Below are positions 1 through 64,000 of a DNA stretch of 64,000 nucleotides, one piece after another. Source of the stretch: Streptococcus iniae. Lineage in GTDB: Bacteria > Bacillota > Bacilli > Lactobacillales > Streptococcaceae. The position numbers and the translations under genes are program-made. The stretch spans positions 1,206,001-1,270,000 of the forward strand of contig NZ_CP132230.1 in assembly GCF_030732225.1 (NCBI RefSeq), written 5' to 3'. The first letter of the stretch is position 1; each line of letters opens with the position of its first letter. The notes below the pieces were generated by a model, which saw nothing but the letters and a program-made list of their open reading frames with translations, had not been told where the DNA came from and did no database searches.

Positions 1-573
1 TTTACCGTCTTTGTCACTACGACCAATCGGTGCTTCGATCATACCACGATCATTTGGAAGATTTCCATGAACAATGGCAAGGTATTTGCGCAAGGATTTC
101 TTAGCTTTTAATTCATCAGCTAAAACACGATGCGCCTCATCATTTTTAGCAACCATTAATAAGCCCGAGGTGTCTTTATCAATACGATGAACGATACCTG
201 GTCTAACAACTCCATTAATGGTTGAGAGGTCTTTAATGTGATACATCAATGCATTAACTAAAGTTCCTTGAGTATGGCCAGCTGAAGGATGAACTACCAT
301 TCCTTGAGCCTTATTAACAATAACAATGGCATCATCTTGGTAAATAATATCAATCGGAAGATTTTCTGCTTGATAATCTAATACTTCTTCTTCGGGAAGT
401 TGATAATCAATTTCATCACCTGTTTTGACTTGATATTTTGCTTTACTTGGTAGACCATTGACTAAGACAAGGCCCTTTTTTATTTCATCATTAGCCTGAC
501 TTCTAGACAGTTCTGTCAAGTCTGCCAGTGCTTTGTCTAGGCGACTACCAGACTCTTTTATAACTAATTTCAT
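1..573 (-). CDS. rluD: RluD-family 23S rRNA pseudouridine synthase (3' part outside window)
   Basis: Converts uridines in 23S rRNA to pseudouridine in the cytoplasm. The first 191 residues are visible; the C-terminal third lies beyond base 1. An S4-like RNA-binding segment (about residues 10-60, with the SGSRLDKAL start) precedes the synthase domain. The signature HRIDKDTSG sits at residues 129-137 and contains the catalytic Asp132. The ATG follows the lspA stop codon directly (TAAATG), so the two are translationally coupled. The family call is firm; the RluD subtype rests on domain order and the lspA-rluD context usual in Firmicutes. Confidence 0.9.
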   Translation of the reverse strand, partial: MKLVIKESGSRLDKALADLTELSRSQANDEIKKGLVLVNGLPSKAKYQVKTGDEIDYQLPEEEVLDYQAENLPIDIIYQDDAIVIVNKAQGMVVHPSAGHTQGTLVNALMYHIKDLSTINGVVRPGIVHRIDKDTSGLLMVAKNDEAHRVLADELKAKKSLRKYLAIVHGNLPNDRGMIEAPIGRSDKDGK

Positions 574-1020
574 TTAATCTTCCTTCCATAGAATTACCAT
601 TAAGAGAAAAACACCTACACATAAATAGGAATCTGCAACGTTAAAAATAGCAAAATCGATAACATCTAAATGAACCATATCAACCACATATCCCAAAGTG
701 AGTCGGTCACTAAAATTACCAATAGCTCCTGAAATAATCAGAAATAGGGCTAATTCTTTCCAAAAATGCATCTGTTTATTGGTGATATAATAGTAGACAG
801 CAAAGCTAAGTACCGCTATTGTGATCACTGTGAAAAACCATTGTTGATCTTGTAGAATCGAAAAAGCTGCACCTTTATTTTGCAAATAAGTAAGACTAAC
901 AAAACCTGGAATAAACGGTTTTATCTCACCTAAAGAAATAGTTGAGACTGTCCACCATTTGCTCAGTTGATCCAGTGCTACTAGTACAACACTCCAAAGT
1001 AGTAGTTTTATCCATTTCAT
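574..1020 (-). CDS. lspA: Lipoprotein signal peptidase (signal peptidase II)
   Basis: Membrane aspartyl protease that cleaves signal peptides from lipid-modified prolipoproteins. At 148 residues with four hydrophobic segments it has the normal family size. The two catalytic aspartates are visible as Asp114 in GYVVDM and Asp130 in FNVADS, with the conserved GN..DR stretch at 101-106. Its ATG overlaps the stop of the upstream LysR gene (ATGA) and its stop abuts the rluD start, giving a LysR-lspA-rluD unit. Confidence 0.95.
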
Positions 1021-1931
1021 ATGTCTGTTCTCTTAAACCTTTCAAAGTATTCTTTCAATAACTGAATAAAAGTCACCGCTGCAGTACTTAACTCTTTGTC
1101 TTTTCGTTTAACATAAACCATCTTATTTTCAAGATGCTTTTCTAAAGGAATGACCTTTATCCCATTAACACTACCTTGATCCAGTAAACCAGATCCAGTT
1201 GCAAAGGCTTCTGTTCTCTCCAATAAACCATTGAGGGTCGCTCTATCTGTCACATTATAAACCAAGCCTGTTTCGTTTGTATTAACAAAATTTTCAGAAT
1301 AATACAGGTATTCATCTTTTTCTTGGGTAAATTTAACAACTGGGTATCCATCTATATCTTCAATGGACAGAGATTTTCTATCTGCAAGAGGGTGATTTTG
1401 CCCTAAATAAATATGTGTTTGAAAGGCAACTAAGTCAAAAAATTCTAAATTCAATTTGTCCATCCTTTGAAAAAGCCCCTTTCGGTTCTGAGAATTGAGA
1501 TAAATAATTCCAATTTCACTATTACCTTGAGCAACTTCATCTAAAATTTGAATAGTTGTTGTTTCAAAGACGCGAAGTGACTGATAATTTTTATTAATCT
1601 CAGAGAATCTGGCCATAATAGGTGGCAAAAAATCATAATGCTGACTAGCAATTGAAAATTCATTTTGATCAAAATCAGATTGCGAAAAATGCTTTTCAAA
1701 TGAGTCAAAACACTTAACTACTTCTAATGCCTTTTCATAAAAAAGAAGGCCTTGATTGGTTAAAACCGTTCCAGTTGTTGTACGGTTAAAAATTTGAAAG
1801 CCTAATTCATTTTCCAAATCTTTTATGGACACTGATAAACTCGGCTGACTTACATATAATTTATTGGCAGCTTCACGGAACGTTCCATTATTTGCAATAG
1901 CAACAACATAACGTAATTGTTGAATATTCAT
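1017..1931 (-). CDS. LysR-family transcriptional regulator
   Basis: An N-terminal winged helix-turn-helix (about residues 1-60, starting [16 protein letters not shown]) is followed by a periplasmic-binding-like effector domain, in the standard LysR arrangement. An open frame reaches up to 1958, but the ATG at 1931 is preferred: it has AAGGG 8 nt upstream and begins exactly where LysR proteins begin. It overlaps lspA by 4 nt. Effector and targets cannot be read from sequence. Streptococcal CpsY/MtaR-type regulators are relatives, but I do not assign either name. It has its own promoter behind the rpmA terminator. Confidence 0.85.
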
Positions 1932-1959
1932 CCTAATTTCCCTTATATTAATAAGCACT

Positions 1960-1968
1960 ATTATACCA
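1960..1968 (-). promoter_or_regulatory. Extended -10 promoter of the LysR-lspA-rluD unit
   Basis: On the minus strand TGGTATAAT (TGn extended -10) lies 28 nt upstream of the LysR ATG and just after the rpmA terminator. No good -35 is seen, which is acceptable for an extended -10 site. Confidence 0.6.
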
Positions 1969-2011
1969 CAAAGTCCAGTGATAAAAAATTATTGTTCTTG
2001 ATTAAGATAGC

Positions 2012-2056
2012 TAAAAAAACAAATAAAAGAGCTATCTGACTAACAGATAACTCTTT
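2012..2056 (-). terminator. Rho-independent terminator after rpmA
   Basis: A 13-bp stem (2026-2038 with 2044-2056, one G-U pair) with a 5-nt loop is followed on the minus strand by a T-rich tract. It ends the rplU-prp-rpmA operon. Confidence 0.85.
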
Positions 2057-2075
2057 CTAAATTGTTAGATAAGCC

Positions 2076-2369
2076 TTATTTAGCAACTGGGTAAACAGAA
2101 ACTTGTTTTTTGTCGCGACCTTTACGTTCAAAGCGTACAACGCCTTCAACTTTAGCAAACAATGTATCATCTCCACCACGTCCTACATTTTCACCAGCAT
2201 GGATATGAGTTCCACGTTGACGGTAAAGAATTGATCCACCTGATACAGTTTGACCATCAGCAGCTTTAGCGCCTAAACGTTTAGCTTGTGAGTCACGTCC
2301 GTTTGATGTTGAACCTCCACCTTTTTTGTGGGCGAAAAGTTGCAAGTTAGCAAGATTCATTTTTAACAT
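2076..2369 (-). CDS. rpmA: 50S ribosomal protein L27 with cleavable N-terminus
   Basis: 97-residue L27, located near the peptidyl-transferase centre of the 50S subunit. The N-terminus carries the Firmicutes-type extension ending in LQLF just before AHKKGGGS, the site cut by the ribosomal protease Prp before the protein can function (established for S. aureus). Prp is encoded immediately upstream. The ATG at 2369 is chosen over a second ATG three codons in because GAGG lies about 10 nt before the first. Confidence 0.97.
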
Positions 2370-2396
2370 AATGTTGTTTCCTCTCTTAAAATAATT

Positions 2397-2720
2397 TTAG
2401 ATGACTTTTGTACTAACAAATTCCGAAGAATCTTCAGACAATTTAGTCATTCCTAGAAGAAATGATTCAAACAACAGTTGAACATTCTCCTTATTGTCAT
2501 GTGGGATAGACACTTTCATGTACCCACCTTCAACTTGATCTACCTTTATAGAAGCCTGTGTCTTTGTTAATAGCTCTAGTGAATTAATAAAATTAATAGC
2601 AAGAGTACTAACAGCTGCACAAACAATATCAAAGCCATATTCACCACTACCAGCATGACCTGTCAGTTCTGCACTGAGCAAAGCCCCATCCTTGTGTCGT
2701 GTAAAAATTGCTTTAATCAT
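2397..2720 (-). CDS. prp: Ribosomal-processing cysteine protease Prp (YsxB)
   Basis: 107-residue cysteine protease that removes the N-terminal extension of L27. The catalytic pair known from S. aureus is present as His22 (GHAGSGEYG) and Cys34 (DIVCAAVS). It lies between rplU and rpmA, the invariant Firmicutes order. There is no clear Shine-Dalgarno before its ATG and the rplU stop is only 7 nt upstream, so translation is probably coupled to rplU. Confidence 0.93.
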   Translation of the reverse strand: MIKAIFTRHKDGALLSAELTGHAGSGEYGFDIVCAAVSTLAINFINSLELLTKTQASIKVDQVEGGYMKVSIPHDNKENVQLLFESFLLGMTKLSEDSSEFVSTKVI

Positions 2721-2727
2721 CTAGAAA

Positions 2728-3042
2728 TTAAGCGTTGATTGCGTTGATGACAACTTTAGTGTAAGGTTGACGATGACCTTGTTTACGGTGGCTACCTTTT
2801 TTAGGTTTGTATTTGAAAGTAACAACTTTCTTTTGTTTTCCTTGTTTTTCAACAGTTCCAACTACAGTAGCTCCTTCAACAACTGGAGTACCAACTACAG
2901 TTTTGTCACCACCTACAAGAACAACTTCGTTAAATGTTACTTCTGCTCCAGCTTCAACGTCGATTTTTTCAACGTAGATTGCTTGACCTACTTCAACTTT
3001 AACTTGTTTTCCACCAGTTTTGATGATTGCGTATGTGCTCAT
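2728..3042 (-). CDS. rplU: 50S ribosomal protein L21
   Basis: 104-residue L21 ([13 protein letters not shown] start; basic C-terminus with [12 protein letters not shown]). An upstream in-frame extension to 3153 is rejected: the ATG at 3042 has a perfect GGAGG 6 nt upstream, and the extension would cover the RNA leader. First gene of rplU-prp-rpmA. Confidence 0.97.
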
Positions 3043-3044
3043 GA

Positions 3045-3160
3045 TGCACCTCCTATTATTTTTTTCTGAGGTTTCCCTCTGTGAAGACTCGCCTGGGAAT
3101 CGTGAGATTACTCTACTTAAAACGATTTTCGCGCGGTTGCACAGGATGTGCATTTAGTCA
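3045..3160 (-). promoter_or_regulatory. Ribosomal protein L21 leader RNA (5' UTR)
   Basis: About 120 nt of structured untranslated RNA lie between the promoter and the rplU start. They include the hairpin TGCACATCC/TGTGCA and a GCGCG-containing stretch. Position and features match the Firmicutes L21 leader family, thought to bind a product of the operon for feedback control. The family assignment is from memory of its layout; a covariance-model search would settle it. Confidence 0.6.
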
Positions 3161-3168
3161 ACATTACA

Positions 3169-3197
3169 AGTCTACCACTATCTGATCTATTTTGCAA
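3169..3197 (-). promoter_or_regulatory. Promoter of rplU-prp-rpmA
   Basis: Minus strand TTGCAA (3192-3197), 17-nt spacer, TAGACT (3169-3174). Good sigma-70 spacing directly ahead of the leader RNA. Confidence 0.65.
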
Positions 3198-3238
3198 GAG
3201 ATTTAAGTGAAATAGATCAATTTTTGTCAAAGAGAAGC

Positions 3239-3254
3239 CTTGTTTTCTTCCTAA
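3239..3254 (+). repeat. Left flanking direct repeat of the IS30 element
   Basis: CTTGTTTTCTTCCTAA here recurs at 4326-4341 as CTTGTTTTCTTTCTAA (15 of 16 identical), flanking 1071 bp that hold the transposase. It could be a long, slightly decayed target duplication or chance AT-rich similarity; IS30 elements usually make only 2-3 bp duplications. Confidence 0.45.
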
Positions 3255-3297
3255 GAAAGTTCTAAAATGAAGTTAGCCATCTGAGGGTATGAAAAAA

Positions 3298-3356
3298 CAT
3301 CTCAAAGAGATATACTTGTAGTTCACCACAAACACAAGATAGGACACTTTGAGATG
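3298..3356 (+). promoter_or_regulatory. Inverted repeat sequestering the transposase start
   Basis: CATCTCAAAG (3298-3307) and CTTTGAGATG (3347-3356) are perfect complements; the right arm ends with the transposase ATG (3354-3356). An mRNA reading in from outside would fold and hide the start, a known strategy for limiting transposase translation from read-through transcripts. Function inferred. Confidence 0.5.
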
Positions 3357-4307
3357 CATGAACATTATACACCAAAAGGAAAACATTTGACAATAGCTGA
3401 GCGTTACTTCATCGAGAAATGGAAGTCAGAAGGAAAGTCCAATAGAGCCATCGCTAACTTGCTAGGTAAAGCGCCTCAAACCATTCATAATGAGGTTAAA
3501 CGAGGACTTGTTAGACAACAAATTCGTAAAGGTAAATTTGAAATGATTTATCAAGCTGACTACGCTCAAGCTAGCTATGAGAATAAACGACGAAATTCTA
3601 TTCGTTCTATTGGCTTGGATAAAGATACGAAAGAGAGGATTCTGCACTATATGAGGCAGAACTTTTCACCTGAAATGATGGTGAAGTCGAAAGGTATAGC
3701 TGTTCCTGTTTCAACCATCTATTATTGGATTCATAACGGACACCTTGGCATCCATTCTGATCACATCTTGTATCCAAGGAAAAGAAAGGGAAAATCAAAG
3801 AAGGCTAGCCCTCGTTTCAAACCTGCTGGTCAATCCATTGAGAAAAGACCTGATGCGATTAATCGTAGACTTGAAAATGGGCATTATGAAATTGATACGG
3901 TCATTCTAACAAGGGCTAAGAATGAATGTCTACTAACTCTAACAGACCGCCGTAGTCGTCACCAGATTATCAGACTCATTCCGGATAAGTCTGCTCAGTC
4001 GGTCAATCATGCCTTAGAAAGTATAGTAAAGACTCACTCTATTCACTCTATTACAGCTGATAACGGAACTGAATTCAACAGACTTTCTCTTGTCTTTCCA
4101 AAAGAAGATATCTACTACGCACATCCCTACGCTTCCTGGGAAAGGGGAACGAATGAGAACCACAACAGACTGATCAGAAGATGGTTACCTAAAGGAACAA
4201 AGAAAACGACCCAAAGAGAGGTCGCATTCATTGAAAATTGGATAAACAACTATCCTAAGAAAATATTAGACTACAAATCTCCTAAAGAGTTTTTAACCGT
4301 TGGCTAA
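3354..4307 (+). CDS. IS30-family transposase
   Basis: 317-residue DDE transposase. The N-terminal helix-turn-helix (about 11-50, LTIAERYFIEKW..NRAIANLLGKAPQTIHNEVKR) binds the IS ends. The C-terminal catalytic domain shows Asp181 (HYEIDTVI), Asp236 (ITADNGTEF) and the IS30 signature GTNEN followed by WLPKGT (about 265-282), which carries the catalytic glutamate. There is no frameshift or internal stop, so it looks functional. A second ATG two codons on gives a near-identical product. Confidence 0.95.
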   Translation: MHEHYTPKGKHLTIAERYFIEKWKSEGKSNRAIANLLGKAPQTIHNEVKRGLVRQQIRKGKFEMIYQADYAQASYENKRRNSIRSIGLDKDTKERILHYMRQNFSPEMMVKSKGIAVPVSTIYYWIHNGHLGIHSDHILYPRKRKGKSKKASPRFKPAGQSIEKRPDAINRRLENGHYEIDTVILTRAKNECLLTLTDRRSRHQIIRLIPDKSAQSVNHALESIVKTHSIHSITADNGTEFNRLSLVFPKEDIYYAHPYASWERGTNENHNRLIRRWLPKGTKKTTQREVAFIENWINNYPKKILDYKSPKEFLTVG

Positions 4308-4325
4308 CTTGGACTTGAAATTTAG

Positions 4326-4341
4326 CTTGTTTTCTTTCTAA
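4326..4341 (+). repeat. Right flanking direct repeat of the IS30 element
   Basis: Partner of 3239-3254 with one mismatch; see that entry for interpretation. Confidence 0.45.
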
Positions 4342-4373
4342 TTATTTTAAAGGACTTCCTCTACTCTTTCTTA

Positions 4374-4402
4374 TTGAAATAGGACTCCAATTATAGTACA
4401 CT
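4374..4402 (+). promoter_or_regulatory. Promoter of the nucleoside hydrolase gene
   Basis: TTGAAA (4374-4379), 17-nt spacer, TACACT (4397-4402), followed by AAAAGGAG before the GTG start. It lies just outside the IS right end, so expression need not depend on the element. Confidence 0.45.
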
Positions 4403-4438
4403 CAGGTTATGTTTTTCAAAAAGAAAAGGAGTTAACTT

Positions 4439-5350
4439 GTGGTAAGAAATCTTATAATTGACACTGATCCTGGAATTGATGACGCAACTGCTATTACACT
4501 AGCTTTAATGAGTCCAAAATTTCAAGTACGCTTAATAAGTACTATCGGTGCAAATGTTACGGTTGATCAGGCAACAACAAATGCTCTAAAATTAGTAGCA
4601 TTTTTAGAGAAGGATGTTCCTGTTGCGAGAGGTTCAGAAAAACCATTGTTAAAGGAATTGCAAACAGTTCCTGGAATTCATGGTGTTTCAGGTATGGATG
4701 GTTACCATTTTCCTGAACCTAAACAAAAAGCATTAGAGATTCACGCTGTTGAGGCAATGAGGCAAACGATTTTAGCCTATCCAAATGATATTACTATTGT
4801 TTCAATTGGAGCTATGACTAATCTTGCTCTCTTAATCTCAATGTATCCTGACATCAAAAAAAATATCACTGAAATTGTCATGATGGGTGGCGCTATCCAT
4901 GGTGGCAATACATCATCACTTGCTGAATTTAATGTTGCAAGTGATCCTCATGCTGCAGCTATTGTTTTTAGTTCTGGAATTCCTTTAACCATGATTGGAT
5001 TAGATGTAACTGAAAAAGCCTTATTTTACAGAGATGCTGCCATCAAAATGAAAGAAAGTGGTCCAACTGGCCAAATGCTCTATCAGTTATTTGAGCATTA
5101 TGGTGGACCAAGTTTAGATATGGGCATGACTATTCATGATGCCAGTACGATAGCTTACCTATCACAACCAGATTTATTTACAACTGAAAAACGTTATTTG
5201 CGCGTTGTGACTGAAGGATTAGCTGCTGGAGCTATTATTACAAATTCTCACTACGAACCAGTTCCCAAAGAATTGGAAAATGTAACAGTCTGTATGGCTG
5301 TAGATCATAAAAAATTTGAAGATTGGATTCTTTCGCAATTTATAAAATGA
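4439..5350 (+). CDS. Ribonucleoside hydrolase (IunH/RihC-type)
   Basis: Cleaves the N-glycosidic bond of nucleosides to free base plus ribose, for purine/pyrimidine salvage in the cytoplasm. At 303 residues it has the usual size. The N-terminal calcium-binding signature DTDPGIDDA is at residues 8-16; MMGGAIHGGN, EFNVASDPHAA and the late HDAST motif complete the active site. The start is a GTG with a good Shine-Dalgarno. Substrate range (pyrimidine, purine or both) is not readable. It is monocistronic or cotranscribed with the next gene through a weak A/T hairpin at 5361-5391. Confidence 0.9.
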   Translation: MVRNLIIDTDPGIDDATAITLALMSPKFQVRLISTIGANVTVDQATTNALKLVAFLEKDVPVARGSEKPLLKELQTVPGIHGVSGMDGYHFPEPKQKALEIHAVEAMRQTILAYPNDITIVSIGAMTNLALLISMYPDIKKNITEIVMMGGAIHGGNTSSLAEFNVASDPHAAAIVFSSGIPLTMIGLDVTEKALFYRDAAIKMKESGPTGQMLYQLFEHYGGPSLDMGMTIHDASTIAYLSQPDLFTTEKRYLRVVTEGLAAGAIITNSHYEPVPKELENVTVCMAVDHKKFEDWILSQFIK

Positions 5351-5360
5351 TAATTACCTT

Positions 5361-5397
5361 AAAAAATGATGGCATTTAGCTTTCATTTTTTTCTCTT
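5361..5397 (+). terminator. Weak terminator after the nucleoside hydrolase gene
   Basis: A 9-bp pure A/T stem (AAAAAATGA with TCATTTTTT) followed by T-rich sequence. It is low in GC, so termination may be partial. Confidence 0.4.
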
Positions 5398-5433
5398 TTA
5401 TTGTATTATTGTCATATCACACAAGGAGGATTT

Positions 5434-6129
5434 ATGAGAGATAAACTAACAACACTAAGGTGGTTTGATATATTAGTTGTGACTATCATTCTTTTCACAG
5501 ATGGTATTATTAATTCAACTAAACAATATTTGGCCCTTCTCAATCAAACAAGTAACTTAACAGATAATCTTACTTTTTCAAGTGGGCAAAACTATCAAGC
5601 CTTCTTACTTCAAAGTTTGCTACTTTTAATGGCAGCTGCTTATCTTTACTTTAGACGTTTTGATTTTTCTGTTTTAACAACTAAAATAAATGTTAAGCCC
5701 ATAGTGATTCTACAAGCTATCCTAATATTTATCGTGGCTTCTTTCTTAATGGATTTGTCTTATCTTATTTCCTATCAATTGGAAAATGCTATTAGACCAA
5801 GTCTATACCATATGTTTTCAAATCTTGATTTTTCACTTGTCCTTTATTCATTTCTTAATGGTTTTTATGAAGAGATTTTTTTCTTAGGAATTTGTTTAAG
5901 TGTTAAGCCAGACTATATCAAATGGGCTTTTCTTTATAGTTTGCTTATCAGGACTTCTTTTCACACTTATCAAGGTCTTACGGCAGCATTTAGTATCGGT
6001 TTAATTTTGGGAACACTTTTTTATGTCTTGTACCGAAAACTAAAACCCGAAAACCTATTACCTTTCTTCTTAGCCCATGCTATTGCTGATATGATTGGCT
6101 TATCAGTCATTTTTTACTTTTGGCAATAA
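5434..6129 (+). CDS. CPBP-family (CAAX protease/bacteriocin-processing type) membrane protein
   Basis: 231-residue protein with about six to seven hydrophobic segments. The start at 5434 has AAGGAGGA upstream; the longer frame from a TTG at 5401 has none. The C-terminal half holds the CPBP motifs: paired glutamates in FYEEIFFLG, the second motif RTSFHTYQG, and the third motif HAIADMIG. The arginine usual in the first motif (EExxxR) is absent. In streptococci such proteins are linked to bacteriocin immunity or processing, but no bacteriocin gene is nearby, so the role is unknown. Confidence 0.8.
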   Translation: MRDKLTTLRWFDILVVTIILFTDGIINSTKQYLALLNQTSNLTDNLTFSSGQNYQAFLLQSLLLLMAAAYLYFRRFDFSVLTTKINVKPIVILQAILIFIVASFLMDLSYLISYQLENAIRPSLYHMFSNLDFSLVLYSFLNGFYEEIFFLGICLSVKPDYIKWAFLYSLLIRTSFHTYQGLTAAFSIGLILGTLFYVLYRKLKPENLLPFFLAHAIADMIGLSVIFYFWQ

Positions 6130-6161
6130 TCAAGAAGTTAGATAAAATGTAATAATACAGT

Positions 6162-6206
6162 AAAGGCATAGAATTAGCTTAGCAAAACGCTGATTCTATG
6201 CCTTTT
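6162..6206. terminator. Bidirectional terminator
   Basis: A stem of about 17 bp, AAAGGCATAGAATTAGC with its near-complement ending in CCTTTT, lies between the convergent CPBP and CapA-like genes and can serve both. Confidence 0.85.
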
Positions 6207-6224
6207 AGAGTATTCAAGTTGTGT

Positions 6225-7421
6225 TTACCAGTTTAAATTGACATGATCTGTCATTTCTTTATAAGCAATATCGGCTTTTTCTTGTGTCTTAGCATCAATC
6301 TTTTTACGGTATTTACCACCTTTAATAAAATCTTCTAAAACCAATGTTCTATAATTGAAAAGTTCATACCCTTTATCATTGTAAATCCCTTTTGATTTTG
6401 CTAATACCATGGTTGGGTGTGCTTTTGCTGTTTTAATTCTAGTATGCTTACCTTTTTTCTCGAAGGTAACATCCATCAAAAGCCCTCTCTCAGTCCAAAT
6501 ATCGTCAACAGTCTCAAGGCGTTGATTGGAAATGAAATTTCCCATAGAATAAATGATCAATTTTTTTTGACCATTTTTTGTAATGGTTTCGGATGGTTCT
6601 ACCACGTGAGGATGGCCACCAAGAATTAAATCCGCTCCCCAATCAACCATTTTGCGGTAAAGAAGCTTTTGGTCTTCTGTTGGTTCCAAGGCGTACTCAG
6701 TTCCCATTTGGGGCATGACAATAGTGACATCGGCTAGTTTTTCTGCTTTTTTGATTTCTTTTTTTATTTTTTCAGGGTCTAAATCAGACATATGACTGTC
6801 ATATTCTGTTTGAGACAAATTGCCTTCCATACCATTATAACCATAAGAATAGCCTAAGATAGCAATTTTAATGCCATTAACCTTTTTAATTAAAAACTCT
6901 TCATCGTTTCTATTTTTTTTATAGACACCAATACTGTCAATACCTCTTTTTTTGAAGACTTCTTTCGTATTTAAAGCACCGGCTAAACCAGAATCTAAGA
7001 TATGATTATGGGCCAAATCAACTACGTCATAGCCCGTTTCCTTAATAGCGTCAGCAATATCAATTGGTGCATTAAAGAGGGGATAACCTGCCAATGGGTA
7101 TTCTGAACTAATTGTCCCTTCATAATCTCCAATTGCTAAATCTGCTTTACTGATATGCTCTTTAACATATTCAAAATAGGGAGTAAAATCATATTTTCCT
7201 GGTGATATCTGAGCACTTTCATAAAGCACATCGTGTATTAAGATGTCACCATTTGCTACTACACGAGCAGTTTTACTGACTTCTAGCTTCTTGGTCTGAT
7301 TGTTTTTACTTTCACGGCTTTGAAAACCCAAGACATCATAGACAAGAGAAAAAAGTAAAATTGCTGCAATGATGCTTATTATATAATAAATTACTTTTTT
7401 AATTCTTTGTGTTTTTTCCAA
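6225..7421 (-). CDS. CapA-family (PGA_cap) metallophosphatase-like protein
   Basis: 398 residues with one N-terminal membrane anchor (about 8-32); the rest is expected outside the cell. The PGA_cap/calcineurin-like fold is supported by ordered motifs VVANGDILIHD, GDYEGTIS, DLAHNHILDSG and GGHPHVVEP, the usual metal-binding Asp/Asn/His set. The start is TTG with AAGGAGG 7 nt upstream. Poly-gamma-glutamate capB/capC/capE partners are absent, so capsule synthesis is not implied. Stand-alone CapA-like proteins are common in streptococci and of unknown function. Confidence 0.8.
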   Translation of the reverse strand: MEKTQRIKKVIYYIISIIAAILLFSLVYDVLGFQSRESKNNQTKKLEVSKTARVVANGDILIHDVLYESAQISPGKYDFTPYFEYVKEHISKADLAIGDYEGTISSEYPLAGYPLFNAPIDIADAIKETGYDVVDLAHNHILDSGLAGALNTKEVFKKRGIDSIGVYKKNRNDEEFLIKKVNGIKIAILGYSYGYNGMEGNLSQTEYDSHMSDLDPEKIKKEIKKAEKLADVTIVMPQMGTEYALEPTEDQKLLYRKMVDWGADLILGGHPHVVEPSETITKNGQKKLIIYSMGNFISNQRLETVDDIWTERGLLMDVTFEKKGKHTRIKTAKAHPTMVLAKSKGIYNDKGYELFNYRTLVLEDFIKGGKYRKKIDAKTQEKADIAYKEMTDHVNLNW

Positions 7422-7441
7422 TTGAAAGCCTCCTTTTCTCC

Positions 7442-7450
7442 ATTATAGCA
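7442..7450 (-). promoter_or_regulatory. Extended -10 promoter of the CapA-like gene
   Basis: TGCTATAAT on the minus strand, about 20 nt upstream of the TTG start, just before the GGAGG ribosome-binding site. Confidence 0.6.
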
Positions 7451-7477
7451 TTTTTAGAAAGCCTTTTCCTTAAGAAA

Positions 7478-7504
7478 AAAGAATTCCTTGGGAGAAATTC
7501 TTTT
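7478..7504 (-). terminator. Terminator after thiI
   Basis: An 8-bp A/T-rich stem (AAAGAATT with AATTCTTT, 10-nt loop) followed on the minus strand by TTTC; it overlaps the thiI stop. Moderate strength. Confidence 0.6.
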
Positions 7505-8717
7505 ATAATAAATCATCAATTAAATCAGAAACAGCATCATTCGCAACTTCAGGAGTGATTTCTGTTACCATAATACCAGCTACTACTCTTTCTACTAAGC
7601 CTTCAATATCAAAACGTTCTTCATATTTTTCAACATTTGATAATTTAGGATTGGTTTTAGGACGATCTGGTGCAAAAATAGTACAACAATCTTCAAAAGG
7701 TTGTATGGAAATGTCAAAGGTATCAATCGCTTGAGCTATTTCAATGATTTCTAATTTGTCCATTGTAACTACCGGTCTTATGATGGGTGTTGCAGTTACA
7801 GCATTTATAGCTTGCATGCTTTCAAGGGTTTGACTAGCAACCTGACCTAAACTTTCTCCATTAATAATAACTAAGGCATTACGTTTTTCGCGAAGAGAAT
7901 CCGTAATACGCATCATAAAACGACGTGTTAATGTCATAAGGTAAGCTTCAGGCGCTTTATTCTTGATTTCTTCTTGAATTTCAGTAAATGGAACTTCAAT
8001 AAATTGGATATTGCCACCAAATCTTGTTAAGCGACGTGTTAAATCTTGCGCTTTTTTTAAGGCACCTGGACTTGTATACGGTGGGCTTGCAAAATGAACA
8101 GCCTCTATATCAACACCACGCTTAAGGGCTAAATAACCTGCTACTGGAGAATCAATGCCACCAGATAACATGAGCATTCCCTTCCCAGAAGTCCCAACTG
8201 GTAATCCACCAGCTCCTTTAATCTCTTCATGCGAAATATAAGCTGCTTCGTCTCGAATTTCAACTTTTAGATTAACATCAGGATTTTTCATTTGAGCTTT
8301 TATCTCTGGTAAAACTGTAAAAACAGCACCACCTAAAGTCTGATTAAGTTCACGACTATCTAACTCAAAGTGATGGTCACTGCGTTTACTTGAAATCTTA
8401 AAAGTCATTCCGTCATGATAAAGGCTTGTCATAATCTCTTGAACAGCAGAAATAAGAGTTGGCATATTTTTCTCAACCTTATACACTGGAGCTAAAGCCT
8501 GAATCCCAAAAACTAATTTAAGTGAAGCAATAACAGCTTGTGGATCTGTACCGTTTAAAAAGACATGTGTTCTATCTCTATCTGAGTGAACCGTGATATT
8601 TGGGTAAACGGAAAGAATATCTTGAATATTGCCTTTTAATTTATTAATAAAACGCATGCGATTTTTGCCTTTGGTTGAAAGTTCGCCGTGACGAACCATA
8701 ATTTCTGAATAATTCAT
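7503..8717 (-). CDS. thiI: tRNA 4-thiouridine synthase ThiI
   Basis: ATP-dependent sulfur transfer to uridine 8 of tRNA, and possibly to the thiamine thiazole pathway. 404 residues: N-terminal ferredoxin-like and THUMP RNA-binding regions (about 1-165), then an adenylating PP-loop domain with SGGIDSP at 185-191. The rhodanese domain of the E. coli protein is lacking, as is normal in Firmicutes; a cysteine pair in [11 protein letters not shown] is a candidate sulfur carrier. It follows the cysteine desulfurase gene with 1 nt between, so the desulfurase is its probable sulfur donor. Confidence 0.95.
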
Positions 8718-8718
8718 G

Positions 8719-9861
8719 TTATCTGACTTTCTGTGTTTTTTGATAAATCTGTTTAAATAAGGTTAGGAACTGTTCAACTTGACTCATGTCATTATCATCA
8801 TCCATACTAATTCGAACTGCTGTTTCAGCTTGTTGTGTAGGTATTCCCATTGAAATCAAAGTTCCTGCAGGTTTTCCTGCTTTAGAAGAACAAGCACTGG
8901 TTGTTGAGATATAGACCGAATGATTCTCAAATGCATGAACGATAACTTCACCACGAACGCCTTTTATTCCAAAAGTTAATATATTGGGAACAAAATTATC
9001 CATTTCTGAAAATAAAGTAACATCAGCATAATCACTAAGAGCTTTATAAAGAACTTCTTTCATCGCTTTTAATTTTTTTAATGATTGTTCTTCTTTTTCA
9101 AGGCTAATTCTTAATGCTTTAGCCATACTAGCAATTGCAGCAACATTTTCTGTTGTTGACCTAAGATCATCTTCTTGACCACCTCCATGCAATAATGGCG
9201 TCAAGCGTTTTCCTTTTTTCTTATAAAGGAAGCCAACACCTCTTACAGCGTGAAACTTATGCCCTGAAAAAGAGGCAAAATCCACCCGCTCAGTTAAATA
9301 GCTATTAAGGGGTATCTTCCCAATAGCTTGAACAGCATCAACATGGAAAGAAATTGTAGGTTTATCCATTAGTAAATTTGAAATCCCTTGAATATCTTGA
9401 ATTGATCCAATTTCATTATTCACTGCCATAACAGACACCAAAATTGTATCCTGACGAATCAAATTTTCAAGTTGCTTCAAATCAACAAAACCAGCTTTGG
9501 TTACAGGTGCAAAGAATACTTCAAATCCCATTGTTTCTAGCCATTTGGCACTTTCTTTTATTGCCGGATGTTCAATATCAGAAACAATAATATGCTTTCC
9601 AAAAGAGGCTTTTTCAAAAGCAATACCTTTTAATGCCCAATTATCACTTTCTGTTCCGCCAGATGTAAATAAAACTTCTTGCGGTAAACACCCTAGAAGA
9701 TCCGCTATTTGCTTACGGGAAGCTTGTAAAATTCTTGTCGCATTACTTCCCAACTCATGTAAACTAGAGGGGTTCCCAAAAATTTTTTGAGAAACCTCTT
9801 GAAAAGTTCTTAGAGCTTCTGGATAGGGAAGTGTTGTTGCTGAATTATCAAAATAAATCAT
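8719..9861 (-). CDS. iscS: Cysteine desulfurase (NifS/IscS-like), ThiI partner
   Basis: PLP enzyme that removes sulfur from cysteine as a protein persulfide. The PLP lysine is Lys202 in FSGHKFHAV, the conserved [10 protein letters not shown] lies at 173-182, and the persulfide cysteine is Cys324 in [13 protein letters not shown]. 380 residues is a typical length. It forms an operon with thiI, pointing to tRNA thiolation rather than general Fe-S assembly, which is served by SufS in streptococci. Confidence 0.92.
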
Positions 9862-9882
9862 GTGTCACCTTATCTTTTTTCA

Positions 9883-9911
9883 ATCATTCTATTTTAACAT
9901 AAAATTGTCAA
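9883..9911 (-). promoter_or_regulatory. Promoter of iscS-thiI
   Basis: Consensus TTGACA (9906-9911) with a 17-nt spacer and AATGAT (9883-9888), ahead of AAGGTGA and the ATG. Confidence 0.55.
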
Positions 9912-10069
9912 AAGAAAAAATAGCTGTGACTTTTCAGTTACTCCGTCACTTTGAAGTAAATAATTGACTTAGATTTCCATCAAGCTTATACTATTTAAGT
10001 AAACTTTTAAAGTTTTTTAAAGGTTAAATAGCTATAATAGAATGAAACAAAGACAGAAAGAGGACTGAG

Positions 10070-10489
10070 ATGACAAGTCACTATTCACGAAAAAATAAAA
10101 GACCATCAAAATCTGAAATTCCTACTAAACACATCAAGGCAGGTCTTACAACACTTCAAAAAACCATCGCATTGGTTGGTAGTATTTTAAGTATCATTGT
10201 AGCAACAATAACAATTACACGCGCCTTACATCCTGAAAGAGAGGATAAAAAGGAATCAAATACCGGTCAGCCAACCTCAACCATTGTAAAAATTATTGAA
10301 AAAGAAAGTTCTAGTCAACAAAAAAATGACAGTCAAACAGAACTTCCAAGTAACACAGGTCAATCGTCATCTTCTTTACCATCTGAAACGCCTGCTACGC
10401 AATCAAGCCCTACAACTTCTTCAACACCAGAAGTTCCACTTAATCCTGAGGAGGCAGGTACTTCAAGCTCATCAAATCAATCACATTAA
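10070..10489 (+). CDS. Small single-pass membrane protein with Ser/Thr-rich tail (function unknown)
   Basis: 139 residues: basic N-terminus, one membrane segment (about 31-51, TIALVGSILSIIVATITITR), then a low-complexity tail dominated by Ser, Thr, Gln and Pro. With positive charge before the helix, the tail should lie outside the cell. TATAAT sits about 33 nt upstream and GAGG precedes the ATG. No LPXTG or catalytic motif. Similar small proteins occur in other streptococci, but I do not recognise a function. Confidence 0.8.
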   Translation: MTSHYSRKNKRPSKSEIPTKHIKAGLTTLQKTIALVGSILSIIVATITITRALHPEREDKKESNTGQPTSTIVKIIEKESSSQQKNDSQTELPSNTGQSSSSLPSETPATQSSPTTSSTPEVPLNPEEAGTSSSSNQSH

Positions 10490-10525
10490 AAATCTACATG
10501 CAGTTAGTCATGCATGTAGATTTTT
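10488..10525. terminator. Strong bidirectional terminator
   Basis: A perfect 15-bp stem, AAAAATCTACATGCA with TGCATGTAGATTTTT, 8-nt loop. It overlaps the stop of the plus-strand gene and abuts the gor stop on the other strand, serving both. Confidence 0.92.
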
Positions 10526-11881
10526 TTAACGCATGGTGACAAATTCTTCAGCACCAGTTGGATGGATAGCAACGGTTTGGTCAAAATCAGCCTTTGTTGC
10601 TCCCATTTTGATAGCTACTGCGAAGCCTTGAATCATTTCATCGACGCCATAACCAATACCATGGAGACCAATAACTCTTTCATCTGCTCCTTTTGTAATT
10701 AACTTCATCTGACATGCCTGTCGATGCTTAGTAACAGCCGTATACATAGAAGTGAAACTTGAGCGATATACCTTGATATTTTCCTGACCAAATTCAGCAA
10801 TAGCCGCTTCTTCACTCAAACCAACCGATCCAATAGCTGGATGACTAAAAATGACTGTTGCTACATTTTGATAATCTAAGGCGTCATATGTCTTCCCATT
10901 GAAAAGTCGTTCTGATAATTTACGCCCTGCAGCAACAGCAACAGGCGTCAAAGCAAGTTTACCATTAATATCACCAACAGCATATATTCCAGGGATTGAG
11001 GTGTTTTCATAACTATCTGTCTCAATGTAACCATTTTTTGTTAGTGTGATACCTAGTTTTTCTAAGCCGAAATTTTCTGTATTGGCTTTCCGTCCAATTG
11101 CCCAAATCAATTGATCGACTTCTAGGATTTCCCCATTTGCTAAGGTCACAAGAAGTGATTTATCAGCAGCCTCTTCCACCTTTGATACTTGACTGTAGGT
11201 ATGAAGCATTGGACCAGATGTTGACATTTCAGATAGTAGACTAGCAATAATATCCTTGTCAAAAGTTCTCAACGGACGGTCATGTCTGACTAGTAAATGC
11301 GTTTGTGAACCAAGTGAATGAAGAACACCAGCTATTTCAACTGCAATGTAGCCAGCACCAACAACTGCTGTTCTTTTAGGAAGTTGATCTAATGCAAAGA
11401 AGCCATCTGAAGTGATTCCTAACTCAGCACCAGGAATATCTGGAATAATTGGTCTACCGCCTGTTGCTATTAAAATATGAGGTGCCCTATAAAGATTACC
11501 TGAAACTTCTACCGTGTTTTTATCCTCAAAACGAGCATAACCAACAAGAAGTTCTACCCCATTTTTTACAAAACCATTTCTATAGGACTGATGAATACGA
11601 TCGATATAAGCTTCTCTATTTGCTTTTAGTCTAGAAAAATCAAATGTAAGCTGGTCACTTGTAAATCCATAATCAGCAGCATATTTGGTTAGGCTATCTG
11701 CAACCTGCGCACCATACCACATAACCTTTTTAGGCACACAACCTAAATTGACGCATGTTCCTCCAATAGACTTAGCTTCAATTAATAATACTTTTGCGCC
11801 ATGAATTGCAGCACGATTAGCTGATGCGATCCCAGCACTACCTGCTCCAATAACAATATAATCATAATTTTTTACAGTCAA
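10526..11881 (-). CDS. gor: Glutathione-disulfide reductase
   Basis: FAD/NADPH enzyme that regenerates reduced glutathione in the cytoplasm. 451 residues: N-terminal FAD motif [10 protein letters not shown] (12-21), redox disulfide Cys43/Cys48 in [16 protein letters not shown](P)-binding [11 protein letters not shown] mid-protein, and the C-terminal [12 protein letters not shown] helix typical of glutathione reductases. Streptococci use it with made or imported glutathione against oxidative stress. Single gene bounded by terminators. Confidence 0.93.
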
Positions 11882-11917
11882 AACTGTCCACCTTTCTGTC
11901 GCCCTTAATCAACTTTC

Positions 11918-11951
11918 ACTAGAAAAACTTGAAAGTGAACTTTCAAGTTTT
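11918..11951 (-). terminator. Terminator between the 2-hydroxyacid dehydrogenase gene and gor
   Basis: A perfect 28-nt palindrome, AAAACTTGAAAG..CTTTCAAGTTTT (11924-11951), followed on the minus strand by TTC. It separates two otherwise tandem genes. Confidence 0.75.
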
Positions 11952-11956
11952 GTGAC

Positions 11957-12874
11957 TTATTGTAAACTGCTTGCAACCTTTGCTTTAATAAAGTCAGCAG
12001 AAGCTTGCAATTGTTTTTCCTCATCATCCGTCAACTGTAATTGTACTTGCTCTATAATACCGACTCTTCCAACAACTGCTGGGTAAGATAAATAAGTATC
12101 GAGTGGCTCGTAGTAATTAGACACAGGTAATTCTTCATGGCTATCCGAAATCACCGCTAGAGCTAAGCGAATAGCTGCACTTGCAATCCCATAATTGGTA
12201 TATTTTTTGCCAAAGAAAACACGGTGTCCACCAATAATAGCCTCCTGACCAAGTTGAGCCAAATCATCGGCTGATGCTATTTCACTTATCCTATTCCCTT
12301 TAACCCTTACTTGACTCCATGCAGTAAATTGAGAATTTCCATGCTCACCTAGATTGTAGCCAAAAACACTTCTTGGATCAACTGAAAACTGTCGACCTAC
12401 TGCCCGTTTCATTCTTGCAGTATCTAATAAAGTACCTGTTCCAATAACTTTTTGCTTAGGTAAGCCTGTATAGGATTGAAAAAGGCTTGTAATCACATCA
12501 ACTGGATTTGATATGACAATAATTACCCCAGAAAAGCCAACAGCATTTAGCTGTTCAGAAACATCTTTGACCTCAATTGCATTCCCCAATAACTCTGCAA
12601 AACGATCAGCATCCGGATTATCTTGAAGTTTAATATCACCTAAGGCTGAAATAACAATTTCAGCATCTGCTAAAGCACGATAATCATTAACAACAATGTT
12701 GGCATGATGATTTAAATTAGCTAATGCATCCTGAAAATCAAGGGCATCTGCCTCAACTTTTACTGATTTTTTATCTATAAAGACATAATCATCAAAAGCA
12801 CCTTGAGCAATGAGACCATGGGCAATAGCAGCCCCTACATTTCCCATACCTATAATTCCAATTTTTCGACTCAT
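11957..12874 (-). CDS. L-2-hydroxyisocaproate dehydrogenase-type NAD-dependent 2-hydroxyacid dehydrogenase
   Basis: Interconverts 2-oxoacids and L-2-hydroxyacids with NAD(H). 305 residues of the LDH/MDH fold: GMGNVG at 9-14, catalytic Asp151/Arg154 in LLDTARM, and His178 in LGEHGNSQF. The substrate loop QDNPDADRF and the Asn after HG differ from L-lactate dehydrogenase and match, from memory, the L-HicDH of lactic acid bacteria. A bulky, branched-chain 2-oxoacid substrate is therefore more likely than pyruvate. The exact substrate is inferred. Confidence 0.85.
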
Positions 12875-12902
12875 CTCTCTCCCCTTGCTAATTCTAAAGA
12901 AG

Positions 12903-13244
12903 TTATTTAACTAAATCATTTAAGGGACCAAAAACAATACGTTCAATGTCTGAAACATAAACAGACAGTTTTTGTTGCGCATCAAAATAAGCCTTAATAA
13001 CAAGGTTTCCTTCAATTTTTTGACCTAATTCTTGAATAGCAGTTTGCTCTTCTTGTGATGGCATTTGGCCGGTTTGCATCAGCGTTTGAAGTTTTTCTTG
13101 CATGGCTACAAATTCATCAAAAAGCATTTTTGCTTCTGAGTCCTCATTGATTGCCATTTTAGCATCTTGAACTGTTTTATATTCTGGTAGCGCACGAATG
13201 GCTCTTTCTAATTTGTTAGCATAATCATAAATTTCTTGTGACAT
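12903..13244 (-). CDS. YheA/YlbF-type (UPF0342) helical protein
   Basis: 113 residues, all-helical and highly charged, with no membrane segment. The pattern [17 protein letters not shown]...[17 protein letters not shown] is that of the YlbF/YmcA/YheA superfamily. Relatives YlbF and YmcA in Bacillus form a complex affecting RNase Y-dependent mRNA processing; the role of the stand-alone YheA branch is not established. It may be cotranscribed with aroC upstream and the dehydrogenase gene downstream. Confidence 0.8.
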
Positions 13245-13300
13245 ATGGTTCTCCTTTAAGTTTGTGCCTTTATCTTATCAAAAAAAATGCTATCTGTCTT

Positions 13301-14467
13301 TTAATAACTACGAATATAGTCACGGTAACTTTCAAGTGATGTTCGCAAGTCAACCATATTATCAGATGGAAACTTGTCTAATATTTCACTTAAAATGACA
13401 GTAGCAATGACATTTTCCATCACTACTCCTGCAGCTGGCAATGCCGTAGGATCAGACCGTTCAACGGTCGCTCTTTTAGCTTGGTGTGTTTCGATATCAA
13501 CAGACATCAATGGTTTATATAAAGTTGGAATTGGTTTCATAACAGCTCTAATTACCAAAGGTTGACCATTTGTCACTCCTCCCTCAAAACCACCAAGATT
13601 ATTTGAAGCTCTACTATAGCCAGACACTTGATCCCAAATAATGTCATCCATGACTTCAGATCCTTTCTTACTAGCCATATCAAATCCCATCCCAAATTCA
13701 ACACCCTTAAAGGCATTAATAGACACAACTGCTTGGGCAATTTTACCATCCAATTTTTTATCCCAATGAACAAAGGACCCTAACCCTGCTGGCAGACCTG
13801 ATACAATGGTTTCAAGTTTGCCACCAATAGTATCACCTTCTTTTTTGATGCTATCAATATAAGCTTTGATTTGTGCCTCTTGTTTGGGATTAGCAATTGA
13901 CAAGTCCGACTTAAATGCCGTCTTTTGAACGTCAGCTAAACTTGCTTGCTCACAAATCTCAATCCTAATGCCTCCAAAGACAAGGACATGGTTCAGAAAA
14001 TAAATATCCAAATCAGCCAATACCTTTTTAGCAAGAGCTCCAATAGCAACACGCATTGCTGTCTCTCTTGCAGATGAACGCTCCAAAGAATTGCGTAAAT
14101 CATCATATCGGTATTTCATTCCTCCCACTAAGTCAGCATGACCTGGCCTAGGTTGAGTAACCCTTCTCTTGCTCTTAACCTTATCAGTAACCGTCCCGAC
14201 AGCCATAATATCCAACCATTTCTGATGGTCTTTATTGATAATGGTTAATGTAATTGGAGTACCCGTCGTTTTTCCATGTCTGACACCCGATGACAAAATG
14301 ACTTTATCGTTTTCAATTGACATTCTAGCCCCACGACCATAGCCACCTTGTCTTCTTTTAAGTTCCTTATTAATATCTTCTTCTGAAAGGTCAAGACCAG
14401 CTGGAATCCCCTCAATTATTCCGGTTAACGATGGTCCATGAGACTCACCTGCAGTTAAATACCTCAT
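13301..14467 (-). CDS. aroC: Chorismate synthase
   Basis: Last step of the shikimate pathway: EPSP to chorismate, using reduced FMN. 388 residues with the family start [20 protein letters not shown], the [12 protein letters not shown] block (about 38-49), [13 protein letters not shown] and [11 protein letters not shown], ending with a [11 protein letters not shown] stretch. Flanked upstream by aroD, but a terminator-like hairpin lies between them. Confidence 0.97.
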
Positions 14468-14507
14468 TTATTCTCCTTTAATCCTTTCACAACGTATTCA
14501 AATGACA

Positions 14508-14546
14508 ATAAAAGCACCATTCTAAAAACCTTAGAATAATGCCTCC
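14508..14546 (-). terminator. Hairpin/terminator between aroD and aroC
   Basis: Minus strand stem TTCTAA with TTAGAA, extended by an outer GCA/TGC pair, followed by TTTTATTG. Modest GC, so it may only attenuate read-through from aroD to aroC. Confidence 0.55.
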
Positions 14547-14560
14547 ATTTCTATATATTT

Positions 14561-15238
14561 TTAATCTGCATCCAAAATTTGAATAACTTTTTTCATATCA
14601 TTTAAAGATACTTGACCCGGTGCAAGAGGGGCATCCATTGATACAAAGGTCCATGATGACCCAACAACATCTCCAGATAAGCGGGAAATGCGTCCAAGCT
14701 TGCCCATCGACATGGTTGCATAGGTTTGTTCAGGATTCAATGCCTTAAATCCTCTGGTATAATTCATCAAGTCCAAAACATCCTGTTGGCTTTTAGGCAT
14801 CACCGCAATTTTAACCACACGTGGAGCTAACTTGGTCATTTCAGAGAAAGATTCCATTAGGTTCTCAGGTGTCTCTTCAAAGTTATGATAAGACAAGATT
14901 AAATTAGGAAAATCCAACATTTCATTGAAGACAGCCTTATGGGTAAAGTATTCGAAATCAATATAGTCAGGGTTGTAAATAGCATTAATGTCTTTAATGA
15001 TTGAGATATACTCCTGATCACTTAATGCAATATGCCCACCTTCTTGAGTGGTTCTAAGGGTAAAGATAATTTCCCTTCCTGAAAATTTTTCAAAAATGGC
15101 TGGCGCAACAGTTACAATTTCTTCCATTGGAAGGTAATCAGCTCTCCATTCAATTAAGTCAACACCTTCATATTTTGAGACATCGATAGATTGAGCTTCT
15201 TCTAAACTTGTTGGCATTATTGGAGCTACTATTTTCAT
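14561..15238 (-). CDS. aroD: Type I 3-dehydroquinate dehydratase
   Basis: Third shikimate-pathway step by Schiff-base catalysis. 225 residues, as usual for Gram-positive type I enzymes. Active-site residues visible: the EWRADY strand (30-35), His118 in [10 protein letters not shown] and the Schiff-base Lys143 in VVKIAVMPK. Its ATG overlaps the upstream methyltransferase stop (ATGA), so the two are translationally coupled. Confidence 0.95.
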
Positions 15239-16395
15239 TTTTCTACCTTTATTGTAAATACCTTTAAATAATTACTTCTTTCATCCGCTTTATTGACTGA
15301 AAAATCAGTCGGCAACTGTTGCAAAGTCATTTCAGAAATGTCTTTATCAAAAGCCTTGAGAATCTGTTTCTTAAACTGTTCTTTTGTCATATTAGAAGCA
15401 TTTGTTGATGCGATAATTTGTCCATTAGGCTTTAAAATCTCTAAAGCCTCAGCAATCAACTTATGGTAATCTTTCATGACTGAAAAAGTTTTCTTTTTAT
15501 TGCGTGCAAAACTTGGTGGATCAATTACTATTATATCAAATTTTAATGCTTTACGCTTAGCATATTTAAAATAGTCAAAAACTTCCATAACCACAAGCTG
15601 GTGATTTGTCATTTCTAAATGGTTTGCTTGAAAATGAGCTTGGGACAATTCTCTTGATCTTTTAGCTAAATCAACTGAAACGGTTTGACTGGCTCCTCCC
15701 ATAGCAGCAGCTACAGAGAATGCAGCTGTGTAAGAAAAAAGATTTAAAAGGCTTTTTCCAGCAGCCATTCCATCAGTCAATCCCTTACGAACATCATGTT
15801 GATCAAGAAAAATGCCTGTCATTAAACCATCGTTTAAAAAGACCTGGTAAGCAATGCCGTTTTCTAAAATAAGAAATGGTTCTTTGACTTCTTCTCCATA
15901 AAGGTGGGCTGATTCATAGTCCTCTCCTTTAAAGCGAATTTTTTCATATGCACCTTTTAGGTCAGGATAAACCTCTTTGAAAGCCTGAATGATAATTGCT
16001 TTTTCTTGATAAACAAAGGTGTTATACCAAGAAAATAAGGCAAAATCATTGTAACGATCTACAGTGAAACCTCCAAAAAAGTCTCCATCTTGATTAAAAA
16101 GACGATATGCTGTATCAGTATCAGAATCTTCAAAGCTTTTTCGTTTCAGCCTTGCTTTTTGAAATAAATCCACAAAAAAAGATACGCTTAAGTTTTCAAG
16201 CTTCTTAGGAAGAACCCAACCTAGCCCCTTGTTTTGTTGAGATAAATAAGCAGTTCCTATATGCTGATTGCTTTTTGAATAGAGTTGGACCAGTTGGTCT
16301 ATTGTTTCTAAGTCCTTGAAATCTTTTTCATCTAGTAATTGAATACCAGATGCAATTCTTTTTTGGACAAAAGAATTAATATAGAGTTTATTCAT
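15235..16395 (-). CDS. Class I SAM-dependent rRNA methyltransferase (RlmI-like)
   Basis: 386 residues: N-terminal PUA-like RNA-binding region, a central EEHD-type region (DQHDVRKGL), then a Rossmann methyltransferase with [20 protein letters not shown] and the catalytic-loop motif [13 protein letters not shown], as in the RlmI 23S rRNA m5C family. The target base is inferred. No Shine-Dalgarno precedes the ATG; an extended -10 sits so close that the mRNA probably begins at the ATG. Confidence 0.82.
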
Positions 16396-16402
16396 AACAA
16401 TT

Positions 16403-16411
16403 ATTATAGCA
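16403..16411 (-). promoter_or_regulatory. Extended -10 promoter giving a probable leaderless mRNA
   Basis: TGCTATAAT on the minus strand; the last T of the hexamer is 8 bases from the A of the ATG at 16395. Transcription start would fall at or next to the ATG, and no ribosome-binding site exists. Confidence 0.55.
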
Positions 16412-16470
16412 AATTCTCTAAAATATTCCTACTAAATTTAAACTAATAGCAAGCAAAAGGCGCTAATTTT

Positions 16471-16479
16471 TGATATAAT
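16471..16479 (+). promoter_or_regulatory. Extended -10 promoter of ltaS
   Basis: TGATATAAT, 50 nt upstream of the ltaS start, divergent from the methyltransferase promoter; no clear -35. Confidence 0.6.
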
Positions 16480-16529
16480 TTACTTTGAGATTTTATCTTT
16501 AGGAAAAATATGATGAGGATGTTCCTACT

Positions 16530-18704
16530 GTGAATAAATTAAAAACACTTTTAACTACTTTTGTAAATACAAGGTTAGGATTTGTATTTACATTACTCTT
16601 CGCCTACTGGCTGAAAACACTTTGGGCTTATAACATGGATTTCTCACTTGATTTAGGAAACCCTTATCAAGTCTTTTTAACCATTATTAACCCTGTTCCA
16701 CTTGCACTTCTATTACTTGGCCTAGCCCTATACATAAAAAACACCAAGACCTTTTACATTACTGCTTGGGTTTGCTATGTCCTTGTTAATCTCTTATTAA
16801 TTTCAAACGCTATTTATTACCGTGAATTTTCTGATTTTATTACAGTCAGCGCCATGTTAGCTTCAAGTAAGGTATCAGCAGGTTTGGGTGATTCTGCATT
16901 AAACCTCTTACGCATTTGGGATTTGATTTATATTATTGACTTCATTATTTTAGTTTATTTATTTAGACGAAAATTCATTAAGAAAGATAAACGTGCCTTT
17001 AATAAACGTGCCGCTTTTGCCATAACAGCCTTGTCTTGTCTTTTAATGTCCATCAACCTCTTTCTAGCAGAAATTGATAGACCTGAACTATTAACCCGTG
17101 GTTTTTCAAATACTTATATTGTTCGCGCCCTTGGTTTGCCTGCTTTTACACTATACAGTGGTAATCAGACCTATCAAGCACAAAAAGAGCGTAACGATGC
17201 TACAGCAGATGAATTGGTTGATGTTAAAAATTATGTCAAAGAACATTATGCTGCACCTGATCCAAAATACTTTGGAATTGCTAAAGGTAAAAATGTCATT
17301 GTCCTTCACTTAGAGAGTTTTCAACAATTTATTATTGACTACAAATTAAAAGCCCATGATAAAGAATATGAAGTTACCCCATTTTTAAACTCACTCTATC
17401 ATTCTAATTCGACCTTGGCATTCTCTAATTTTTTCCATCAAGTTAAAGCTGGAAAAACATCTGACGCTGAGACAATGATGGAAAATTCTTTATTTGGTTT
17501 AAATAGTGGTTCCTTTATGGTTAACTATGGTGGAGAAAACACACAATACTCTGCTCCCACCATCTTAGCTCAAAATGGACACTATACCAGTGCAGTCTTC
17601 CATGGTAATGTAGGTACTTTTTGGAATCGTAACAACGCCTATAAACAATGGGGTTATAATTACTTTTTCGATTCAAGTTACTTCTCAAAGCAAGATAAAA
17701 ATAATTCCTTCCAATATGGCTTAAATGATAAATACATGTTTAAAGATTCTATTAAGTATTTGGAAAGAATGCAACAACCATTTTACACTAAATTCATTAC
17801 TGTAAGTAACCATTACCCCTATACAAGTCTTAAAGGTGAAAAAGATGAGGAAGGTTTTCCTCTGGCAGAAACCGATGATGAAACAATCAATGGATACTTT
17901 GCCACCGCAAACTATCTAGACACTTCAATCAAATCATTTTTTGACTACTTAAAAGCTACTGGTCTATATGACAACTCGATCATTGTAATGTATGGTGATC
18001 ATTATGGAATCTCTAATTCAAGAAACTCCTCACTTGCTGGACTTCTTGGAAAAGATCCTCAACTTTGGTCTGAATATGACAATGCCATGCTTCAACGTGT
18101 CCCTTATATGATACATATTCCTGGTTATTCAGGAGGGGGTATCCACCAAACCTTCGGGGGTGAAATTGACGCCTTACCAACACTCTTACACGTCTTAGGA
18201 ATTGATACAAAAAACTATGTTCAATTAGGACAAGATTTATTATCACCACAAAACAAACAAATCGTTGCTCAAAGGACTTCAGGAACATATATGACTCCTG
18301 AGTACACCAATTATAGTGGTCGCCTCTATGCAACTGCAACTGGTGCTGAAATCACAAATCCCGATGAAAAAACACTTGAAAAAACTCATGCCATTCGAGA
18401 GCAAACCTCACGCCAACTTTCTGTTAGTGATGCTGTTCAAACCGGTGACTTACTTCGTTTTGATTCAGAAAACGGCTTAAAACCTGTTGATGCAACAACA
18501 TTCATCTATACTAAACAACTAAAACAGATGAAAGAGATCGAAAAAGAACTCGGAAGTAAATCAACTAGCCTATATAGTAAAAATGGCCATAAATCTACAC
18601 AAAAACACTTCAAAGCCCCTTCTTATTTGGAACTAAACCCAGTTACTGAAACAGAGAGCTCAACAAGTTCTTCTTCAAGTTCAAGCCAAGAAAAAGAGAA
18701 ATAA
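16530..18704 (+). CDS. ltaS: Lipoteichoic acid synthase (LtaS-type polyglycerol-phosphate synthase)
   Basis: Polymerises glycerol phosphate from phosphatidylglycerol onto a glycolipid anchor on the outer membrane face. 724 residues: five N-terminal membrane segments (about 15-180), then an extracellular sulfatase-fold domain. Metal ligand Glu262 (HLESF) and nucleophile Thr310 in AGKTSDAE are visible, with MYGDHYG later in the domain. A C-terminal tail of Thr/Ser repeats ends in QEKEK, longer than needed for catalysis. The start is GTG; GAGG lies rather far (about 13 nt) upstream. Single gene with its own promoter and terminator. Confidence 0.93.
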   Translation: MNKLKTLLTTFVNTRLGFVFTLLFAYWLKTLWAYNMDFSLDLGNPYQVFLTIINPVPLALLLLGLALYIKNTKTFYITAWVCYVLVNLLLISNAIYYREFSDFITVSAMLASSKVSAGLGDSALNLLRIWDLIYIIDFIILVYLFRRKFIKKDKRAFNKRAAFAITALSCLLMSINLFLAEIDRPELLTRGFSNTYIVRALGLPAFTLYSGNQTYQAQKERNDATADELVDVKNYVKEHYAAPDPKYFGIAKGKNVIVLHLESFQQFIIDYKLKAHDKEYEVTPFLNSLYHSNSTLAFSNFFHQVKAGKTSDAETMMENSLFGLNSGSFMVNYGGENTQYSAPTILAQNGHYTSAVFHGNVGTFWNRNNAYKQWGYNYFFDSSYFSKQDKNNSFQYGLNDKYMFKDSIKYLERMQQPFYTKFITVSNHYPYTSLKGEKDEEGFPLAETDDETINGYFATANYLDTSIKSFFDYLKATGLYDNSIIVMYGDHYGISNSRNSSLAGLLGKDPQLWSEYDNAMLQRVPYMIHIPGYSGGGIHQTFGGEIDALPTLLHVLGIDTKNYVQLGQDLLSPQNKQIVAQRTSGTYMTPEYTNYSGRLYATATGAEITNPDEKTLEKTHAIREQTSRQLSVSDAVQTGDLLRFDSENGLKPVDATTFIYTKQLKQMKEIEKELGSKSTSLYSKNGHKSTQKHFKAPSYLELNPVTETESSTSSSSSSSQEKEK

Positions 18705-18713
18705 GTTAAGAAT

Positions 18714-18746
18714 AAAAATAGCAACCTTTAACAGGCTGCTATTTTT
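18714..18746 (+). terminator. Terminator after ltaS
   Basis: A 14-bp stem with one mismatch, AAAAATAGCAACCT with AGGCTGCTATTTTT, 5-nt loop, T-rich 3' side. Confidence 0.9.
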
Positions 18747-18786
18747 ATATGCTATTATCAAAAACTGATAAGCTATCTTAGAATTT

Positions 18787-18812
18787 AAAAAACCGGTGAC
18801 AAGTCACCAGTT
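18787..18812 (-). terminator. Terminator after rplT
   Basis: Minus strand AACTGGTGAC with GTCACCGGTT followed by TTTT; ends infC-rpmI-rplT. Confidence 0.9.
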
Positions 18813-18822
18813 ATTGTTAAGC

Positions 18823-19182
18823 TTATTTAGCAAGTTTAGCTTTCGCTGCATCTGCAAGTGCTGTAAAGCCAGCAGCATCTGTAACAGCTAAATCAGCAAG
18901 CATTTTACGGTTTACTTCAATTTCAGCAAGTTTCAAACCATGCATCAATTGTGAATATGATAAACCATTCATACGAGCAGCTGCGTTGATACGTGTAATC
19001 CACAATTTACGGAAGTCACGTTTCTTTTGACGACGGTCACGGTATGCATAGTAATAAGAATTCATTACTTGTTCTTTTGCAGTACGGAACAAGATATGTT
19101 TTGATCCATAGTAACCTTTAGCTAATTTTAAAACACGTTTACGACGTTTACGTGCAACAACTCCACCTTTAACACGAGCCAT
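18823..19182 (-). CDS. rplT: 50S ribosomal protein L20
   Basis: 119 residues, strongly basic N-terminus ([18 protein letters not shown]). An assembly protein of the large subunit and, in Firmicutes, the repressor that binds the operon leader. Third gene of infC-rpmI-rplT. Confidence 0.98.
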
Positions 19183-19237
19183 TTATATTTCCTCCAAATA
19201 ATTCTAATAATTCTAGTAAATGTTTACAATAGGCTTT

Positions 19238-19438
19238 TTATTTAAGACCAGTAAGCATTGCTTTAATACGTTTGAAATCTCCTGAGCTAACCATTGTAGC
19301 TTTACGTAGATGACGACGTTGTTTTTTAGTTTTTCCGTGGAAACGGTGTGATGTAAAAGCGCGGAAGCGTTTCAAACCACCTGAACCTGTACGTTTAAAA
19401 CGTTTAGCTGATGCGCGGTGTGTTTTTTGTTTTGGCAT
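19238..19438 (-). CDS. rpmI: 50S ribosomal protein L35
   Basis: 66 residues, basic, with the family start [20 protein letters not shown]. Middle gene of infC-rpmI-rplT; GAGGAG upstream of the ATG. Confidence 0.98.
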
Positions 19439-19478
19439 TTTAGTATTCTCCTCTTAACATAATATCTAACAGTGACAA

Positions 19479-20009
19479 TTACTTCTTGTCAGTCATCGGT
19501 GCAAGTTGCATAAACATTTGGCGACCATCCATTTTTGCTCTTTGCTCAATGATAGCAATATCTTGAGTTGCTTCAGCAAATTCAGCTAGAACCTTTGCTC
19601 CAATTTCCTTATGAGTAATCATACGCCCTTTAAAGCGGATAGAAACTTTAACCTTATTTCCTTTTTCAAGGAATTTACGGCCATTACGAAGTTTTGTTTC
19701 AAAGTCACCCTTATCAATAACAGGACTAAGACGCACTTCTTTTACAGTTACAACACTTTGTTTTTTGCGTTGTTCCTTTTGTTTCTTTTGGTACTCAAAT
19801 TTGAACTTTCCATAGTCCATAATTTTGGCAACAGGAGGGACAGCTTGTGGCTGGATCAAAACCAAATCAACATTTGAAGCATCTGCAAGTGCCTGCGCTT
19901 CAAGAAGTGGTTTAATTCCTAATTGTTCACCTTCTAGACCGACTAGACGAACTTCACGTACGCGAATTTCATCATTAATGAATAGATCCTTTTTAGCTAT
20001 GATCTTCAC
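19479..20009 (-). CDS. infC: Translation initiation factor IF-3
   Basis: Binds the 30S subunit and rejects non-standard start codons. 176 residues if read from a GTG at 20009. N-domain with [21 protein letters not shown], linker, C-domain ending [10 protein letters not shown]. The GTG is doubtful: it lies inside a near-perfect Shine-Dalgarno (AAAGAGGTGA, 20006-20015). The codons correctly spaced after it are ATC (20001-20003) or ATA (19998-20000). A rare AUC/AUA start would give 174 or 173 residues and allow IF-3 to regulate its own synthesis. Confidence 0.95.
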
Positions 20010-20021
20010 CTCTTTATTTTT

Positions 20022-20150
20022 TTAGAGAAAAACAAAACGAACTTGATTTCTCAAGCCCGTACACATAATTTCCTAGAAAGGATTTTAACATGTGGGCCAG
20101 ACAACCGTAGTCGCAAGGCGAGAAGTTCTCACTTCTGCTTTTCTCATTGT
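20022..20150 (-). promoter_or_regulatory. L20 (infC-rpmI-rplT) leader with attenuator
   Basis: Untranslated RNA of about 135 nt ahead of infC. It begins with a strong hairpin region (GAGAAAAGCAG / GTGAGAACTTCTCGCC) and ends with a terminator-like stem GGGCTTGA/TCAAGTTC followed by GTTTTGTTTTT, just before the Shine-Dalgarno. This matches the Firmicutes L20 leader, where L20 binding favours premature termination. Family call from layout; a covariance search would confirm. Confidence 0.75.
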
Positions 20151-20154
20151 TACT

Positions 20155-20183
20155 AGTTTACCATAAGCCTTAGGCCATGTCAA
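20155..20183 (-). promoter_or_regulatory. Promoter of infC-rpmI-rplT, overlapping the cmk 3' end
   Basis: Minus strand TTGACA (20178-20183, inside the last cmk codons), 17-nt spacer, TAAACT (20155-20160). Near-consensus, directly ahead of the leader. Confidence 0.75.
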
Positions 20184-20850
20184 TCAATTTTTCTGCTTTT
20201 TCTTGAATAAAATTAACAACGCCCTCAATACCGATACCTGTTGTATCAAAAACAATAGCATCTTCTGCTGCTTTTAAGGGAGACACTGCTCTGTGGCTAT
20301 CTTTGTAGTCTCTTGCTTCAATTTCTTTCTTAAGAAGCTCTAAATCCGTTTCAATCCCCTTTTCAAGGTTCTCTTTATAACGTCTTTGTGCTCTTTCATC
20401 AACAGAAGCAATTAAAAATATCTTAAGTTCTGCATCTGGTAAAACAACAGTGCCAATATCACGCCCATCCATAATAATAGCCCCATCTTTAGCAATACGT
20501 TGTTGTTGCTTAACCAATTCTTCTCTAATTTCTGCTAAAGCAGACACCCAAGACACATTATTTGTTACGTCATTTTGACGAATAGCTAAAGTAACATCTT
20601 GGTTTCCAAGGAAAACAAGTTGGCTACCGTCACTTCCTTTTTTAAAAGAGATCGGATGCTCTGACAACTGATTTAAAATAGCAGTCACATCTGATGCGCT
20701 ATAATGATTTTTTAGTGCAATGTAAGTAGCTGAACGGTACATGGCTCCAGTGTCTAAATAGGTGTAGCCAAGATTCTTTGCAACAATCTTGGCTACAGTA
20801 CTTTTTCCACTTGAAGCTGGACCATCGATAGCAATTCTAATGGCTTTCAT
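20170..20850 (-). CDS. cmk: Cytidylate kinase
   Basis: Phosphorylates CMP/dCMP with ATP. 226 residues; P-loop GPASSGKST (10-18), then [29 protein letters not shown] and the lid [13 protein letters not shown] upstream of the ATG. Probably cotranscribed with the LysM gene upstream; the infC promoter begins inside its 3' end. Confidence 0.96.
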
Positions 20851-20864
20851 AAATTCCTCTTCAA

Positions 20865-21332
20865 TTAATTAATATAAACAGCATCCCCTGGATTAGCATA
20901 CCAATACCCTTGTGTCATATGGTCTGGATTCAATGCTTGAAGTTGTTCTACAGTAATACCTGCTCGTCCTGCAATGGAGGCTGCTCCTTCTCCAGCTAAA
21001 ACAGTGATTGTCTCACCTTTTTTCACTTCTGAACTAGAAGGTGTTGTCTCTGTTGTTGCTGCTGTTTCTTCACTTGATTTACTTGTTTTCGGTGTAGATT
21101 TCTTTTCAGTTTTTGATGATGATACCCCATAAAAACCGCTTGTATCTGTTTGTTTATCACCACCACTATTTGATGTGTAAAAGAAGATAAATAGTATACC
21201 AACAATGATAACAAAGAATACACTGAGTAAAGCTGTTAACCAAGGTGTGCTTAAAAATGCAACCCTACTTCTATTAACCCTTGTTTTCTTTGAATCATTA
21301 ACGATTTTTTCTTCCCATGGTTCATTGGCCAT
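20865..21332 (-). CDS. Membrane-anchored LysM-domain protein (SAG1386/EF1546-like)
   Basis: 155 residues: cytoplasmic basic N-terminus, one membrane segment (about 30-52), an extracellular Ser/Thr/Lys-rich linker (about 55-103), and a C-terminal LysM-like module (about 105-155, [27 protein letters not shown]). LysM modules bind GlcNAc in peptidoglycan, so the protein probably spans from membrane to wall. No catalytic domain. Divergent from the ferredoxin gene. Confidence 0.82.
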
Positions 21333-21343
21333 GATTCTCCCCC

Positions 21344-21372
21344 TTGTTAAATTAACAAAATCATATTAAAAT
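21344..21372 (+). promoter_or_regulatory. Ferredoxin promoter with overlapping palindrome; probable leaderless start
   Basis: TTGTTA (21344-21349), 17-nt spacer, TAAAAT (21367-21372), then 6 nt to the ATG with no Shine-Dalgarno. TTGTTAAATTAACAA (21344-21358) is a perfect palindrome over the -35. It also lies just upstream of the ribosome-binding site of the divergent LysM gene, so it could be a shared operator. Confidence 0.5.
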
Positions 21373-21378
21373 AATAGT

Positions 21379-21576
21379 ATGAAAGTAACTATTATCCCAG
21401 AAAAATGCATTGCTTGTGGTCTATGCCAGACCTACTCTAGTCTGTTTGACTACCAAGATGATGGCATCGTCAAATTTACAGATTCAACTGATACCACACA
21501 AATCGTATCAGCTGATGATTACGATTCACTTTTAGCAGTTAAATCTTGTCCTACCAAGGCCCTTACAATCCAGTAA
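21379..21576 (+). CDS. fer: 4Fe-4S ferredoxin
   Basis: 65-residue electron carrier with one cluster site: Cys10, Cys13, Cys16 (CIACGLC) and Cys57 followed by Pro. Acidic overall. Streptococci keep such a single-cluster ferredoxin although most of their redox partners are unclear. The 3' end overlaps the convergent ebsA by 14 nt. Confidence 0.93.
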   Translation: MKVTIIPEKCIACGLCQTYSSLFDYQDDGIVKFTDSTDTTQIVSADDYDSLLAVKSCPTKALTIQ

Positions 21577-22051
21577 GTGTCTTTTTTTCATCCTTGTAAA
21601 CTTCAAAATAATCAAGATTAATAAGATTATCAACAAGTTCTACTTCACCTTGAAAATACGGGTTTAAAACCAAGGCATCTAAAAAATATTTTTTGGGCCA
21701 TTTTCTCATGTAAAAAATATAGTGTTTATCTTCAACAAAAAAACAAATTGTTGATTTAGTGACTTCTACTTTTGTTACTTTTGAAATCTCAATTTTACGT
21801 GGTCCAAATAGTTTTAAAGAAACAACTCTTAGAATTCCATTATTTTCAATAACGAAATAGCGATGAAAACCAACACCTACTAAAAAGGCAAATAAAGCAA
21901 ATAAAATAAAGACACGACTAGGGATTTCTGTTCTCTCATAAAGCATTGATAAACCTATAAAAATAGGAGCAATAGCAATTGACCAATAAATAATCGACCA
22001 TGATAGTTCCGGTTGCCAGTGGTATCTTATTTTACCAAAAATTTTTATCAT
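21563..22051 (-). CDS. ebsA: EbsA-family membrane protein
   Basis: 162 residues with two adjacent membrane segments (about 18-36 and 46-64), then a cytoplasmic beta-rich domain. Resembles the EbsA family of enterococci and streptococci, named for an effect on aggregation-substance display; its molecular role is unproven. It lies between pepT and ferredoxin, an arrangement I recall from other pyogenic streptococci. GAGTGATATC precedes the ATG. Confidence 0.7.
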   Translation of the reverse strand: MIKIFGKIRYHWQPELSWSIIYWSIAIAPIFIGLSMLYERTEIPSRVFILFALFAFLVGVGFHRYFVIENNGILRVVSLKLFGPRKIEISKVTKVEVTKSTICFFVEDKHYIFYMRKWPKKYFLDALVLNPYFQGEVELVDNLINLDYFEVYKDEKKTLTGL

Positions 22052-22076
22052 TCGATATCACTCCCCAATTTTAGTA

Positions 22077-23300
22077 TTAGCTTTTTTGAACAATGCCCAA
22101 AATGACATTGACAGCTTCTTGCATCGTTTCTAAACTAACAAACTCAAAACGACCATGCATGTTTTCACCACCTGCAAACAAGTTCGGTGTCGGAATTCCC
22201 ATAAATGAAATTTTAGAGCCGTCTGTACCACCGCGGATTGGTTCTATCAAAGGCTTAATACCTAAATCTTCCATAACCTCTTTGGCAAGGTTAATTGGTG
22301 TCATATCCTTTTCAATAACTTTTTTCATGTTATAATACTGATCATTCATAGATACAATAACACGTTGTGATCCCAATTCTTGGTTCATTTGATTAGCAAT
22401 AGCCACAACAAGATTTTTACGATTTTCAAAAGCTTCATCTTCGAAGTCACGAATAATATAGGATGCGTGAGCTTCTTCGACTGTTCCTGACATGCCATGT
22501 AAATGATAAAACCCCTGATATCCATCTGTTTTTTCAGGTCTATCTGTCTCAGGCAGTTGACTATGGAAATCCATAGCCAGCTGAAGGGCATTAATCATTT
22601 GTCCTTTTGCAGTTCCTGGATGAACATTACGACCTAGAAACTTTAGGTCTAAACCAGCAGCGCTAAATGTTTCAAATTGTAACTCACCAAGGGGACCACC
22701 GTCAACTGTATAAGCAAAATCAACATCAAAATCAGTAACATCAAACTTATCAGCACCAACACCAATTTCTTCATCTGGACCAAAAGCTACCATAATATGA
22801 CAATGTTCAATTTGAGGGTTAGCCACTAAATATTCAATTGCAGTCATGATTTCAGCAATTCCGGATTTATCATCGGCTCCAAGCAGTGTTGTGCCATCAG
22901 TTGTTATTAAGGTTTGACCATGGTAATGATTAAGGTTTGGAAAGTCTTCTGGCCTTAACGAATAACCTGACTGACCTAGTTTAATAGCTTGCCCCTGATA
23001 ATTAGCAATGACTTGCGGATTAATCTGTTCAGCATTGAAATCAGCCGTATCTATATGTGAAATAAAACCAATTTTTCGCTGTAAGTGACTGGCATTGGCA
23101 GGTAGTGACCCAATCAAATATCCGTTGGTTGGATTGTAATGCACGTCTTGAAGTCCAATGGATTCCATCTCTGGTTTTAAAACCGTCAAAGCAAAGTCAA
23201 CTTGGCTTTGTGTACTAGGAACTGTTTGACTATCGGGATTACTACGCGTATTAATTTTGACATATTTTAAAAATCTGTCTAAAAGTGTTTCATAAATCAT
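22077..23300 (-). CDS. pepT: Peptidase T (tripeptide aminopeptidase)
   Basis: Dizinc M20 peptidase that releases N-terminal residues from tripeptides in the cytoplasm. 407 residues with FISHIDTAD (metal ligand plus catalytic Asp, about 78-86), [13 protein letters not shown], the catalytic glutamates in [12 protein letters not shown], the VDGGPLGE stretch and [12 protein letters not shown] near the end. Own extended -10 promoter and good GAGG. Confidence 0.96.
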
Positions 23301-23327
23301 TTCTCACCTCAACATATTATCAGTATT

Positions 23328-23336
23328 ATTATAGCA
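23328..23336 (-). promoter_or_regulatory. Extended -10 promoter of pepT
   Basis: TGCTATAAT on the minus strand, about 28 nt before the pepT ATG and directly after the terminator of the polysaccharide locus. Confidence 0.6.
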
Positions 23337-23337
23337 T

Positions 23338-23382
23338 AAAAAGACTTGAAATAGCTAAATTCTTCTGCTTTTCAAGTCCTTA
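23338..23382 (-). terminator. Terminator closing the polysaccharide locus
   Basis: Minus strand AAGGACTTGAAAA pairs with TTTCAAGTCTT across a 17-nt loop, followed by TTT. It lies just after the gene remnant at 23385-23507. Confidence 0.75.
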
Positions 23383-23384
23383 TT

Positions 23385-23507
23385 TTAAACTATAATAGCT
23401 TTGTAGTAAGATAAGATTCCAGAAGCAACCCCTTGCGCCAATTTTTCTTGATAGGCTGTAGAATTGAGGGGTAAATGGGTTAACAAACTATCTCTATAAG
23501 AGCGTAT
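23385..23507 (-). pseudogene. 3' remnant (40 codons) of a lost gene
   Basis: Directly after the acyltransferase stop, in another frame, an open 40-codon stretch with ordinary protein composition ends at TAA: it includes YRDSLLTHLPLNSTAYQEKL and then AQGVASGILSYYKA. It has no start codon or ribosome-binding site, but it keeps its stop and the terminator downstream. The closing helix pattern (lA.gva.GI..Yy) resembles the C-terminus of N-acetylmuramoyl-L-alanine amidases (Amidase_3), a weak guess. Best read as the tail of an older gene cut off when the cassette was exchanged. Confidence 0.6.
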
Positions 23508-23508
23508 T

Positions 23509-24546
23509 TTAGTGCAACCTTTCAAGCATTCTTTTTTCAGCCCAATAGTAGATAACATATCCTACTACAATTGAGCAAACACTAGCTAAGCCAATATTTA
23601 AAAGTGGCAACATCTTACCGCCAAAGAAATAGACAATCGTTTGTTGTATTGGGAAAGCACACAGGTAAATCCCATAGGAAAGATTTCCTAACTGTCCCAT
23701 TTTTTGACTGATTTGTTTCATTCCAAATGATAAGTAAATAATAAGATATGGAAAAAAAACAAATAAACCGAGCCATGCCATATGTATGACAACTGTAGTT
23801 GTAAATCCAATCAAAGAAATCAGAAAAAATAACTTGGTGATTGGTATATTGTTTTTATAGACGTAATAGCAGACACCAACATAGAACATAAAAACAGGCT
23901 GTGAAAAATTTCTAACCAAAATAAGAAACGGCAATTGTGATAGGTTGATAAAGGTAAATAACACGAATACAGGAAGAATGGTGTAATATAAAACTTTTTC
24001 TTGTGTTAGCTTCAGTTTAAAAGCAGCATAAATTGCCAAATAACATGCAAATTCAACTGGAAGTGTCCATAAGGCACCATTTACGACATTGCCATAAGTA
24101 TTACTAGAAAAAAGGCCTGGTAAACTATGCTTAGGAAGCAATACGGCATTCATAAAATAAAGCCAAGTATCTTTAGACATAAAATAGTTTCCAATGGTTA
24201 GAGTTGTCAGGAAAGGGCCTAAAATAAACACTGTTATTAATACCACAAAAAATAGGGGTGGAAATATTCTGATAAGCCTTGCTTTAAGATAATTGTTAAA
24301 ATTTGGTCTTCTTTCAATACTCCTGTAAATAAGAAAACCACTGGCGATGAAAAAGACTGCCACCGCTAAATTACCAAACGTCAATGTGTTCCCCGATAGA
24401 CTAGCAAGTGGATCCAGATGCTTGCGGCCTAAAGATAAAGGATAGGCATGGCAAATAATAACAAAAAGGGCACAAATAAACCGAATAAGATTTAAATTCT
24501 GACTTTTTTTAGAGACTTGCTCTGCTAAATTATTTTTGATTTTCAT
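23509..24546 (-). CDS. Membrane acyltransferase, acyltransferase-3 family
   Basis: 345 residues with about ten membrane segments. The family start is clear: NLIRFICALFVIICHAYPL carries the conserved catalytic-type Arg and His, and a basic RLIRIFPP follows. There is no C-terminal SGNH domain, so it differs from OatA. The likely job is O-acetylation (or another acyl transfer) of a sugar in the polysaccharide. It overlaps the upstream SDR gene by 17 nt, marking it as the last gene of the locus. Acyl donor and target unknown. Confidence 0.82.
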   Translation of the reverse strand: MKIKNNLAEQVSKKSQNLNLIRFICALFVIICHAYPLSLGRKHLDPLASLSGNTLTFGNLAVAVFFIASGFLIYRSIERRPNFNNYLKARLIRIFPPLFFVVLITVFILGPFLTTLTIGNYFMSKDTWLYFMNAVLLPKHSLPGLFSSNTYGNVVNGALWTLPVEFACYLAIYAAFKLKLTQEKVLYYTILPVFVLFTFINLSQLPFLILVRNFSQPVFMFYVGVCYYVYKNNIPITKLFFLISLIGFTTTVVIHMAWLGLFVFFPYLIIYLSFGMKQISQKMGQLGNLSYGIYLCAFPIQQTIVYFFGGKMLPLLNIGLASVCSIVVGYVIYYWAEKRMLERLH

Positions 24547-25369
24547 AATTCCTTAAAATAGCCTTTATTTTTGTATTATCGCCCCAGATTGCAGGTGAAT
24601 CATACTCTCGTTCTGGAAAAACACCAAATTCTGGTTTGATTGATAAGTGATGCGTTTCAATAAACTGACTAACCTTATCGCCAATAGAAACAGGTTGCCC
24701 TGAGCAACAGTTAATAATACCTTGAATATCATCTTGAACTGAGGCTAGAGCAATTTGATTTGCTAATGCATCAACTTCTAAGAAATCATATTTGTTTTTT
24801 CCAGATACAAATGGAAACGAGGTTTTCCCTTCTTTATCCATTGCAATAATCTTTGAAAAAATAGAATTATTATTTAAGTCATCTCCAAAAATATAGAATG
24901 CTCGTAACCATGTTAGCGTCACATTGGTATCTCTCAATAAGAGAAAAACAGCATGTCTTAAGGTATCTTTTGCAATACCATATAATGACATCGGGTTTGT
25001 TGGTGTATTTTCATCAATTGCTCCTTCAAAATACCCGACTTCATGCATTGTTCCCATTACAGAAAGGTGTTTAATTCCTGAGTCAACCATTTTTTTGATA
25101 AAGGCATAATGATCATAAAGCATTTTCAAATGACTATCAGAATTATGAATAAAACCATCTTTCCATGCAAGATGAATACAAACTTCAGGACTATCTAGCA
25201 GTTCAAAAATATTATCATCTTTAAAAATATCAACTGTTTTGACAATAGCTCTACTATCAATTTTATCTGTTACAAGGTCTGTTGCAACAACATCATGACC
25301 TAAGTCAATCAACCGAGAAACTACATGCCTTCCAATATAACCATTTGCTCCTGTTACTGCAATTTTCAT
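24530..25369 (-). CDS. Extended SDR sugar-nucleotide epimerase/reductase
   Basis: 279 residues; Rossmann start KIAVTGANGYIGRH (GxxGxxG), and a catalytic Tyr-Lys in SLYGIAKD with an upstream Thr in VMGTMHE. It probably makes or reduces a nucleotide sugar for the side chain. dTDP-4-keto-6-deoxyhexose reductases (6-deoxytalose or rhamnose type) and UDP-sugar epimerases are the candidates; sequence reading alone does not decide. It is not the rhamnose enzyme itself, since RmlD is encoded at 38626-39480. Confidence 0.72.
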   Translation of the reverse strand: MKIAVTGANGYIGRHVVSRLIDLGHDVVATDLVTDKIDSRAIVKTVDIFKDDNIFELLDSPEVCIHLAWKDGFIHNSDSHLKMLYDHYAFIKKMVDSGIKHLSVMGTMHEVGYFEGAIDENTPTNPMSLYGIAKDTLRHAVFLLLRDTNVTLTWLRAFYIFGDDLNNNSIFSKIIAMDKEGKTSFPFVSGKNKYDFLEVDALANQIALASVQDDIQGIINCCSGQPVSIGDKVSQFIETHHLSIKPEFGVFPEREYDSPAIWGDNTKIKAILRNYENQK

Positions 25370-25387
25370 TTTAGTTTACCTATGTCC

Positions 25388-26182
25388 TTATATTTTATTG
25401 CTCTTTTCACTTTGTGCATAAACCTTATTAATAAGGTTAGCAATCGGCCTTGGCCAAAAAAGTGATAAAATTTCCAAATCTTCTTTTTGTCTGATGTTAT
25501 CCCCGAGGTTTTTTGAAGTTGCAGACTCTGCATAGATGCGATGCCCTAATAATGCTTTATTAATATATACAAAACTACCATTCTTTTTAGACAAATCAAC
25601 CCAAGTTTTGTAATCACAACTGTTAATAAAGGTAGTATCAAAAATACTTTGACCTGCCAATGGCTTATTGAAAGTTACTGCTGGACAACAAATGGGACAG
25701 CCCAAAGAAAGAATGGCTGATTTAAAAAATTTAGTATTTCTAAAAGATTTAACAAGCATCGGACTGTTCAACAAATGCTTAATCATTAACAGTAAGTTTT
25801 TGCTCTCTTTTTTGCCTAATTTTATTTCATAATAGTTTGTATAACTCATAATCGCGTTTGGATTCTGATTAAGTTCTTTCAAGGTTTCTTCTAAAAACTC
25901 AGCTTCATAAATATCATCTTGGTGAGCTATCGTCACAAGTGGTGTAGGTGCCATATCGTAAGCCCAATTCCAATCCGCTCCTGCATTTTTAGGAGTTGGA
26001 TTTACAAACATTTCTAGTTGGTATTTTTGGCAAATTCCTTCAATAAACGCATTTGGTGTTGATGTTGAAATATAGACATCACTTTTTACAGTCTGATTCA
26101 GCAAAGATACTACTGTATCTTCTAAGTGCTTATTCTCTTTATAGGCACAAATAACAAAACAATGCTCTTTAGCACTAAACAT
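25388..26182 (-). CDS. GT2-family glycosyltransferase
   Basis: 264 residues, A-type Rossmann GT: CFVICAYKENKHLEDTVVSLLNQ start and the metal-binding-type HQDDI (about 89-93). Cytoplasmic, no membrane segment. Member of the side-chain gene group; donor and acceptor unknown. Followed 18 nt later by the SDR gene. Confidence 0.78.
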   Translation of the reverse strand: MFSAKEHCFVICAYKENKHLEDTVVSLLNQTVKSDVYISTSTPNAFIEGICQKYQLEMFVNPTPKNAGADWNWAYDMAPTPLVTIAHQDDIYEAEFLEETLKELNQNPNAIMSYTNYYEIKLGKKESKNLLLMIKHLLNSPMLVKSFRNTKFFKSAILSLGCPICCPAVTFNKPLAGQSIFDTTFINSCDYKTWVDLSKKNGSFVYINKALLGHRIYAESATSKNLGDNIRQKEDLEILSLFWPRPIANLINKVYAQSEKSNKI

Positions 26183-26237
26183 TAAACTTTAACCAACTTT
26201 CTTTAACTTTCCAATTTTCTTTCAAATTAAGAAACTA

Positions 26238-27203
26238 CTATTTCTTACAATAGATTTTAGCAAATAAGGGAAGTAAATGACTTTTTTCTAAACATGAAAA
26301 GATAAACATAATCACCTTAACATTGAAACGTTCAGCTTTTACTTTTGAATTAAATGGGCTCATATGTGATTCCAAATGATTTTCTTTTAGCCAGGACAAA
26401 ATACGTGTATGCTCTTCTAAAAAGACTTTACTTGAAGAAGCTTTCCCTGAAAACAGTAAATAATACATGTATGACTTTTTATATAAAAATGTCACTAGAT
26501 CATTTGGCTTGACGTCTCGATGAATACAAGATAGTAAATAGAGAAAATCAATATCTTTTCTAATCCCTTGATGATCTGTTCGAGTTGTACTAGCAGGATT
26601 CACATAATTATTATAACCTATATAGGACATTGTACTCACATTTTTAGTCTTAGAAAATGCAACTGCATTAAAATGAATGTCTTCCATTGTATAATCAATG
26701 AATTTTAAAGAGTGGCTATCTAAGAAAGCCTTTTTAAAAATTCGCGTGTATGGTGTGGTAATGATATATTGAGACCAATTGTCCCCTGAAGTATCATCCA
26801 ATACAATTTGGCTAACCACTTTCCCTTGATTATCAACCATTCTTAAGCTACTAATAACAATATCATTTCCTGTTTTTACAATTTCTTGATATAAAACGTC
26901 AAGATAGTCAGAATCAAGATAATCATCAATGTCAACAAAGACGATATAGTCACCACTTGCAGCATCTAAACCAGTATTTCTGGCTATTGATGCCCCACCA
27001 TTTACTTGATCGATAACTTTAAAATTAGAATGATGTTCTTCAAATTCTTTTAATAACTGTAAGGAATTATCTTTAGAACCATCATTGACTAAAATTAATT
27101 CAAACTCTTGAAAAGTCTGCTCCAATAAAGATTGAATACATTTAGAAATGGTTTTCTCTGCATTATAAACAGGAACAATAACGGATATTTTGGGGTTTAT
27201 CAT
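26238..27203 (-). CDS. GT2-family glycosyltransferase
   Basis: 321 residues from the ATG at 27203, preferred because AGAGG lies 7 nt upstream; a frame five codons longer starts inside the flippase stop. N-terminal KISVIVPVYNAEKTISKCIQSL and NDGSKDNS are classic GT2, with VFVDIDDYLD as the DxD-like site. The C-terminal part is helical. It probably adds a sugar to the lipid-linked repeat or side chain. Confidence 0.82.
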   Translation of the reverse strand: MINPKISVIVPVYNAEKTISKCIQSLLEQTFQEFELILVNDGSKDNSLQLLKEFEEHHSNFKVIDQVNGGASIARNTGLDAASGDYIVFVDIDDYLDSDYLDVLYQEIVKTGNDIVISSLRMVDNQGKVVSQIVLDDTSGDNWSQYIITTPYTRIFKKAFLDSHSLKFIDYTMEDIHFNAVAFSKTKNVSTMSYIGYNNYVNPASTTRTDHQGIRKDIDFLYLLSCIHRDVKPNDLVTFLYKKSYMYYLLFSGKASSSKVFLEEHTRILSWLKENHLESHMSPFNSKVKAERFNVKVIMFIFSCLEKSHLLPLFAKIYCKK

Positions 27204-27214
27204 AATTTCCTCTT

Positions 27215-28474
27215 TCATTTTAGTGACAATAATCCATTTGATTTAGCATGTTCATCTTTGATAAGTTGTCTATATTCATAGTAAAAATACCCATAGATCA
27301 GTGAGAAATGAAGCAACATAATCATAAAGTATGCATAAATTGCACCATGAATATGATAAGCTGTGACTAAGTGTTTTGCTAAAAATAACCCGACTAGGGA
27401 ACTCGTTGCAAATAGGAATATTTGAGGGGTAGTTTTTCTCATGGTTATTAGAACTGTTGAGTAAACAGATGCACAGGAATAAAAGAGAGCACCCGCAATC
27501 ACAATTAATAAGTCAAAGCGATAAGCTGAAACGTCGACACCATAAAGAAGATTCAAAACAGGTATTCCTAAAAGAAAGGCCCCTAAAAGAGCAATGATAT
27601 CAATCATAAGTAAAGCCAGACTAATCTTTGTAGTTGTTTTTTTCAACTCTTTGTATTTGTGATTGTAAAAATATTCAATTAACTGATTTAACAAAGGTTG
27701 AACAATGTATTGACCGCATAAGCTAATGATGGTTGCAGGCATAACAATGATATTAAAGACGGCCTGAAATTGATTGGCCAATTGCTCATCAATAACATAT
27801 TTTGAAACATTAACAATATAGATTGATAGGAATGAAAAAATAAAGATGGAAAATCCTTTTTTAAACAACGCTAAGGTATTCTTTACCTCTATTTTTTCAA
27901 AGGTCATTATTTTGTTGACATTTGGAAAGTCATAGCTAAAAATAAAAATAAGGTTAACAAAAATAATTGATAGACAAGCAAGTACTAGATTTTTTGTTAA
28001 TAAATCAACTAGCAAGAATAGAAATACAGCCACAAACGACTTCCAAAATAAGGAAATCCCTGCAATGTAGAGTAACTGTTTTTTTTGCAAATACCCATAC
28101 AAAGTGTCGCTAAATGCTTCTAATGCCTTATAGATCGTCAAAGCTAAAATCACAATCGATTTTTCCAGATGATAACCTTTGGCATACACATAGACAATTG
28201 CAACAAGTACCATCAGTGAGGCTGTCCAAACTTTATGCACCAAGTATTCTGAATCACTTGTTTCATTATAAATATCAGAAACTTGAAAAGTTCTTCCAGC
28301 ATAAAGTCCAATAATGAACCACAGTGATGCTAAAGCAAAAGAAAAACCAAATACACCCGCATCATTAATTCCATTTATTCTGCTTACAATGATAAGAAAA
28401 AATAAGGAATTAAAGGAATTGAAAGTTATCCCTAAAGTGTTCCAAAAAGCATTTTTTTTAATATTATCAATCAC
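27215..28474 (-). CDS. Wzx-type polysaccharide flippase (MOP superfamily)
   Basis: About 419 residues with 12 predicted membrane segments, in the pattern of lipid-linked oligosaccharide flippases (start VIDNIKKNAFWNTLGITFNSFNS). The GTG at 28474 gives an 8-nt overlap with the upstream stop (GTGATTGA); a longer frame begins with a TTG at 28501. It corresponds in position and class to GacK, the flippase of the group A carbohydrate side-chain pathway. Substrate is probably an undecaprenyl-linked sugar or short glycan made by its neighbours. Confidence 0.8.
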   Translation of the reverse strand: MIDNIKKNAFWNTLGITFNSFNSLFFLIIVSRINGINDAGVFGFSFALASLWFIIGLYAGRTFQVSDIYNETSDSEYLVHKVWTASLMVLVAIVYVYAKGYHLEKSIVILALTIYKALEAFSDTLYGYLQKKQLLYIAGISLFWKSFVAVFLFLLVDLLTKNLVLACLSIIFVNLIFIFSYDFPNVNKIMTFEKIEVKNTLALFKKGFSIFIFSFLSIYIVNVSKYVIDEQLANQFQAVFNIIVMPATIISLCGQYIVQPLLNQLIEYFYNHKYKELKKTTTKISLALLMIDIIALLGAFLLGIPVLNLLYGVDVSAYRFDLLIVIAGALFYSCASVYSTVLITMRKTTPQIFLFATSSLVGLFLAKHLVTAYHIHGAIYAYFMIMLLHFSLIYGYFYYEYRQLIKDEHAKSNGLLSLK

Positions 28475-28826
28475 GCTTGTTCTCACTTTCAAGTTTAGCA
28501 ATTCTACGGTTTGATAGTGATAACTCTTGTGTTAAAGCAGTCAATTGTTCTCTTTGTTTTGAAAGTTGAACCGTTTGTAAAAACGTAATAACCAGTAAAA
28601 ATAAAACTGCTAACGTTAGCAAAAAATTTGAAATGAGGGCAAAACCGAACATCTTAGTTAAAAATGCAGGAATCACGTCAAATATCGAGATAATAATCAT
28701 TATGATTGCAATAACAATCCACATAAATGCTTGATCAAACAAAATATTATTTTTATTAATATTTCTAAAAATAAAATACAAGAATAGAATTGATGTCACC
28801 AACATAACAAGTGATAAAATGGACAT
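28467..28826 (-). CDS. DUF2304 small membrane protein (GacJ-like)
   Basis: 119 residues from the ATG at 28826, which overlaps the upstream stop (TAATG) with AAGGAG before it. Three hydrophobic segments (about 1-22, 32-52, 62-88), then a charged helical tail ending ESENKRD. DUF2304 proteins pair with polyprenyl-phosphate sugar synthases; GacJ, which stimulates GacI in S. pyogenes, is the model. The GacI-like gene is immediately upstream. Confidence 0.82.
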   Translation of the reverse strand: MSILSLVMLVTSILFLYFIFRNINKNNILFDQAFMWIVIAIIMIIISIFDVIPAFLTKMFGFALISNFLLTLAVLFLLVITFLQTVQLSKQREQLTALTQELSLSNRRIAKLESENKRD

Positions 28827-29551
28827 TATTCCGTCTCCTTCATAAATGCTGCAATTAAGATAGATGAACACACTTCCACCATATAACGAATGGATTTAAT
28901 GGCAGTAATTGATGATTCTCCACCTTGTCGTTCAAACATGTTGGCAGGGGCTTCTACCACACGATACTTTCGTTTCAAAAGATGAACTGTAGACTCAGGT
29001 TCAGGATACTTTCGTGGGTAGCGTTTGGCAAACTCTTTGATAACAGGTCTATTAGCCAAACGGTAGCCAGATGTTGTATCAAATACACGTTTTCGTGTTG
29101 TTAACTTTATCATCATTGAAATAATTGTAATCCCGAATCGTCTCATAAAACTTGTCTGAAACTCTGATTTATCCTCACCAACAAATCGTGAACCAATAAC
29201 CATATCTGCCCTATCCTTAATAATAGGCTGCACCAAATGATTTAAAGAATGAATATCATGTTGCCCATCCCCATCAAATTGTACAGCAATATCATAATCA
29301 TGCTGCAAAGCATATTTATAACCAGTTTGAACAGCCCCTCCAATACCTAAGTTCATAACAAGATGGACAGCATTCAAACCATTTTCTTCTATAATTTGCT
29401 TGGTTTTATCTGTTGAACCATCGTTAATCACAATGTAATCCAAGTCAAAATCGACTTGCTCTTTATAATTATTAATGTTGGTTACTGTTTGTAATATACT
29501 TGCCTCTTCATTATAGGCCGGTATAATAATTAAAACACGTTTATGATTCAT
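28826..29551 (-). CDS. GT2 polyprenyl-phosphate sugar synthase (GacI-like)
   Basis: 241 residues starting MNHKRVLIIIPAYNEEASI, with the dolichyl-phosphate-mannose-synthase-like motifs VINDGSTDKT, VQFDGDGQHD and TTSGYRLANR. It is predicted to load a sugar onto undecaprenyl phosphate on the inner membrane face (GlcNAc in the GacI case). Coupled by TAATG to the DUF2304 gene, as gacI to gacJ. The sugar is inferred. Confidence 0.82.
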   Translation of the reverse strand: MNHKRVLIIIPAYNEEASILQTVTNINNYKEQVDFDLDYIVINDGSTDKTKQIIEENGLNAVHLVMNLGIGGAVQTGYKYALQHDYDIAVQFDGDGQHDIHSLNHLVQPIIKDRADMVIGSRFVGEDKSEFQTSFMRRFGITIISMMIKLTTRKRVFDTTSGYRLANRPVIKEFAKRYPRKYPEPESTVHLLKRKYRVVEAPANMFERQGGESSITAIKSIRYMVEVCSSILIAAFMKETE

Positions 29552-29599
29552 TGTATTCTTTCTATAGAAAATCGTCATTTATCTCAAAATTTCCATTAA

Positions 29600-30910
29600 T
29601 TAAACCCAATAATATAACATTATCAAGATATTGTATATCACATAGTTAAAAACAATAGTTCCAAGAACTAAGGGTACAAATAGTTTTTTATTTAAATAAA
29701 AGTTAAAATAGTTTTTCAAACTCATAAATAAAGGAAATAAATATAAAAGGAATGGTGTAAAATATCTTCCTTGTGCACCAACAGATATATTGGCATTTTC
29801 ACCTAACATTTTGGGAGTCCAAGCAAAGTACATTGTAATAATAATAACCACTACTTGAAGAAGAACCATTATAAAAGATGAGATACCAACTTCTTTAGTT
29901 GTCACATCATTTAAATGACTTTGAGCTTCCTGTAAGAAAACTATGGTAAGAACAAAAATATTAAGCCAAATTACCCATGCTGGCATTTGAATAACCAACA
30001 TACCAAAAAAGCCAAAGACACCTGTGGTTAGAACATTATTTAAATCAGGATTCAAATTATTAACAAAAAGGGTATTGAAAATCATATGAATAAAATGAAG
30101 CACACTTGTTCTTTTAGAAAGAACAAAAGTCAATACAATTAAACATAATAGCGTTAAGAGCACTACTATTTTCAAACGATTTCGTTGCCAAAATTCTAAT
30201 ATCGGGTTTAATTTATTAATGTATGGCCCTTCAAATCTAAAATTAATAAATCCAATCAAGGGGAAAAGCAGCAAGTTATTCGGTTTCACTGCATACAATA
30301 AAATAATTAATAAGAGATAACCGAAAAGTTTTTTCCAAGTAACTTTTTTGTCAATCATTAAGTTAATATAGCAAACAAAAAAACTGGCAATTGCAACAAA
30401 ATTGAGAACGTCATAAGAAAGTGATCCCGCCTGATGTATCATCATTGGAAGTAATGAAATAAACATCAAGGTATACTTTCCAACTTTAATATACTTAATC
30501 AGATAATAAATTGCCAATATATAGATAAAAGCATTTGTAATCCTACCGGCTGTAATAATAACTCCGGCTGAAGGGTAAATCATTTTTCCGATTACCATAC
30601 CAATCAGCTGAGGGATATGCCTAATATTTACAATACTAAATTTTAATCGCGTTTTTTCTTTCGAAAAATCAATTTTTTGTGTAAAGAATTTCTGATAACC
30701 TTTAAAATTGATGGCTTTATCAGCTGGCTGCTTATTTTCAATACCAGTCCCTTGAAGCCAGGTATGTTTTTGAGGTTTTTCTTGATAGACAATATCCCAA
30801 GCAAAATGGGCATGAACCCGCTCATCAGGAACTTGTGTTACTGGCATAATCAAAATTGATAAACTAATCAATAGTGACGCCAGTAATAAATACATTTTTT
30901 CAACCTTCAT
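29600..30910 (-). CDS. DUF2142 polytopic membrane protein, candidate GT-C glycosyltransferase
   Basis: 436 residues with about 11-12 membrane segments. Just after the first helix an extracellular loop carries TQVPDERVHAHFAWDI, resembling the PxDE-H motif of DUF2142 and GT-C enzymes, whose acidic residues lie outside the membrane. It occupies the role of GacL (the side-chain transferase using undecaprenyl-phosphate sugar) but is not recognisably the same family. Very A/T-rich. The start may be the ATG at 30910 or one five codons in. Confidence 0.68.
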   Translation of the reverse strand: MKVEKMYLLLASLLISLSILIMPVTQVPDERVHAHFAWDIVYQEKPQKHTWLQGTGIENKQPADKAINFKGYQKFFTQKIDFSKEKTRLKFSIVNIRHIPQLIGMVIGKMIYPSAGVIITAGRITNAFIYILAIYYLIKYIKVGKYTLMFISLLPMMIHQAGSLSYDVLNFVAIASFFVCYINLMIDKKVTWKKLFGYLLLIILLYAVKPNNLLLFPLIGFINFRFEGPYINKLNPILEFWQRNRLKIVVLLTLLCLIVLTFVLSKRTSVLHFIHMIFNTLFVNNLNPDLNNVLTTGVFGFFGMLVIQMPAWVIWLNIFVLTIVFLQEAQSHLNDVTTKEVGISSFIMVLLQVVVIIITMYFAWTPKMLGENANISVGAQGRYFTPFLLYLFPLFMSLKNYFNFYLNKKLFVPLVLGTIVFNYVIYNILIMLYYWV

Positions 30911-30945
30911 TACTGTTTTAAACTCCCAAAAATTCTATTAATAGC

Positions 30946-31926
30946 CTAAATCTCTTTTCTTTTTTCCAATGAGTATTTTGACTGTTCACTTGTTAAATCA
31001 ACCTGATTAGCCAGCCTCATTCCTCGCCATTTCTCAAGATGGAAGAGAGGATTGATGGCCAACCAATACAATTTGCGTTTCCATGAATAATCCTTATCAG
31101 AAATAATGTTCATGGCATCTTTTACGGATGCTTTTGCAGCTTGTCTCAATACTGTTACCATTGAAATCTTGGTGGTTACACCACTATTTAATCGAACATT
31201 ATAAGTTTCATCAAATATACGACTCTTATACTCTGAGAGTAAAATATCGTTAGAGTGTTCAACAACTGCTTGGCTGTTATAAGCTTTCATAAAACCTGCA
31301 TCAAGAATGTCCTTACCATACTCATAATCTTCTGAATATGCAACATGACGGTAGCCAATTTGATTAACCAAAAAGTCTCTTGGTGCTGCCGAGCAGACAT
31401 CACTATAAAAGGACTCTTTTGTATATTTGCCTTTCAAATTTTCATCATCACGTGTCCAGATTGTCAGTGCATCTGCAACACCTTGCTCATTAAAAACAGC
31501 GTTAATATCATATTTCATTGCAGGAAAACAGCTAAGTCTTGGTTTTTGTTTCCCAAGTACGGCAACTATCTTATCATTAAATTCAAAAGGTTTTACCATT
31601 TCACTCAACCAATTATCATTGGCAGGAACTGCATCCTGACTCAGATAAACCATATATTCTGCACTTGATTCTTGCGCAGCCATTTGACGTGTCGCACCGT
31701 GAGAATAGTCTGATTTTTTTAATTGAATCAGTTTTAAGTTACCATATTTCTCAGCAAATTTCTCAATAATCGCAACTGAATTGTCTTTTGATTCCGAATT
31801 TGTAATGATAAGATCCCATAAAAAATCGGTTTTTTGGGCATACAAAGCTGTTAGCGTTTCTTCTAAATGATCATTTTCACCATTATAAACTGGAATAAAA
31901 ACAGTTGCCTTTAGCTTATCAGTCAT
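30946..31926 (-). CDS. GT2 rhamnosyltransferase-type enzyme
   Basis: 326 residues; ATVFIPVYNGENDHLEETL, TNSESKDNS, then the SDYSHGATRQMAA and YLSQDAVP motifs typical of bacterial rhamnosyltransferases. Overlaps the preceding gene by 8 nt. Likely extends the rhamnan backbone with dTDP-L-rhamnose. Linkage not predictable. Confidence 0.8.
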   Translation of the reverse strand: MTDKLKATVFIPVYNGENDHLEETLTALYAQKTDFLWDLIITNSESKDNSVAIIEKFAEKYGNLKLIQLKKSDYSHGATRQMAAQESSAEYMVYLSQDAVPANDNWLSEMVKPFEFNDKIVAVLGKQKPRLSCFPAMKYDINAVFNEQGVADALTIWTRDDENLKGKYTKESFYSDVCSAAPRDFLVNQIGYRHVAYSEDYEYGKDILDAGFMKAYNSQAVVEHSNDILLSEYKSRIFDETYNVRLNSGVTTKISMVTVLRQAAKASVKDAMNIISDKDYSWKRKLYWLAINPLFHLEKWRGMRLANQVDLTSEQSKYSLEKRKEI

Positions 31927-33145
31927 TGATTACCTCACGTCGAATGATTTCTTCAACTTTTTGATAACTTGCTTCCCAAGAAATCGTATCGTATTTTTGA
32001 CTAATTTCATTAGCATAGTCATCAATATTAGCGCGCTCAACAGCTTTACAAAGTTCTTCTGCTAAAGCTACAGGATAAGCTTCTGCATAGGCGATGTCAT
32101 CATTGTCACCTAAGACCATTGTATTATTGTCTCCTGAATTCATCACTGGAATACAACCCGCTACCAATAATTCTAGTGGTAATAAAGAAACATTTGTTAA
32201 AGATAGTACTAAGCAGGCAACACTTTCATGATAAATATCTGCTAGTTCTTCTTTATTTAATATTCCTCTATCAATAAAGTCAAAAGGGATATCGTAGTTA
32301 GACATATCTTGACCAAAAAATTCAATATCATACTCTGGATGTTTGTCTTTAAAAATCTTAAGGGCCATCACCCCAAGTTCAAAACCTCGGCGTTCTGTAT
32401 GAGCACGGGCATAAAAAGCAATTTTCTTTTTCTTTTTAAGTACTTGTTTAGGTTTATAAATATCAGTATCTGCCCCAAAATCAAAGAAATCGGCATCCAT
32501 TTGGTAATCTTTTAATTTATGGGTTAACCACTTCCCAGCTGTCACACCGTAAAATCCAAATTTATAAGTAGCTTCTGCTAATTTATAGCGTGATCCTACT
32601 CCATAGAAAATCGGCTCGAAATCTTGAACGAAATAAAATTTATGAAGGTTCTCACCTTGTAAATTAAAGACGGCATAGGCCGTTTCCCAACTGGTGGCAA
32701 AGACCAAATCTTGATTTTTAAACTCTTCTAATCGATCAACCTTGACATCAATACCGTATGCCTTTGAGAAAATTTCTTGAGCTTCTTTTGGAGACTGGTC
32801 AATAGTATTGTTATGATAGATGTAAAAAGTGATATGATGCCCTTTAGATTGTAAATACTTTACAAATCGTGAAATAGTGGTATGCCCACCACCACCTTTT
32901 CCAACAGGTGGGGAAACCCAAGCTATATTCAGCTTCTCTTTTGAAATTTTAGAAGGTTTTTGATAAGGATTATTGATGTAATCAGCTTTAGCAATATCTT
33001 CTAATTGTGGCATAATTGGGATTCGATTTAAATCGATTTTGCCAGCTTCTTGTTGATGAGAACCACCTTGTAAACGATGACGAATTTTTCTCAAGGTAGC
33101 ACGACCACCTTCATCTTTATAACTTCTGATAATTTTTGTAATCAT
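31919..33145 (-). CDS. GT4-like rhamnosyltransferase (WsaF-type)
   Basis: 408 residues, GT-B fold: N-domain with WVSPPVGKGGGGHTTISRFV, a central FVQDFEPIFYGVGSRY, and a C-domain with AFYARAHTERRGFELGV and LSLTNVSLLPLELLVAGCIPV. These motifs are shared with WsaF-like rhamnan synthesis enzymes. It appears to replace the larger RgpE/RgpF-type enzymes of the S. mutans and S. pyogenes loci. Confidence 0.75.
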   Translation of the reverse strand: MITKIIRSYKDEGGRATLRKIRHRLQGGSHQQEAGKIDLNRIPIMPQLEDIAKADYINNPYQKPSKISKEKLNIAWVSPPVGKGGGGHTTISRFVKYLQSKGHHITFYIYHNNTIDQSPKEAQEIFSKAYGIDVKVDRLEEFKNQDLVFATSWETAYAVFNLQGENLHKFYFVQDFEPIFYGVGSRYKLAEATYKFGFYGVTAGKWLTHKLKDYQMDADFFDFGADTDIYKPKQVLKKKKKIAFYARAHTERRGFELGVMALKIFKDKHPEYDIEFFGQDMSNYDIPFDFIDRGILNKEELADIYHESVACLVLSLTNVSLLPLELLVAGCIPVMNSGDNNTMVLGDNDDIAYAEAYPVALAEELCKAVERANIDDYANEISQKYDTISWEASYQKVEEIIRREVIND

Positions 33146-33171
33146 TTTTTCTCCTAAGTTAATGAACTTAT

Positions 33172-34437
33172 TTAATGGGTTTTATTTGGGAAAATAAAAG
33201 CTTTTACTTTCCATAGGACTTGACAGAATTTAAACATGCGAGAAGCATTAATAGAAGCAAGCTCTTGATTTTTCGCCTCTAACTGTTGCAACAAGTCTTC
33301 TCTTTCACTTTTCATTTGTTTTTCTATGCTTTCGAGACGGTGAATACCTTCCCATAAGTTAGCGACATCATTTTCCAAACCAACAATCTTAGACTGAATT
33401 AACAAATTAATAGCATTGATGTATTCAATATCTTGTTTTTCTAATAAATCAATGGGGTGATCACTTGATTCAAGGCTTGAAAAAATACGACTCATATTGT
33501 TTGAAATAGTATATCGGTTTCGATATTCTTCAATATGTTTTTTTTGAAAGGATTGAGCACTTTGGTAGCCAGCTAGTAGGTCAGATACGATTTCTTGAGA
33601 CGTTTTACGACATTTTTCAAAACCTCTGCCTGAAAAATTATTAAAAGCTGCTTGCTCAATATTTTCAGCCGTCAAATAGCCCGGTCCTTTAAAATGATCA
33701 TAAACATAGATTGGTTTTCCCATAGCTAAACAATATTGAACGTTTTTTCCAATACCAATAACACAATCATAACCCGCAATCAAATCTGGACTGACTAATT
33801 GATAATGATCAGACCAAACACCAAAAAAATCAACTTTTATCCCTTTGGCATTTAAGAGAGTTTTTATGCCCATAACTTCTTTAGGTGGATGATTTGATAT
33901 GACCAGTATCGATTCTGGAGCTGTTTTCTGCTCATGCACTTGAAGCGCGTATTCTTCAGGAACCGGATTGGGATAGTACTGTAAATTAGGAATTCCCTTA
34001 AAAAATCGTTTTAAATTTTTCTGAACAATTTCCTCAGAAATTGCTAAAGTCGCTGATGACAATTTTTCTTCTAAGCCATAAATATAAGGTTGTTCCAAAA
34101 CATGCTCTTTTAAAGCCGCCATGTGTATGAAAATAAATTTAGGGCACTTTTCTTGTTTTTTTCCTAAAGCATTAACAATGGCCGAAGGAATGATATTTTG
34201 CGCTGAAAAAATCACATCATAGCAATTAATATCAAATGGATAGTTTATATCATCAATAACAGAAATATCACGTTTTTGAAATTCTTCAATCATCGGAGAA
34301 CTTGCTAAAAACGTAAATACCTCGACCTTGGCCCCCTCTTTTTTTAAATAGGTAGCAAGTTCTAGAATATTGATTTCTGCACCACTAAAGCCTCTAAGCC
34401 AAATATGAGTTAATAGAAATCGTTTCCCTTTGTACAT
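33172..34437 (-). CDS. GT4-like glycosyltransferase with C-terminal coiled coil
   Basis: 421 residues from the ATG at 34437 (CGGGG 8 nt upstream; two codons longer is possible). The N-domain has HIWLRGFSGAEINILELATYL; the middle resembles GT-B enzymes (PILVISNHPPKEVMG-like strand, MGKPIYVYDHFKGPGYL). Residues about 345-400 form a heptad-rich coiled coil, so it may scaffold or measure the chain as well as transfer sugar. Donor unknown; it sits among rhamnan genes. Confidence 0.68.
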   Translation of the reverse strand: MYKGKRFLLTHIWLRGFSGAEINILELATYLKKEGAKVEVFTFLASSPMIEEFQKRDISVIDDINYPFDINCYDVIFSAQNIIPSAIVNALGKKQEKCPKFIFIHMAALKEHVLEQPYIYGLEEKLSSATLAISEEIVQKNLKRFFKGIPNLQYYPNPVPEEYALQVHEQKTAPESILVISNHPPKEVMGIKTLLNAKGIKVDFFGVWSDHYQLVSPDLIAGYDCVIGIGKNVQYCLAMGKPIYVYDHFKGPGYLTAENIEQAAFNNFSGRGFEKCRKTSQEIVSDLLAGYQSAQSFQKKHIEEYRNRYTISNNMSRIFSSLESSDHPIDLLEKQDIEYINAINLLIQSKIVGLENDVANLWEGIHRLESIEKQMKSEREDLLQQLEAKNQELASINASRMFKFCQVLWKVKAFIFPNKTH

Positions 34438-34456
34438 CCCCATATCCCCGTTTATT

Positions 34457-35623
34457 CTAATGTAAGTTAACTTTTGTTTCAGGTTTCCAATAAATATTAT
34501 TACCTGATTTACCTCTATTGATTAATTCAAAATCACAAATGCCGCTAAACATAGCATACTCTTTTGAGCGGTCTCGTGATTTTACCCCAAATTCTGTTGT
34601 AAATTTCCCGTTAGGATAAATGTTTTGAATGGCAAAATCAATAGAGATTTTTGCATTTGAGACCTCTAGTTGCCCATCAATTTCTTCATCAGAAACCCAA
34701 CGGTATAAGAGTTCGCCTGTATCCTTGTGAATTGTAAAGGTTAAGACAGGATCTTCAATAATATCTTCAAAATGAACTTCAAAATTAAAATCTAGTGTTT
34801 TATTATCTCTATTGAAAAACTGAGAAGACAATGAAATGCCATTATTTTCAGTCTTCTTATTTGATTCTTTAGCAACATCTAAACCATTCAATTGCTTGTA
34901 AATCTGTGAGATTTCAAGTGGTGTTCCAACTTCCACTTGATGCCCCTTATCTATCAACATTGCTTTATTACAAAAGCGTTGAACTTGTTCCATAGAATGT
35001 GTTACCAAAATAACTGTTTTATTGTCGCGTTTAAGTTGCGCAAAATAATCAAAACATTTACGTTGAAAAGCCTCATCTCCTACGGCTAAAACTTCATCCA
35101 AAATTAAGATATCACCTTTGGCCTTAATAGCAATTGAAAACGCCAGACGAACTTGCATTCCCGAAGAATAATTTTTCAATTTTTGATCCATGAACTCATG
35201 AAGCTCTGCAAAAGCTACAATATCATTGTACATGGCTTCAACTTCCTCTCGAGAAAAGCCCAACAATGCGCCATTCATATAAACGTTTTCACGACCTGTT
35301 AACTCTGGGTTAAAACCAACTCCCAACTCGATAAATGGAACCAACTTCCCGTCAACAGTGACTTTTCCTTTTTCTGGATCGTAAATTTTTGAAATGATTT
35401 TTAGTAAGGTTGATTTCCCAGAGCCGTTACGACCAACAATCCCGAAAAAGTCACCCTCTTCCACCTCAAAGGAAACATTATCTAATACGTGTTGTTCAGT
35501 ATATCCTTTTATCCCTTTGAAATAATTAACCAGACTAGTTCTCAGACTATGACTAGCCTCTGTTGGCAGTTTAAAGGATTTGCTTACTGAATCAACTGAT
35601 AAAACAACTTTTTTTTCTGACAT
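34457..35623 (-). CDS. rgpD: Polysaccharide ABC exporter, ATPase subunit (RgpD/GacE-like, Wzt type)
   Basis: 388 residues. The N-terminal ATPase has Walker A GRNGSGKST (about 64-72), signature YSSGMQVRLAFSIA and Walker B DILILDEVLAVGDEAF. The additional C-terminal domain (about 255-388) is beta-rich, like the Wzt C-domain that recognises the growing polymer. With RgpC it exports the lipid-linked rhamnan. Its start overlaps the permease stop by 1 nt. Confidence 0.92.
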   Translation of the reverse strand: MSEKKVVLSVDSVSKSFKLPTEASHSLRTSLVNYFKGIKGYTEQHVLDNVSFEVEEGDFFGIVGRNGSGKSTLLKIISKIYDPEKGKVTVDGKLVPFIELGVGFNPELTGRENVYMNGALLGFSREEVEAMYNDIVAFAELHEFMDQKLKNYSSGMQVRLAFSIAIKAKGDILILDEVLAVGDEAFQRKCFDYFAQLKRDNKTVILVTHSMEQVQRFCNKAMLIDKGHQVEVGTPLEISQIYKQLNGLDVAKESNKKTENNGISLSSQFFNRDNKTLDFNFEVHFEDIIEDPVLTFTIHKDTGELLYRWVSDEEIDGQLEVSNAKISIDFAIQNIYPNGKFTTEFGVKSRDRSKEYAMFSGICDFELINRGKSGNNIYWKPETKVNLH

Positions 35624-36429
35624 TAAAGAATCTCCGCAAATTTCTTAGCATTTCTTTTAAAAACAGTGTAACCTACTATAAATGAGCCAACTGAGATGAT
35701 AATCGGAATTAGTGTAAACAATTTGTTATCAAAGATATCCCAGTTAATGGTTGCTCCTGAATAGACAATAAAGTGACGTAATTCTTGAATAATTTGTGCT
35801 AATGGATTCATCATCATCACTTTAGCAATTGATAAATGCCCTCTTTGAATAATATAGGTGATGGAATAAATGATTGGTGTAGAATACATTCCAGCTTGCA
35901 ACATAACTTCCCAAATCGGCCCCATATCTCTATACTTGACAAATAAGGTTGCTAAAATAAAGGCAACTCCTGCTGCAAATAAAAACAACTCAATAAACAA
36001 TGGCAATAAAATCAAAATACCAAAGCTTGGCTTAACACCATTAATTAATGCAAACGCAAAAACCACAATAATATTAATAAAATAATTAATTGAAGCTCCT
36101 ACTACTGAGGAAATAACAATAATCTCTTTAGGGAAATTGATTTTTCGTAACAAATCTCCCCTTGAAACAATGGATAACATTCCCATGTTTGTTGCTTCAG
36201 TGAAAAAATTCCAAGTGACCATCCCTAAAAGTAAACTTACAGCATAGTGAGGGGTTCCATCATCAAATTTCAAAAAGCGAACAAATACTAAATACATAAT
36301 TGTAAATAAAAGCATGGGTTTCAAAATTGACCACAGATGCCCGATAAAGCTTCCTTGATAACGTAATTTAAAGTCCGTTCTTACCATTTCTCTTAATAAA
36401 ATGCGATTTTTAACGGTTAGAAAATTCAT
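35623..36429 (-). CDS. rgpC: Polysaccharide ABC exporter, permease (RgpC/GacD-like, Wzm type)
   Basis: 268 residues, ABC-2 family with six membrane segments; the entry LREMVRTDFKLRYQGSFIGHLWSILKPM and the late YSTPIIYS and MMNPLAQIIQ are the usual landmarks. Partner of the ATPase directly downstream. Confidence 0.93.
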   Translation of the reverse strand: MNFLTVKNRILLREMVRTDFKLRYQGSFIGHLWSILKPMLLFTIMYLVFVRFLKFDDGTPHYAVSLLLGMVTWNFFTEATNMGMLSIVSRGDLLRKINFPKEIIVISSVVGASINYFINIIVVFAFALINGVKPSFGILILLPLFIELFLFAAGVAFILATLFVKYRDMGPIWEVMLQAGMYSTPIIYSITYIIQRGHLSIAKVMMMNPLAQIIQELRHFIVYSGATINWDIFDNKLFTLIPIIISVGSFIVGYTVFKRNAKKFAEIL

Positions 36430-36431
36430 TT

Positions 36432-37364
36432 CTATTGTCTCCTGTATCCAAATTTGGTAATAATTAGTGAGCTAAAAACAAGGGTGTGAAAAGCTCTGTT
36501 TTTCTTGAAACCATATTTTTTCAAAGTTATTATTCGTTGTTTCAAGTTTTTATCTAAAAGTGTCACATAGTCTTGAACCATATCGTAATCTTTTGTTGAT
36601 AAGTCATGATCAAGTAACAATTTTGCTTGTTTTTGGCTTGAAGTAATCAGCCACCAATACTTATCAATTAATTTATGAGGTCTAATCCAATTTTTCATAC
36701 GTTTAGACCAAGTTCTAGCCCCTAAAACATTACTATCGTGTTGACGATATAGTTCTGTTGGATGATCTAAATAGACGAGATTCCCTAAACCAGAAGCGAG
36801 TAAGGCCAGGTACCAGTCATGCATTAAGAGGTTTTCAGTTACTGTCCACTCTTTAGCTAAAGCATGGTTAATCATCATAGTGCCGCCTGTAACAGTGTTT
36901 TCCGTTAGTTCTTCCACTAAACTGGTATTAGCATGATGTGATTGTGTTTTAATCATGCTGTCATTAGTCACTTCAAGTTTTTGATTGACAATTTTTAAAT
37001 CAGTATAAATCAATAATGGTTTCTTTAACTCATAACGATCACTTTCTGCTAATGTTAGAGCTAACTTATCTTCCAGCCAAACATCATCTTGATCACTAAA
37101 GAAATAAAAGTCTGCCTCTTCAAACTTCACTAAAGTATGAAAGTTTTTAACAACTCCAAAGTTCTGACGATTATTTGGGTTAATAAAACGAATACGAGAA
37201 TCGGTTTTAGCAAATTCCTGAATAATTTGAGGTGTCCGGTCTGTGGATCCATCATCTCTAATTAACAAATTCCAATCCTTTACCGTTTGTTTTTGGATAC
37301 TTTCAATTTGTTGAGCCAGAAATTTTTCGCCATTATATGTGGACATTAAAATATTAATTTTCAT
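36432..37364 (-). CDS. rgpB: Rhamnosyltransferase, GT2 (RgpB/GacC-like)
   Basis: 310 residues; KINILMSTYNGEKFLAQQIESI, IRDDGSTDRTPQI, FFSDQDDVWLEDKL and HDWYLALLASG match the streptococcal RgpB/GacC enzymes, which add rhamnose to the priming unit. Start overlaps rgpA by 11 nt. Length agrees with GacC. Confidence 0.9.
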   Translation of the reverse strand: MKINILMSTYNGEKFLAQQIESIQKQTVKDWNLLIRDDGSTDRTPQIIQEFAKTDSRIRFINPNNRQNFGVVKNFHTLVKFEEADFYFFSDQDDVWLEDKLALTLAESDRYELKKPLLIYTDLKIVNQKLEVTNDSMIKTQSHHANTSLVEELTENTVTGGTMMINHALAKEWTVTENLLMHDWYLALLASGLGNLVYLDHPTELYRQHDSNVLGARTWSKRMKNWIRPHKLIDKYWWLITSSQKQAKLLLDHDLSTKDYDMVQDYVTLLDKNLKQRIITLKKYGFKKNRAFHTLVFSSLIITKFGYRRQ

Positions 37365-38508
37365 TTAAAAATAAAGCCTCATATTCTCCTACAATTTTTT
37401 TCCAAGTGTATTCTTCTTCAATAATCCGCTTAGCTTCTTTACCCAAATCTTCGTAATGACTTCTTTGATCAACACTCTCAATCAATTGAGCTAAATCATT
37501 AGCGGTTTTTGTCCAGTAAAGGGCTGCCGTTTGGGCAACTGATTTGTTAAAATCAACCCCAAAAACTAAATTAAGGTTCGTATGTGCAAGAGCCTCAAGC
37601 AAACCAGGATTAGTCCCTCCAACTTCGTGACCGTGAATATAGGCAAAGGCATTCTCGCGAATATATATCAGTAATTCTTTGTCATAAACAGTTCCTACAA
37701 ACTTAATTCTAGGATCTTTATCACATAACGTTATGGTTCTTAATTTTTCAAAATAAGGATTGCCTTGGTGATTCGTAATAATGACCAGATCACGACTTGT
37801 CTTAGATAACATGAATTCACGAATGATGGTTTCATAATTATTTTCCGGAACAAACCGACCCAAAACCAAATAATAATCTTTTTCGCTAAGTTTATTTTGG
37901 TAAAAATAATTTCTAACAGACTCATCTTCGAAAGCTAATTGTGACTTACCTGTTTCAGTTCCATAGGCAATAAAAGTTGTTTTAGCACTTTTATAGTTTT
38001 GGTTGAGGTATGCCTCAATACCAATGTTATCTGAAATCACCAAGTCAGCCAATTGACACATTTTCTTTTCTGAAAATTTCAAATAAGTTTGAACAGGTTT
38101 TGACCATTTTGAGCGTTTCCATTCTAAACCATCCGGATTAATAAAGAATAAACCGTTGCGTTTTTTTATGGCTTTAACAAATGGAGACATAAAGGCACCT
38201 ATGGTATTGCCTAAGATGTAAAAAATAGGATTTTTTATGTCATGTTGGACAATATACGTTAAGGCTTTTTTGATAGCTAACATATCATATGCTATAACAC
38301 GAGCTGGTCCTAATTTTGGTGGAGCAATATAAAAACAGCGGGCCCCCTTATAATTGGAGTCCTTTTTTCCTTTTTCATCAGATAAGCAAGCCACATGATA
38401 AGTAATATCGTGACTCACTTGATGATTAATAAGCTCCTCAACAAAGGTTTCAAATCCACCATATTGAGCAGGTAATCCTCTACTTCCAATAATAAAAACG
38501 TCACGCAT
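37354..38508 (-). CDS. rgpA: Rhamnosyltransferase (RgpA/GacB-like, DUF1972 plus GT4)
   Basis: 384 residues. The N-terminal DUF1972 domain starts MRDVFIIGSRGLPAQYGGFE and is followed by a GT4 C-domain (VLGRFVPENNYETII, HGHEVGGTNPGLLEALA). In S. pyogenes the equivalent GacB puts the first rhamnose on GlcNAc-PP-undecaprenol. First gene of the main polysaccharide operon, with its own extended -10 promoter. Confidence 0.92.
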   Translation of the reverse strand: MRDVFIIGSRGLPAQYGGFETFVEELINHQVSHDITYHVACLSDEKGKKDSNYKGARCFYIAPPKLGPARVIAYDMLAIKKALTYIVQHDIKNPIFYILGNTIGAFMSPFVKAIKKRNGLFFINPDGLEWKRSKWSKPVQTYLKFSEKKMCQLADLVISDNIGIEAYLNQNYKSAKTTFIAYGTETGKSQLAFEDESVRNYFYQNKLSEKDYYLVLGRFVPENNYETIIREFMLSKTSRDLVIITNHQGNPYFEKLRTITLCDKDPRIKFVGTVYDKELLIYIRENAFAYIHGHEVGGTNPGLLEALAHTNLNLVFGVDFNKSVAQTAALYWTKTANDLAQLIESVDQRSHYEDLGKEAKRIIEEEYTWKKIVGEYEALFLNEN

Positions 38509-38544
38509 TCAATAATGCCCCATTCTAAATGATAATCATAGAAT

Positions 38545-38553
38545 ATTATAGCA
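38545..38553 (-). promoter_or_regulatory. Extended -10 promoter of the rgp operon
   Basis: TGCTATAAT on the minus strand, 37 nt upstream of the rgpA ATG and after the rmlD terminator; it separates rgp transcription from rmlD. Confidence 0.62.
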
Positions 38554-38584
38554 TAATAGAGGTATTTTGGCGACTTTTACCATC

Positions 38585-38619
38585 ATAAAAAGAGTTACAA
38601 TAATAGCTCGTAACTCTTT
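38585..38619 (-). terminator. Terminator after rmlD
   Basis: Minus strand AAAGAGTTAC with GTAACTCTTT (perfect 10-bp stem, 11-nt loop) followed by TTATG. Separates rmlD from rgpA. Confidence 0.8.
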
Positions 38620-38625
38620 AATGTA

Positions 38626-39480
38626 TTATTTTTTCACTTCTTGCTTGTAGAACTCACCTAGGGCATCTTGCCAAGTTGGAATAACAAAGCCAGTTGCCTT
38701 TGCTTTATCTAAATTCATTGTTGAATTAAGAGGACGTTTTGCTTTTGCAGCAAAAGCCGATGAATCGACTGGTTTCACATCAACTGTAGTATCTTTTAAG
38801 ATTTCTTTGGCAAAATCATACCAAGTTGTATCTTCCTTAGCATCATTTGATAAGTGGTAGTAACCAAATTCTTTCTTATTTTCTGCTAAGTGACACATAA
38901 ATTCTGCCAAAGTCCTTGTCCAAGTAGGACGACCATGTTGATCATTTACTACTGTTAAAATATCATGGCTTTTAGCAAGATTTTGCATGGTAAAGACAAA
39001 GTTTTTACCGTAATTCCCGAAAACCCAGGCTGTACGAATAATGTAGAATTTGTCTGTATATTTTTCAACTGCTTCTTCACCTAATCGCTTGGTACGGCCA
39101 TATTCAGTTTGAGGATTGGGAATATCAGTTTCCAACCATTCTTGACCAAGAGGTTTCTTACCATCAAAAACATAATCTGTTGAAATATAGACCAGTGTCG
39201 CTTGGTGTTTTTGGCAAGCCTTGGCAATATTTTCAGTTCCGTCAACATTAATTGCTTGATTCAAAGCTTTACCTTCATCTTCAGCAGCATCAACGGCAGT
39301 ATATGCTGCACAGTGATAAACCAAGGTTGGTTTGACTTGAGCAAATACATCATCTACTTTTTCAGAATTGGTAATATCCATCTCTGCAACATCTACAGCA
39401 ACATAGTCTTCATTTCTTTCATCTAGTAGGTAACGCAGTTCTGTTCCAAGTTGACCATTACTTCCTGTAATTAAAATCAT
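38626..39480 (-). CDS. rmlD: dTDP-4-dehydrorhamnose reductase
   Basis: Last step of dTDP-L-rhamnose synthesis. 284 residues; ILITGSNGQLGTELR NADPH motif, catalytic YGRTKRLGE (Tyr/Lys), STDYVFDG and RTAWVFG. Equivalent to GacA, supplying precursor for the adjacent rhamnan genes; rmlA, rmlB and rmlC are not in the window, as in other streptococci. AAGGAG upstream; follows the DUF59 gene by 93 nt. Confidence 0.95.
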   Translation of the reverse strand: MILITGSNGQLGTELRYLLDERNEDYVAVDVAEMDITNSEKVDDVFAQVKPTLVYHCAAYTAVDAAEDEGKALNQAINVDGTENIAKACQKHQATLVYISTDYVFDGKKPLGQEWLETDIPNPQTEYGRTKRLGEEAVEKYTDKFYIIRTAWVFGNYGKNFVFTMQNLAKSHDILTVVNDQHGRPTWTRTLAEFMCHLAENKKEFGYYHLSNDAKEDTTWYDFAKEILKDTTVDVKPVDSSAFAAKAKRPLNSTMNLDKAKATGFVIPTWQDALGEFYKQEVKK

Positions 39481-39573
39481 GTTATCTCCTTAATCATTCT
39501 CATTAGCCATTGCCAATGACTCATTGATTTATCCTTTATTCCTAATGCTAAAATTAAAGTTTGCCATTTTTGA

Positions 39574-39912
39574 TTAACGAATGCCAAGTGCAATTCTAGC
39601 ATAGCGACTCATTTTTTCAACTGTCCATGCAGGATACCAAACAAGCTTCACTTCAGAACTTGTCACTTCTGGGATTTCTTTTAGTACATCATATATTTGG
39701 TCTGTTAATAAATCCGCTAACGGGCAGCCCATTGTTGTTAAAGTCATGTCAATTTCCGTATGACCAGTAGCTTCAAATCTAATTTCATAGATTAATCCCA
39801 AATTAACAATATCAATTCCTAATTCTGGATCAATAACCATTTCTAAAGCTTCTAAAATTCTGTCTTTAATTTTAGATACTTCTTGATCAGAATATTTTTT
39901 TTGTTCTGTCAT
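39574..39912 (-). CDS. SufT/MIP18-type (DUF59) Fe-S assembly factor
   Basis: 112 residues with VIDPELGIDIVNLGLIY (27-43) and the conserved Cys63 in TTMGCPLADLL, the hallmarks of DUF59 proteins that help mature Fe-S enzymes. Cytoplasmic. Precedes rmlD with a modest gap; read-through is possible but no functional tie is evident. Confidence 0.88.
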   Translation of the reverse strand: MTEQKKYSDQEVSKIKDRILEALEMVIDPELGIDIVNLGLIYEIRFEATGHTEIDMTLTTMGCPLADLLTDQIYDVLKEIPEVTSSEVKLVWYPAWTVEKMSRYARIALGIR

Positions 39913-40060
39913 ATTTTCTCCAAACTGAAATCTATACTTTTAATATCCCTTATCATATTATTTTTTATTCTTAAGTGCATTACGTTAAAAATACATTATG
40001 ATAGCAAATCTACAATTTTCAAACTCTTTGTTATAGTTATGGCCCGTTTTCAGTCTCCGG

Positions 40061-40282
40061 CTCGCCCTTAAAAATGCCCACTGGCAAAGTTAACTCTTAT
40101 TGTTTTAGCAATAAAACTATAAGAAACCTTTATTCTTAGGCGCGTTTACAGTTTTAAGCTCGCCCTTAAAAATGCCCACTGGGCAAAGTTAACTCTTATT
40201 GTTTTAGCTATAAAACTATAAGAAGCCTTTATTCTTAGGCGCGTTCACAGTTTTAAGCTCGCCCTTAAAAATGCCCACTGGG
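40061..40282. repeat. 98-99 bp tandem repeat, two full copies plus a partial third
   Basis: Each unit begins CTCGCCCTTAAAAATGCCCA (starts at 40061, 40159 and 40258) and contains the hairpin CTTATTGTTTTAGC-A-TAAAACTATAAG. Copies 1 and 2 differ at only a few positions. The third is cut short where it becomes the rpoD terminator; a degenerate fragment seems to precede copy 1. It fills most of the 375-bp gap between rpoD and the DUF59 gene (39913-40287). No ORF is supported in it; it may be a structured RNA or expanded terminator region. Confidence 0.85.
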
Positions 40283-40289
40283 CATTTTT
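40267..40289 (-). terminator. Terminator after rpoD
   Basis: AAAAATGCC with GGCATTTTT (near-perfect, 5-nt apex) overlaps the rpoD stop. The same left arm recurs in the two upstream repeat units without its right arm. Confidence 0.85.
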
Positions 40290-41397
40290 AATCCTCTATA
40301 AAGTCTCTTAATTGTTTACTTCTACTTGGGTGGCGTAGTTTACGGAGGGCTTTTGCTTCAATTTGGCGAATACGTTCACGGGTAACATTAAAGACTTTAC
40401 CAACATCTTCTAGTGTGCGCATTTTACCATCATCAAGGCCAAAACGTAATCTCAAAACATTTTCTTCACGATCAGTTAAGGTATCCAAAACTTCGTCTAA
40501 TTGTTCACGAAGTACCACTCGTGTTGTGTAATCAACAGGATTTTCAATGACTTCATCCTCAATAAAATCACCTAAATGGCTATCGTCTTCCTCTCCAATA
40601 GGAGTTTCTAATGAAACAGGCTCTTGAGCAATCTTAAGAATTTCTCTCACCTTATCCGGAGTCATTTCCATACGTTCTGCAATTTGCTCTGGAGTTGGAT
40701 CTTGACCTAACTCTTGCAGAAGGTTACGTTGTTCACGAACAAGCTTATTGATGGTTTCAACCATATGAACAGGAATACGGATTGTTCTAGCCTGGTCTGC
40801 AATAGCACGGGTAATCGCTTGACGAATCCACCATGTAGCATAGGTTGAAAATTTGAAGCCTTTTGAGTAATCAAATTTATCAACAGCTTTCATTAACCCC
40901 ATATTTCCTTCCTGAATCAAGTCAAGAAATTGCATGCCACGTCCAACATAACGCTTGGCAATTGAAACAACTAAACGCAGGTTAGCTTCAGCCAAACGTT
41001 GTTTAGCTTCTAAATCCCCCTCTGCAACTGCAACCGCTAATTCTTTTTCTTCATCTGATGACAAAAGTGGGACAACCCCAATTTCTTTGAGATACATGCG
41101 AACAGGATCATTAACTTTTGCTGAATTACTTCCAATCAATTGTTCATCAGTCAACTCTTCTGGTTTTGGCTCTTCCACAATGTATTTGGCAGATGGATTT
41201 CCTTCTTTATCGGTAATTGAAATCCCACCATCTGTTAGACGTTCTAGCAAATCATCAATTTGATCAGCATCTAAGACAAAAGGAATAACAAGTTTTTCAG
41301 TAATTTCATCATCAACTGCAGATCCTTCTTTTTTATGATTACGAATAAAATCCGCAACTTGAACATTAAAAGTTGTTATTTCGTTTTCTTTAGCCAT
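40288..41397 (-). CDS. rpoD: Primary sigma factor of RNA polymerase
   Basis: 369 residues, the compact Firmicutes size. Region 1.2 ([17 protein letters not shown]), region 2 with [22 protein letters not shown] (-10 recognition), region 3 and region 4 with [18 protein letters not shown] (-35 recognition). Downstream of dnaG by 8 nt, the conserved macromolecular-synthesis pair. Confidence 0.98.
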
Positions 41398-41405
41398 ATT
41401 TTCCT

Positions 41406-43190
41406 CTATTCCATATTTCTTTTTTGTGCAATTAAATTTTCCAAAACTTCTAAAGCCAACTGGTGGTCACCTTTATTACTTGATTCTCTAACCTGCTTCC
41501 CTTGCTTTAAAATGTCTCGTTCACTAATCAGTCGATTTCTTTTTACTAAGATATCATTGATTTCACTATCTGCTACCTCATCGGGTAAATTCTCTTCCAA
41601 CACTCTATAATAGGCTTGACTAACTTGTGGATTCATCTGAGATAAGTCATAGGGACTTATTTCGCCACTTTCTTTTAGAAGGTTATAGAGCGATTGTAAT
41701 TCCTGTGTATCAAAATAAAAATCCTCTTTATTTCGAAACTCATTCAAAAGGTAATCATGGTGAATAAGTCGATGTAACAAATGATTTTCCGCTTTGATCA
41801 AGGCTGTTACACTTTTGTTAACAGGTAAACCAACAAGAGCAGTTTGAACTTGCGGAATTTGCCCCTGTCTGTTTTGCCTATCTTGAATGCGATAGGAATT
41901 AACGGTTTGTTCCACCTGCAAGTAATCAAAATCCGGTAGTAGATCAGCTACTCGATTGATATAAGAGTTTTGAGCTGTTATCGATGGGGAAGCTGCAATA
42001 ATCTTAGCTATTTTTTCCACATAGGCAATTTGCGATTGCAAATTATCCATGTTTCCCGGCTTTAAATACTCAATTAAAAACTCAGTGCTGCTAATACGAG
42101 AATGGCTAAGCAAATCAGATAGAGCTTCTGCAGAATTCTGTTGAATGAATTCATCAGGATCCATCTGATTAGGAATTCTAACAATTTCTACTTGTAAATC
42201 TGTCAGTAAATCTAAAGATTTTGCGATAGCGTTTTGACCAGCATTATCACCATCATAAGTCAAGATAACCTTTTTTGTTAGCTTTTTAAGATGCTTCACA
42301 TGTTCAGGTGTCAAAGCCGTTCCCATTGATGCAATGGCATTTTCTGCCCCAGCTCTATAAGCAGCGATGACATCCATAAAACCTTCCATCAGGTAAACTT
42401 CATGTTTTTTGGTAATGATAGGCTTTGCTTTATCTAGGTGGTAAAATTCATAGGACTTGTTAAATAAAACTGTTGCTCGAGAATTTTTATACTTGGCTAA
42501 TTTTTGTTCTGTATCATTTTCAGTCCAAATACGACCCGAAAAAGCAATAGTGTCTCCTCGTTCATTTGTCAAAGGAAACATAATGCGTTGCCTAAAGGCA
42601 TCATAGACCAGATTGTTTCTCTCTGAAAGATTAAAAAGCCCAGAAGTCAACAAGCTTTCTTCACTGTATTTTTTAGATAGTGTCTGATAAAGATAATCTG
42701 ATTCATCAGGTGCAAGACCAATTCTAAAATGGTCAATTAAAGAATCATCTAAGCCCCTTTGGTATAGATATTCTCTTGCTAACTGTCCTTGAGTTGTTGT
42801 CATTAAAACGGCATGATAGAATTTTTGAGCATCTTCATGAATCCTAATTAACTCTTGGTGAGCTGACGCCCTTGGATTTTCATATTGTCTTTGTGGTGCA
42901 AGATCAATTGCAATACCAGATTTTTCAGCAACAATTTGAACACTTTCTAAAAATGGCACTTGACGATATTCTTCAATAAATTTAAAGACATCGCCGGATT
43001 TACCACATCCAAAGCAATGAAAAAATTGTCTGTCTTCAATAACATTAAAAGATGGTGTCTTTTCTTTATGAAATGGACAAAGACCAAGATAGTGTCTTCC
43101 TGTCCTTGAAAGACCAACCACTTCTCCAATAAGATCAACGATATTGACACTATTTTTAATTTGGGAAATCATTTCTTTGTCTATAGCCAA
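41406..43190 (-). CDS. dnaG: DNA primase
   Basis: Makes RNA primers at the fork. 594 residues from a TTG at 43190. This start has GGAGG 7 nt upstream; an ATG nine codons further up (43217) has no ribosome-binding site and runs through it. N-terminal CHC2-type zinc finger Cys38, His41, Cys59, Cys62 ([12 protein letters not shown] / [12 protein letters not shown]), then the TOPRIM core with [13 protein letters not shown] and [13 protein letters not shown], and a C-terminal DnaB-binding region. Confidence 0.96.
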
Positions 43191-43233
43191 ATCATCACCT
43201 CCCCACAATAATCCCATTGTAATTTTACCATTT

Positions 43234-43262
43234 ATTATACCACTTGAGTAAACTTTTGTAAA
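43234..43262 (-). promoter_or_regulatory. Promoter of dnaG-rpoD
   Basis: Minus strand TTTACA (43257-43262), 17-nt spacer, consensus TATAAT (43234-43239) with TGG extension. Confidence 0.8.
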
Positions 43263-43285
43263 TTTTTAAAATTAAGCCCAAATCT

Positions 43286-43315
43286 TTGGAAGTATCATTA
43301 TATTTGTGGTATGAT
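43286..43315 (+). promoter_or_regulatory. Promoter of mscL
   Basis: TTGGAA (43286-43291), 18-nt spacer, TATGAT (43310-43315) with TGG extension; GGGGGAG follows before the ATG. Confidence 0.6.
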
Positions 43316-43345
43316 TAGTAAAGATTAAAAAAGGGGGAGATTTCA

Positions 43346-43723
43346 ATGATTAAAGAATTGAAAGAATTTTTATTTAAAGGGAATGTTTTAGATTTAGCTG
43401 TTGCCGTTGTTATTGGTGCTGCATTCAAGACTATTATTGACTCTTTAGTTGCAGACGTTATTACACCACTTATTGGTTTATTATTTGGTGCGCCAGATTT
43501 TTCAAGCATCAAACTATTTAACGCTATCCTAATTGGTAACTTTATCAATGCTGTGGTTAATTTCCTAATCGTTGGTACTGTTCTCTTCTTCGTTGTTAAA
43601 GCTGCTAATAAAGCAATGAGCTTCAACAAAAAAGAAGAAATTGAAGAAGAAGTCATTGCAGGTCCAACTCAAGAAGAACTTCTTGTTCAAATCCGCGACT
43701 TACTTGCAAAAAAAGAAGCTTAA
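43346..43723 (+). CDS. mscL: Large-conductance mechanosensitive channel
   Basis: 125 residues, homopentameric emergency-release channel. N-terminal amphipathic helix MIKELKEFLFKGNVLDLAVAVVIGAAF leads into TM1 with the gate; TM2 is FINAVVNFLIVGTVLFFVVKA; acidic cytoplasmic bundle at the C-terminus. Lies between rpsU and dnaG on the opposite strand. Confidence 0.97.
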   Translation: MIKELKEFLFKGNVLDLAVAVVIGAAFKTIIDSLVADVITPLIGLLFGAPDFSSIKLFNAILIGNFINAVVNFLIVGTVLFFVVKAANKAMSFNKKEEIEEEVIAGPTQEELLVQIRDLLAKKEA

Positions 43724-43734
43724 AACAAGACATC

Positions 43735-43801
43735 AAGAAGTGCTTAATGCACTTCTTTCCGATTGAAGACAAGCCTCATTTTTGAGGGTTGTCTTTTTTT
43801 T
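43735..43801 (+). terminator. Two tandem hairpins ending mscL
   Basis: The first hairpin is AAGAAGTGC/GCACTTCTT (43735-43757), without a T-run. The second is AGACAAGCCTCA/TGAGGGTTGTCT (43767-43794) followed by eight T's, a strong intrinsic terminator. 43802-43940 downstream holds nothing I recognise. Confidence 0.88.
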
Positions 43802-43941
43802 CTATGTTGACGAAATATAGTGGAAATTGGCAGATTTTGGCAAAATAAAAAGGCTTCCCAGCCATTATTTTTACCAGTTTTTAATATTGAGACACACTAA
43901 AGTCAGTCTGACGTTTATCTTCTTACGCCAACAAAACATTG

Positions 43942-43978
43942 AAAAAAAGCAACCTCTTATATTAAGAGACTGCTTTTA
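43942..43978 (-). terminator. Terminator after rpsU
   Basis: Minus strand AAAGCA..CTCTTA / TAAGAG..TGCTTT followed by a T-run. Confidence 0.8.
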
Positions 43979-43990
43979 AATATCTAAAAA

Positions 43991-44167
43991 TTAGAATTTT
44001 TTACGTTTGCGAGCTGCTTCTGATTTACGTTTACGTTTTACAGAAGGTTTTTCATAGAATTCACGTTTACGTGATTCTTGAAGAGTACCAGCTTTAGTCA
44101 CAGAACGTTTGAAGCGACGAAGTGCGTCGTCAAGTGATTCGTTTTTACGTACTACTGTTTTTGACAT
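43991..44167 (-). CDS. rpsU: 30S ribosomal protein S21
   Basis: 58 residues, very basic ([20 protein letters not shown] start, [15 protein letters not shown] end). The ATG at 44167 has GGAGGTGAAATCC upstream; the longer frame to 44197 is not translated. Own strong promoter. Confidence 0.97.
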
Positions 44168-44213
44168 GGATTTCACCTCCTCAAGATAATGTAACATTTA
44201 CACGTTCTTATAC

Positions 44214-44242
44214 ATATTACCTAACTTAATAAAAAATGTCAA
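44214..44242 (-). promoter_or_regulatory. Promoter of rpsU
   Basis: Consensus TTGACA (44237-44242), 17-nt spacer, TAATAT (44214-44219) on the minus strand. One of the best-matched promoters in the window. Confidence 0.85.
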
Positions 44243-44300
44243 TCAAATTCCCTGAAAAAATCAAATTTCTCCTTAAAAGCCTCTTAAAAATGGTAAAGAC

Positions 44301-47300
44301 TTAATCAACAGCTACTACTTCAATTGTTTGACCACCCATTAAAACCAGGTATTTTTCAATTTTGTTAATCCTATAGGCCTGTTTTAAAGCTTGCGCATAA
44401 AGTTCCATTTGCATGCTATACCTATTTACCATATCTAAACTTGTTGAATATCGATCTGTCTTATAGTCAAATAATACGATTCTGTCATCAAATAACAAGT
44501 AACCATCAATTATCCCACGGACAACAAATTTCTCCTGACTTTTAGGGTCTTTTTTCAACATAGCAAAAGGTGCTTCACGATGTAAGAATGCTCTCTTTGC
44601 TTGAATTTTTTGCCCAAGGTCAGTTTCTTGAAAAAAGGCTAATATTTTCTTCAAATCAATCTTTTCTTTAACACTATCATCAGCACTGACCAATGCTAAT
44701 GCATCCTTAATCTCCCTCATTGAAACCTTATCTGAAACTGTAATGCGTTGCATCAATTCATGCAATGCTGAACCAATTTGACTTGATTCAACGACCTTAC
44801 TTTTTGAAAAGTTAGGAAGTTTGTAAGTCTTTTGACTGTAGGTTTGTTTATCAATAACATCAACACCATCATTATCCATTAAAGGTTCATAATATTTTTT
44901 CAACTGACTAGGCGTTCTGACAGTTGGTAAATGGATTGCCGCATCATAGAGTTGATTGAGTTCTGACACCTTATCCAACATGTCAATAGCACGCGCTATC
45001 TCGAGCGTTTGACGGTTATCTTTTTGATTGTCTTTTTGATTTAAAAAACTTTCCTTTGATAATCTCCCAATCTGATTTGCTGTTAGATCCTTATCTGACA
45101 CATATACTAAATCAAAATGTAAATCCTCTTTGAAATTTTCAGAAATGGCTAAAATCCAGTCCTGAAATGTAGTTAGTGACTCTCTTAGTTCTTGCGATAA
45201 ATGATTACCAGTTCTTTGTCCAGAAAAAGCATCTTGTGCCTTTTGTTGGCTCCCTTTACCAATCAAGTATAACTTCTTTTTTGCCCTTGTCATTGCAACA
45301 TAAAGCAAGCGCATCTGCTCTGATAAGGTTGCTCTTTTTAAACGGTTTTTATTCAACTGATAAGGTAAGGTTTCAAGCGAAACTTTTAAACTATTCAAGT
45401 GTTGTGCTTCAACCTGCTCTTTGACATCTGCAATATATTTTATGCCAATCCCCATCTCACGGTCTAAAATAAGCGGTGAATGAAGATCTGTCATGCTAAA
45501 GCGTTTATCACAATTGAGAATGAAAACATATTTAAATTCCAAACCCTTAGATTTATGGATTGTCATTAGATTGACAGCATTTTTAGGTTGGTCTATTTCC
45601 ACATCCACCAGGTCATTTTGAGTCTCAAGAATCTTATCAATCATTCTGATAAAACGAGACAGACCTTTAAAGCCCGTTTTTTCAAACTGACTAGAACGAA
45701 GGGCTAGGGCATAGAGATTGGCCTGAGCTTGCTCAGCTTTTGGACTTGTTGCCACTAAGTCATAGTAAAAACGATCATTAAAAATTTTCCAAATCAAGTC
45801 ATATAAGGAGTGACTCTTTGCAAAGTGACGCCAAGAGTCAAGTGTGTTATGAAACTGTTCTAATTCCATTTTAAAATCAGAAGAAATAAGTTCCGGATGC
45901 TCCCCTTCACCTTTGAGACAATTGCAGAGCTTTTCATAAAAAGAATCAATTTTTCCAGAATTACTCCCCTGTAAAGCTATTCTAGCCAATTGATCCTCAT
46001 CAAATCCAAACATAAGAGAACGCATCAATGCAACTAAAGCATAATCATTCAAAGGATTATTAATCGTCCTTAGGGTATCAAGCATAAGCATTACTTCAAC
46101 TGATTTAAGATAATTCGTCTGTCCACCATCAGCGACCAAAGGAATGCCATAGTGATTAAATGCCTGAAATATGGTATCATTGCGTGTTCTTGAAGATACT
46201 AAAAGTGTTATGTCTGAAAATGGGACACCTTCTTCGGTATGAAGTTTGATAATTTCTTTAACAAGAAGTTTAACCTGCCAAGGGGAAATACCATCACTTT
46301 CACTTTCTTCAAGGGTAGTCGACTCATCTGAATCATCAGCAAGGTCTGTATTGTATATCAAAAATTGACACTTGTTTTCTGGATGTTCTTCTTTTTGACG
46401 GTCACTTCCTGCAAGGAGTTGATGGTTACCATCATATAGAATATCCCCAACAGCCTCATCCATAAGATGAGTAAAAATAGCATTGGTCACATCTAAAACT
46501 TCTGACTGACTTCTAAAATTCTCTTTTAGAATAATCAATTGACCATGCTGAGGATTTTCCTGATAATCCTTAAATTTAGCATTGAAAATCTGTGGATCTG
46601 CCTGCCTGAATCGGTAAATAGATTGTTTAATATCACCTACCATAAAACGGTTTTGACCAGTTGATAATAATTCTAAGAGGCGTTCTTGCATATGATTATT
46701 ATCTTGATACTCATCTACCATAACTTCATGATAATGTTCTTGATAAGCTAAACGAACAGCCTCATTGCCCTCAAGAATAGAAATTGCAAAGTGTGCAATA
46801 TCCGAAAACTCAAAAGCATTCTCAGCCATTTTAGCCTGCAAATAAGCTTCAGAAAAATCGGCAATAAAAGCTTGTAAAAGTTCTAAGAGTGGCAAACTTT
46901 CTCCCTGATACTGGAAGATAATATCTAAATGCCTTAGCCCTTCAAGATGATTCTGTAAATCTTTGAAAACAGGATATTTCTGTCCAGCAACAGTCACAGA
47001 TTGCCCAGATGGCAAGAGAGCTGTTAAGTCTTGGGCTAGTTGTGATATCTTAGCAAAGCCATACATGGTTTCAAAGTGAGTCGAAAACTCATATAAACTC
47101 GCAATCATCTGCTTATGTTTCTGATAAGCCTTTGTCTCACTTCCTTTAGCGGTAACTTGCTTATAATCTTCCAAGTCCGTAATGTCTTGCAGTGCGGCAG
47201 CTGTTTTTTGCATGCACTCTAAGAAAAGTTCCAACTCCTCTTTAGGATAATCGGCAAAGCCTTGATAATGATGAACACCCTTAAGAAAGTTTTGAGCTAA

Positions 47301-47948
47301 CCATTTTTTAGGGTTGTCAGTTGACTGGCAGAATTGGTGAATCTGATAGACCAATTGTTTAAAACTATTAGCAGTCTTTGCTTTTCCTGAAAAATTTTGC
47401 ACCAAAGCGATGAAGATGCCTTGGTGTTTTTGCATATAGCTTTCAAACAGCTTATCAAAAACCTCTGTTTTTAAAATATCTTGCTCAGATTTCTCCTGCA
47501 TTATCCGATATTTAGGTGAAATCCCTAATGAATAACCATACTGAGAAACTAATTTTTGGGTAAAAGCATCCATTGTCCCGATATCTGCTTGATCTAAGTG
47601 ATGCAATTGTTCACTCAGGTAATGTTTGACGTCTGGATTATGCTGACTTTTAATGGCTTCAATAAGCTTTTTTTCCAAACGCTCTTTTAATTCAGTTGCC
47701 GCCTTAACAGTGAAGGTAGAAATGAACATTCGGTCAATAGCAACACCACGCATGATTTTGTCAATAATACGTTCAACCATAACAAAGGTTTTTCCTGAAC
47801 CTGCAGAGGCTGAAACTAAAATATTTTGACCATGACTATAAATCGCTTCAATTTGTTCAGCTGTCCTTTTTTGCACTTTGTCTGACGCCATTTCAGCTTC
47901 TTGCAGAGCAATAATAGCCTTTGCATCTAAAAATGGTTCAAAGTTCAT
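44301..47948 (-). CDS. rexA: ATP-dependent helicase/nuclease subunit RexA (AddA)
   Basis: 1215 residues. UvrD-like helicase with Walker A SASAGSGKTFVMVERI (48-63), the VDEYQDNNHMQ motif II, GDIKQSIYRFRQADP motif III, a late VAMTRAKKKLYLIG motif VI, and a C-terminal RecB-type nuclease (RGIIDGYLLFDDRIVLFDYK). With RexB it resects double-strand breaks to chi sites for recombination and degrades linear DNA. The ATG overlaps the rexB stop by 4 nt. Confidence 0.96.
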   Translation of the reverse strand: MNFEPFLDAKAIIALQEAEMASDKVQKRTAEQIEAIYSHGQNILVSASAGSGKTFVMVERIIDKIMRGVAIDRMFISTFTVKAATELKERLEKKLIEAIKSQHNPDVKHYLSEQLHHLDQADIGTMDAFTQKLVSQYGYSLGISPKYRIMQEKSEQDILKTEVFDKLFESYMQKHQGIFIALVQNFSGKAKTANSFKQLVYQIHQFCQSTDNPKKWLAQNFLKGVHHYQGFADYPKEELELFLECMQKTAAALQDITDLEDYKQVTAKGSETKAYQKHKQMIASLYEFSTHFETMYGFAKISQLAQDLTALLPSGQSVTVAGQKYPVFKDLQNHLEGLRHLDIIFQYQGESLPLLELLQAFIADFSEAYLQAKMAENAFEFSDIAHFAISILEGNEAVRLAYQEHYHEVMVDEYQDNNHMQERLLELLSTGQNRFMVGDIKQSIYRFRQADPQIFNAKFKDYQENPQHGQLIILKENFRSQSEVLDVTNAIFTHLMDEAVGDILYDGNHQLLAGSDRQKEEHPENKCQFLIYNTDLADDSDESTTLEESESDGISPWQVKLLVKEIIKLHTEEGVPFSDITLLVSSRTRNDTIFQAFNHYGIPLVADGGQTNYLKSVEVMLMLDTLRTINNPLNDYALVALMRSLMFGFDEDQLARIALQGSNSGKIDSFYEKLCNCLKGEGEHPELISSDFKMELEQFHNTLDSWRHFAKSHSLYDLIWKIFNDRFYYDLVATSPKAEQAQANLYALALRSSQFEKTGFKGLSRFIRMIDKILETQNDLVDVEIDQPKNAVNLMTIHKSKGLEFKYVFILNCDKRFSMTDLHSPLILDREMGIGIKYIADVKEQVEAQHLNSLKVSLETLPYQLNKNRLKRATLSEQMRLLYVAMTRAKKKLYLIGKGSQQKAQDAFSGQRTGNHLSQELRESLTTFQDWILAISENFKEDLHFDLVYVSDKDLTANQIGRLSKESFLNQKDNQKDNRQTLEIARAIDMLDKVSELNQLYDAAIHLPTVRTPSQLKKYYEPLMDNDGVDVIDKQTYSQKTYKLPNFSKSKVVESSQIGSALHELMQRITVSDKVSMREIKDALALVSADDSVKEKIDLKKILAFFQETDLGQKIQAKRAFLHREAPFAMLKKDPKSQEKFVVRGIIDGYLLFDDRIVLFDYKTDRYSTSLDMVNRYSMQMELYAQALKQAYRINKIEKYLVLMGGQTIEVVAVD

Positions 47949-50900
47949 TTTGACCTAACCTCTTTTTCCATTAAACTTAAAAATTCTTGACGTTTTTCGT
48001 TACTTGAGCCTTTAACCAAAAGTCTAGCTTGACCTAAATCAAGGTCGGATTCAAAACCTGTAATAGCCTTTAATTGGTCACCTTGTACAGACCTACCATC
48101 CTTACTATAAGGATTGATAAGAAAATGCCCAGATTTAATTTGCTCTAAAGCTTTATAATAAAGGTGTTTATTAAATTGAATTAATAAATCGATTTCTTGC
48201 TCACTATAAAGGTTCTTACTTGTTTTGTAAAGACCATTAGACAGGTATTCTTTTTCTGTCTCAAGAAAAATCCCTTTATAAGTCATTTCACTATAAAAAT
48301 CTGTTAAAACTTTCTCATCTAATTGTTTATATTTTTTCAAATCAAACTTTGGATCTTGCATATGCAAATACATGGCTCCAAAAAGTTTCCCATCAGGATT
48401 ATTGTCTTTTAATGCTGTCAAGTAAGTCACTAATTGTGGGCTTAAACCATTATAAAACTGATCAATCTCAAAAGCTTGTGCACTTGATTTGTAGTCAACA
48501 ATCCCAACACTAGCGTCAGGCAACTGGTCTATTCTATCAATTGTTCCATTAATCAATAACTCCTTACCCAAGGCAATTTTAAAATGGTCTTCTTGTTTTA
48601 AAACTTTAATAGACTGAGACAAATCTAGAATCCTAGCAGTTGATTTAACGATGGCTTCTAATTGTCTTAGACTAAATTCTCCCTGAGCATCCTGCTGATA
48701 AAAGGTTTTGAAGGAAGTTTCTTGGTTTACCTCTTCAATTGCCTTTTGCACTTTAGCATCAAAAGAGGCAGCTGAATGATCCGACATGATTACTTCAAAC
48801 ACTTTATGGAGATAAGTGCCGTGTTGCCTTGCATCAGGATGAATTGAGCCCTTCTCTTCTAATCCCAAAACATACTGTAAATAATACTTATACTGATTGT
48901 TGTAAAAAACTGATAGTGCCGAACTTGATAGCGACAATGGCTTATCTTCTGGGAAACGCCTTGCCAAAACCTCTGGTGCCAATTTTTTGGTTTGCAGATG
49001 ATTTTTCTGTTCCTGAAAAGAAATCTTATTCTCTTTAAGTCTCTTTTTTAAATAACGCAACATGACCGTCCAAAAATTATTGTCTTCTGGACTAAACTCT
49101 TGATCTAATGCTTGTCTGTTAATGTCAATAAGTTGGCTCAACAAAGACTTGTAGTGACCAATATCTGTTTCTCTATTGGAAAATTGATTTTTACCTTTCT
49201 CAATCAAAGGAACGCCAAAATGAATGAGATCCAACAAATAAGGTGACGAGTGATCAGACATCTCATTAATAAGACTTGGCTGGCTCAAAACCAATTCTTT
49301 AGTAGCAGCATTAAAAAGTGATAAGGCTGTATAGTGATTTTTTTTACCATTTTCATAACTAGCTATTTCCAAACGGTGGAACTGGTCTTGCCTATCATTG
49401 GTCATTAACCGTTCGTCATCACTAATTAAAGAGCTATTCTTACTGTGCTTTGGGAAATGAGTCTGGGTTAATCCAAGTGCGTAAACAAAAGCATTACTAT
49501 GTGCTTGAACAAGATCATAAGATGTCACCGTTACAACATCAAGGGTTGCCGGAACTGCACGATACTCTGCGGCTTGCATGGCGACTTTTAACAGGGATAA
49601 GGCATCATCTAAACTGAGTTTTTCCTCCGCAAAAATAAGCTGGAACTCTTCAAGAATGCTAATAAATACCTTCCATACCTCATCATTTTTCTCCCTATCA
49701 TTTTCACTTTCTTCTTCAGAAAGCTGCTGGAAATTTCCTGTTAAGTCTATTGTTTCAAAGAAGAACACTAATTTTTTCATCAAGGATTTCCCTAATTGTT
49801 GCTGACTCTTAAAAAGAGTAGCCAAGGGATCAAATAACTGTTTGCGAAGATGGTTTAAAGATTCAAGGTGAAAAATTGGCAAGTCCTGTTTTCCTTTAGG
49901 ATTTATGCTAAAGGGGCGAGAAAATTTCGTAAAACCATTGATATCTGCATAATCTAAATAATACTCAAACTGATCAATACTAGTGTTTTCAAAATGACCA
50001 AACAGACCTGATTTTAAAAGATTAATAATATCTTCACGACGCCAATTATAGCGTTTACTTCTCTCCAAAGACTCCATAAAGTGAACCAGAGGGTGATGAC
50101 TCATGGATTCTGACTTCCCAAAGTAATAAGGAATGTCATACTTGTCGAAAATAGGGCCAATTTGCAGTTGATAAGCCTCTACATCTCCAAGTAAAACTAA
50201 GATATCTTTATAGCGGTAACCCTCATACAATTTCTGACGAATTGCTTTTGCAACATGCTCTATTTCTTCTTTTTGATTTGGATTTTGCCAAATAGCAATG
50301 GCTGATTTATCATCTTCTTCTAAAACGATATCTAGTTCTGAAAAATCATTTTTTGCCTCAAAGAGCCTACTTAATTTACTAAATGTCTCTGGATAAACCA
50401 TCGAACTGCTCATAAATTCAGCTTTACAGTGATAGTCTTTAGACAATTGTCCCATAAACTCAATACTCGCCTGATAAACATTGCCTTTAACAAACGATTT
50501 TTGAAAGGCTTTTTGACTAATATAAGTTCCAATAACAACCTGATGGCACTTGTCATTAAGTAGAGAAACCAAATAATCCTCTTCTGCTGTGAAACGGGTA
50601 AAACCATCAATGACAACAACTGTCTTTGACAATTCTTTTTCAAGCTCTCTTGAACAAATAGCTTGCGCAAAATAAGCTAATGGGGTCTGGTCTTCAAATT
50701 GATCTTGCCTAATCAGATCTGAAACCATAGCGAAAATGGCGATAAGGTCATTTTTACGCTCCTCATTGTCCAAATGTAAGTCTAAAATACTGATATTGGA
50801 TGTTTTCAACTCCTTATATAGATCAACCAGTTGTTTGATGAAAGTCAAATCCCTTTTTAGAGGACCATAAATAGATAAATCTTTTGGCGCAATCAGCAAG

Positions 50901-51181
50901 AGTGCACGGTAAAAAAACATGGTTAGGGCATTATCAGTTAAGGTCTTTCCAGATCTCTTTGAATTAATGGTGAAATACCTTGCCATCTGTGTGAAACGTG
51001 TAACTGTAATAGCAAATGAAGCTTCTTCTTCAAGATGTTCTAAAACAGCTCTTTCTTTTTCAAAGGAGAGAGAATTAGGAGCAATATAAAAAACCCGATA
51101 GCCAGATTTAGCAAAACTAGCTGCTTGATTGACTAATATTTCCGTTAAAGATTGACTAATGTCTGTGTATAATAATCTCAT
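47945..51181 (-). CDS. rexB: ATP-dependent nuclease subunit RexB (AddB-like)
   Basis: 1078 residues. Inactive-helicase-like N-terminal two thirds, then a C-terminal nuclease with GTIDRIDQLPDASVGIVDYKSSA. No cysteine occurs in the last part of the protein, so the four-cysteine Fe-S staple of Bacillus AddB is absent, in keeping with the lactic-acid-bacterial RexB type. Starts the rexBA operon behind an extended -10. Confidence 0.94.
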   Translation of the reverse strand: MRLLYTDISQSLTEILVNQAASFAKSGYRVFYIAPNSLSFEKERAVLEHLEEEASFAITVTRFTQMARYFTINSKRSGKTLTDNALTMFFYRALLLIAPKDLSIYGPLKRDLTFIKQLVDLYKELKTSNISILDLHLDNEERKNDLIAIFAMVSDLIRQDQFEDQTPLAYFAQAICSRELEKELSKTVVVIDGFTRFTAEEDYLVSLLNDKCHQVVIGTYISQKAFQKSFVKGNVYQASIEFMGQLSKDYHCKAEFMSSSMVYPETFSKLSRLFEAKNDFSELDIVLEEDDKSAIAIWQNPNQKEEIEHVAKAIRQKLYEGYRYKDILVLLGDVEAYQLQIGPIFDKYDIPYYFGKSESMSHHPLVHFMESLERSKRYNWRREDIINLLKSGLFGHFENTSIDQFEYYLDYADINGFTKFSRPFSINPKGKQDLPIFHLESLNHLRKQLFDPLATLFKSQQQLGKSLMKKLVFFFETIDLTGNFQQLSEEESENDREKNDEVWKVFISILEEFQLIFAEEKLSLDDALSLLKVAMQAAEYRAVPATLDVVTVTSYDLVQAHSNAFVYALGLTQTHFPKHSKNSSLISDDERLMTNDRQDQFHRLEIASYENGKKNHYTALSLFNAATKELVLSQPSLINEMSDHSSPYLLDLIHFGVPLIEKGKNQFSNRETDIGHYKSLLSQLIDINRQALDQEFSPEDNNFWTVMLRYLKKRLKENKISFQEQKNHLQTKKLAPEVLARRFPEDKPLSLSSSALSVFYNNQYKYYLQYVLGLEEKGSIHPDARQHGTYLHKVFEVIMSDHSAASFDAKVQKAIEEVNQETSFKTFYQQDAQGEFSLRQLEAIVKSTARILDLSQSIKVLKQEDHFKIALGKELLINGTIDRIDQLPDASVGIVDYKSSAQAFEIDQFYNGLSPQLVTYLTALKDNNPDGKLFGAMYLHMQDPKFDLKKYKQLDEKVLTDFYSEMTYKGIFLETEKEYLSNGLYKTSKNLYSEQEIDLLIQFNKHLYYKALEQIKSGHFLINPYSKDGRSVQGDQLKAITGFESDLDLGQARLLVKGSSNEKRQEFLSLMEKEVRSK

Positions 51182-51210
51182 AATCCATTTCCTATCATCT
51201 TCTTTCTCAT

Positions 51211-51219
51211 ATTATATCA
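51211..51219 (-). promoter_or_regulatory. Extended -10 promoter of rexBA
   Basis: TGATATAAT on the minus strand, about 30 nt before the rexB ATG. Confidence 0.58.
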
Positions 51220-51309
51220 AATGTAAGGTGTTTTAGATATTTCAATCCCTCTTTTCAAGAAAAAGAGCTCTTTACGTTCTAAATTTATGCAATTCCTACA
51301 AAAAAAGCT

Positions 51310-51315
51310 TATAAT
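51310..51315 (+). promoter_or_regulatory. -10 element of the zinc metallopeptidase gene
   Basis: TATAAT, 29 nt upstream of the ATG; the -35 is poor. GGAGAG ribosome-binding site follows. Confidence 0.45.
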
Positions 51316-51344
51316 AGACCAAATAAATGTTTTAGGAGAGCATT

Positions 51345-52268
51345 ATGAAAACAGACGATTTAAGGGAAAGTCAAAATGTCGAAGACAGACGAGGACAAGC
51401 ATCTAGCTCATACAATGGAAGCTCTGGTAGTTCTGGTGGAGGTATGCTACTGCAACTACTTTTTTCAAGAGGTGGTTGGAAAACAAAACTTATTATTGTA
51501 ATAATCATGCTTGTCATGGGAGGCGGAGGACTTTCTGGAGTGTTGACCGGAGAGCAATCAAGTCCAAGTAATAATAGCTATCAATCAACAAAAATAAATC
51601 GTACCAAGGGGGATAAAGCTAGTCAAGAGCAAGTGACATTTGTTAGTAAGGTGTTCGCATCAACTGAAGACTATTGGACCAAAACTTTCCAAGAACAAGG
51701 TTTAACCTATAAAAAACCAACACTTGTTCTCTACACAGGAACAACACAAACAGCTTGTGGTCAAGGACAAGCTGCAGCTGGACCATTTTATTGTTCTGCT
51801 GATAAAAAGGTTTACTTAGATATTTCTTTTTATGACGAACTAACTCATAAATATGGAGCATCTGGTGATTTTGCCATGGCTTATGTTATTGCTCACGAAG
51901 TTGGCCATCATATTCAAAATGAAATCGGCACCATGTCTAAGTACGCACAGGCGCGTCAAGGAAAAAGTCAAACACAAGCCAACCAACTTAACGTGCAACT
52001 GGAGCTTCAAGCTGACTACTACGCGGGAGCATGGGCTAAATATGTTCAAGGTCAGAATTTATTAGAAAAAGGCGATATCGACGAAGCTATGACAGCCGCT
52101 CATGCGGTTGGTGATGATAAACTGCAAAAAGAAGCTTACGGTAGAGTTGTTCCTGACAGTTTTACCCATGGTAGTTCTGAACAAAGACAACGATGGTTTA
52201 ACAAAGGATTTGAGTATGGTGATTTTGACCATGGCAATACCTTTAGCATTCCATATAGTGATCTGTAA
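51345..52268 (+). CDS. YpfJ-family neutral zinc metallopeptidase, membrane-anchored
   Basis: 307 residues: Gly/Ser-rich cytoplasmic N-terminus (about 15-45), one membrane segment (about 48-66), then an extracellular domain. The zinc site HEVGHH is at 184-189 (HExxH with Glu185 catalytic); ELQADYYAGAWA downstream supplies the third ligand. Cys138 and Cys150 could form a disulfide. Substrates of this family are unknown. Confidence 0.88.
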   Translation: MKTDDLRESQNVEDRRGQASSSYNGSSGSSGGGMLLQLLFSRGGWKTKLIIVIIMLVMGGGGLSGVLTGEQSSPSNNSYQSTKINRTKGDKASQEQVTFVSKVFASTEDYWTKTFQEQGLTYKKPTLVLYTGTTQTACGQGQAAAGPFYCSADKKVYLDISFYDELTHKYGASGDFAMAYVIAHEVGHHIQNEIGTMSKYAQARQGKSQTQANQLNVQLELQADYYAGAWAKYVQGQNLLEKGDIDEAMTAAHAVGDDKLQKEAYGRVVPDSFTHGSSEQRQRWFNKGFEYGDFDHGNTFSIPYSDL

Positions 52269-52271
52269 TTC

Positions 52272-52301
52272 AAAAAGGAGTAGCATTTGCGACTCCTTTT
52301 A
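52272..52301. terminator. Bidirectional terminator
   Basis: AAAAGGAGT with ACTCCTTTT, 10-nt loop, between convergent genes; its right arm touches the ATPase stop. Confidence 0.82.
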
Positions 52302-52970
52302 ATGATGTTTTCTAAGCACACCATCTTCCATATAATAGACGTAATCACACTCTTCAATCATCCTTTGATCATGTGTTACCATTATGATAGCTTTATTTTT
52401 CTCTCGGCATTCTTTCAATAAAAGGGATACGACTTCATGAGCCCGTTTTGTATCCAAACTTGCCGTTGGCTCGTCTGCCAAAATAAGGGCTGGATTATTA
52501 TAAAGAGCCCGCGCAATAGCTAGTCTTTGCCGCTCACCACCTGAAATGTCCTTTGGAAATTTTTTAGCAAGGTGACTAATCTCTAACTCTTTAAAAAGGG
52601 TCTGCTTTTGGTCGTGATTTCTTTTTTGTGACAGCCGATCAACCAATTCAAGTTGCTGCTCAGCTGTTAAAAACGGGATGAGATTAGAAGTCTGCAAAAT
52701 AAAACCAATATCTTCAAAACGCCGTTTAGCACGTTCTTTTTCAGGTAACTGAGTGTAGTCACTCCCATTGATAATGATTTGGCCTTTTGTTGGTGTCTGC
52801 AAGCCACCAGCAAGCGTCAAAAATGTTGATTTCCCAGACCCAGAAGGTCCAATAACCGCAACAAACTGACCTGCTTCAATAGTGAAATCTGTTGCCTTTA
52901 AGGCTTGGATTTTTTGATTGCCATCTTGAAAAGTCTTGCTCACACCTATAAATTGTAAGATTCGTTCCAT
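52299..52970 (-). CDS. ABC transporter ATPase (MacB/HrtA-like)
   Basis: 223 residues; Walker A GPSGSGKST (about 39-47), Q-loop LQTSNLIPFL, signature ISGGERQRLAIARAL, Walker B LILADEPTASLD, switch THDQ. Pairs with the single-FtsX-domain permease 8 nt upstream. Haem/drug efflux (HrtBA) or a lipid/peptide role is possible; the ligand is unknown. Confidence 0.87.
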   Translation of the reverse strand: MERILQFIGVSKTFQDGNQKIQALKATDFTIEAGQFVAVIGPSGSGKSTFLTLAGGLQTPTKGQIIINGSDYTQLPEKERAKRRFEDIGFILQTSNLIPFLTAEQQLELVDRLSQKRNHDQKQTLFKELEISHLAKKFPKDISGGERQRLAIARALYNNPALILADEPTASLDTKRAHEVVSLLLKECREKNKAIIMVTHDQRMIEECDYVYYMEDGVLRKHH

Positions 52971-52978
52971 GCCAACTC

Positions 52979-54049
52979 CTATCCTATCGCTTTTAGAGGA
53001 TCAATTCTAACTGTTGCAAGAACTGAAAATAGAGTCCCTAAAAGAGCACATAATATCAAACTCGTAAAAATAAGACTATCTAAACCAAGATTTCCTTGAA
53101 AAGGGACTGCCTTTGGCAATAGCAGAGCTGTTAAGCCTGTTAAAAGCCAACCAGCACTACTGCCAATAATACTGAGAAGAAAAGTCTGAGTCAGCAAAGC
53201 ATTAGCAATAACTTTATTTGAAATCCCTTGTGCTTTCATTATGCCAAATATTGGTGCTTTTTGAATGGTTAACACATACATGAAAATGCTAATAATGATT
53301 GCTGAAATCAGAATTAAAAAACCAATCATAAAAGCAAAGGTTAAAACTTGAGCATTATAGCCCGGAAGTTTAGTGATAAAGCTTTCAAGACTTAATTTTT
53401 GAAAATCACTTTTGGGGTAATTGTCGACCTTTCCTTGAACAATAAAGGCATTAACAAGCATATCTCCAGTTTTAGAGGGTCTCATAAAAGGCTTAAAAGT
53501 CTCTTGAGACATATAAATAACTGGACTGACGTTAAAAGTAGCCTTATTTGTAATACCGACTATTTTAACTGTCTTATCTTGATTTAAAAATTGAATATGA
53601 TCACCAAGTTCAAAACCAGACTTATCAGCCAAGCTTTTATCAATAAGAGCCTCATTTTGGCCTTTTAAAGTTCGTCCTTTAAGAAGTGGTGGCAAAAGAA
53701 AACTATTAGCTTCAATGCCAAAAAGGCTCACTTTTTGTTTATCTTCTTCGTTAGGTTTCACTTTTGTCCATGCAACTGTATTAAACTGCTGCAATGATGT
53801 TATTTTTGCTGCATCAATCTGTTTTTTCTTGTCTTTTGGTATTTGTGATAAATTAAGTGTGGCATTGGCATCTTTTGCTAAAAAAACCAGGTCAGCTTTC
53901 CAATAATCAATAGCTGACTTGTTTTCTTGTACAAGTCCATTAGCTAATCCAGATAGGAAAAACATGAGATAAGCTATTAGCAAAAGTAAACCTGTTATTA
54001 AGCTATATTTTAATTTAGCTTCTTTCATTTCATTAAGTGCTAAAAACAT
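52979..54049 (-). CDS. FtsX/MacB-type ABC permease (HrtB-like)
   Basis: 356 residues: one N-terminal membrane segment (about 15-35), a large extracellular domain (about 40-230), then three membrane segments in the FtsX pattern, ending RIDPLKAIG. This is the layout of HrtB-like permeases. It lies between the OsmC gene (2 nt gap) and the ATPase gene, suggesting a stress-linked exporter. Confidence 0.84.
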   Translation of the reverse strand: MFLALNEMKEAKLKYSLITGLLLLIAYLMFFLSGLANGLVQENKSAIDYWKADLVFLAKDANATLNLSQIPKDKKKQIDAAKITSLQQFNTVAWTKVKPNEEDKQKVSLFGIEANSFLLPPLLKGRTLKGQNEALIDKSLADKSGFELGDHIQFLNQDKTVKIVGITNKATFNVSPVIYMSQETFKPFMRPSKTGDMLVNAFIVQGKVDNYPKSDFQKLSLESFITKLPGYNAQVLTFAFMIGFLILISAIIISIFMYVLTIQKAPIFGIMKAQGISNKVIANALLTQTFLLSIIGSSAGWLLTGLTALLLPKAVPFQGNLGLDSLIFTSLILCALLGTLFSVLATVRIDPLKAIG

Positions 54050-54051
54050 CG

Positions 54052-54432
54052 TTAAGCTCCTTTGGAGTGATAATGAAAATCAATGACTACTGTCACATCC
54101 TTTGCAAGCAGTTGTTTGACGCGGCATTTTTGTGCTACAAAGTCTCTTAATGCATTTTCAAGATGTTGAGTCAAAAGTGCCGGAAGAGTGACATTCAAAT
54201 AAAAACCACCTTCTTCATAATCAATACTAGTCTCAATTCTTGCTTGATTATCACCAAAAGTGTGTTTCCAAAATGATTGCACACACATAGTGACACAGGA
54301 GGCGAGAGCTATGTTCATCAGAGACATTGGTGTCTCTCCATTTTCAGTTGACCCAAACAATTCAACACTTGTTCCATAGCCATTTGACCTTGTATGGAAC
54401 AAGCGATCTCCATATATGTGATGATGGTACAT
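54052..54432 (-). CDS. OsmC/Ohr-family redox protein
   Basis: 126 residues; LASCVTMC (Cys46, Cys50) and QKCRVKQLL (Cys103) mark the OsmC fold with peroxidatic and resolving cysteines. Reduces organic or fatty-acid peroxides or acts on persulfides, depending on subgroup. Leads the operon with the ABC pair, which supports a role in oxidative or haem stress (inference). Confidence 0.85.
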   Translation of the reverse strand: MYHHHIYGDRLFHTRSNGYGTSVELFGSTENGETPMSLMNIALASCVTMCVQSFWKHTFGDNQARIETSIDYEEGGFYLNVTLPALLTQHLENALRDFVAQKCRVKQLLAKDVTVVIDFHYHSKGA

Positions 54433-54459
54433 AAGATTAACCTCTTCGAATTTTTCTTA

Positions 54460-54468
54460 ATTATAACA
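54460..54468 (-). promoter_or_regulatory. Extended -10 promoter of the OsmC-ABC operon
   Basis: TGTTATAAT on the minus strand, placed against the pheT terminator, followed by GAGG before the ATG. Confidence 0.6.
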
Positions 54469-54497
54469 AAAAGTGCCCTTTTTACAAAAGAACACTT
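54467..54497 (-). terminator. Terminator after pheT
   Basis: Minus strand AAGTGTTCTTTT pairs with AAAAGGGCACTT (with G-U pairs), followed by TTTG. Overlaps the start of the next promoter. Confidence 0.72.
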
Positions 54498-54504
54498 CTT
54501 ATTT

Positions 54505-56910
54505 TTATCGAATTTGTGCACCAAGCTTTTCTTCAAGAACTTTGGTGATTTTTTCCATGTACTTAGCCACTTCTTCATCTCTTAAACTGTCATTTGGATT
54601 TTGGAAGGTTAAATTATAGGCCATTGATTTTTTCCCCTCTTCAATCTTATCACCAGCATAAACATCGAAAAGTTTAATAGCAATCAAGTGCTTAATTGAA
54701 AGTGAGTTAATACTATCTAAAATATCCTGATGGCTTGTTTTCTCATCCAATAAAAGAGCAATATCACGAGAAACAGCTGGAATTTTTGGAATCTCTACAA
54801 AGACATTAGAGTCTTTTAGGGCTTCTTCAATAGCTGTCAAATCTAGCTCTGCAACATAAGTTTCAGGAACATCATAGTCATTAGCAATTTGAGGATGAAT
54901 TTGACCAAGAAAACCAATGCTATTGCCTTCTAGAAGGATTCTAGCCGTACGGCCTGGATGCATACTTGAAAGAGTTTTATCAGCTTCATAAGTGACCTCT
55001 AAATCAAGCTTTTCAAAGATAGCTTCAAGAATTCCCTTAGCATAAAAGAAATCTACAGCTTGCGCTTGTGTTTGGAAATCTTTCTGCGTCACCAAGCCCG
55101 TGATAGCAAATGAAAATGTGTCTAATTCTTGTGGCAAATCTTCTTTCGGATTATTAGTTTGGGCAAAAACTTTTCCAATTTCATAAATAGCAAGATTTTT
55201 TTGCTTGCGAGCAACATTGTAAGCTAGGGTATCAAGCATACCAGAAATCATATTTTGACGTAAGGCAGACCTCTCATTAGTCATTGGCCACATCAGTTCC
55301 GTTAAATGCGATGGTTTAATCGCAAATGCTAATGCCTTTTCAGGGGTTGTTAGGGCATAAGAAATGATTTCTGTTAAACCAGCACCTTCTGCAATGCTAC
55401 GAATCTTACGACGCAAACTTTGACTGAGGGTTAATTCTGCTGCAGTACCACCAGCTTCTGCTAGGGTTGTTGGCAACTGATCATAACCGTATATACGAGC
55501 AATTTCTTCAACTAAATCTGCTTGAATGCTAATATCCCAACGGCGTCTTGGAATTTCAACTGTAAAGGAAGAGGCTGATCCAGAAATACTAAAACCAAGT
55601 TTTGCGAAAATAGCCTCAATATCAGAATAGCTTAAAGCTGTTCCTAAACGAACATTAACGTAGTCTAAACTTGTTGAAACTGTAACCGGATTGCTTGGTA
55701 AGTGACCTGCTTGAACCTTACCTGAAAGCACTTGTGCATTCGTTAATTCTTGAAGCATTGCTGCTGCAAAATCTAAAGCATCTAGGACAGTGTCATGGTT
55801 GACACCTTTTTCAAAACGAGATGAACTTTCAGACCGCAAATTCAAACGTCCAGAAGTTTTACGAATTGATTTGCCATCAAAAACGGCAGCTTCCAAGAGG
55901 ACAGTTTGAGACTGATTATCAATCTCAGTCTCTTTACCACCCATGACACCAGCAAGAGCAACAGCTTTATCATTGACTGAAATAACAAGATCCTCAGTAA
56001 TTAAATCACGCTCAACACCATCAAGTGTCACAAGTTTTTCGCCTTGACGGGCATGACGAGCAACAACTTTCTGAGCCTGGAATTTATCAAAATCAAAAGC
56101 ATGCATTGGTTGACCAAAGTAAAGTAATACATAATTAGTGACGTCAACAACATTATTGATAGGACGAATACCAGCATTCATCAAAAGATTTTGTAACCAT
56201 TGTGGACTTGGTGCTACAGTCACATTTTTTACCAAACGGCTAGCATATGTTAAAACCTTGTCTGATTCAATAGCAACTTCAACTTCTTGCTCTGTCTTTT
56301 CTTCTACTTCTACTAATGATTTTTCAGGAAAATGTACTGATTTACCATAAATAGCAGCCACCTCATGGGCAACACCACGCATTGATAAGGCATCCGCTCT
56401 ATTAGGTGTAATGGATAACTCAATCATTTCATCATCTAAACCAAGATATGGGAAAATACTATCACCTGCTTTAGCCTCAGCAGGAAGGATTTGAATACCT
56501 TCTGAAAATTCCTTTGGAATAATAGATTCAGACAAGCCAAGTTCTTGTAAAGAACAAATCATGCCTAGGGATTCCATTCCACGAATTTTCCCTTTTTTAA
56601 TTTTATAATTATCTGCAATACGAGCGCCAGGAATTGCAACAATGACATTAATGCCTGCTGTCACATTTGGAGCACCACAAACAATTTGACGTGGTTGGTC
56701 ATCACCAGTGTCCACCTGACACAAATGCAAGTGTGTCTCTGGAACATCCTCACAAGAAATAACATGACCAACAACAAGTTTTGATAACCCTTCTGAAGGG
56801 ACTTCTACCCCTTCAACTTCAATACCAGTTGTTGACATTTTTTCAGCCAATTCAGCACTTGTCACATCAAGATCTACTAACTCTTTTAACCATTTGTAAG
56901 ATACTAACAT
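54505..56910 (-). CDS. pheT: Phenylalanine-tRNA ligase, beta subunit
   Basis: 801 residues. N-terminal tRNA-binding OB domain ([36 protein letters not shown]), B3/B4 editing domain ([20 protein letters not shown]-like [11 protein letters not shown] block), catalytic-like core ([36 protein letters not shown]) and a C-terminal anticodon-binding domain. Forms the alpha2beta2 enzyme with PheS; separated from pheS by a GNAT gene. Confidence 0.97.
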
Positions 56911-56925
56911 TTCTTCTCTTTCTTT

Positions 56926-57450
56926 CTATTTTAGGGATTTTTTCATTAGCCAATCAGTGTCAGTCTTATCGCCAACAGTGAAGCTGTGTTCTGCAAATTT
57001 CTCAAAACCATATTTTTGGTATAAGGATTGAGCCTTTACATTATGCTCCCAAACGCCTAACCAAACCCAATTGAACTCAGTTGCTTGCGTCATTTGTAAT
57101 GCATATTCAAAAAGGTATTTGCCTAATCCTTGTCCTTGAAATTCTTTTAAAATATAAATGCGTTGAATTTCAATTGCACCATCAAGTTCCTGCTCAGTCT
57201 GTGCAGAACCCCAATTTATTTTTAAATAGCCTACTGGACGACCATCTAACATTAAGAAATCGACCTCAGTTTCAGGATCATTTAACTCCGCCTCTAAAGT
57301 TGCTAAATTATAGGCCTTTTGATAAAAATCATTTAACTGCTCTAGGCTGTTATCGTGTCCAAAAGTTTCACCAAATGTTTTTATTGCTAACTCTTGTAAT
57401 AGTGGCAACTCTGCATGGGAAACTTCTTTAATTCCAATTGTATAGGCCAT
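56926..57450 (-). CDS. GNAT-family N-acetyltransferase inside the pheS-pheT operon
   Basis: 174 residues; acetyl-CoA-binding motif A IQRIYILKEFQGQGLGKYLF (about 93-112) and the WLGVWEHNVKAQSLYQKYGF motif B. Spaced 12-15 nt from both neighbours, so it must be cotranscribed and under T-box control. Many GNATs acetylate polyamines, peptides or charged aminoacyl groups; the substrate here is unknown. Confidence 0.85.
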   Translation of the reverse strand: MAYTIGIKEVSHAELPLLQELAIKTFGETFGHDNSLEQLNDFYQKAYNLATLEAELNDPETEVDFLMLDGRPVGYLKINWGSAQTEQELDGAIEIQRIYILKEFQGQGLGKYLFEYALQMTQATEFNWVWLGVWEHNVKAQSLYQKYGFEKFAEHSFTVGDKTDTDWLMKKSLK

Positions 57451-57462
57451 TTAGTACTCCTC

Positions 57463-58506
57463 TTATTTAAACTGCTCAGAGAATCGAGCATCTCCTTGGT
57501 AAAAACCACGAATATCATTGATTCCATAGCGTAGCATAGCTATACGTTCTTGCCCCAGTCCAAATGCAAAACCAGAATAAACTTCTGCATCAACACCTGA
57601 CATTTCAAGGACGCTTGGATGCACCATACCAGCACCCAAAATCTCAATCCAACCAGTCTTTTTACAGACATTACAACCGGCCCCACCACACTTGAAACAT
57701 GACACATCAACTTCAACTGATGGTTCTGTGAATGGGAAGTATGAAGGTCTCAAACGAATCTTTCTGTCTTCACCAAACATCTTTTTAATAATCATCTCAA
57801 GAGTACCTTTTAAATCTCCCATTGAAATGTTTTTGCCTACAACTAAACCTTCAATTTGGTGGAATTGATGTGAGTGAGTGGCATCATCAGTATCACGACG
57901 AAAGACACGGCCTGGTGAGATCATTTTTAGAGGCCCTTTGCTAAAATCATGCTGATCAAGTGTTCTTGCTTGAACTGGACTTGTATGTGTTCTAAGTAAA
58001 ATCTCTTCGGTAATGTAGAATGTGTCTTGCATGTCACGTGCCGGGTGGTCTTTTGGCAAATTCATGCGTTCAAAGTTGTAATAATCTTTTTCAACTTCAA
58101 AACCATCAACAATCTGAAAACCCATCCCCAAGAAAATATCTTCAATCTCTTGGCTAGTTTGTGTGAGGATATGTCTATTTCCTAATGTCATTTTACGACC
58201 AGGTAAGCTAACATCAACACTTTCTGCATCTAACTGTGCTTGAATTTTTGCTGCTTCAACAATTTTTGCTTGGTCATCAAAAGCAGTTGTTAAAACGTCA
58301 CGCACTTCATTAACAAGCTTACCAACAAGAGGTCTATCTTCTGGGCTCAACTCTTTTAGTCCTTTTAAGAGTTCTGTCAAAGAACCTTTTTTTCCTAAAA
58401 CAGCAACTTTCAAGTCTTGTAATTCTTTACCATGATTACCATTAAATTCCTGTAATGCTGCTAAGGTTTTTGTTTTCAGTGCATCTAATTGTGCTTGTAA
58501 ATCCAT
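57463..58506 (-). CDS. pheS: Phenylalanine-tRNA ligase, alpha subunit
   Basis: 347 residues: N-terminal coiled coil that binds tRNA (about 1-90), then the class II catalytic domain with [39 protein letters not shown] and a four-Cys knuckle-like [12 protein letters not shown] (about 272-283); [17 protein letters not shown] is motif 3. First gene behind the T-box leader. Confidence 0.98.
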
Positions 58507-58532
58507 TTAATTCCCTTTCTTATCTAAACCAC

Positions 58533-58733
58533 AAAAAAAAGCGTGTCAAAACTCCATCTATGCGGAGCGTTGACACGCGGTACCATCCGTTTTCATCTGA
58601 TTAATCAGACCTTAATTACACGTCATGTGTGAGTGAATTCCTAACTGTTTCATCAAGAAGGCTTACAGTCTACGGCCCTCACTCCCTGCTAATTTCCCAA
58701 TTAGTACTAGTCTCACTGACTATTATTCAATTA
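58533..58733 (-). promoter_or_regulatory. T-box riboswitch (tRNA-Phe) with terminator
   Basis: Leader of about 200 nt. The T-box motif GGATGGTACCGCG (58576-58588) lies next to a terminator stem GCGTGTCAA/TTGACACGC (58541-58578) followed by eight T's. In the specifier region GGAATTCACTC presents UUC, a Phe codon, fitting the pheS operon. Uncharged tRNA-Phe should pair and let transcription through. Confidence 0.93.
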
Positions 58734-58738
58734 GTATT

Positions 58739-58767
58739 ATTTTATCAAAAATTAGTCTTCTTGACAA
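58739..58767 (-). promoter_or_regulatory. Promoter of the pheS operon
   Basis: Minus strand TTGTCA (58762-58767), 17-nt spacer, TAAAAT (58739-58744) with TGA extension, directly ahead of the T-box leader. Confidence 0.75.
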
Positions 58768-58797
58768 TCATTATCTTAGGTGAAATCCTAACTTGAA

Positions 58798-59661
58798 TTA
58801 GTGACTGACTGTTATTTGTCCTGTTTGATAGTCAACTTCTAGACCTTTTTGAACATTTGGCACAAAAACGTTAAATTCTAAACTGCCGTCATCTGATTTT
58901 GCTTCTAAATGGCTTCCACTTGCTAATATATTATCAGCCTCGTAAATGAGGGTAACACGGTAACGGACACGCTTATTCTTGTCCAATGCACGTCTGATTT
59001 TTGTTTCATAATAATTTTGGCCAGTGGAATCACTATCCATCGCTTGGTTAGCCCAGGATAATTGCGTTGCTATGTTATCGCTATTGCTTGTAGAGGCATC
59101 AAATCCTTTAAGACCTCCCACTAAAGCATAGCCTAATAAATGCCCACGGTCCACAGCGTGATCATATTTTCCTGATAAACCATGAATCTGGTGCCAACCA
59201 GCAGGTTTCCAATAAGAGTAGCCATTTCCGGTCTCGTTTCGGTCTCGGTATTGCCTTGTTGATTTGGCAAGTAAAGCATTGGCGACTGTTGGAAGCTTTT
59301 TCCCTGATAAGAGTCTGGTTTGATTGTGAGCATAGGGAGCACTGTATACTTTTGCATCCAAATTGGTACTGTTATCATTGATGACAAATGCACCATTACC
59401 ATTCCACTCAACTTTCGAACCAAGTTGTCTTTTTACTTTTTCTGTTAAAACCGAAGATGCCAAGGCATAACTTGGTGTATCAGGATTGCTTGATTCTTTT
59501 TGGCTAGTTTGATTGGAAGCTCCCATCACTGATTGATAAAAGGCTCGAATAGGATTATTCTCTTCCCCTTCTTTACTATCAATCAAATAGAATAAGCCAA
59601 CGAGCACAAGCAGAAACAATAATAGATTGATTTTTTGACTTTGTTTTGTCTTTGGTGACAT
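58798..59661 (-). CDS. endA: Membrane-anchored DNA/RNA non-specific endonuclease (EndA-like)
   Basis: 287 residues from the ATG at 59661 (AAGGAG 6 nt upstream; a longer frame to 59688 lacks one). N-terminal anchor (about 11-28), then a beta-beta-alpha-metal nuclease with catalytic DRGHLLG (His174) and the metal-binding Asn in SWANQAM. Closely resembles pneumococcal EndA, which cuts DNA during transformation uptake and helps degrade neutrophil traps. Its neighbour is epuA, as in pneumococcus. Confidence 0.92.
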   Translation of the reverse strand: MSPKTKQSQKINLLLFLLVLVGLFYLIDSKEGEENNPIRAFYQSVMGASNQTSQKESSNPDTPSYALASSVLTEKVKRQLGSKVEWNGNGAFVINDNSTNLDAKVYSAPYAHNQTRLLSGKKLPTVANALLAKSTRQYRDRNETGNGYSYWKPAGWHQIHGLSGKYDHAVDRGHLLGYALVGGLKGFDASTSNSDNIATQLSWANQAMDSDSTGQNYYETKIRRALDKNKRVRYRVTLIYEADNILASGSHLEAKSDDGSLEFNVFVPNVQKGLEVDYQTGQITVSH

Positions 59662-59691
59662 TCTTCTCCTTATAGAAAAAGTAGGCAAAGC

Positions 59692-59880
59692 CTACTTTCC
59701 AGTAAATTTATGTAATAATTCCGTCCACTTATCTATTGATAAAATAGATAAAGGATCACGACCATCTCCCATGAAACTATAGCCAATCATTAAACCTATA
59801 GCTAAGAATAGGCAAGCTAAGACGGCTACCAGTAAAATGAGACCCATTTGCCTAAGCACATATTTCCAACCCACAGCCAT
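59692..59880 (-). CDS. epuA: EpuA-like small membrane protein
   Basis: 62 residues with one membrane helix (about 10-37) and a short exported C-terminus. It lies between murA (3 nt) and endA, the epuA position in streptococci. Similar proteins are often labelled RNA polymerase subunit beta (EpuA), but the function is unproven. Confidence 0.75.
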   Translation of the reverse strand: MAVGWKYVLRQMGLILLVAVLACLFLAIGLMIGYSFMGDGRDPLSILSIDKWTELLHKFTGK

Positions 59881-59883
59881 TTC

Positions 59884-61167
59884 TTAGTCCTCACTCATAC
59901 GTGTAATGCTTGCACCTAATTTTGCAAGTTTTTCATGGAATTGGTAATAGCCTCTATCTAGGTGAGTTAGTTTTGTAACAGTGGTTTTCCCTTGAGCAAC
60001 CATCCCTGTTAGAATCAATGCTGCACTAGCCCGTAAATCTGTTGACATGACAGGAGCACCTTGTAATTCAGCACCGCCATGAATCATTGCTGTATCGCGA
60101 AGGATTTCTGTTTGTAATCCCATACGACGCATCTCTTCCAGATGTTGGAATCGATTTTCAAAGACGGTCTCAACCATTGTTGACTCCCCCTTAACAACTG
60201 CCATAAGTGCCGTAAATTGGGCTTGCATATCTGTTGGGAAACCTGGATGTGGTAAGGTTTTAACTGAAACTGGTTTTAGATTTTTAGTTTGGGATTGCAC
60301 ACGAATACCATTTTCTTCTTCAGTGACTGAGACACCCATTTCCATTAATTTTGAAATTAATGGACGGTTATGTTCCCAAACAGCATCTTTGATGAGAACG
60401 TTTCCTGATGTCATAGCTGCTGCTACCATAAAGGTACCTGCTTCAATTCTATCTTGAACAACGTCATGTTCAACACCTTTTAGTTTGTCAACACCTTTAA
60501 TGGTTAACGTTTCAGTACCTGCACCTTTCACAACTGCTCCCATTTTATTAAGTAGCTGTGCTAAATCAACGATTTCTGGTTCACGAGCTGCATTTTCAAT
60601 AACAGTTGTACCGTCAGCAAGTGTTGCTGCCATCATCAGGTTTTGAGTTGCACCAACTGATGGGAAATCCATATAGATATTAGCCCCTTTTAAGCGTGAT
60701 GCTGTTGCAGTGATATCCCCTGCAGATTGAGTGATCTTAGCACCCATTGCTTCTAACCCTTTTAAATGCAAGTCAATGGGACGACTTCCAATGGTACAGC
60801 CCCCTGGCATAGATACTTTTGCATGACCGTTTCTGGCAAGAATAGGACCTAAAACGACAATAGAAGCACGCATTTGGCTAACATACTCATAGGGTGCCTC
60901 ATCCAAGATATCACCTGATGCATCAACGATAACTTGATTAGATGCTTCTTTAAAATCTACTTTAATATCTAAGCCTCGAACAACGTTATTCATTGTGTAA
61001 ACATCCGATAAAATAGGAACATTATTTAAAACAGTTTTCCCTTCAGATGGAAGAATTGTTGCAGCTAAAAGTGGTAATACGGCATTTTTAGCCCCTTCAA
61101 TAACGACTTCTCCTGCTAATCTTGTATGTCCACCCTCAATAATAATTTTATCCACAATTTTCTCCAT
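59884..61167 (-). CDS. murA: UDP-N-acetylglucosamine 1-carboxyvinyltransferase
   Basis: First committed step of peptidoglycan synthesis: PEP transfer to UDP-GlcNAc. 427 residues; substrate-binding [12 protein letters not shown] (25-36), active-site Cys124 in [15 protein letters not shown] (the fosfomycin target), [14 protein letters not shown] late. Gram-positive genomes carry two murA copies; this is the copy beside the atp operon and epuA. Confidence 0.96.
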
Positions 61168-61220
61168 TTCTGATTGGCAATATAATAGTAAAATTATATC
61201 ATAATTCTAACTTTCGAGCT

Positions 61221-61457
61221 TCATTTGAGCACTAAAAAGAGGGATTGACTCATTTGAATCAATTCTAACATAAAATGGCTTACCATAAAGCCCATAATAA
61301 TAGCAAGGAAAAAAACAAAGAGTCTGACTCTGCCAAAGTTGTCTCTGCTATTTCTGATTATTTTAGTCCAGTCAAAGAGACTAATCAGAAGTTGATAGCT
61401 AATACCTATAAATAGGAGGTGACTTGTAAGTTTTAATAATTGATTAATATAGTCCAT
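61221..61457 (-). CDS. DUF1146 (YwzB-like) small membrane protein
   Basis: 78 residues with two hydrophobic segments (about 12-28 and 45-63) around a basic loop (DWTKIIRNSRDNFGRVR). The loop and position after the atp operon match the DUF1146 family of Firmicutes. Function unknown. Confidence 0.82.
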   Translation of the reverse strand: MDYINQLLKLTSHLLFIGISYQLLISLFDWTKIIRNSRDNFGRVRLFVFFLAIIMGFMVSHFMLELIQMSQSLFLVLK

Positions 61458-61499
61458 ACCCCTATTATATCAAAAGTCTGACAAATGGAAAAACATTTC

Positions 61500-61536
61500 A
61501 AAAAAAATAGGCTCTTAAAAAGAGTCCCATTTTTAT
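61500..61536 (-). terminator. Terminator of the atp operon
   Basis: Minus strand AAATGGGACTC pairs with GAGCCTATTT (one bulge) followed by a T-run of eight; overlaps the atpC stop. Confidence 0.78.
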
Positions 61537-61949
61537 TTTGTACCAACACTGATACGGTTTAATGCACGTTGCAATGCAATTTCTGCCCGTCTTGCTTCAT
61601 TGATATCTTTTTTAGATTTTGCTTCTTCAATTTCACGCTCTGCTCTTTGTTTAGCACGCTCTGCACGACTAATATCAATATCACTTGAACGTTCTGCTGA
61701 GTCCGCTACAATTGTAACAAGGTTATCTTTTACTTCAATAATACCACCATTGATGGCAATCCAGTCAACATGGGTATCGTTGTCTGTTCGACGAATTTTC
61801 ATTTCATGAATAACAAGTGGTGCAATCATATTAATGTGTTTAGGAAGAATTCCCATCTCACCATCTGGTGTTTTTACTGAAATAAATTTGGCATGATGGT
61901 CATATTTTAAGCCATCTGGTGTCACAACTTGAACAGTCATTTGAGCCAT
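61533..61949 (-). CDS. atpC: F1 ATP synthase subunit epsilon
   Basis: 138 residues: N-terminal beta-sandwich ([34 protein letters not shown]) and a C-terminal two-helix domain rich in Arg/Glu/Ala that regulates ATP hydrolysis. Last gene of the atp operon. Confidence 0.97.
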
Positions 61950-61961
61950 TCTTATACCTCA

Positions 61962-63386
<1,425 letters not shown>

Positions 63387-63391
63387 TCAAG

Positions 63392-63428
63392 ATAGAATAA
63401 GATTTTAACTGATGAAAATCTATTCTAT
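63392..63428 (-). other. Intercistronic hairpin between atpG and atpD
   Basis: ATAGAATAAGATTTT (63392-63406) pairs with AAAATCTATTCTAT (63415-63428) with one bulge, 8-nt loop, in the 115-nt atpG-atpD gap. There is no T-run on the minus side, so it is not a typical terminator. It may stabilise or split the mRNA to raise atpD output. Confidence 0.55.
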
Positions 63429-63483
63429 ATAAATGTTTTAATAGTTATGATAATACCGATGAATACTATCAATGCTAATCCCA

Positions 63484-64000
63484 TTACTCCAGTGCATTGG
63501 CACCTGCCACAATCTCAGTAATTTCCTGAGTAATTGCGGCCTGACGTGCCCTGTTATATTGAATCGTTAATTCATCAATAACGTTTTCAGCATTGTCAGT
63601 TGCAGTTTGCATTGCCGTCATCCCTGCTGCATGTTCAGCAGTTTTTGCATCAATTATCGCCGCATAAATAAGACTTTCTGTAAACTGAGGCAATAATTGA
63701 TTTAAAATAACATCATAATTAGGTTCAATTTCAAAGCCAACAAGTGCTTCTTCATTTGCTTCTTCATCAACTAAATCTGAAATAGGAAGCATTTGTTGAA
63801 CACGGACTTGGCTTGTCAAACTGTTAACATGATGGTTATAACAAACATACAATTCATCGAAAATCTCATTTTGATATAATTCAACAGACTGTGAAATGAT
63901 TTTTCCAACATCCTCAAAAGATGGTTGGTCTGAAAGTCCTCTCAATTCAAAGGACACATTCATGCCACGACTTTTGAAGAAATCAGAGCCCACACTTCCA
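63484..64000 (-). CDS. atpG: F1 ATP synthase subunit gamma (5' part outside window)
   Basis: The frame is open to the window edge; the C-terminal 171 codons are visible, including the closing signature [14 protein letters not shown] and [19 protein letters not shown]. The gamma subunit is normally about 290 residues, so some 120 residues lie outside. Any start codon near 63993 is internal. Confidence 0.95.

What the first reader, a model, noticed from the sequence alone, without database searches (positions are those of the whole stretch)
23509..38508. Rhamnose-polysaccharide locus with a non-standard backbone and side-chain gene set
Seen: rgpA, rgpB, rgpC and rgpD are in the usual order, but the following three genes are GT4/WsaF-like, GT4 with coiled coil, and GT2 enzymes rather than recognisable RgpE/RgpF. 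They are followed by a DUF2142 protein, a GT2-DUF2304 pair, a flippase, two GT2s, an SDR and an acyltransferase. Known: S. pyogenes uses GacI/GacJ/GacK/GacL for GlcNAc side chains, with GacH adding glycerol phosphate. Inference: a different serogroup-type polymer with an ABC-exported rhamnan and a flippase-dependent, possibly acetylated side chain. No GacH-like glycerol-phosphate transferase is present here, so that decoration is probably absent or encoded elsewhere.
Basis: partly seen in the sequence, partly recalled or inferred. Interest (0 to 1): 0.75.

Follow-up and report, generated by a model that had tools for sequence, protein, structure and literature searches.

The report
Rhamnan locus with swappable chain-end cassette
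This streptococcal cell-wall sugar locus uses a group-G-like rhamnose backbone machine instead of the usual one, and comparison with relatives suggests that the gene next to the exporter marks the finished end of the chain while the exporter's own tail reads that mark, which would give a simple rule for how these bacteria set and export their wall polymer.

Summary
The locus is real and read almost correctly: rmlD-rgpA-rgpB-rgpC-rgpD, a coiled-coil GT-B glycosyltransferase, a WsaF-like enzyme, a GT2, then a DUF2142/WpsA/DUF2304/flippase/GT2/GT2/SDR/acyltransferase side-chain set. RgpF is not found in the whole genome. It is not unique: 18 of 284 Streptococcus genomes, its own included, carry the WsaF-like gene at 72% identity or more. 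The backbone half matches S. canis at 67-91%; side-chain genes match at 29-42% or not at the BLAST threshold. That suggests a Lancefield-group-G-type backbone with a replaced side chain. The unexpected result lies at rgpD. Its C-terminal domain folds like the cap-reading domain of Wzt, and its type follows the next gene in 15 of 15 RgpF-less loci: coiled-coil GT (8), pyruvyl transferase (4) or LicD (3). Slot type changes at least five times on an 18-locus WsaF+GT2 tree, and one near-identical locus pair differs chiefly by this cassette. I infer that the coiled-coil GT caps the chain and RgpD reads the cap, as WbdD/Wzt does in O antigens. No chemistry exists. A GacH homologue elsewhere is split in two.

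The parts
38626..39480 (-). rmlD, dTDP-4-dehydrorhamnose reductase
   Evidence: TIGR01214 270 bits over cut-off 224
37354..38508 (-). rgpA/gacB-type beta-1,4-rhamnosyltransferase (first rhamnose on GlcNAc-PP-Und)
   Evidence: NF046071 588.9 bits over cut-off 500; DUF1972
36432..37364 (-). rgpB, GT2 rhamnosyltransferase
   Evidence: PF00535; 68% to S. canis, 59-73% to other loci
35623..36429 (-). rgpC, ABC exporter permease
   Evidence: PF01061; 91% to S. canis; relative in 168 of 284 genus genomes at E<=1e-40
34457..35623 (-). rgpD, ABC exporter ATPase with a C-terminal carbohydrate-binding-type domain
   Evidence: PF00005; match to A. aeolicus Wzt 8dku_A, E 4.4e-59, query 42-367; Pfam Wzt_C 21.9 bits, below its cut-off 30.4, S. 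canis homologue 32.6 bits, above it
34457..34888 (-). RgpD C-terminal domain (residues 246-388), proposed reader of the chain-end cap
33172..34443 (-). coiled-coil GT-B glycosyltransferase in the slot after rgpD; proposed chain terminator/capping enzyme
33193..33438 (-). C-terminal helix 336-400 plus helix 402-417 of that enzyme; proposed ruler and membrane tail
   Evidence: AF2 model
31919..33145 (-). WsaF-like GT4, proposed backbone rhamnosyltransferase
   Evidence: Pfam WsaF_C and WsaF_N over cut-off; WsaF 2x0d_A E 2.2e-13
30946..31926 (-). GT2, constant partner of the WsaF-like gene, proposed backbone rhamnosyltransferase
   Evidence: PF00535; follows wsaF in 18 of 18 loci, window included
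29600..30910 (-). DUF2142 membrane protein, proposed GT-C that moves the side chain onto the backbone
   Evidence: PF09913 91 bits, cut-off 30; named relatives in S. suis, S. equinus and enterococci
28826..29578 (-). WpsA/GacI-like GT2, makes the polyprenyl-phosphate sugar that starts the side chain
   Evidence: 5mlz_A E 1.2e-11, ArnC-type 9bhc_C E 6.9e-11; 76% to L077 and L099 homologues
28467..28871 (-). DUF2304, WpsB/GacJ-like activator (longest frame; true start may be internal)
   Evidence: PF10066 78 bits
27215..28501 (-). flippase for the lipid-linked side chain
   Evidence: 28-31% to proteins of other rgp loci; no Pfam match of its own
26238..27218 (-). GT2, side-chain elongation
   Evidence: PF00535 122 bits
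25388..26182 (-). GT2, side-chain elongation
   Evidence: PF00535 38 bits; 38-40% full-length homologues in several rgp loci
24530..25369 (-). SDR, nucleotide-sugar epimerase/reductase
   Evidence: PF01370 82 bits; of the 120 listed of 6730 relatives, those with names are from Holdemanella and Erysipelatoclostridium at 62-66%
23509..24546 (-). acyltransferase family 3, possible O-acylation
   Evidence: PF01757 98 bits, cut-off 31

Best explanation
The locus makes a peptidoglycan-linked rhamnan of the RgpF-less 'WsaF class' with an oligosaccharide side chain. Proposed order of events. RgpA adds the first rhamnose to GlcNAc-PP-undecaprenol; RgpB, the WsaF-like enzyme and the GT2 polymerise the backbone (inferred from families and from the constant WsaF+GT2 pair). 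The coiled-coil GT then puts a distinct sugar on the growing end and stops the chain; its 65-residue helix spaces the capping site from the membrane-bound polymerase and so helps set length. The C-terminal domain of RgpD reads that cap and admits the chain to the RgpC/RgpD exporter. The enzyme and the reading domain are one exchangeable cassette: relatives carry a pyruvyl transferase or a LicD enzyme with a matching different RgpD tail on the same WsaF backbone. Separately, the WpsA-like GT2 with DUF2304 starts a side chain on undecaprenyl phosphate, two GT2s extend it, the flippase turns it over, DUF2142 attaches it outside, and the acyltransferase may decorate it. Shown: gene content, no RgpF found, the linked variation, the cassette exchange, predicted folds. 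Inferred: every biochemical step.
For: No RgpF in the genome. Of 168 genus genomes with RgpC, 149 have RgpF only, 15 a full-length WsaF-like gene only, 3 both and 1 neither, a 74%-complete genome (lists compared by hand). CTD cluster equals slot-1 cluster in 15 of 15 RgpF-less loci: GT 8, pyruvyl 4, LicD 3; of the other 102 loci examined 101 have a fourth CTD family and one is a CTD singleton. Between types CTD identity averages 11-16% against 78-79% for the ATPase half, 74-76% for WsaF and 70-72% for the GT2. At least 5 changes of slot-1 type on the 18-locus WsaF+GT2 tree (least possible 3), and the GT type is rejected as one clade, p-AU 7e-44. L087 and L085: 92.7% DNA identity up to rgpD codon 211, no match at E<=1e-5 through CTD and slot-1, 93.6% again from 27 bp into wsaF. 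CTD fold as Wzt cap-binding domains. Two members tested of each alternative slot-1 family are PS_pyruv_trans and LicD over their cut-offs. C-terminal proline/glycine-free runs have medians of 56-74 in slot-1 families 0, 1, 3, 4, 6 against a control median of 27 and 90th percentile of 42. In published systems the cap stops elongation and certifies the chain for the CBD (PMC9445017, passages), and terminators pair a catalytic domain with a coiled-coil ruler and membrane helix (PMC11231755, passages). S. mutans polymer has minor non-reducing-end GlcNAc (PMC11754754, passages).
Against: No chemical or genetic data. In 22 of 117 loci (slot-1 families 2, 5, 7) the gene after rgpD is RgpF-like or a fragment, without the coiled-coil signal, so a terminator of this kind is not universal. 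In the RgpF class one broad CTD family goes with several slot-1 families; the link there is weaker (partial r 0.571, 97 loci, 0 of 2000 permutations), and an RgpF-class RgpD aligns to Wzt only over its ATPase half. The ATPase half also follows slot-1 type to a degree: its nearest neighbour is of the same type in 15 of 15 loci, against 12 of 15 for WsaF and 11 of 15 for the GT2. The strict tail motif, written after seeing the tails, is in only 1 of 8 coiled-coil GTs (loose 6 of 8; controls 2 and 52 of 965). The heptad score is home-made. The RgpD model is poor overall (mean pLDDT 50.6, 8 sequences) with only the CTD usable. CTD1 shows no profile similarity to the other CTDs. A pyruvyl cap in Klebsiella O1 is not needed for export or length (PMC11231755).
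Confidence: 0.65

Rival explanations
1. The slot-1 enzyme modifies or builds every repeat unit of the backbone rather than its end, and the RgpD tail recognises the repeating structure.
For: GT, LicD and pyruvyl enzymes can all act along a chain (general knowledge). CTD3 (LicD type) and CTD0 (RgpF type) are related by profile (97.2% probability) although their slot-1 enzymes differ, so a CTD may read something broader than the cap. The review says the group G polymer has a different disaccharide backbone (PMC4931226, passages).
Against: Three unrelated enzyme families in one slot, each with a long C-terminal Pro/Gly-free helix-like tail, the hallmark of terminators (PMC11231755). The closest fold matches of the RgpD tail are Wzt CBDs, one of them solved with a chain-end cap sugar (PMC9445017).
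Confidence: 0.22
2. The CTD and slot-1 gene travel together only because they are adjacent DNA; there is no functional coupling.
For: They are physically contiguous in all 15 loci, so one recombination tract covers both. The ATPase half tracks the type too, though weakly.
Against: The left break falls inside rgpD near codons 211-224, at the end of the ATPase half, in both pairs examined, and the right break near the start of wsaF. With at least five changes of type among 18 loci, mismatched CTD/slot-1 pairs would be expected, and none is seen among them.
Confidence: 0.1
3. An ordinary RgpE/RgpF-type locus whose genes diverged beyond recognition.
For: rmlD-rgpA-rgpB-rgpC-rgpD are canonical.
Against: The RgpF profile finds nothing in the genome but rings in 153 of 284 genus genomes. 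The WsaF-like gene matches WsaF families instead. L083 carries an RgpE-like GT2, RgpF and the WsaF+GT2 pair side by side, so they are different genes.
Confidence: 0.03

Closest known systems
Lancefield group G carbohydrate locus (S. canis, S. dysgalactiae subsp. equisimilis)
   Same: Genome G013, identified as S. canis by a 98.8% match of its coiled-coil GT, has the same rmlD-rgpA-D-ccGT-WsaF-GT2 half at 67-91% and the same neighbours sufT and pepT. Its 15 genes and 7 glycosyltransferases by my count agree with the review's SDEG750-764 range and 'seven glycosyltransferases' (PMC4931226, passages).
   Different: Side-chain half: S. canis has a different DUF2142 protein, a sulfatase-family GacH-like protein and a GalE-like epimerase (name by eye); the window has one more GT2, an SDR and an acyltransferase.
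RgpF-class loci (S. mutans SCC, S. pyogenes GAC, L. lactis rhamnan)
   Same: rmlD, RgpA, RgpB, RgpC/RgpD export and an Und-P-linked side-chain system (PMC10821137, PMC11754754, passages).
   Different: No RgpF and no RgpE-like GT2 after rgpD; coiled-coil GT + WsaF-like + GT2 instead.
Cap-dependent Wzm/Wzt O-antigen export with WbdD-type terminators
   Same: ATPase with C-terminal carbohydrate-binding fold, and a terminator-like enzyme with a long helical tail (PMC11231755, PMC9445017, passages).
   Different: Gram-positive rhamnan; the catalytic domain here is a GT-B transferase; cap not shown.
GacI/J/K/L and WpsA/B/G/J side-chain systems
   Same: GT2 + DUF2304 + flippase + membrane transferase set of functions (PMC10821137, passages).
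   Different: DUF2142 in place of GacL/WpsJ, plus SDR and acyltransferase.

Membership tests
Streptococcal ABC-dependent rhamnan (rgp/gac) loci | rmlD, RgpA-type beta-1,4-RhaT, RgpB, RgpC/RgpD in order | tested here: met
RgpF-class rhamnan locus | RgpF (PF05045) | tested here: not met
   0 matches in the own genome, 153 of 284 in the genus
Lancefield group G-type locus | backbone gene order and identity to a group G species | tested here: met
   8 genes 67-91% to G013, identified as S. canis; that S. canis carries group G antigen is recalled
Lancefield group G-type locus | same side-chain gene set | tested here: not met
   29-42% or below the BLAST threshold; no GacH-like or GalE-like gene in the locus
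Lancefield group G-type locus | reaction with group G serum | not testable with these tools
   needs cells; the group G reference sequence SDEG750-764 itself was not fetched
Cap-dependent Wzm/Wzt export (WbdD paradigm) | carbohydrate-binding domain at the C-terminus of the ATPase | tested here: met
Cap-dependent Wzm/Wzt export (WbdD paradigm) | terminator enzyme with catalytic head, coiled-coil ruler and membrane tail | tested here: inconclusive
   architecture present in the model; ruler and membrane roles not testable
Cap-dependent Wzm/Wzt export (WbdD paradigm) | CBD specificity matches the cap enzyme | tested here: inconclusive
   linked variation in 15 of 15 loci, tree and swap; binding not measured
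Cap-dependent Wzm/Wzt export (WbdD paradigm) | a chemically distinct chain end | not testable with these tools
   needs end-group analysis
WsaF rhamnosyltransferase family | WsaF_N and WsaF_C domains | tested here: met
   37.0 and 55.6 bits, cut-offs 27; the N-terminal match covers profile positions 82-145 of 156 only
GacI/J-WpsA/B side-chain initiation | GT2 polyprenyl-phosphate sugar synthase beside a DUF2304 activator | tested here: met

The most novel reading that the evidence does not exclude
Streptococcal cell-wall rhamnans are made by a cap-dependent, length-measuring export system of the WbdD/Wzt kind, in which a 'terminator plus reader' cassette (last part of rgpD plus the next gene) is exchanged between species as a unit and brings in chemically unrelated chain ends: a sugar, a pyruvate ketal or a LicD-type phosphate group. 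RgpE/GacF of the classical loci would be the sugar-type terminator of the same scheme.
Probability: 0.6. Interest if true: 0.78.

Novelty: new variant of a known kind. Interest (0 to 1): 0.62.

Why it matters
The passages read leave open what RgpE/GacF-position genes do: PMC6802508 (passages) calls the precise role of each backbone GT, GacF included, unknown, and PMC10821137 (passages) has RgpE only 'possibly' ending the chain. If the slot after rgpD encodes a chain terminator read by the RgpD tail, length control and export of streptococcal wall polymers become testable with single gene removals, chain ends become predictable from sequence, and the natural cassette swaps supply ready-made pairs. 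Three searches for this idea showed 20 of 41 papers, 20 of 137 and 5 of 5; none of the titles or abstract starts listed ties RgpD or RgpE/GacF to Wzt-type cap reading in streptococci. The unlisted papers were not seen, and the library holds open-licence papers only.

Tried and rejected
Searched in vain or set aside: (1) ccGT across 398 genomes of the phylum hit only the own genome and G456, where the match is a domain of an 840-aa protein near flagellar-type genes (so named by eye) and no neighbour matched RgpC or RgpD convincingly; no independent test there. (2) PDB sequence searches with the ccGT profile (E<=0.001) and with DUF2142 (E<=0.1) found nothing; DUF2142 as GT-C stays an inference from position. 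(3) SDR: the 27 PDB matches are mostly generic nucleotide-sugar epimerase/reductase relatives, substrate undetermined. (4) That a GacH-like gene is missing from the genome: rejected, a homologue exists elsewhere but is split. (5) Species of the window: not determined; its own records are masked. (6) The chemical structure of the group G antigen was not found in the text seen (figures not held), so no linkage is claimed for the WsaF-like enzyme. (7) Co-variation counts: the 117 loci are the window plus 36 and 80 stretches fetched, out of 168 RgpC-bearing genomes; near-duplicates were left out by choice and the RgpC place list was cut at its end. L108 (an extra piece beside L093) was dropped. 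The 15-locus set excludes the 3 loci with both RgpF and WsaF; these have the common CTD family. The permutation tests ignore relatedness, hence the tree, in which L083 is a long branch and the RgpE-bearing L083 and RgpF-bearing L079 and L081 were labelled as one group.


Full report
OBSERVATION. Pfam and NCBIfam give RmlD, RgpA (curated Cps2T beta-1,4-rhamnosyltransferase match), RgpB, RgpC, RgpD, a GT-like protein with only a sub-threshold Pfam match, a WsaF-like protein, a GT2, DUF2142, GT2, DUF2304, a protein without a match (flippase by similarity to other loci), two GT2s, an SDR and an acyltransferase. Two details differ: the coiled-coil GT comes directly after rgpD, before the WsaF-like gene, and rmlD belongs to the locus.

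WHERE IT STANDS AMONG STREPTOCOCCI. The genome is 2.18 Mb in one contig. RgpF is not found in it but is in 153 of 284 genus genomes. The WsaF-like protein has relatives in 30 of 284 genomes at E<=0.001, of which 18, the own genome included, match over nearly the whole length at 72-100%; the other 12 are weak (21-30%). The coiled-coil GT is in 8 of 284. RgpC is in 168 of 284 at E<=1e-40. Comparing the lists by hand, 149 of these have RgpF only, 15 the full-length WsaF-like gene only, 3 both and 1 neither (G218, 74% complete); one further genome (G060) has RgpF without RgpC. So WsaF+GT2 looks like an alternative elongation set. The GT2 follows the WsaF-like gene in 18 of 18 loci, the window included.

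A GROUP G-TYPE BACKBONE. Genome G013 is taken as S. canis because its coiled-coil GT is 98.8% identical to a protein named from that species. Against the window its genes are rmlD 86, rgpA 73, rgpB 68, rgpC 91, rgpD 90, ccGT 67, WsaF 87 and GT2 82%, with the same flanks sufT (83%) and pepT (80%); of the side-chain genes three match at 29-42% and the rest fall below the threshold of that comparison, although both loci have DUF2142 and DUF2304 proteins. Flank-level identity of the backbone half and replacement of the side-chain half is the simplest reading. The S. canis locus has 15 genes and 7 nucleotide-sugar-type glycosyltransferases by my count. A review gives the group G cluster as SDEG750-764 with seven glycosyltransferases and a different disaccharide backbone (PMC4931226, passages). 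That S. canis is a group G species is recalled. The group G reference sequence itself was not fetched, so this link is likely, not shown.

THE RgpD TAIL AND THE NEXT GENE. In a set of 117 loci (the window plus stretches; 168 genomes have RgpC) I took the gene directly downstream of rgpD as 'slot 1' and split RgpD at residue 245. Slot-1 proteins fall into eight clusters and the RgpD tails into five. In the 15 RgpF-less loci the pairing is one to one: coiled-coil GT with tail 1 (8), a 400-409 aa protein with tail 2 (4), a 347 aa protein with tail 3 (3). Pfam, run on two members of each, makes the second polysaccharide pyruvyl transferase (51-53 bits, cut-off 25.3) and the third LicD (108-109 bits, cut-off 22.6). 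Of the other 102 loci, 101 have tail 0 and one a singleton. Between types the tails share 11-16% on average, while the ATPase half shares 78-79%, WsaF 74-76% and the GT2 70-72%. Partial correlation of tail identity with slot-1 type, holding WsaF, RgpC, the ATPase half, or WsaF+RgpC+GT2 constant, is 0.94-0.98, reached in 0 of 5000 label shuffles each; shuffles ignore relatedness. The ATPase half itself tracks the type to a degree (nearest neighbour of the same type in 15 of 15; WsaF 12, GT2 11 of 15). On a tree of WsaF+GT2 from 18 loci (the 15 plus the 3 that also have RgpF), slot-1 type changes at least five times, where three is the least possible, and the GT type is rejected as a single clade (p-AU 7e-44).

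A NATURAL EXCHANGE. L087 (GT type) and L085 (LicD type) share rgpC at 98%, the ATPase half at 90%, WsaF at 95% and GT2 at 95%. Their DNA is 92.7% identical up to codon 211 of rgpD, then has no match at E<=1e-5 through the rest of rgpD and the whole slot-1 gene, and is 93.6% identical again from 27 bp into wsaF. L074 (GT) and L077 (pyruvyl), more distant (75-77%), show the same pattern with breaks at codon 224 and 105 bp into wsaF. So the exchanged unit is the RgpD tail plus the next gene.

MECHANISM. In Wzt systems a cap on the growing end stops elongation and certifies the chain for export by the CBD (PMC9445017, passages), and terminators carry a coiled-coil ruler and membrane helix (PMC11231755, passages). 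RgpE is already suspected of capping in lactococci (PMC10821137, passages; PMC9746298, parts 1-3 of 7 read), and S. mutans polymer contains minor non-reducing-end GlcNAc (PMC11754754, passages). I therefore propose that the slot after rgpD is a terminator and that the RgpD tail is its reader. For the side chain the four-component scheme applies: WpsA-like GT2 and DUF2304, GT2s, flippase, and DUF2142 as the external transferase (inferred).

LIMITS. Nothing here is chemical. The 22 loci without a coiled-coil slot-1 protein do not fit a universal terminator slot. In the RgpF class the coupling is weaker (partial r 0.571, 97 loci, 0 of 2000 permutations). Adjacency alone could carry the two parts together; the break inside rgpD and the absence of mismatches argue otherwise. 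The K. pneumoniae O1 pyruvyl cap is not needed for export (PMC11231755).

REST OF THE PATHWAY. The genome also has an RmlC relative, two PF00953 matches, one of which is probably MraY and the other RgpG/TagO (recalled family knowledge), and three LCP proteins. A GacH-like gene lies near 1.71 Mb, outside the locus, in two parts (35-55% identity to the S. canis protein) with a transposase-like ORF between them, so named by eye. The parts were looked at separately and not joined.

VERDICT. A new variant of a known kind of locus, whose wider interest lies in the terminator-reader cassette.

Noticed in passing
L199:5930-9615 (own genome, about 1.71 Mb): GacH-like (LTA-synthase family) gene in two parts with a transposase-like ORF (L199:8012-8791, named by eye) between them; matched stretches are 35-55% identical to the S. 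canis locus protein.
   Followed up: partly
L083 (G059): Carries an RgpE-like GT2, RgpF and the WsaF+GT2 pair in one locus, so the two elongation sets can coexist.
   Followed up: partly
L087 (G160, contig length 2218630): A coiled-coil GT whose longest contig has this length is named 'Streptococcus pneumoniae' by its source yet sits in a full rhamnan locus; the record may be misnamed.
   Followed up: no
window 24530-25369: The SDR's named relatives among the 120 listed are in Holdemanella and Erysipelatoclostridium at 62-66%, hinting at transfer from gut Firmicutes.
   Followed up: no
L100, L147, L148: Slot 1 holds a short (286-289 aa) RgpF-like protein; the one scanned (L100) matches only the first half of the RgpF profile.
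   Followed up: no
window 21563-22051: EbsA-family gene (PF17255, 168 bits), second gene beyond the acyltransferase end of the locus.
   Followed up: no
G000:C1 about 863-867 kb (L001, L198): An LCP protein near a CoA_binding_3 (sugar-transferase type) protein, a likely capsule locus in the same genome.
   Followed up: no
window 3075-3148 and 20023-20146: L21 and L20 ribosomal leader RNAs (Rfam, over gathering score).
   Followed up: no
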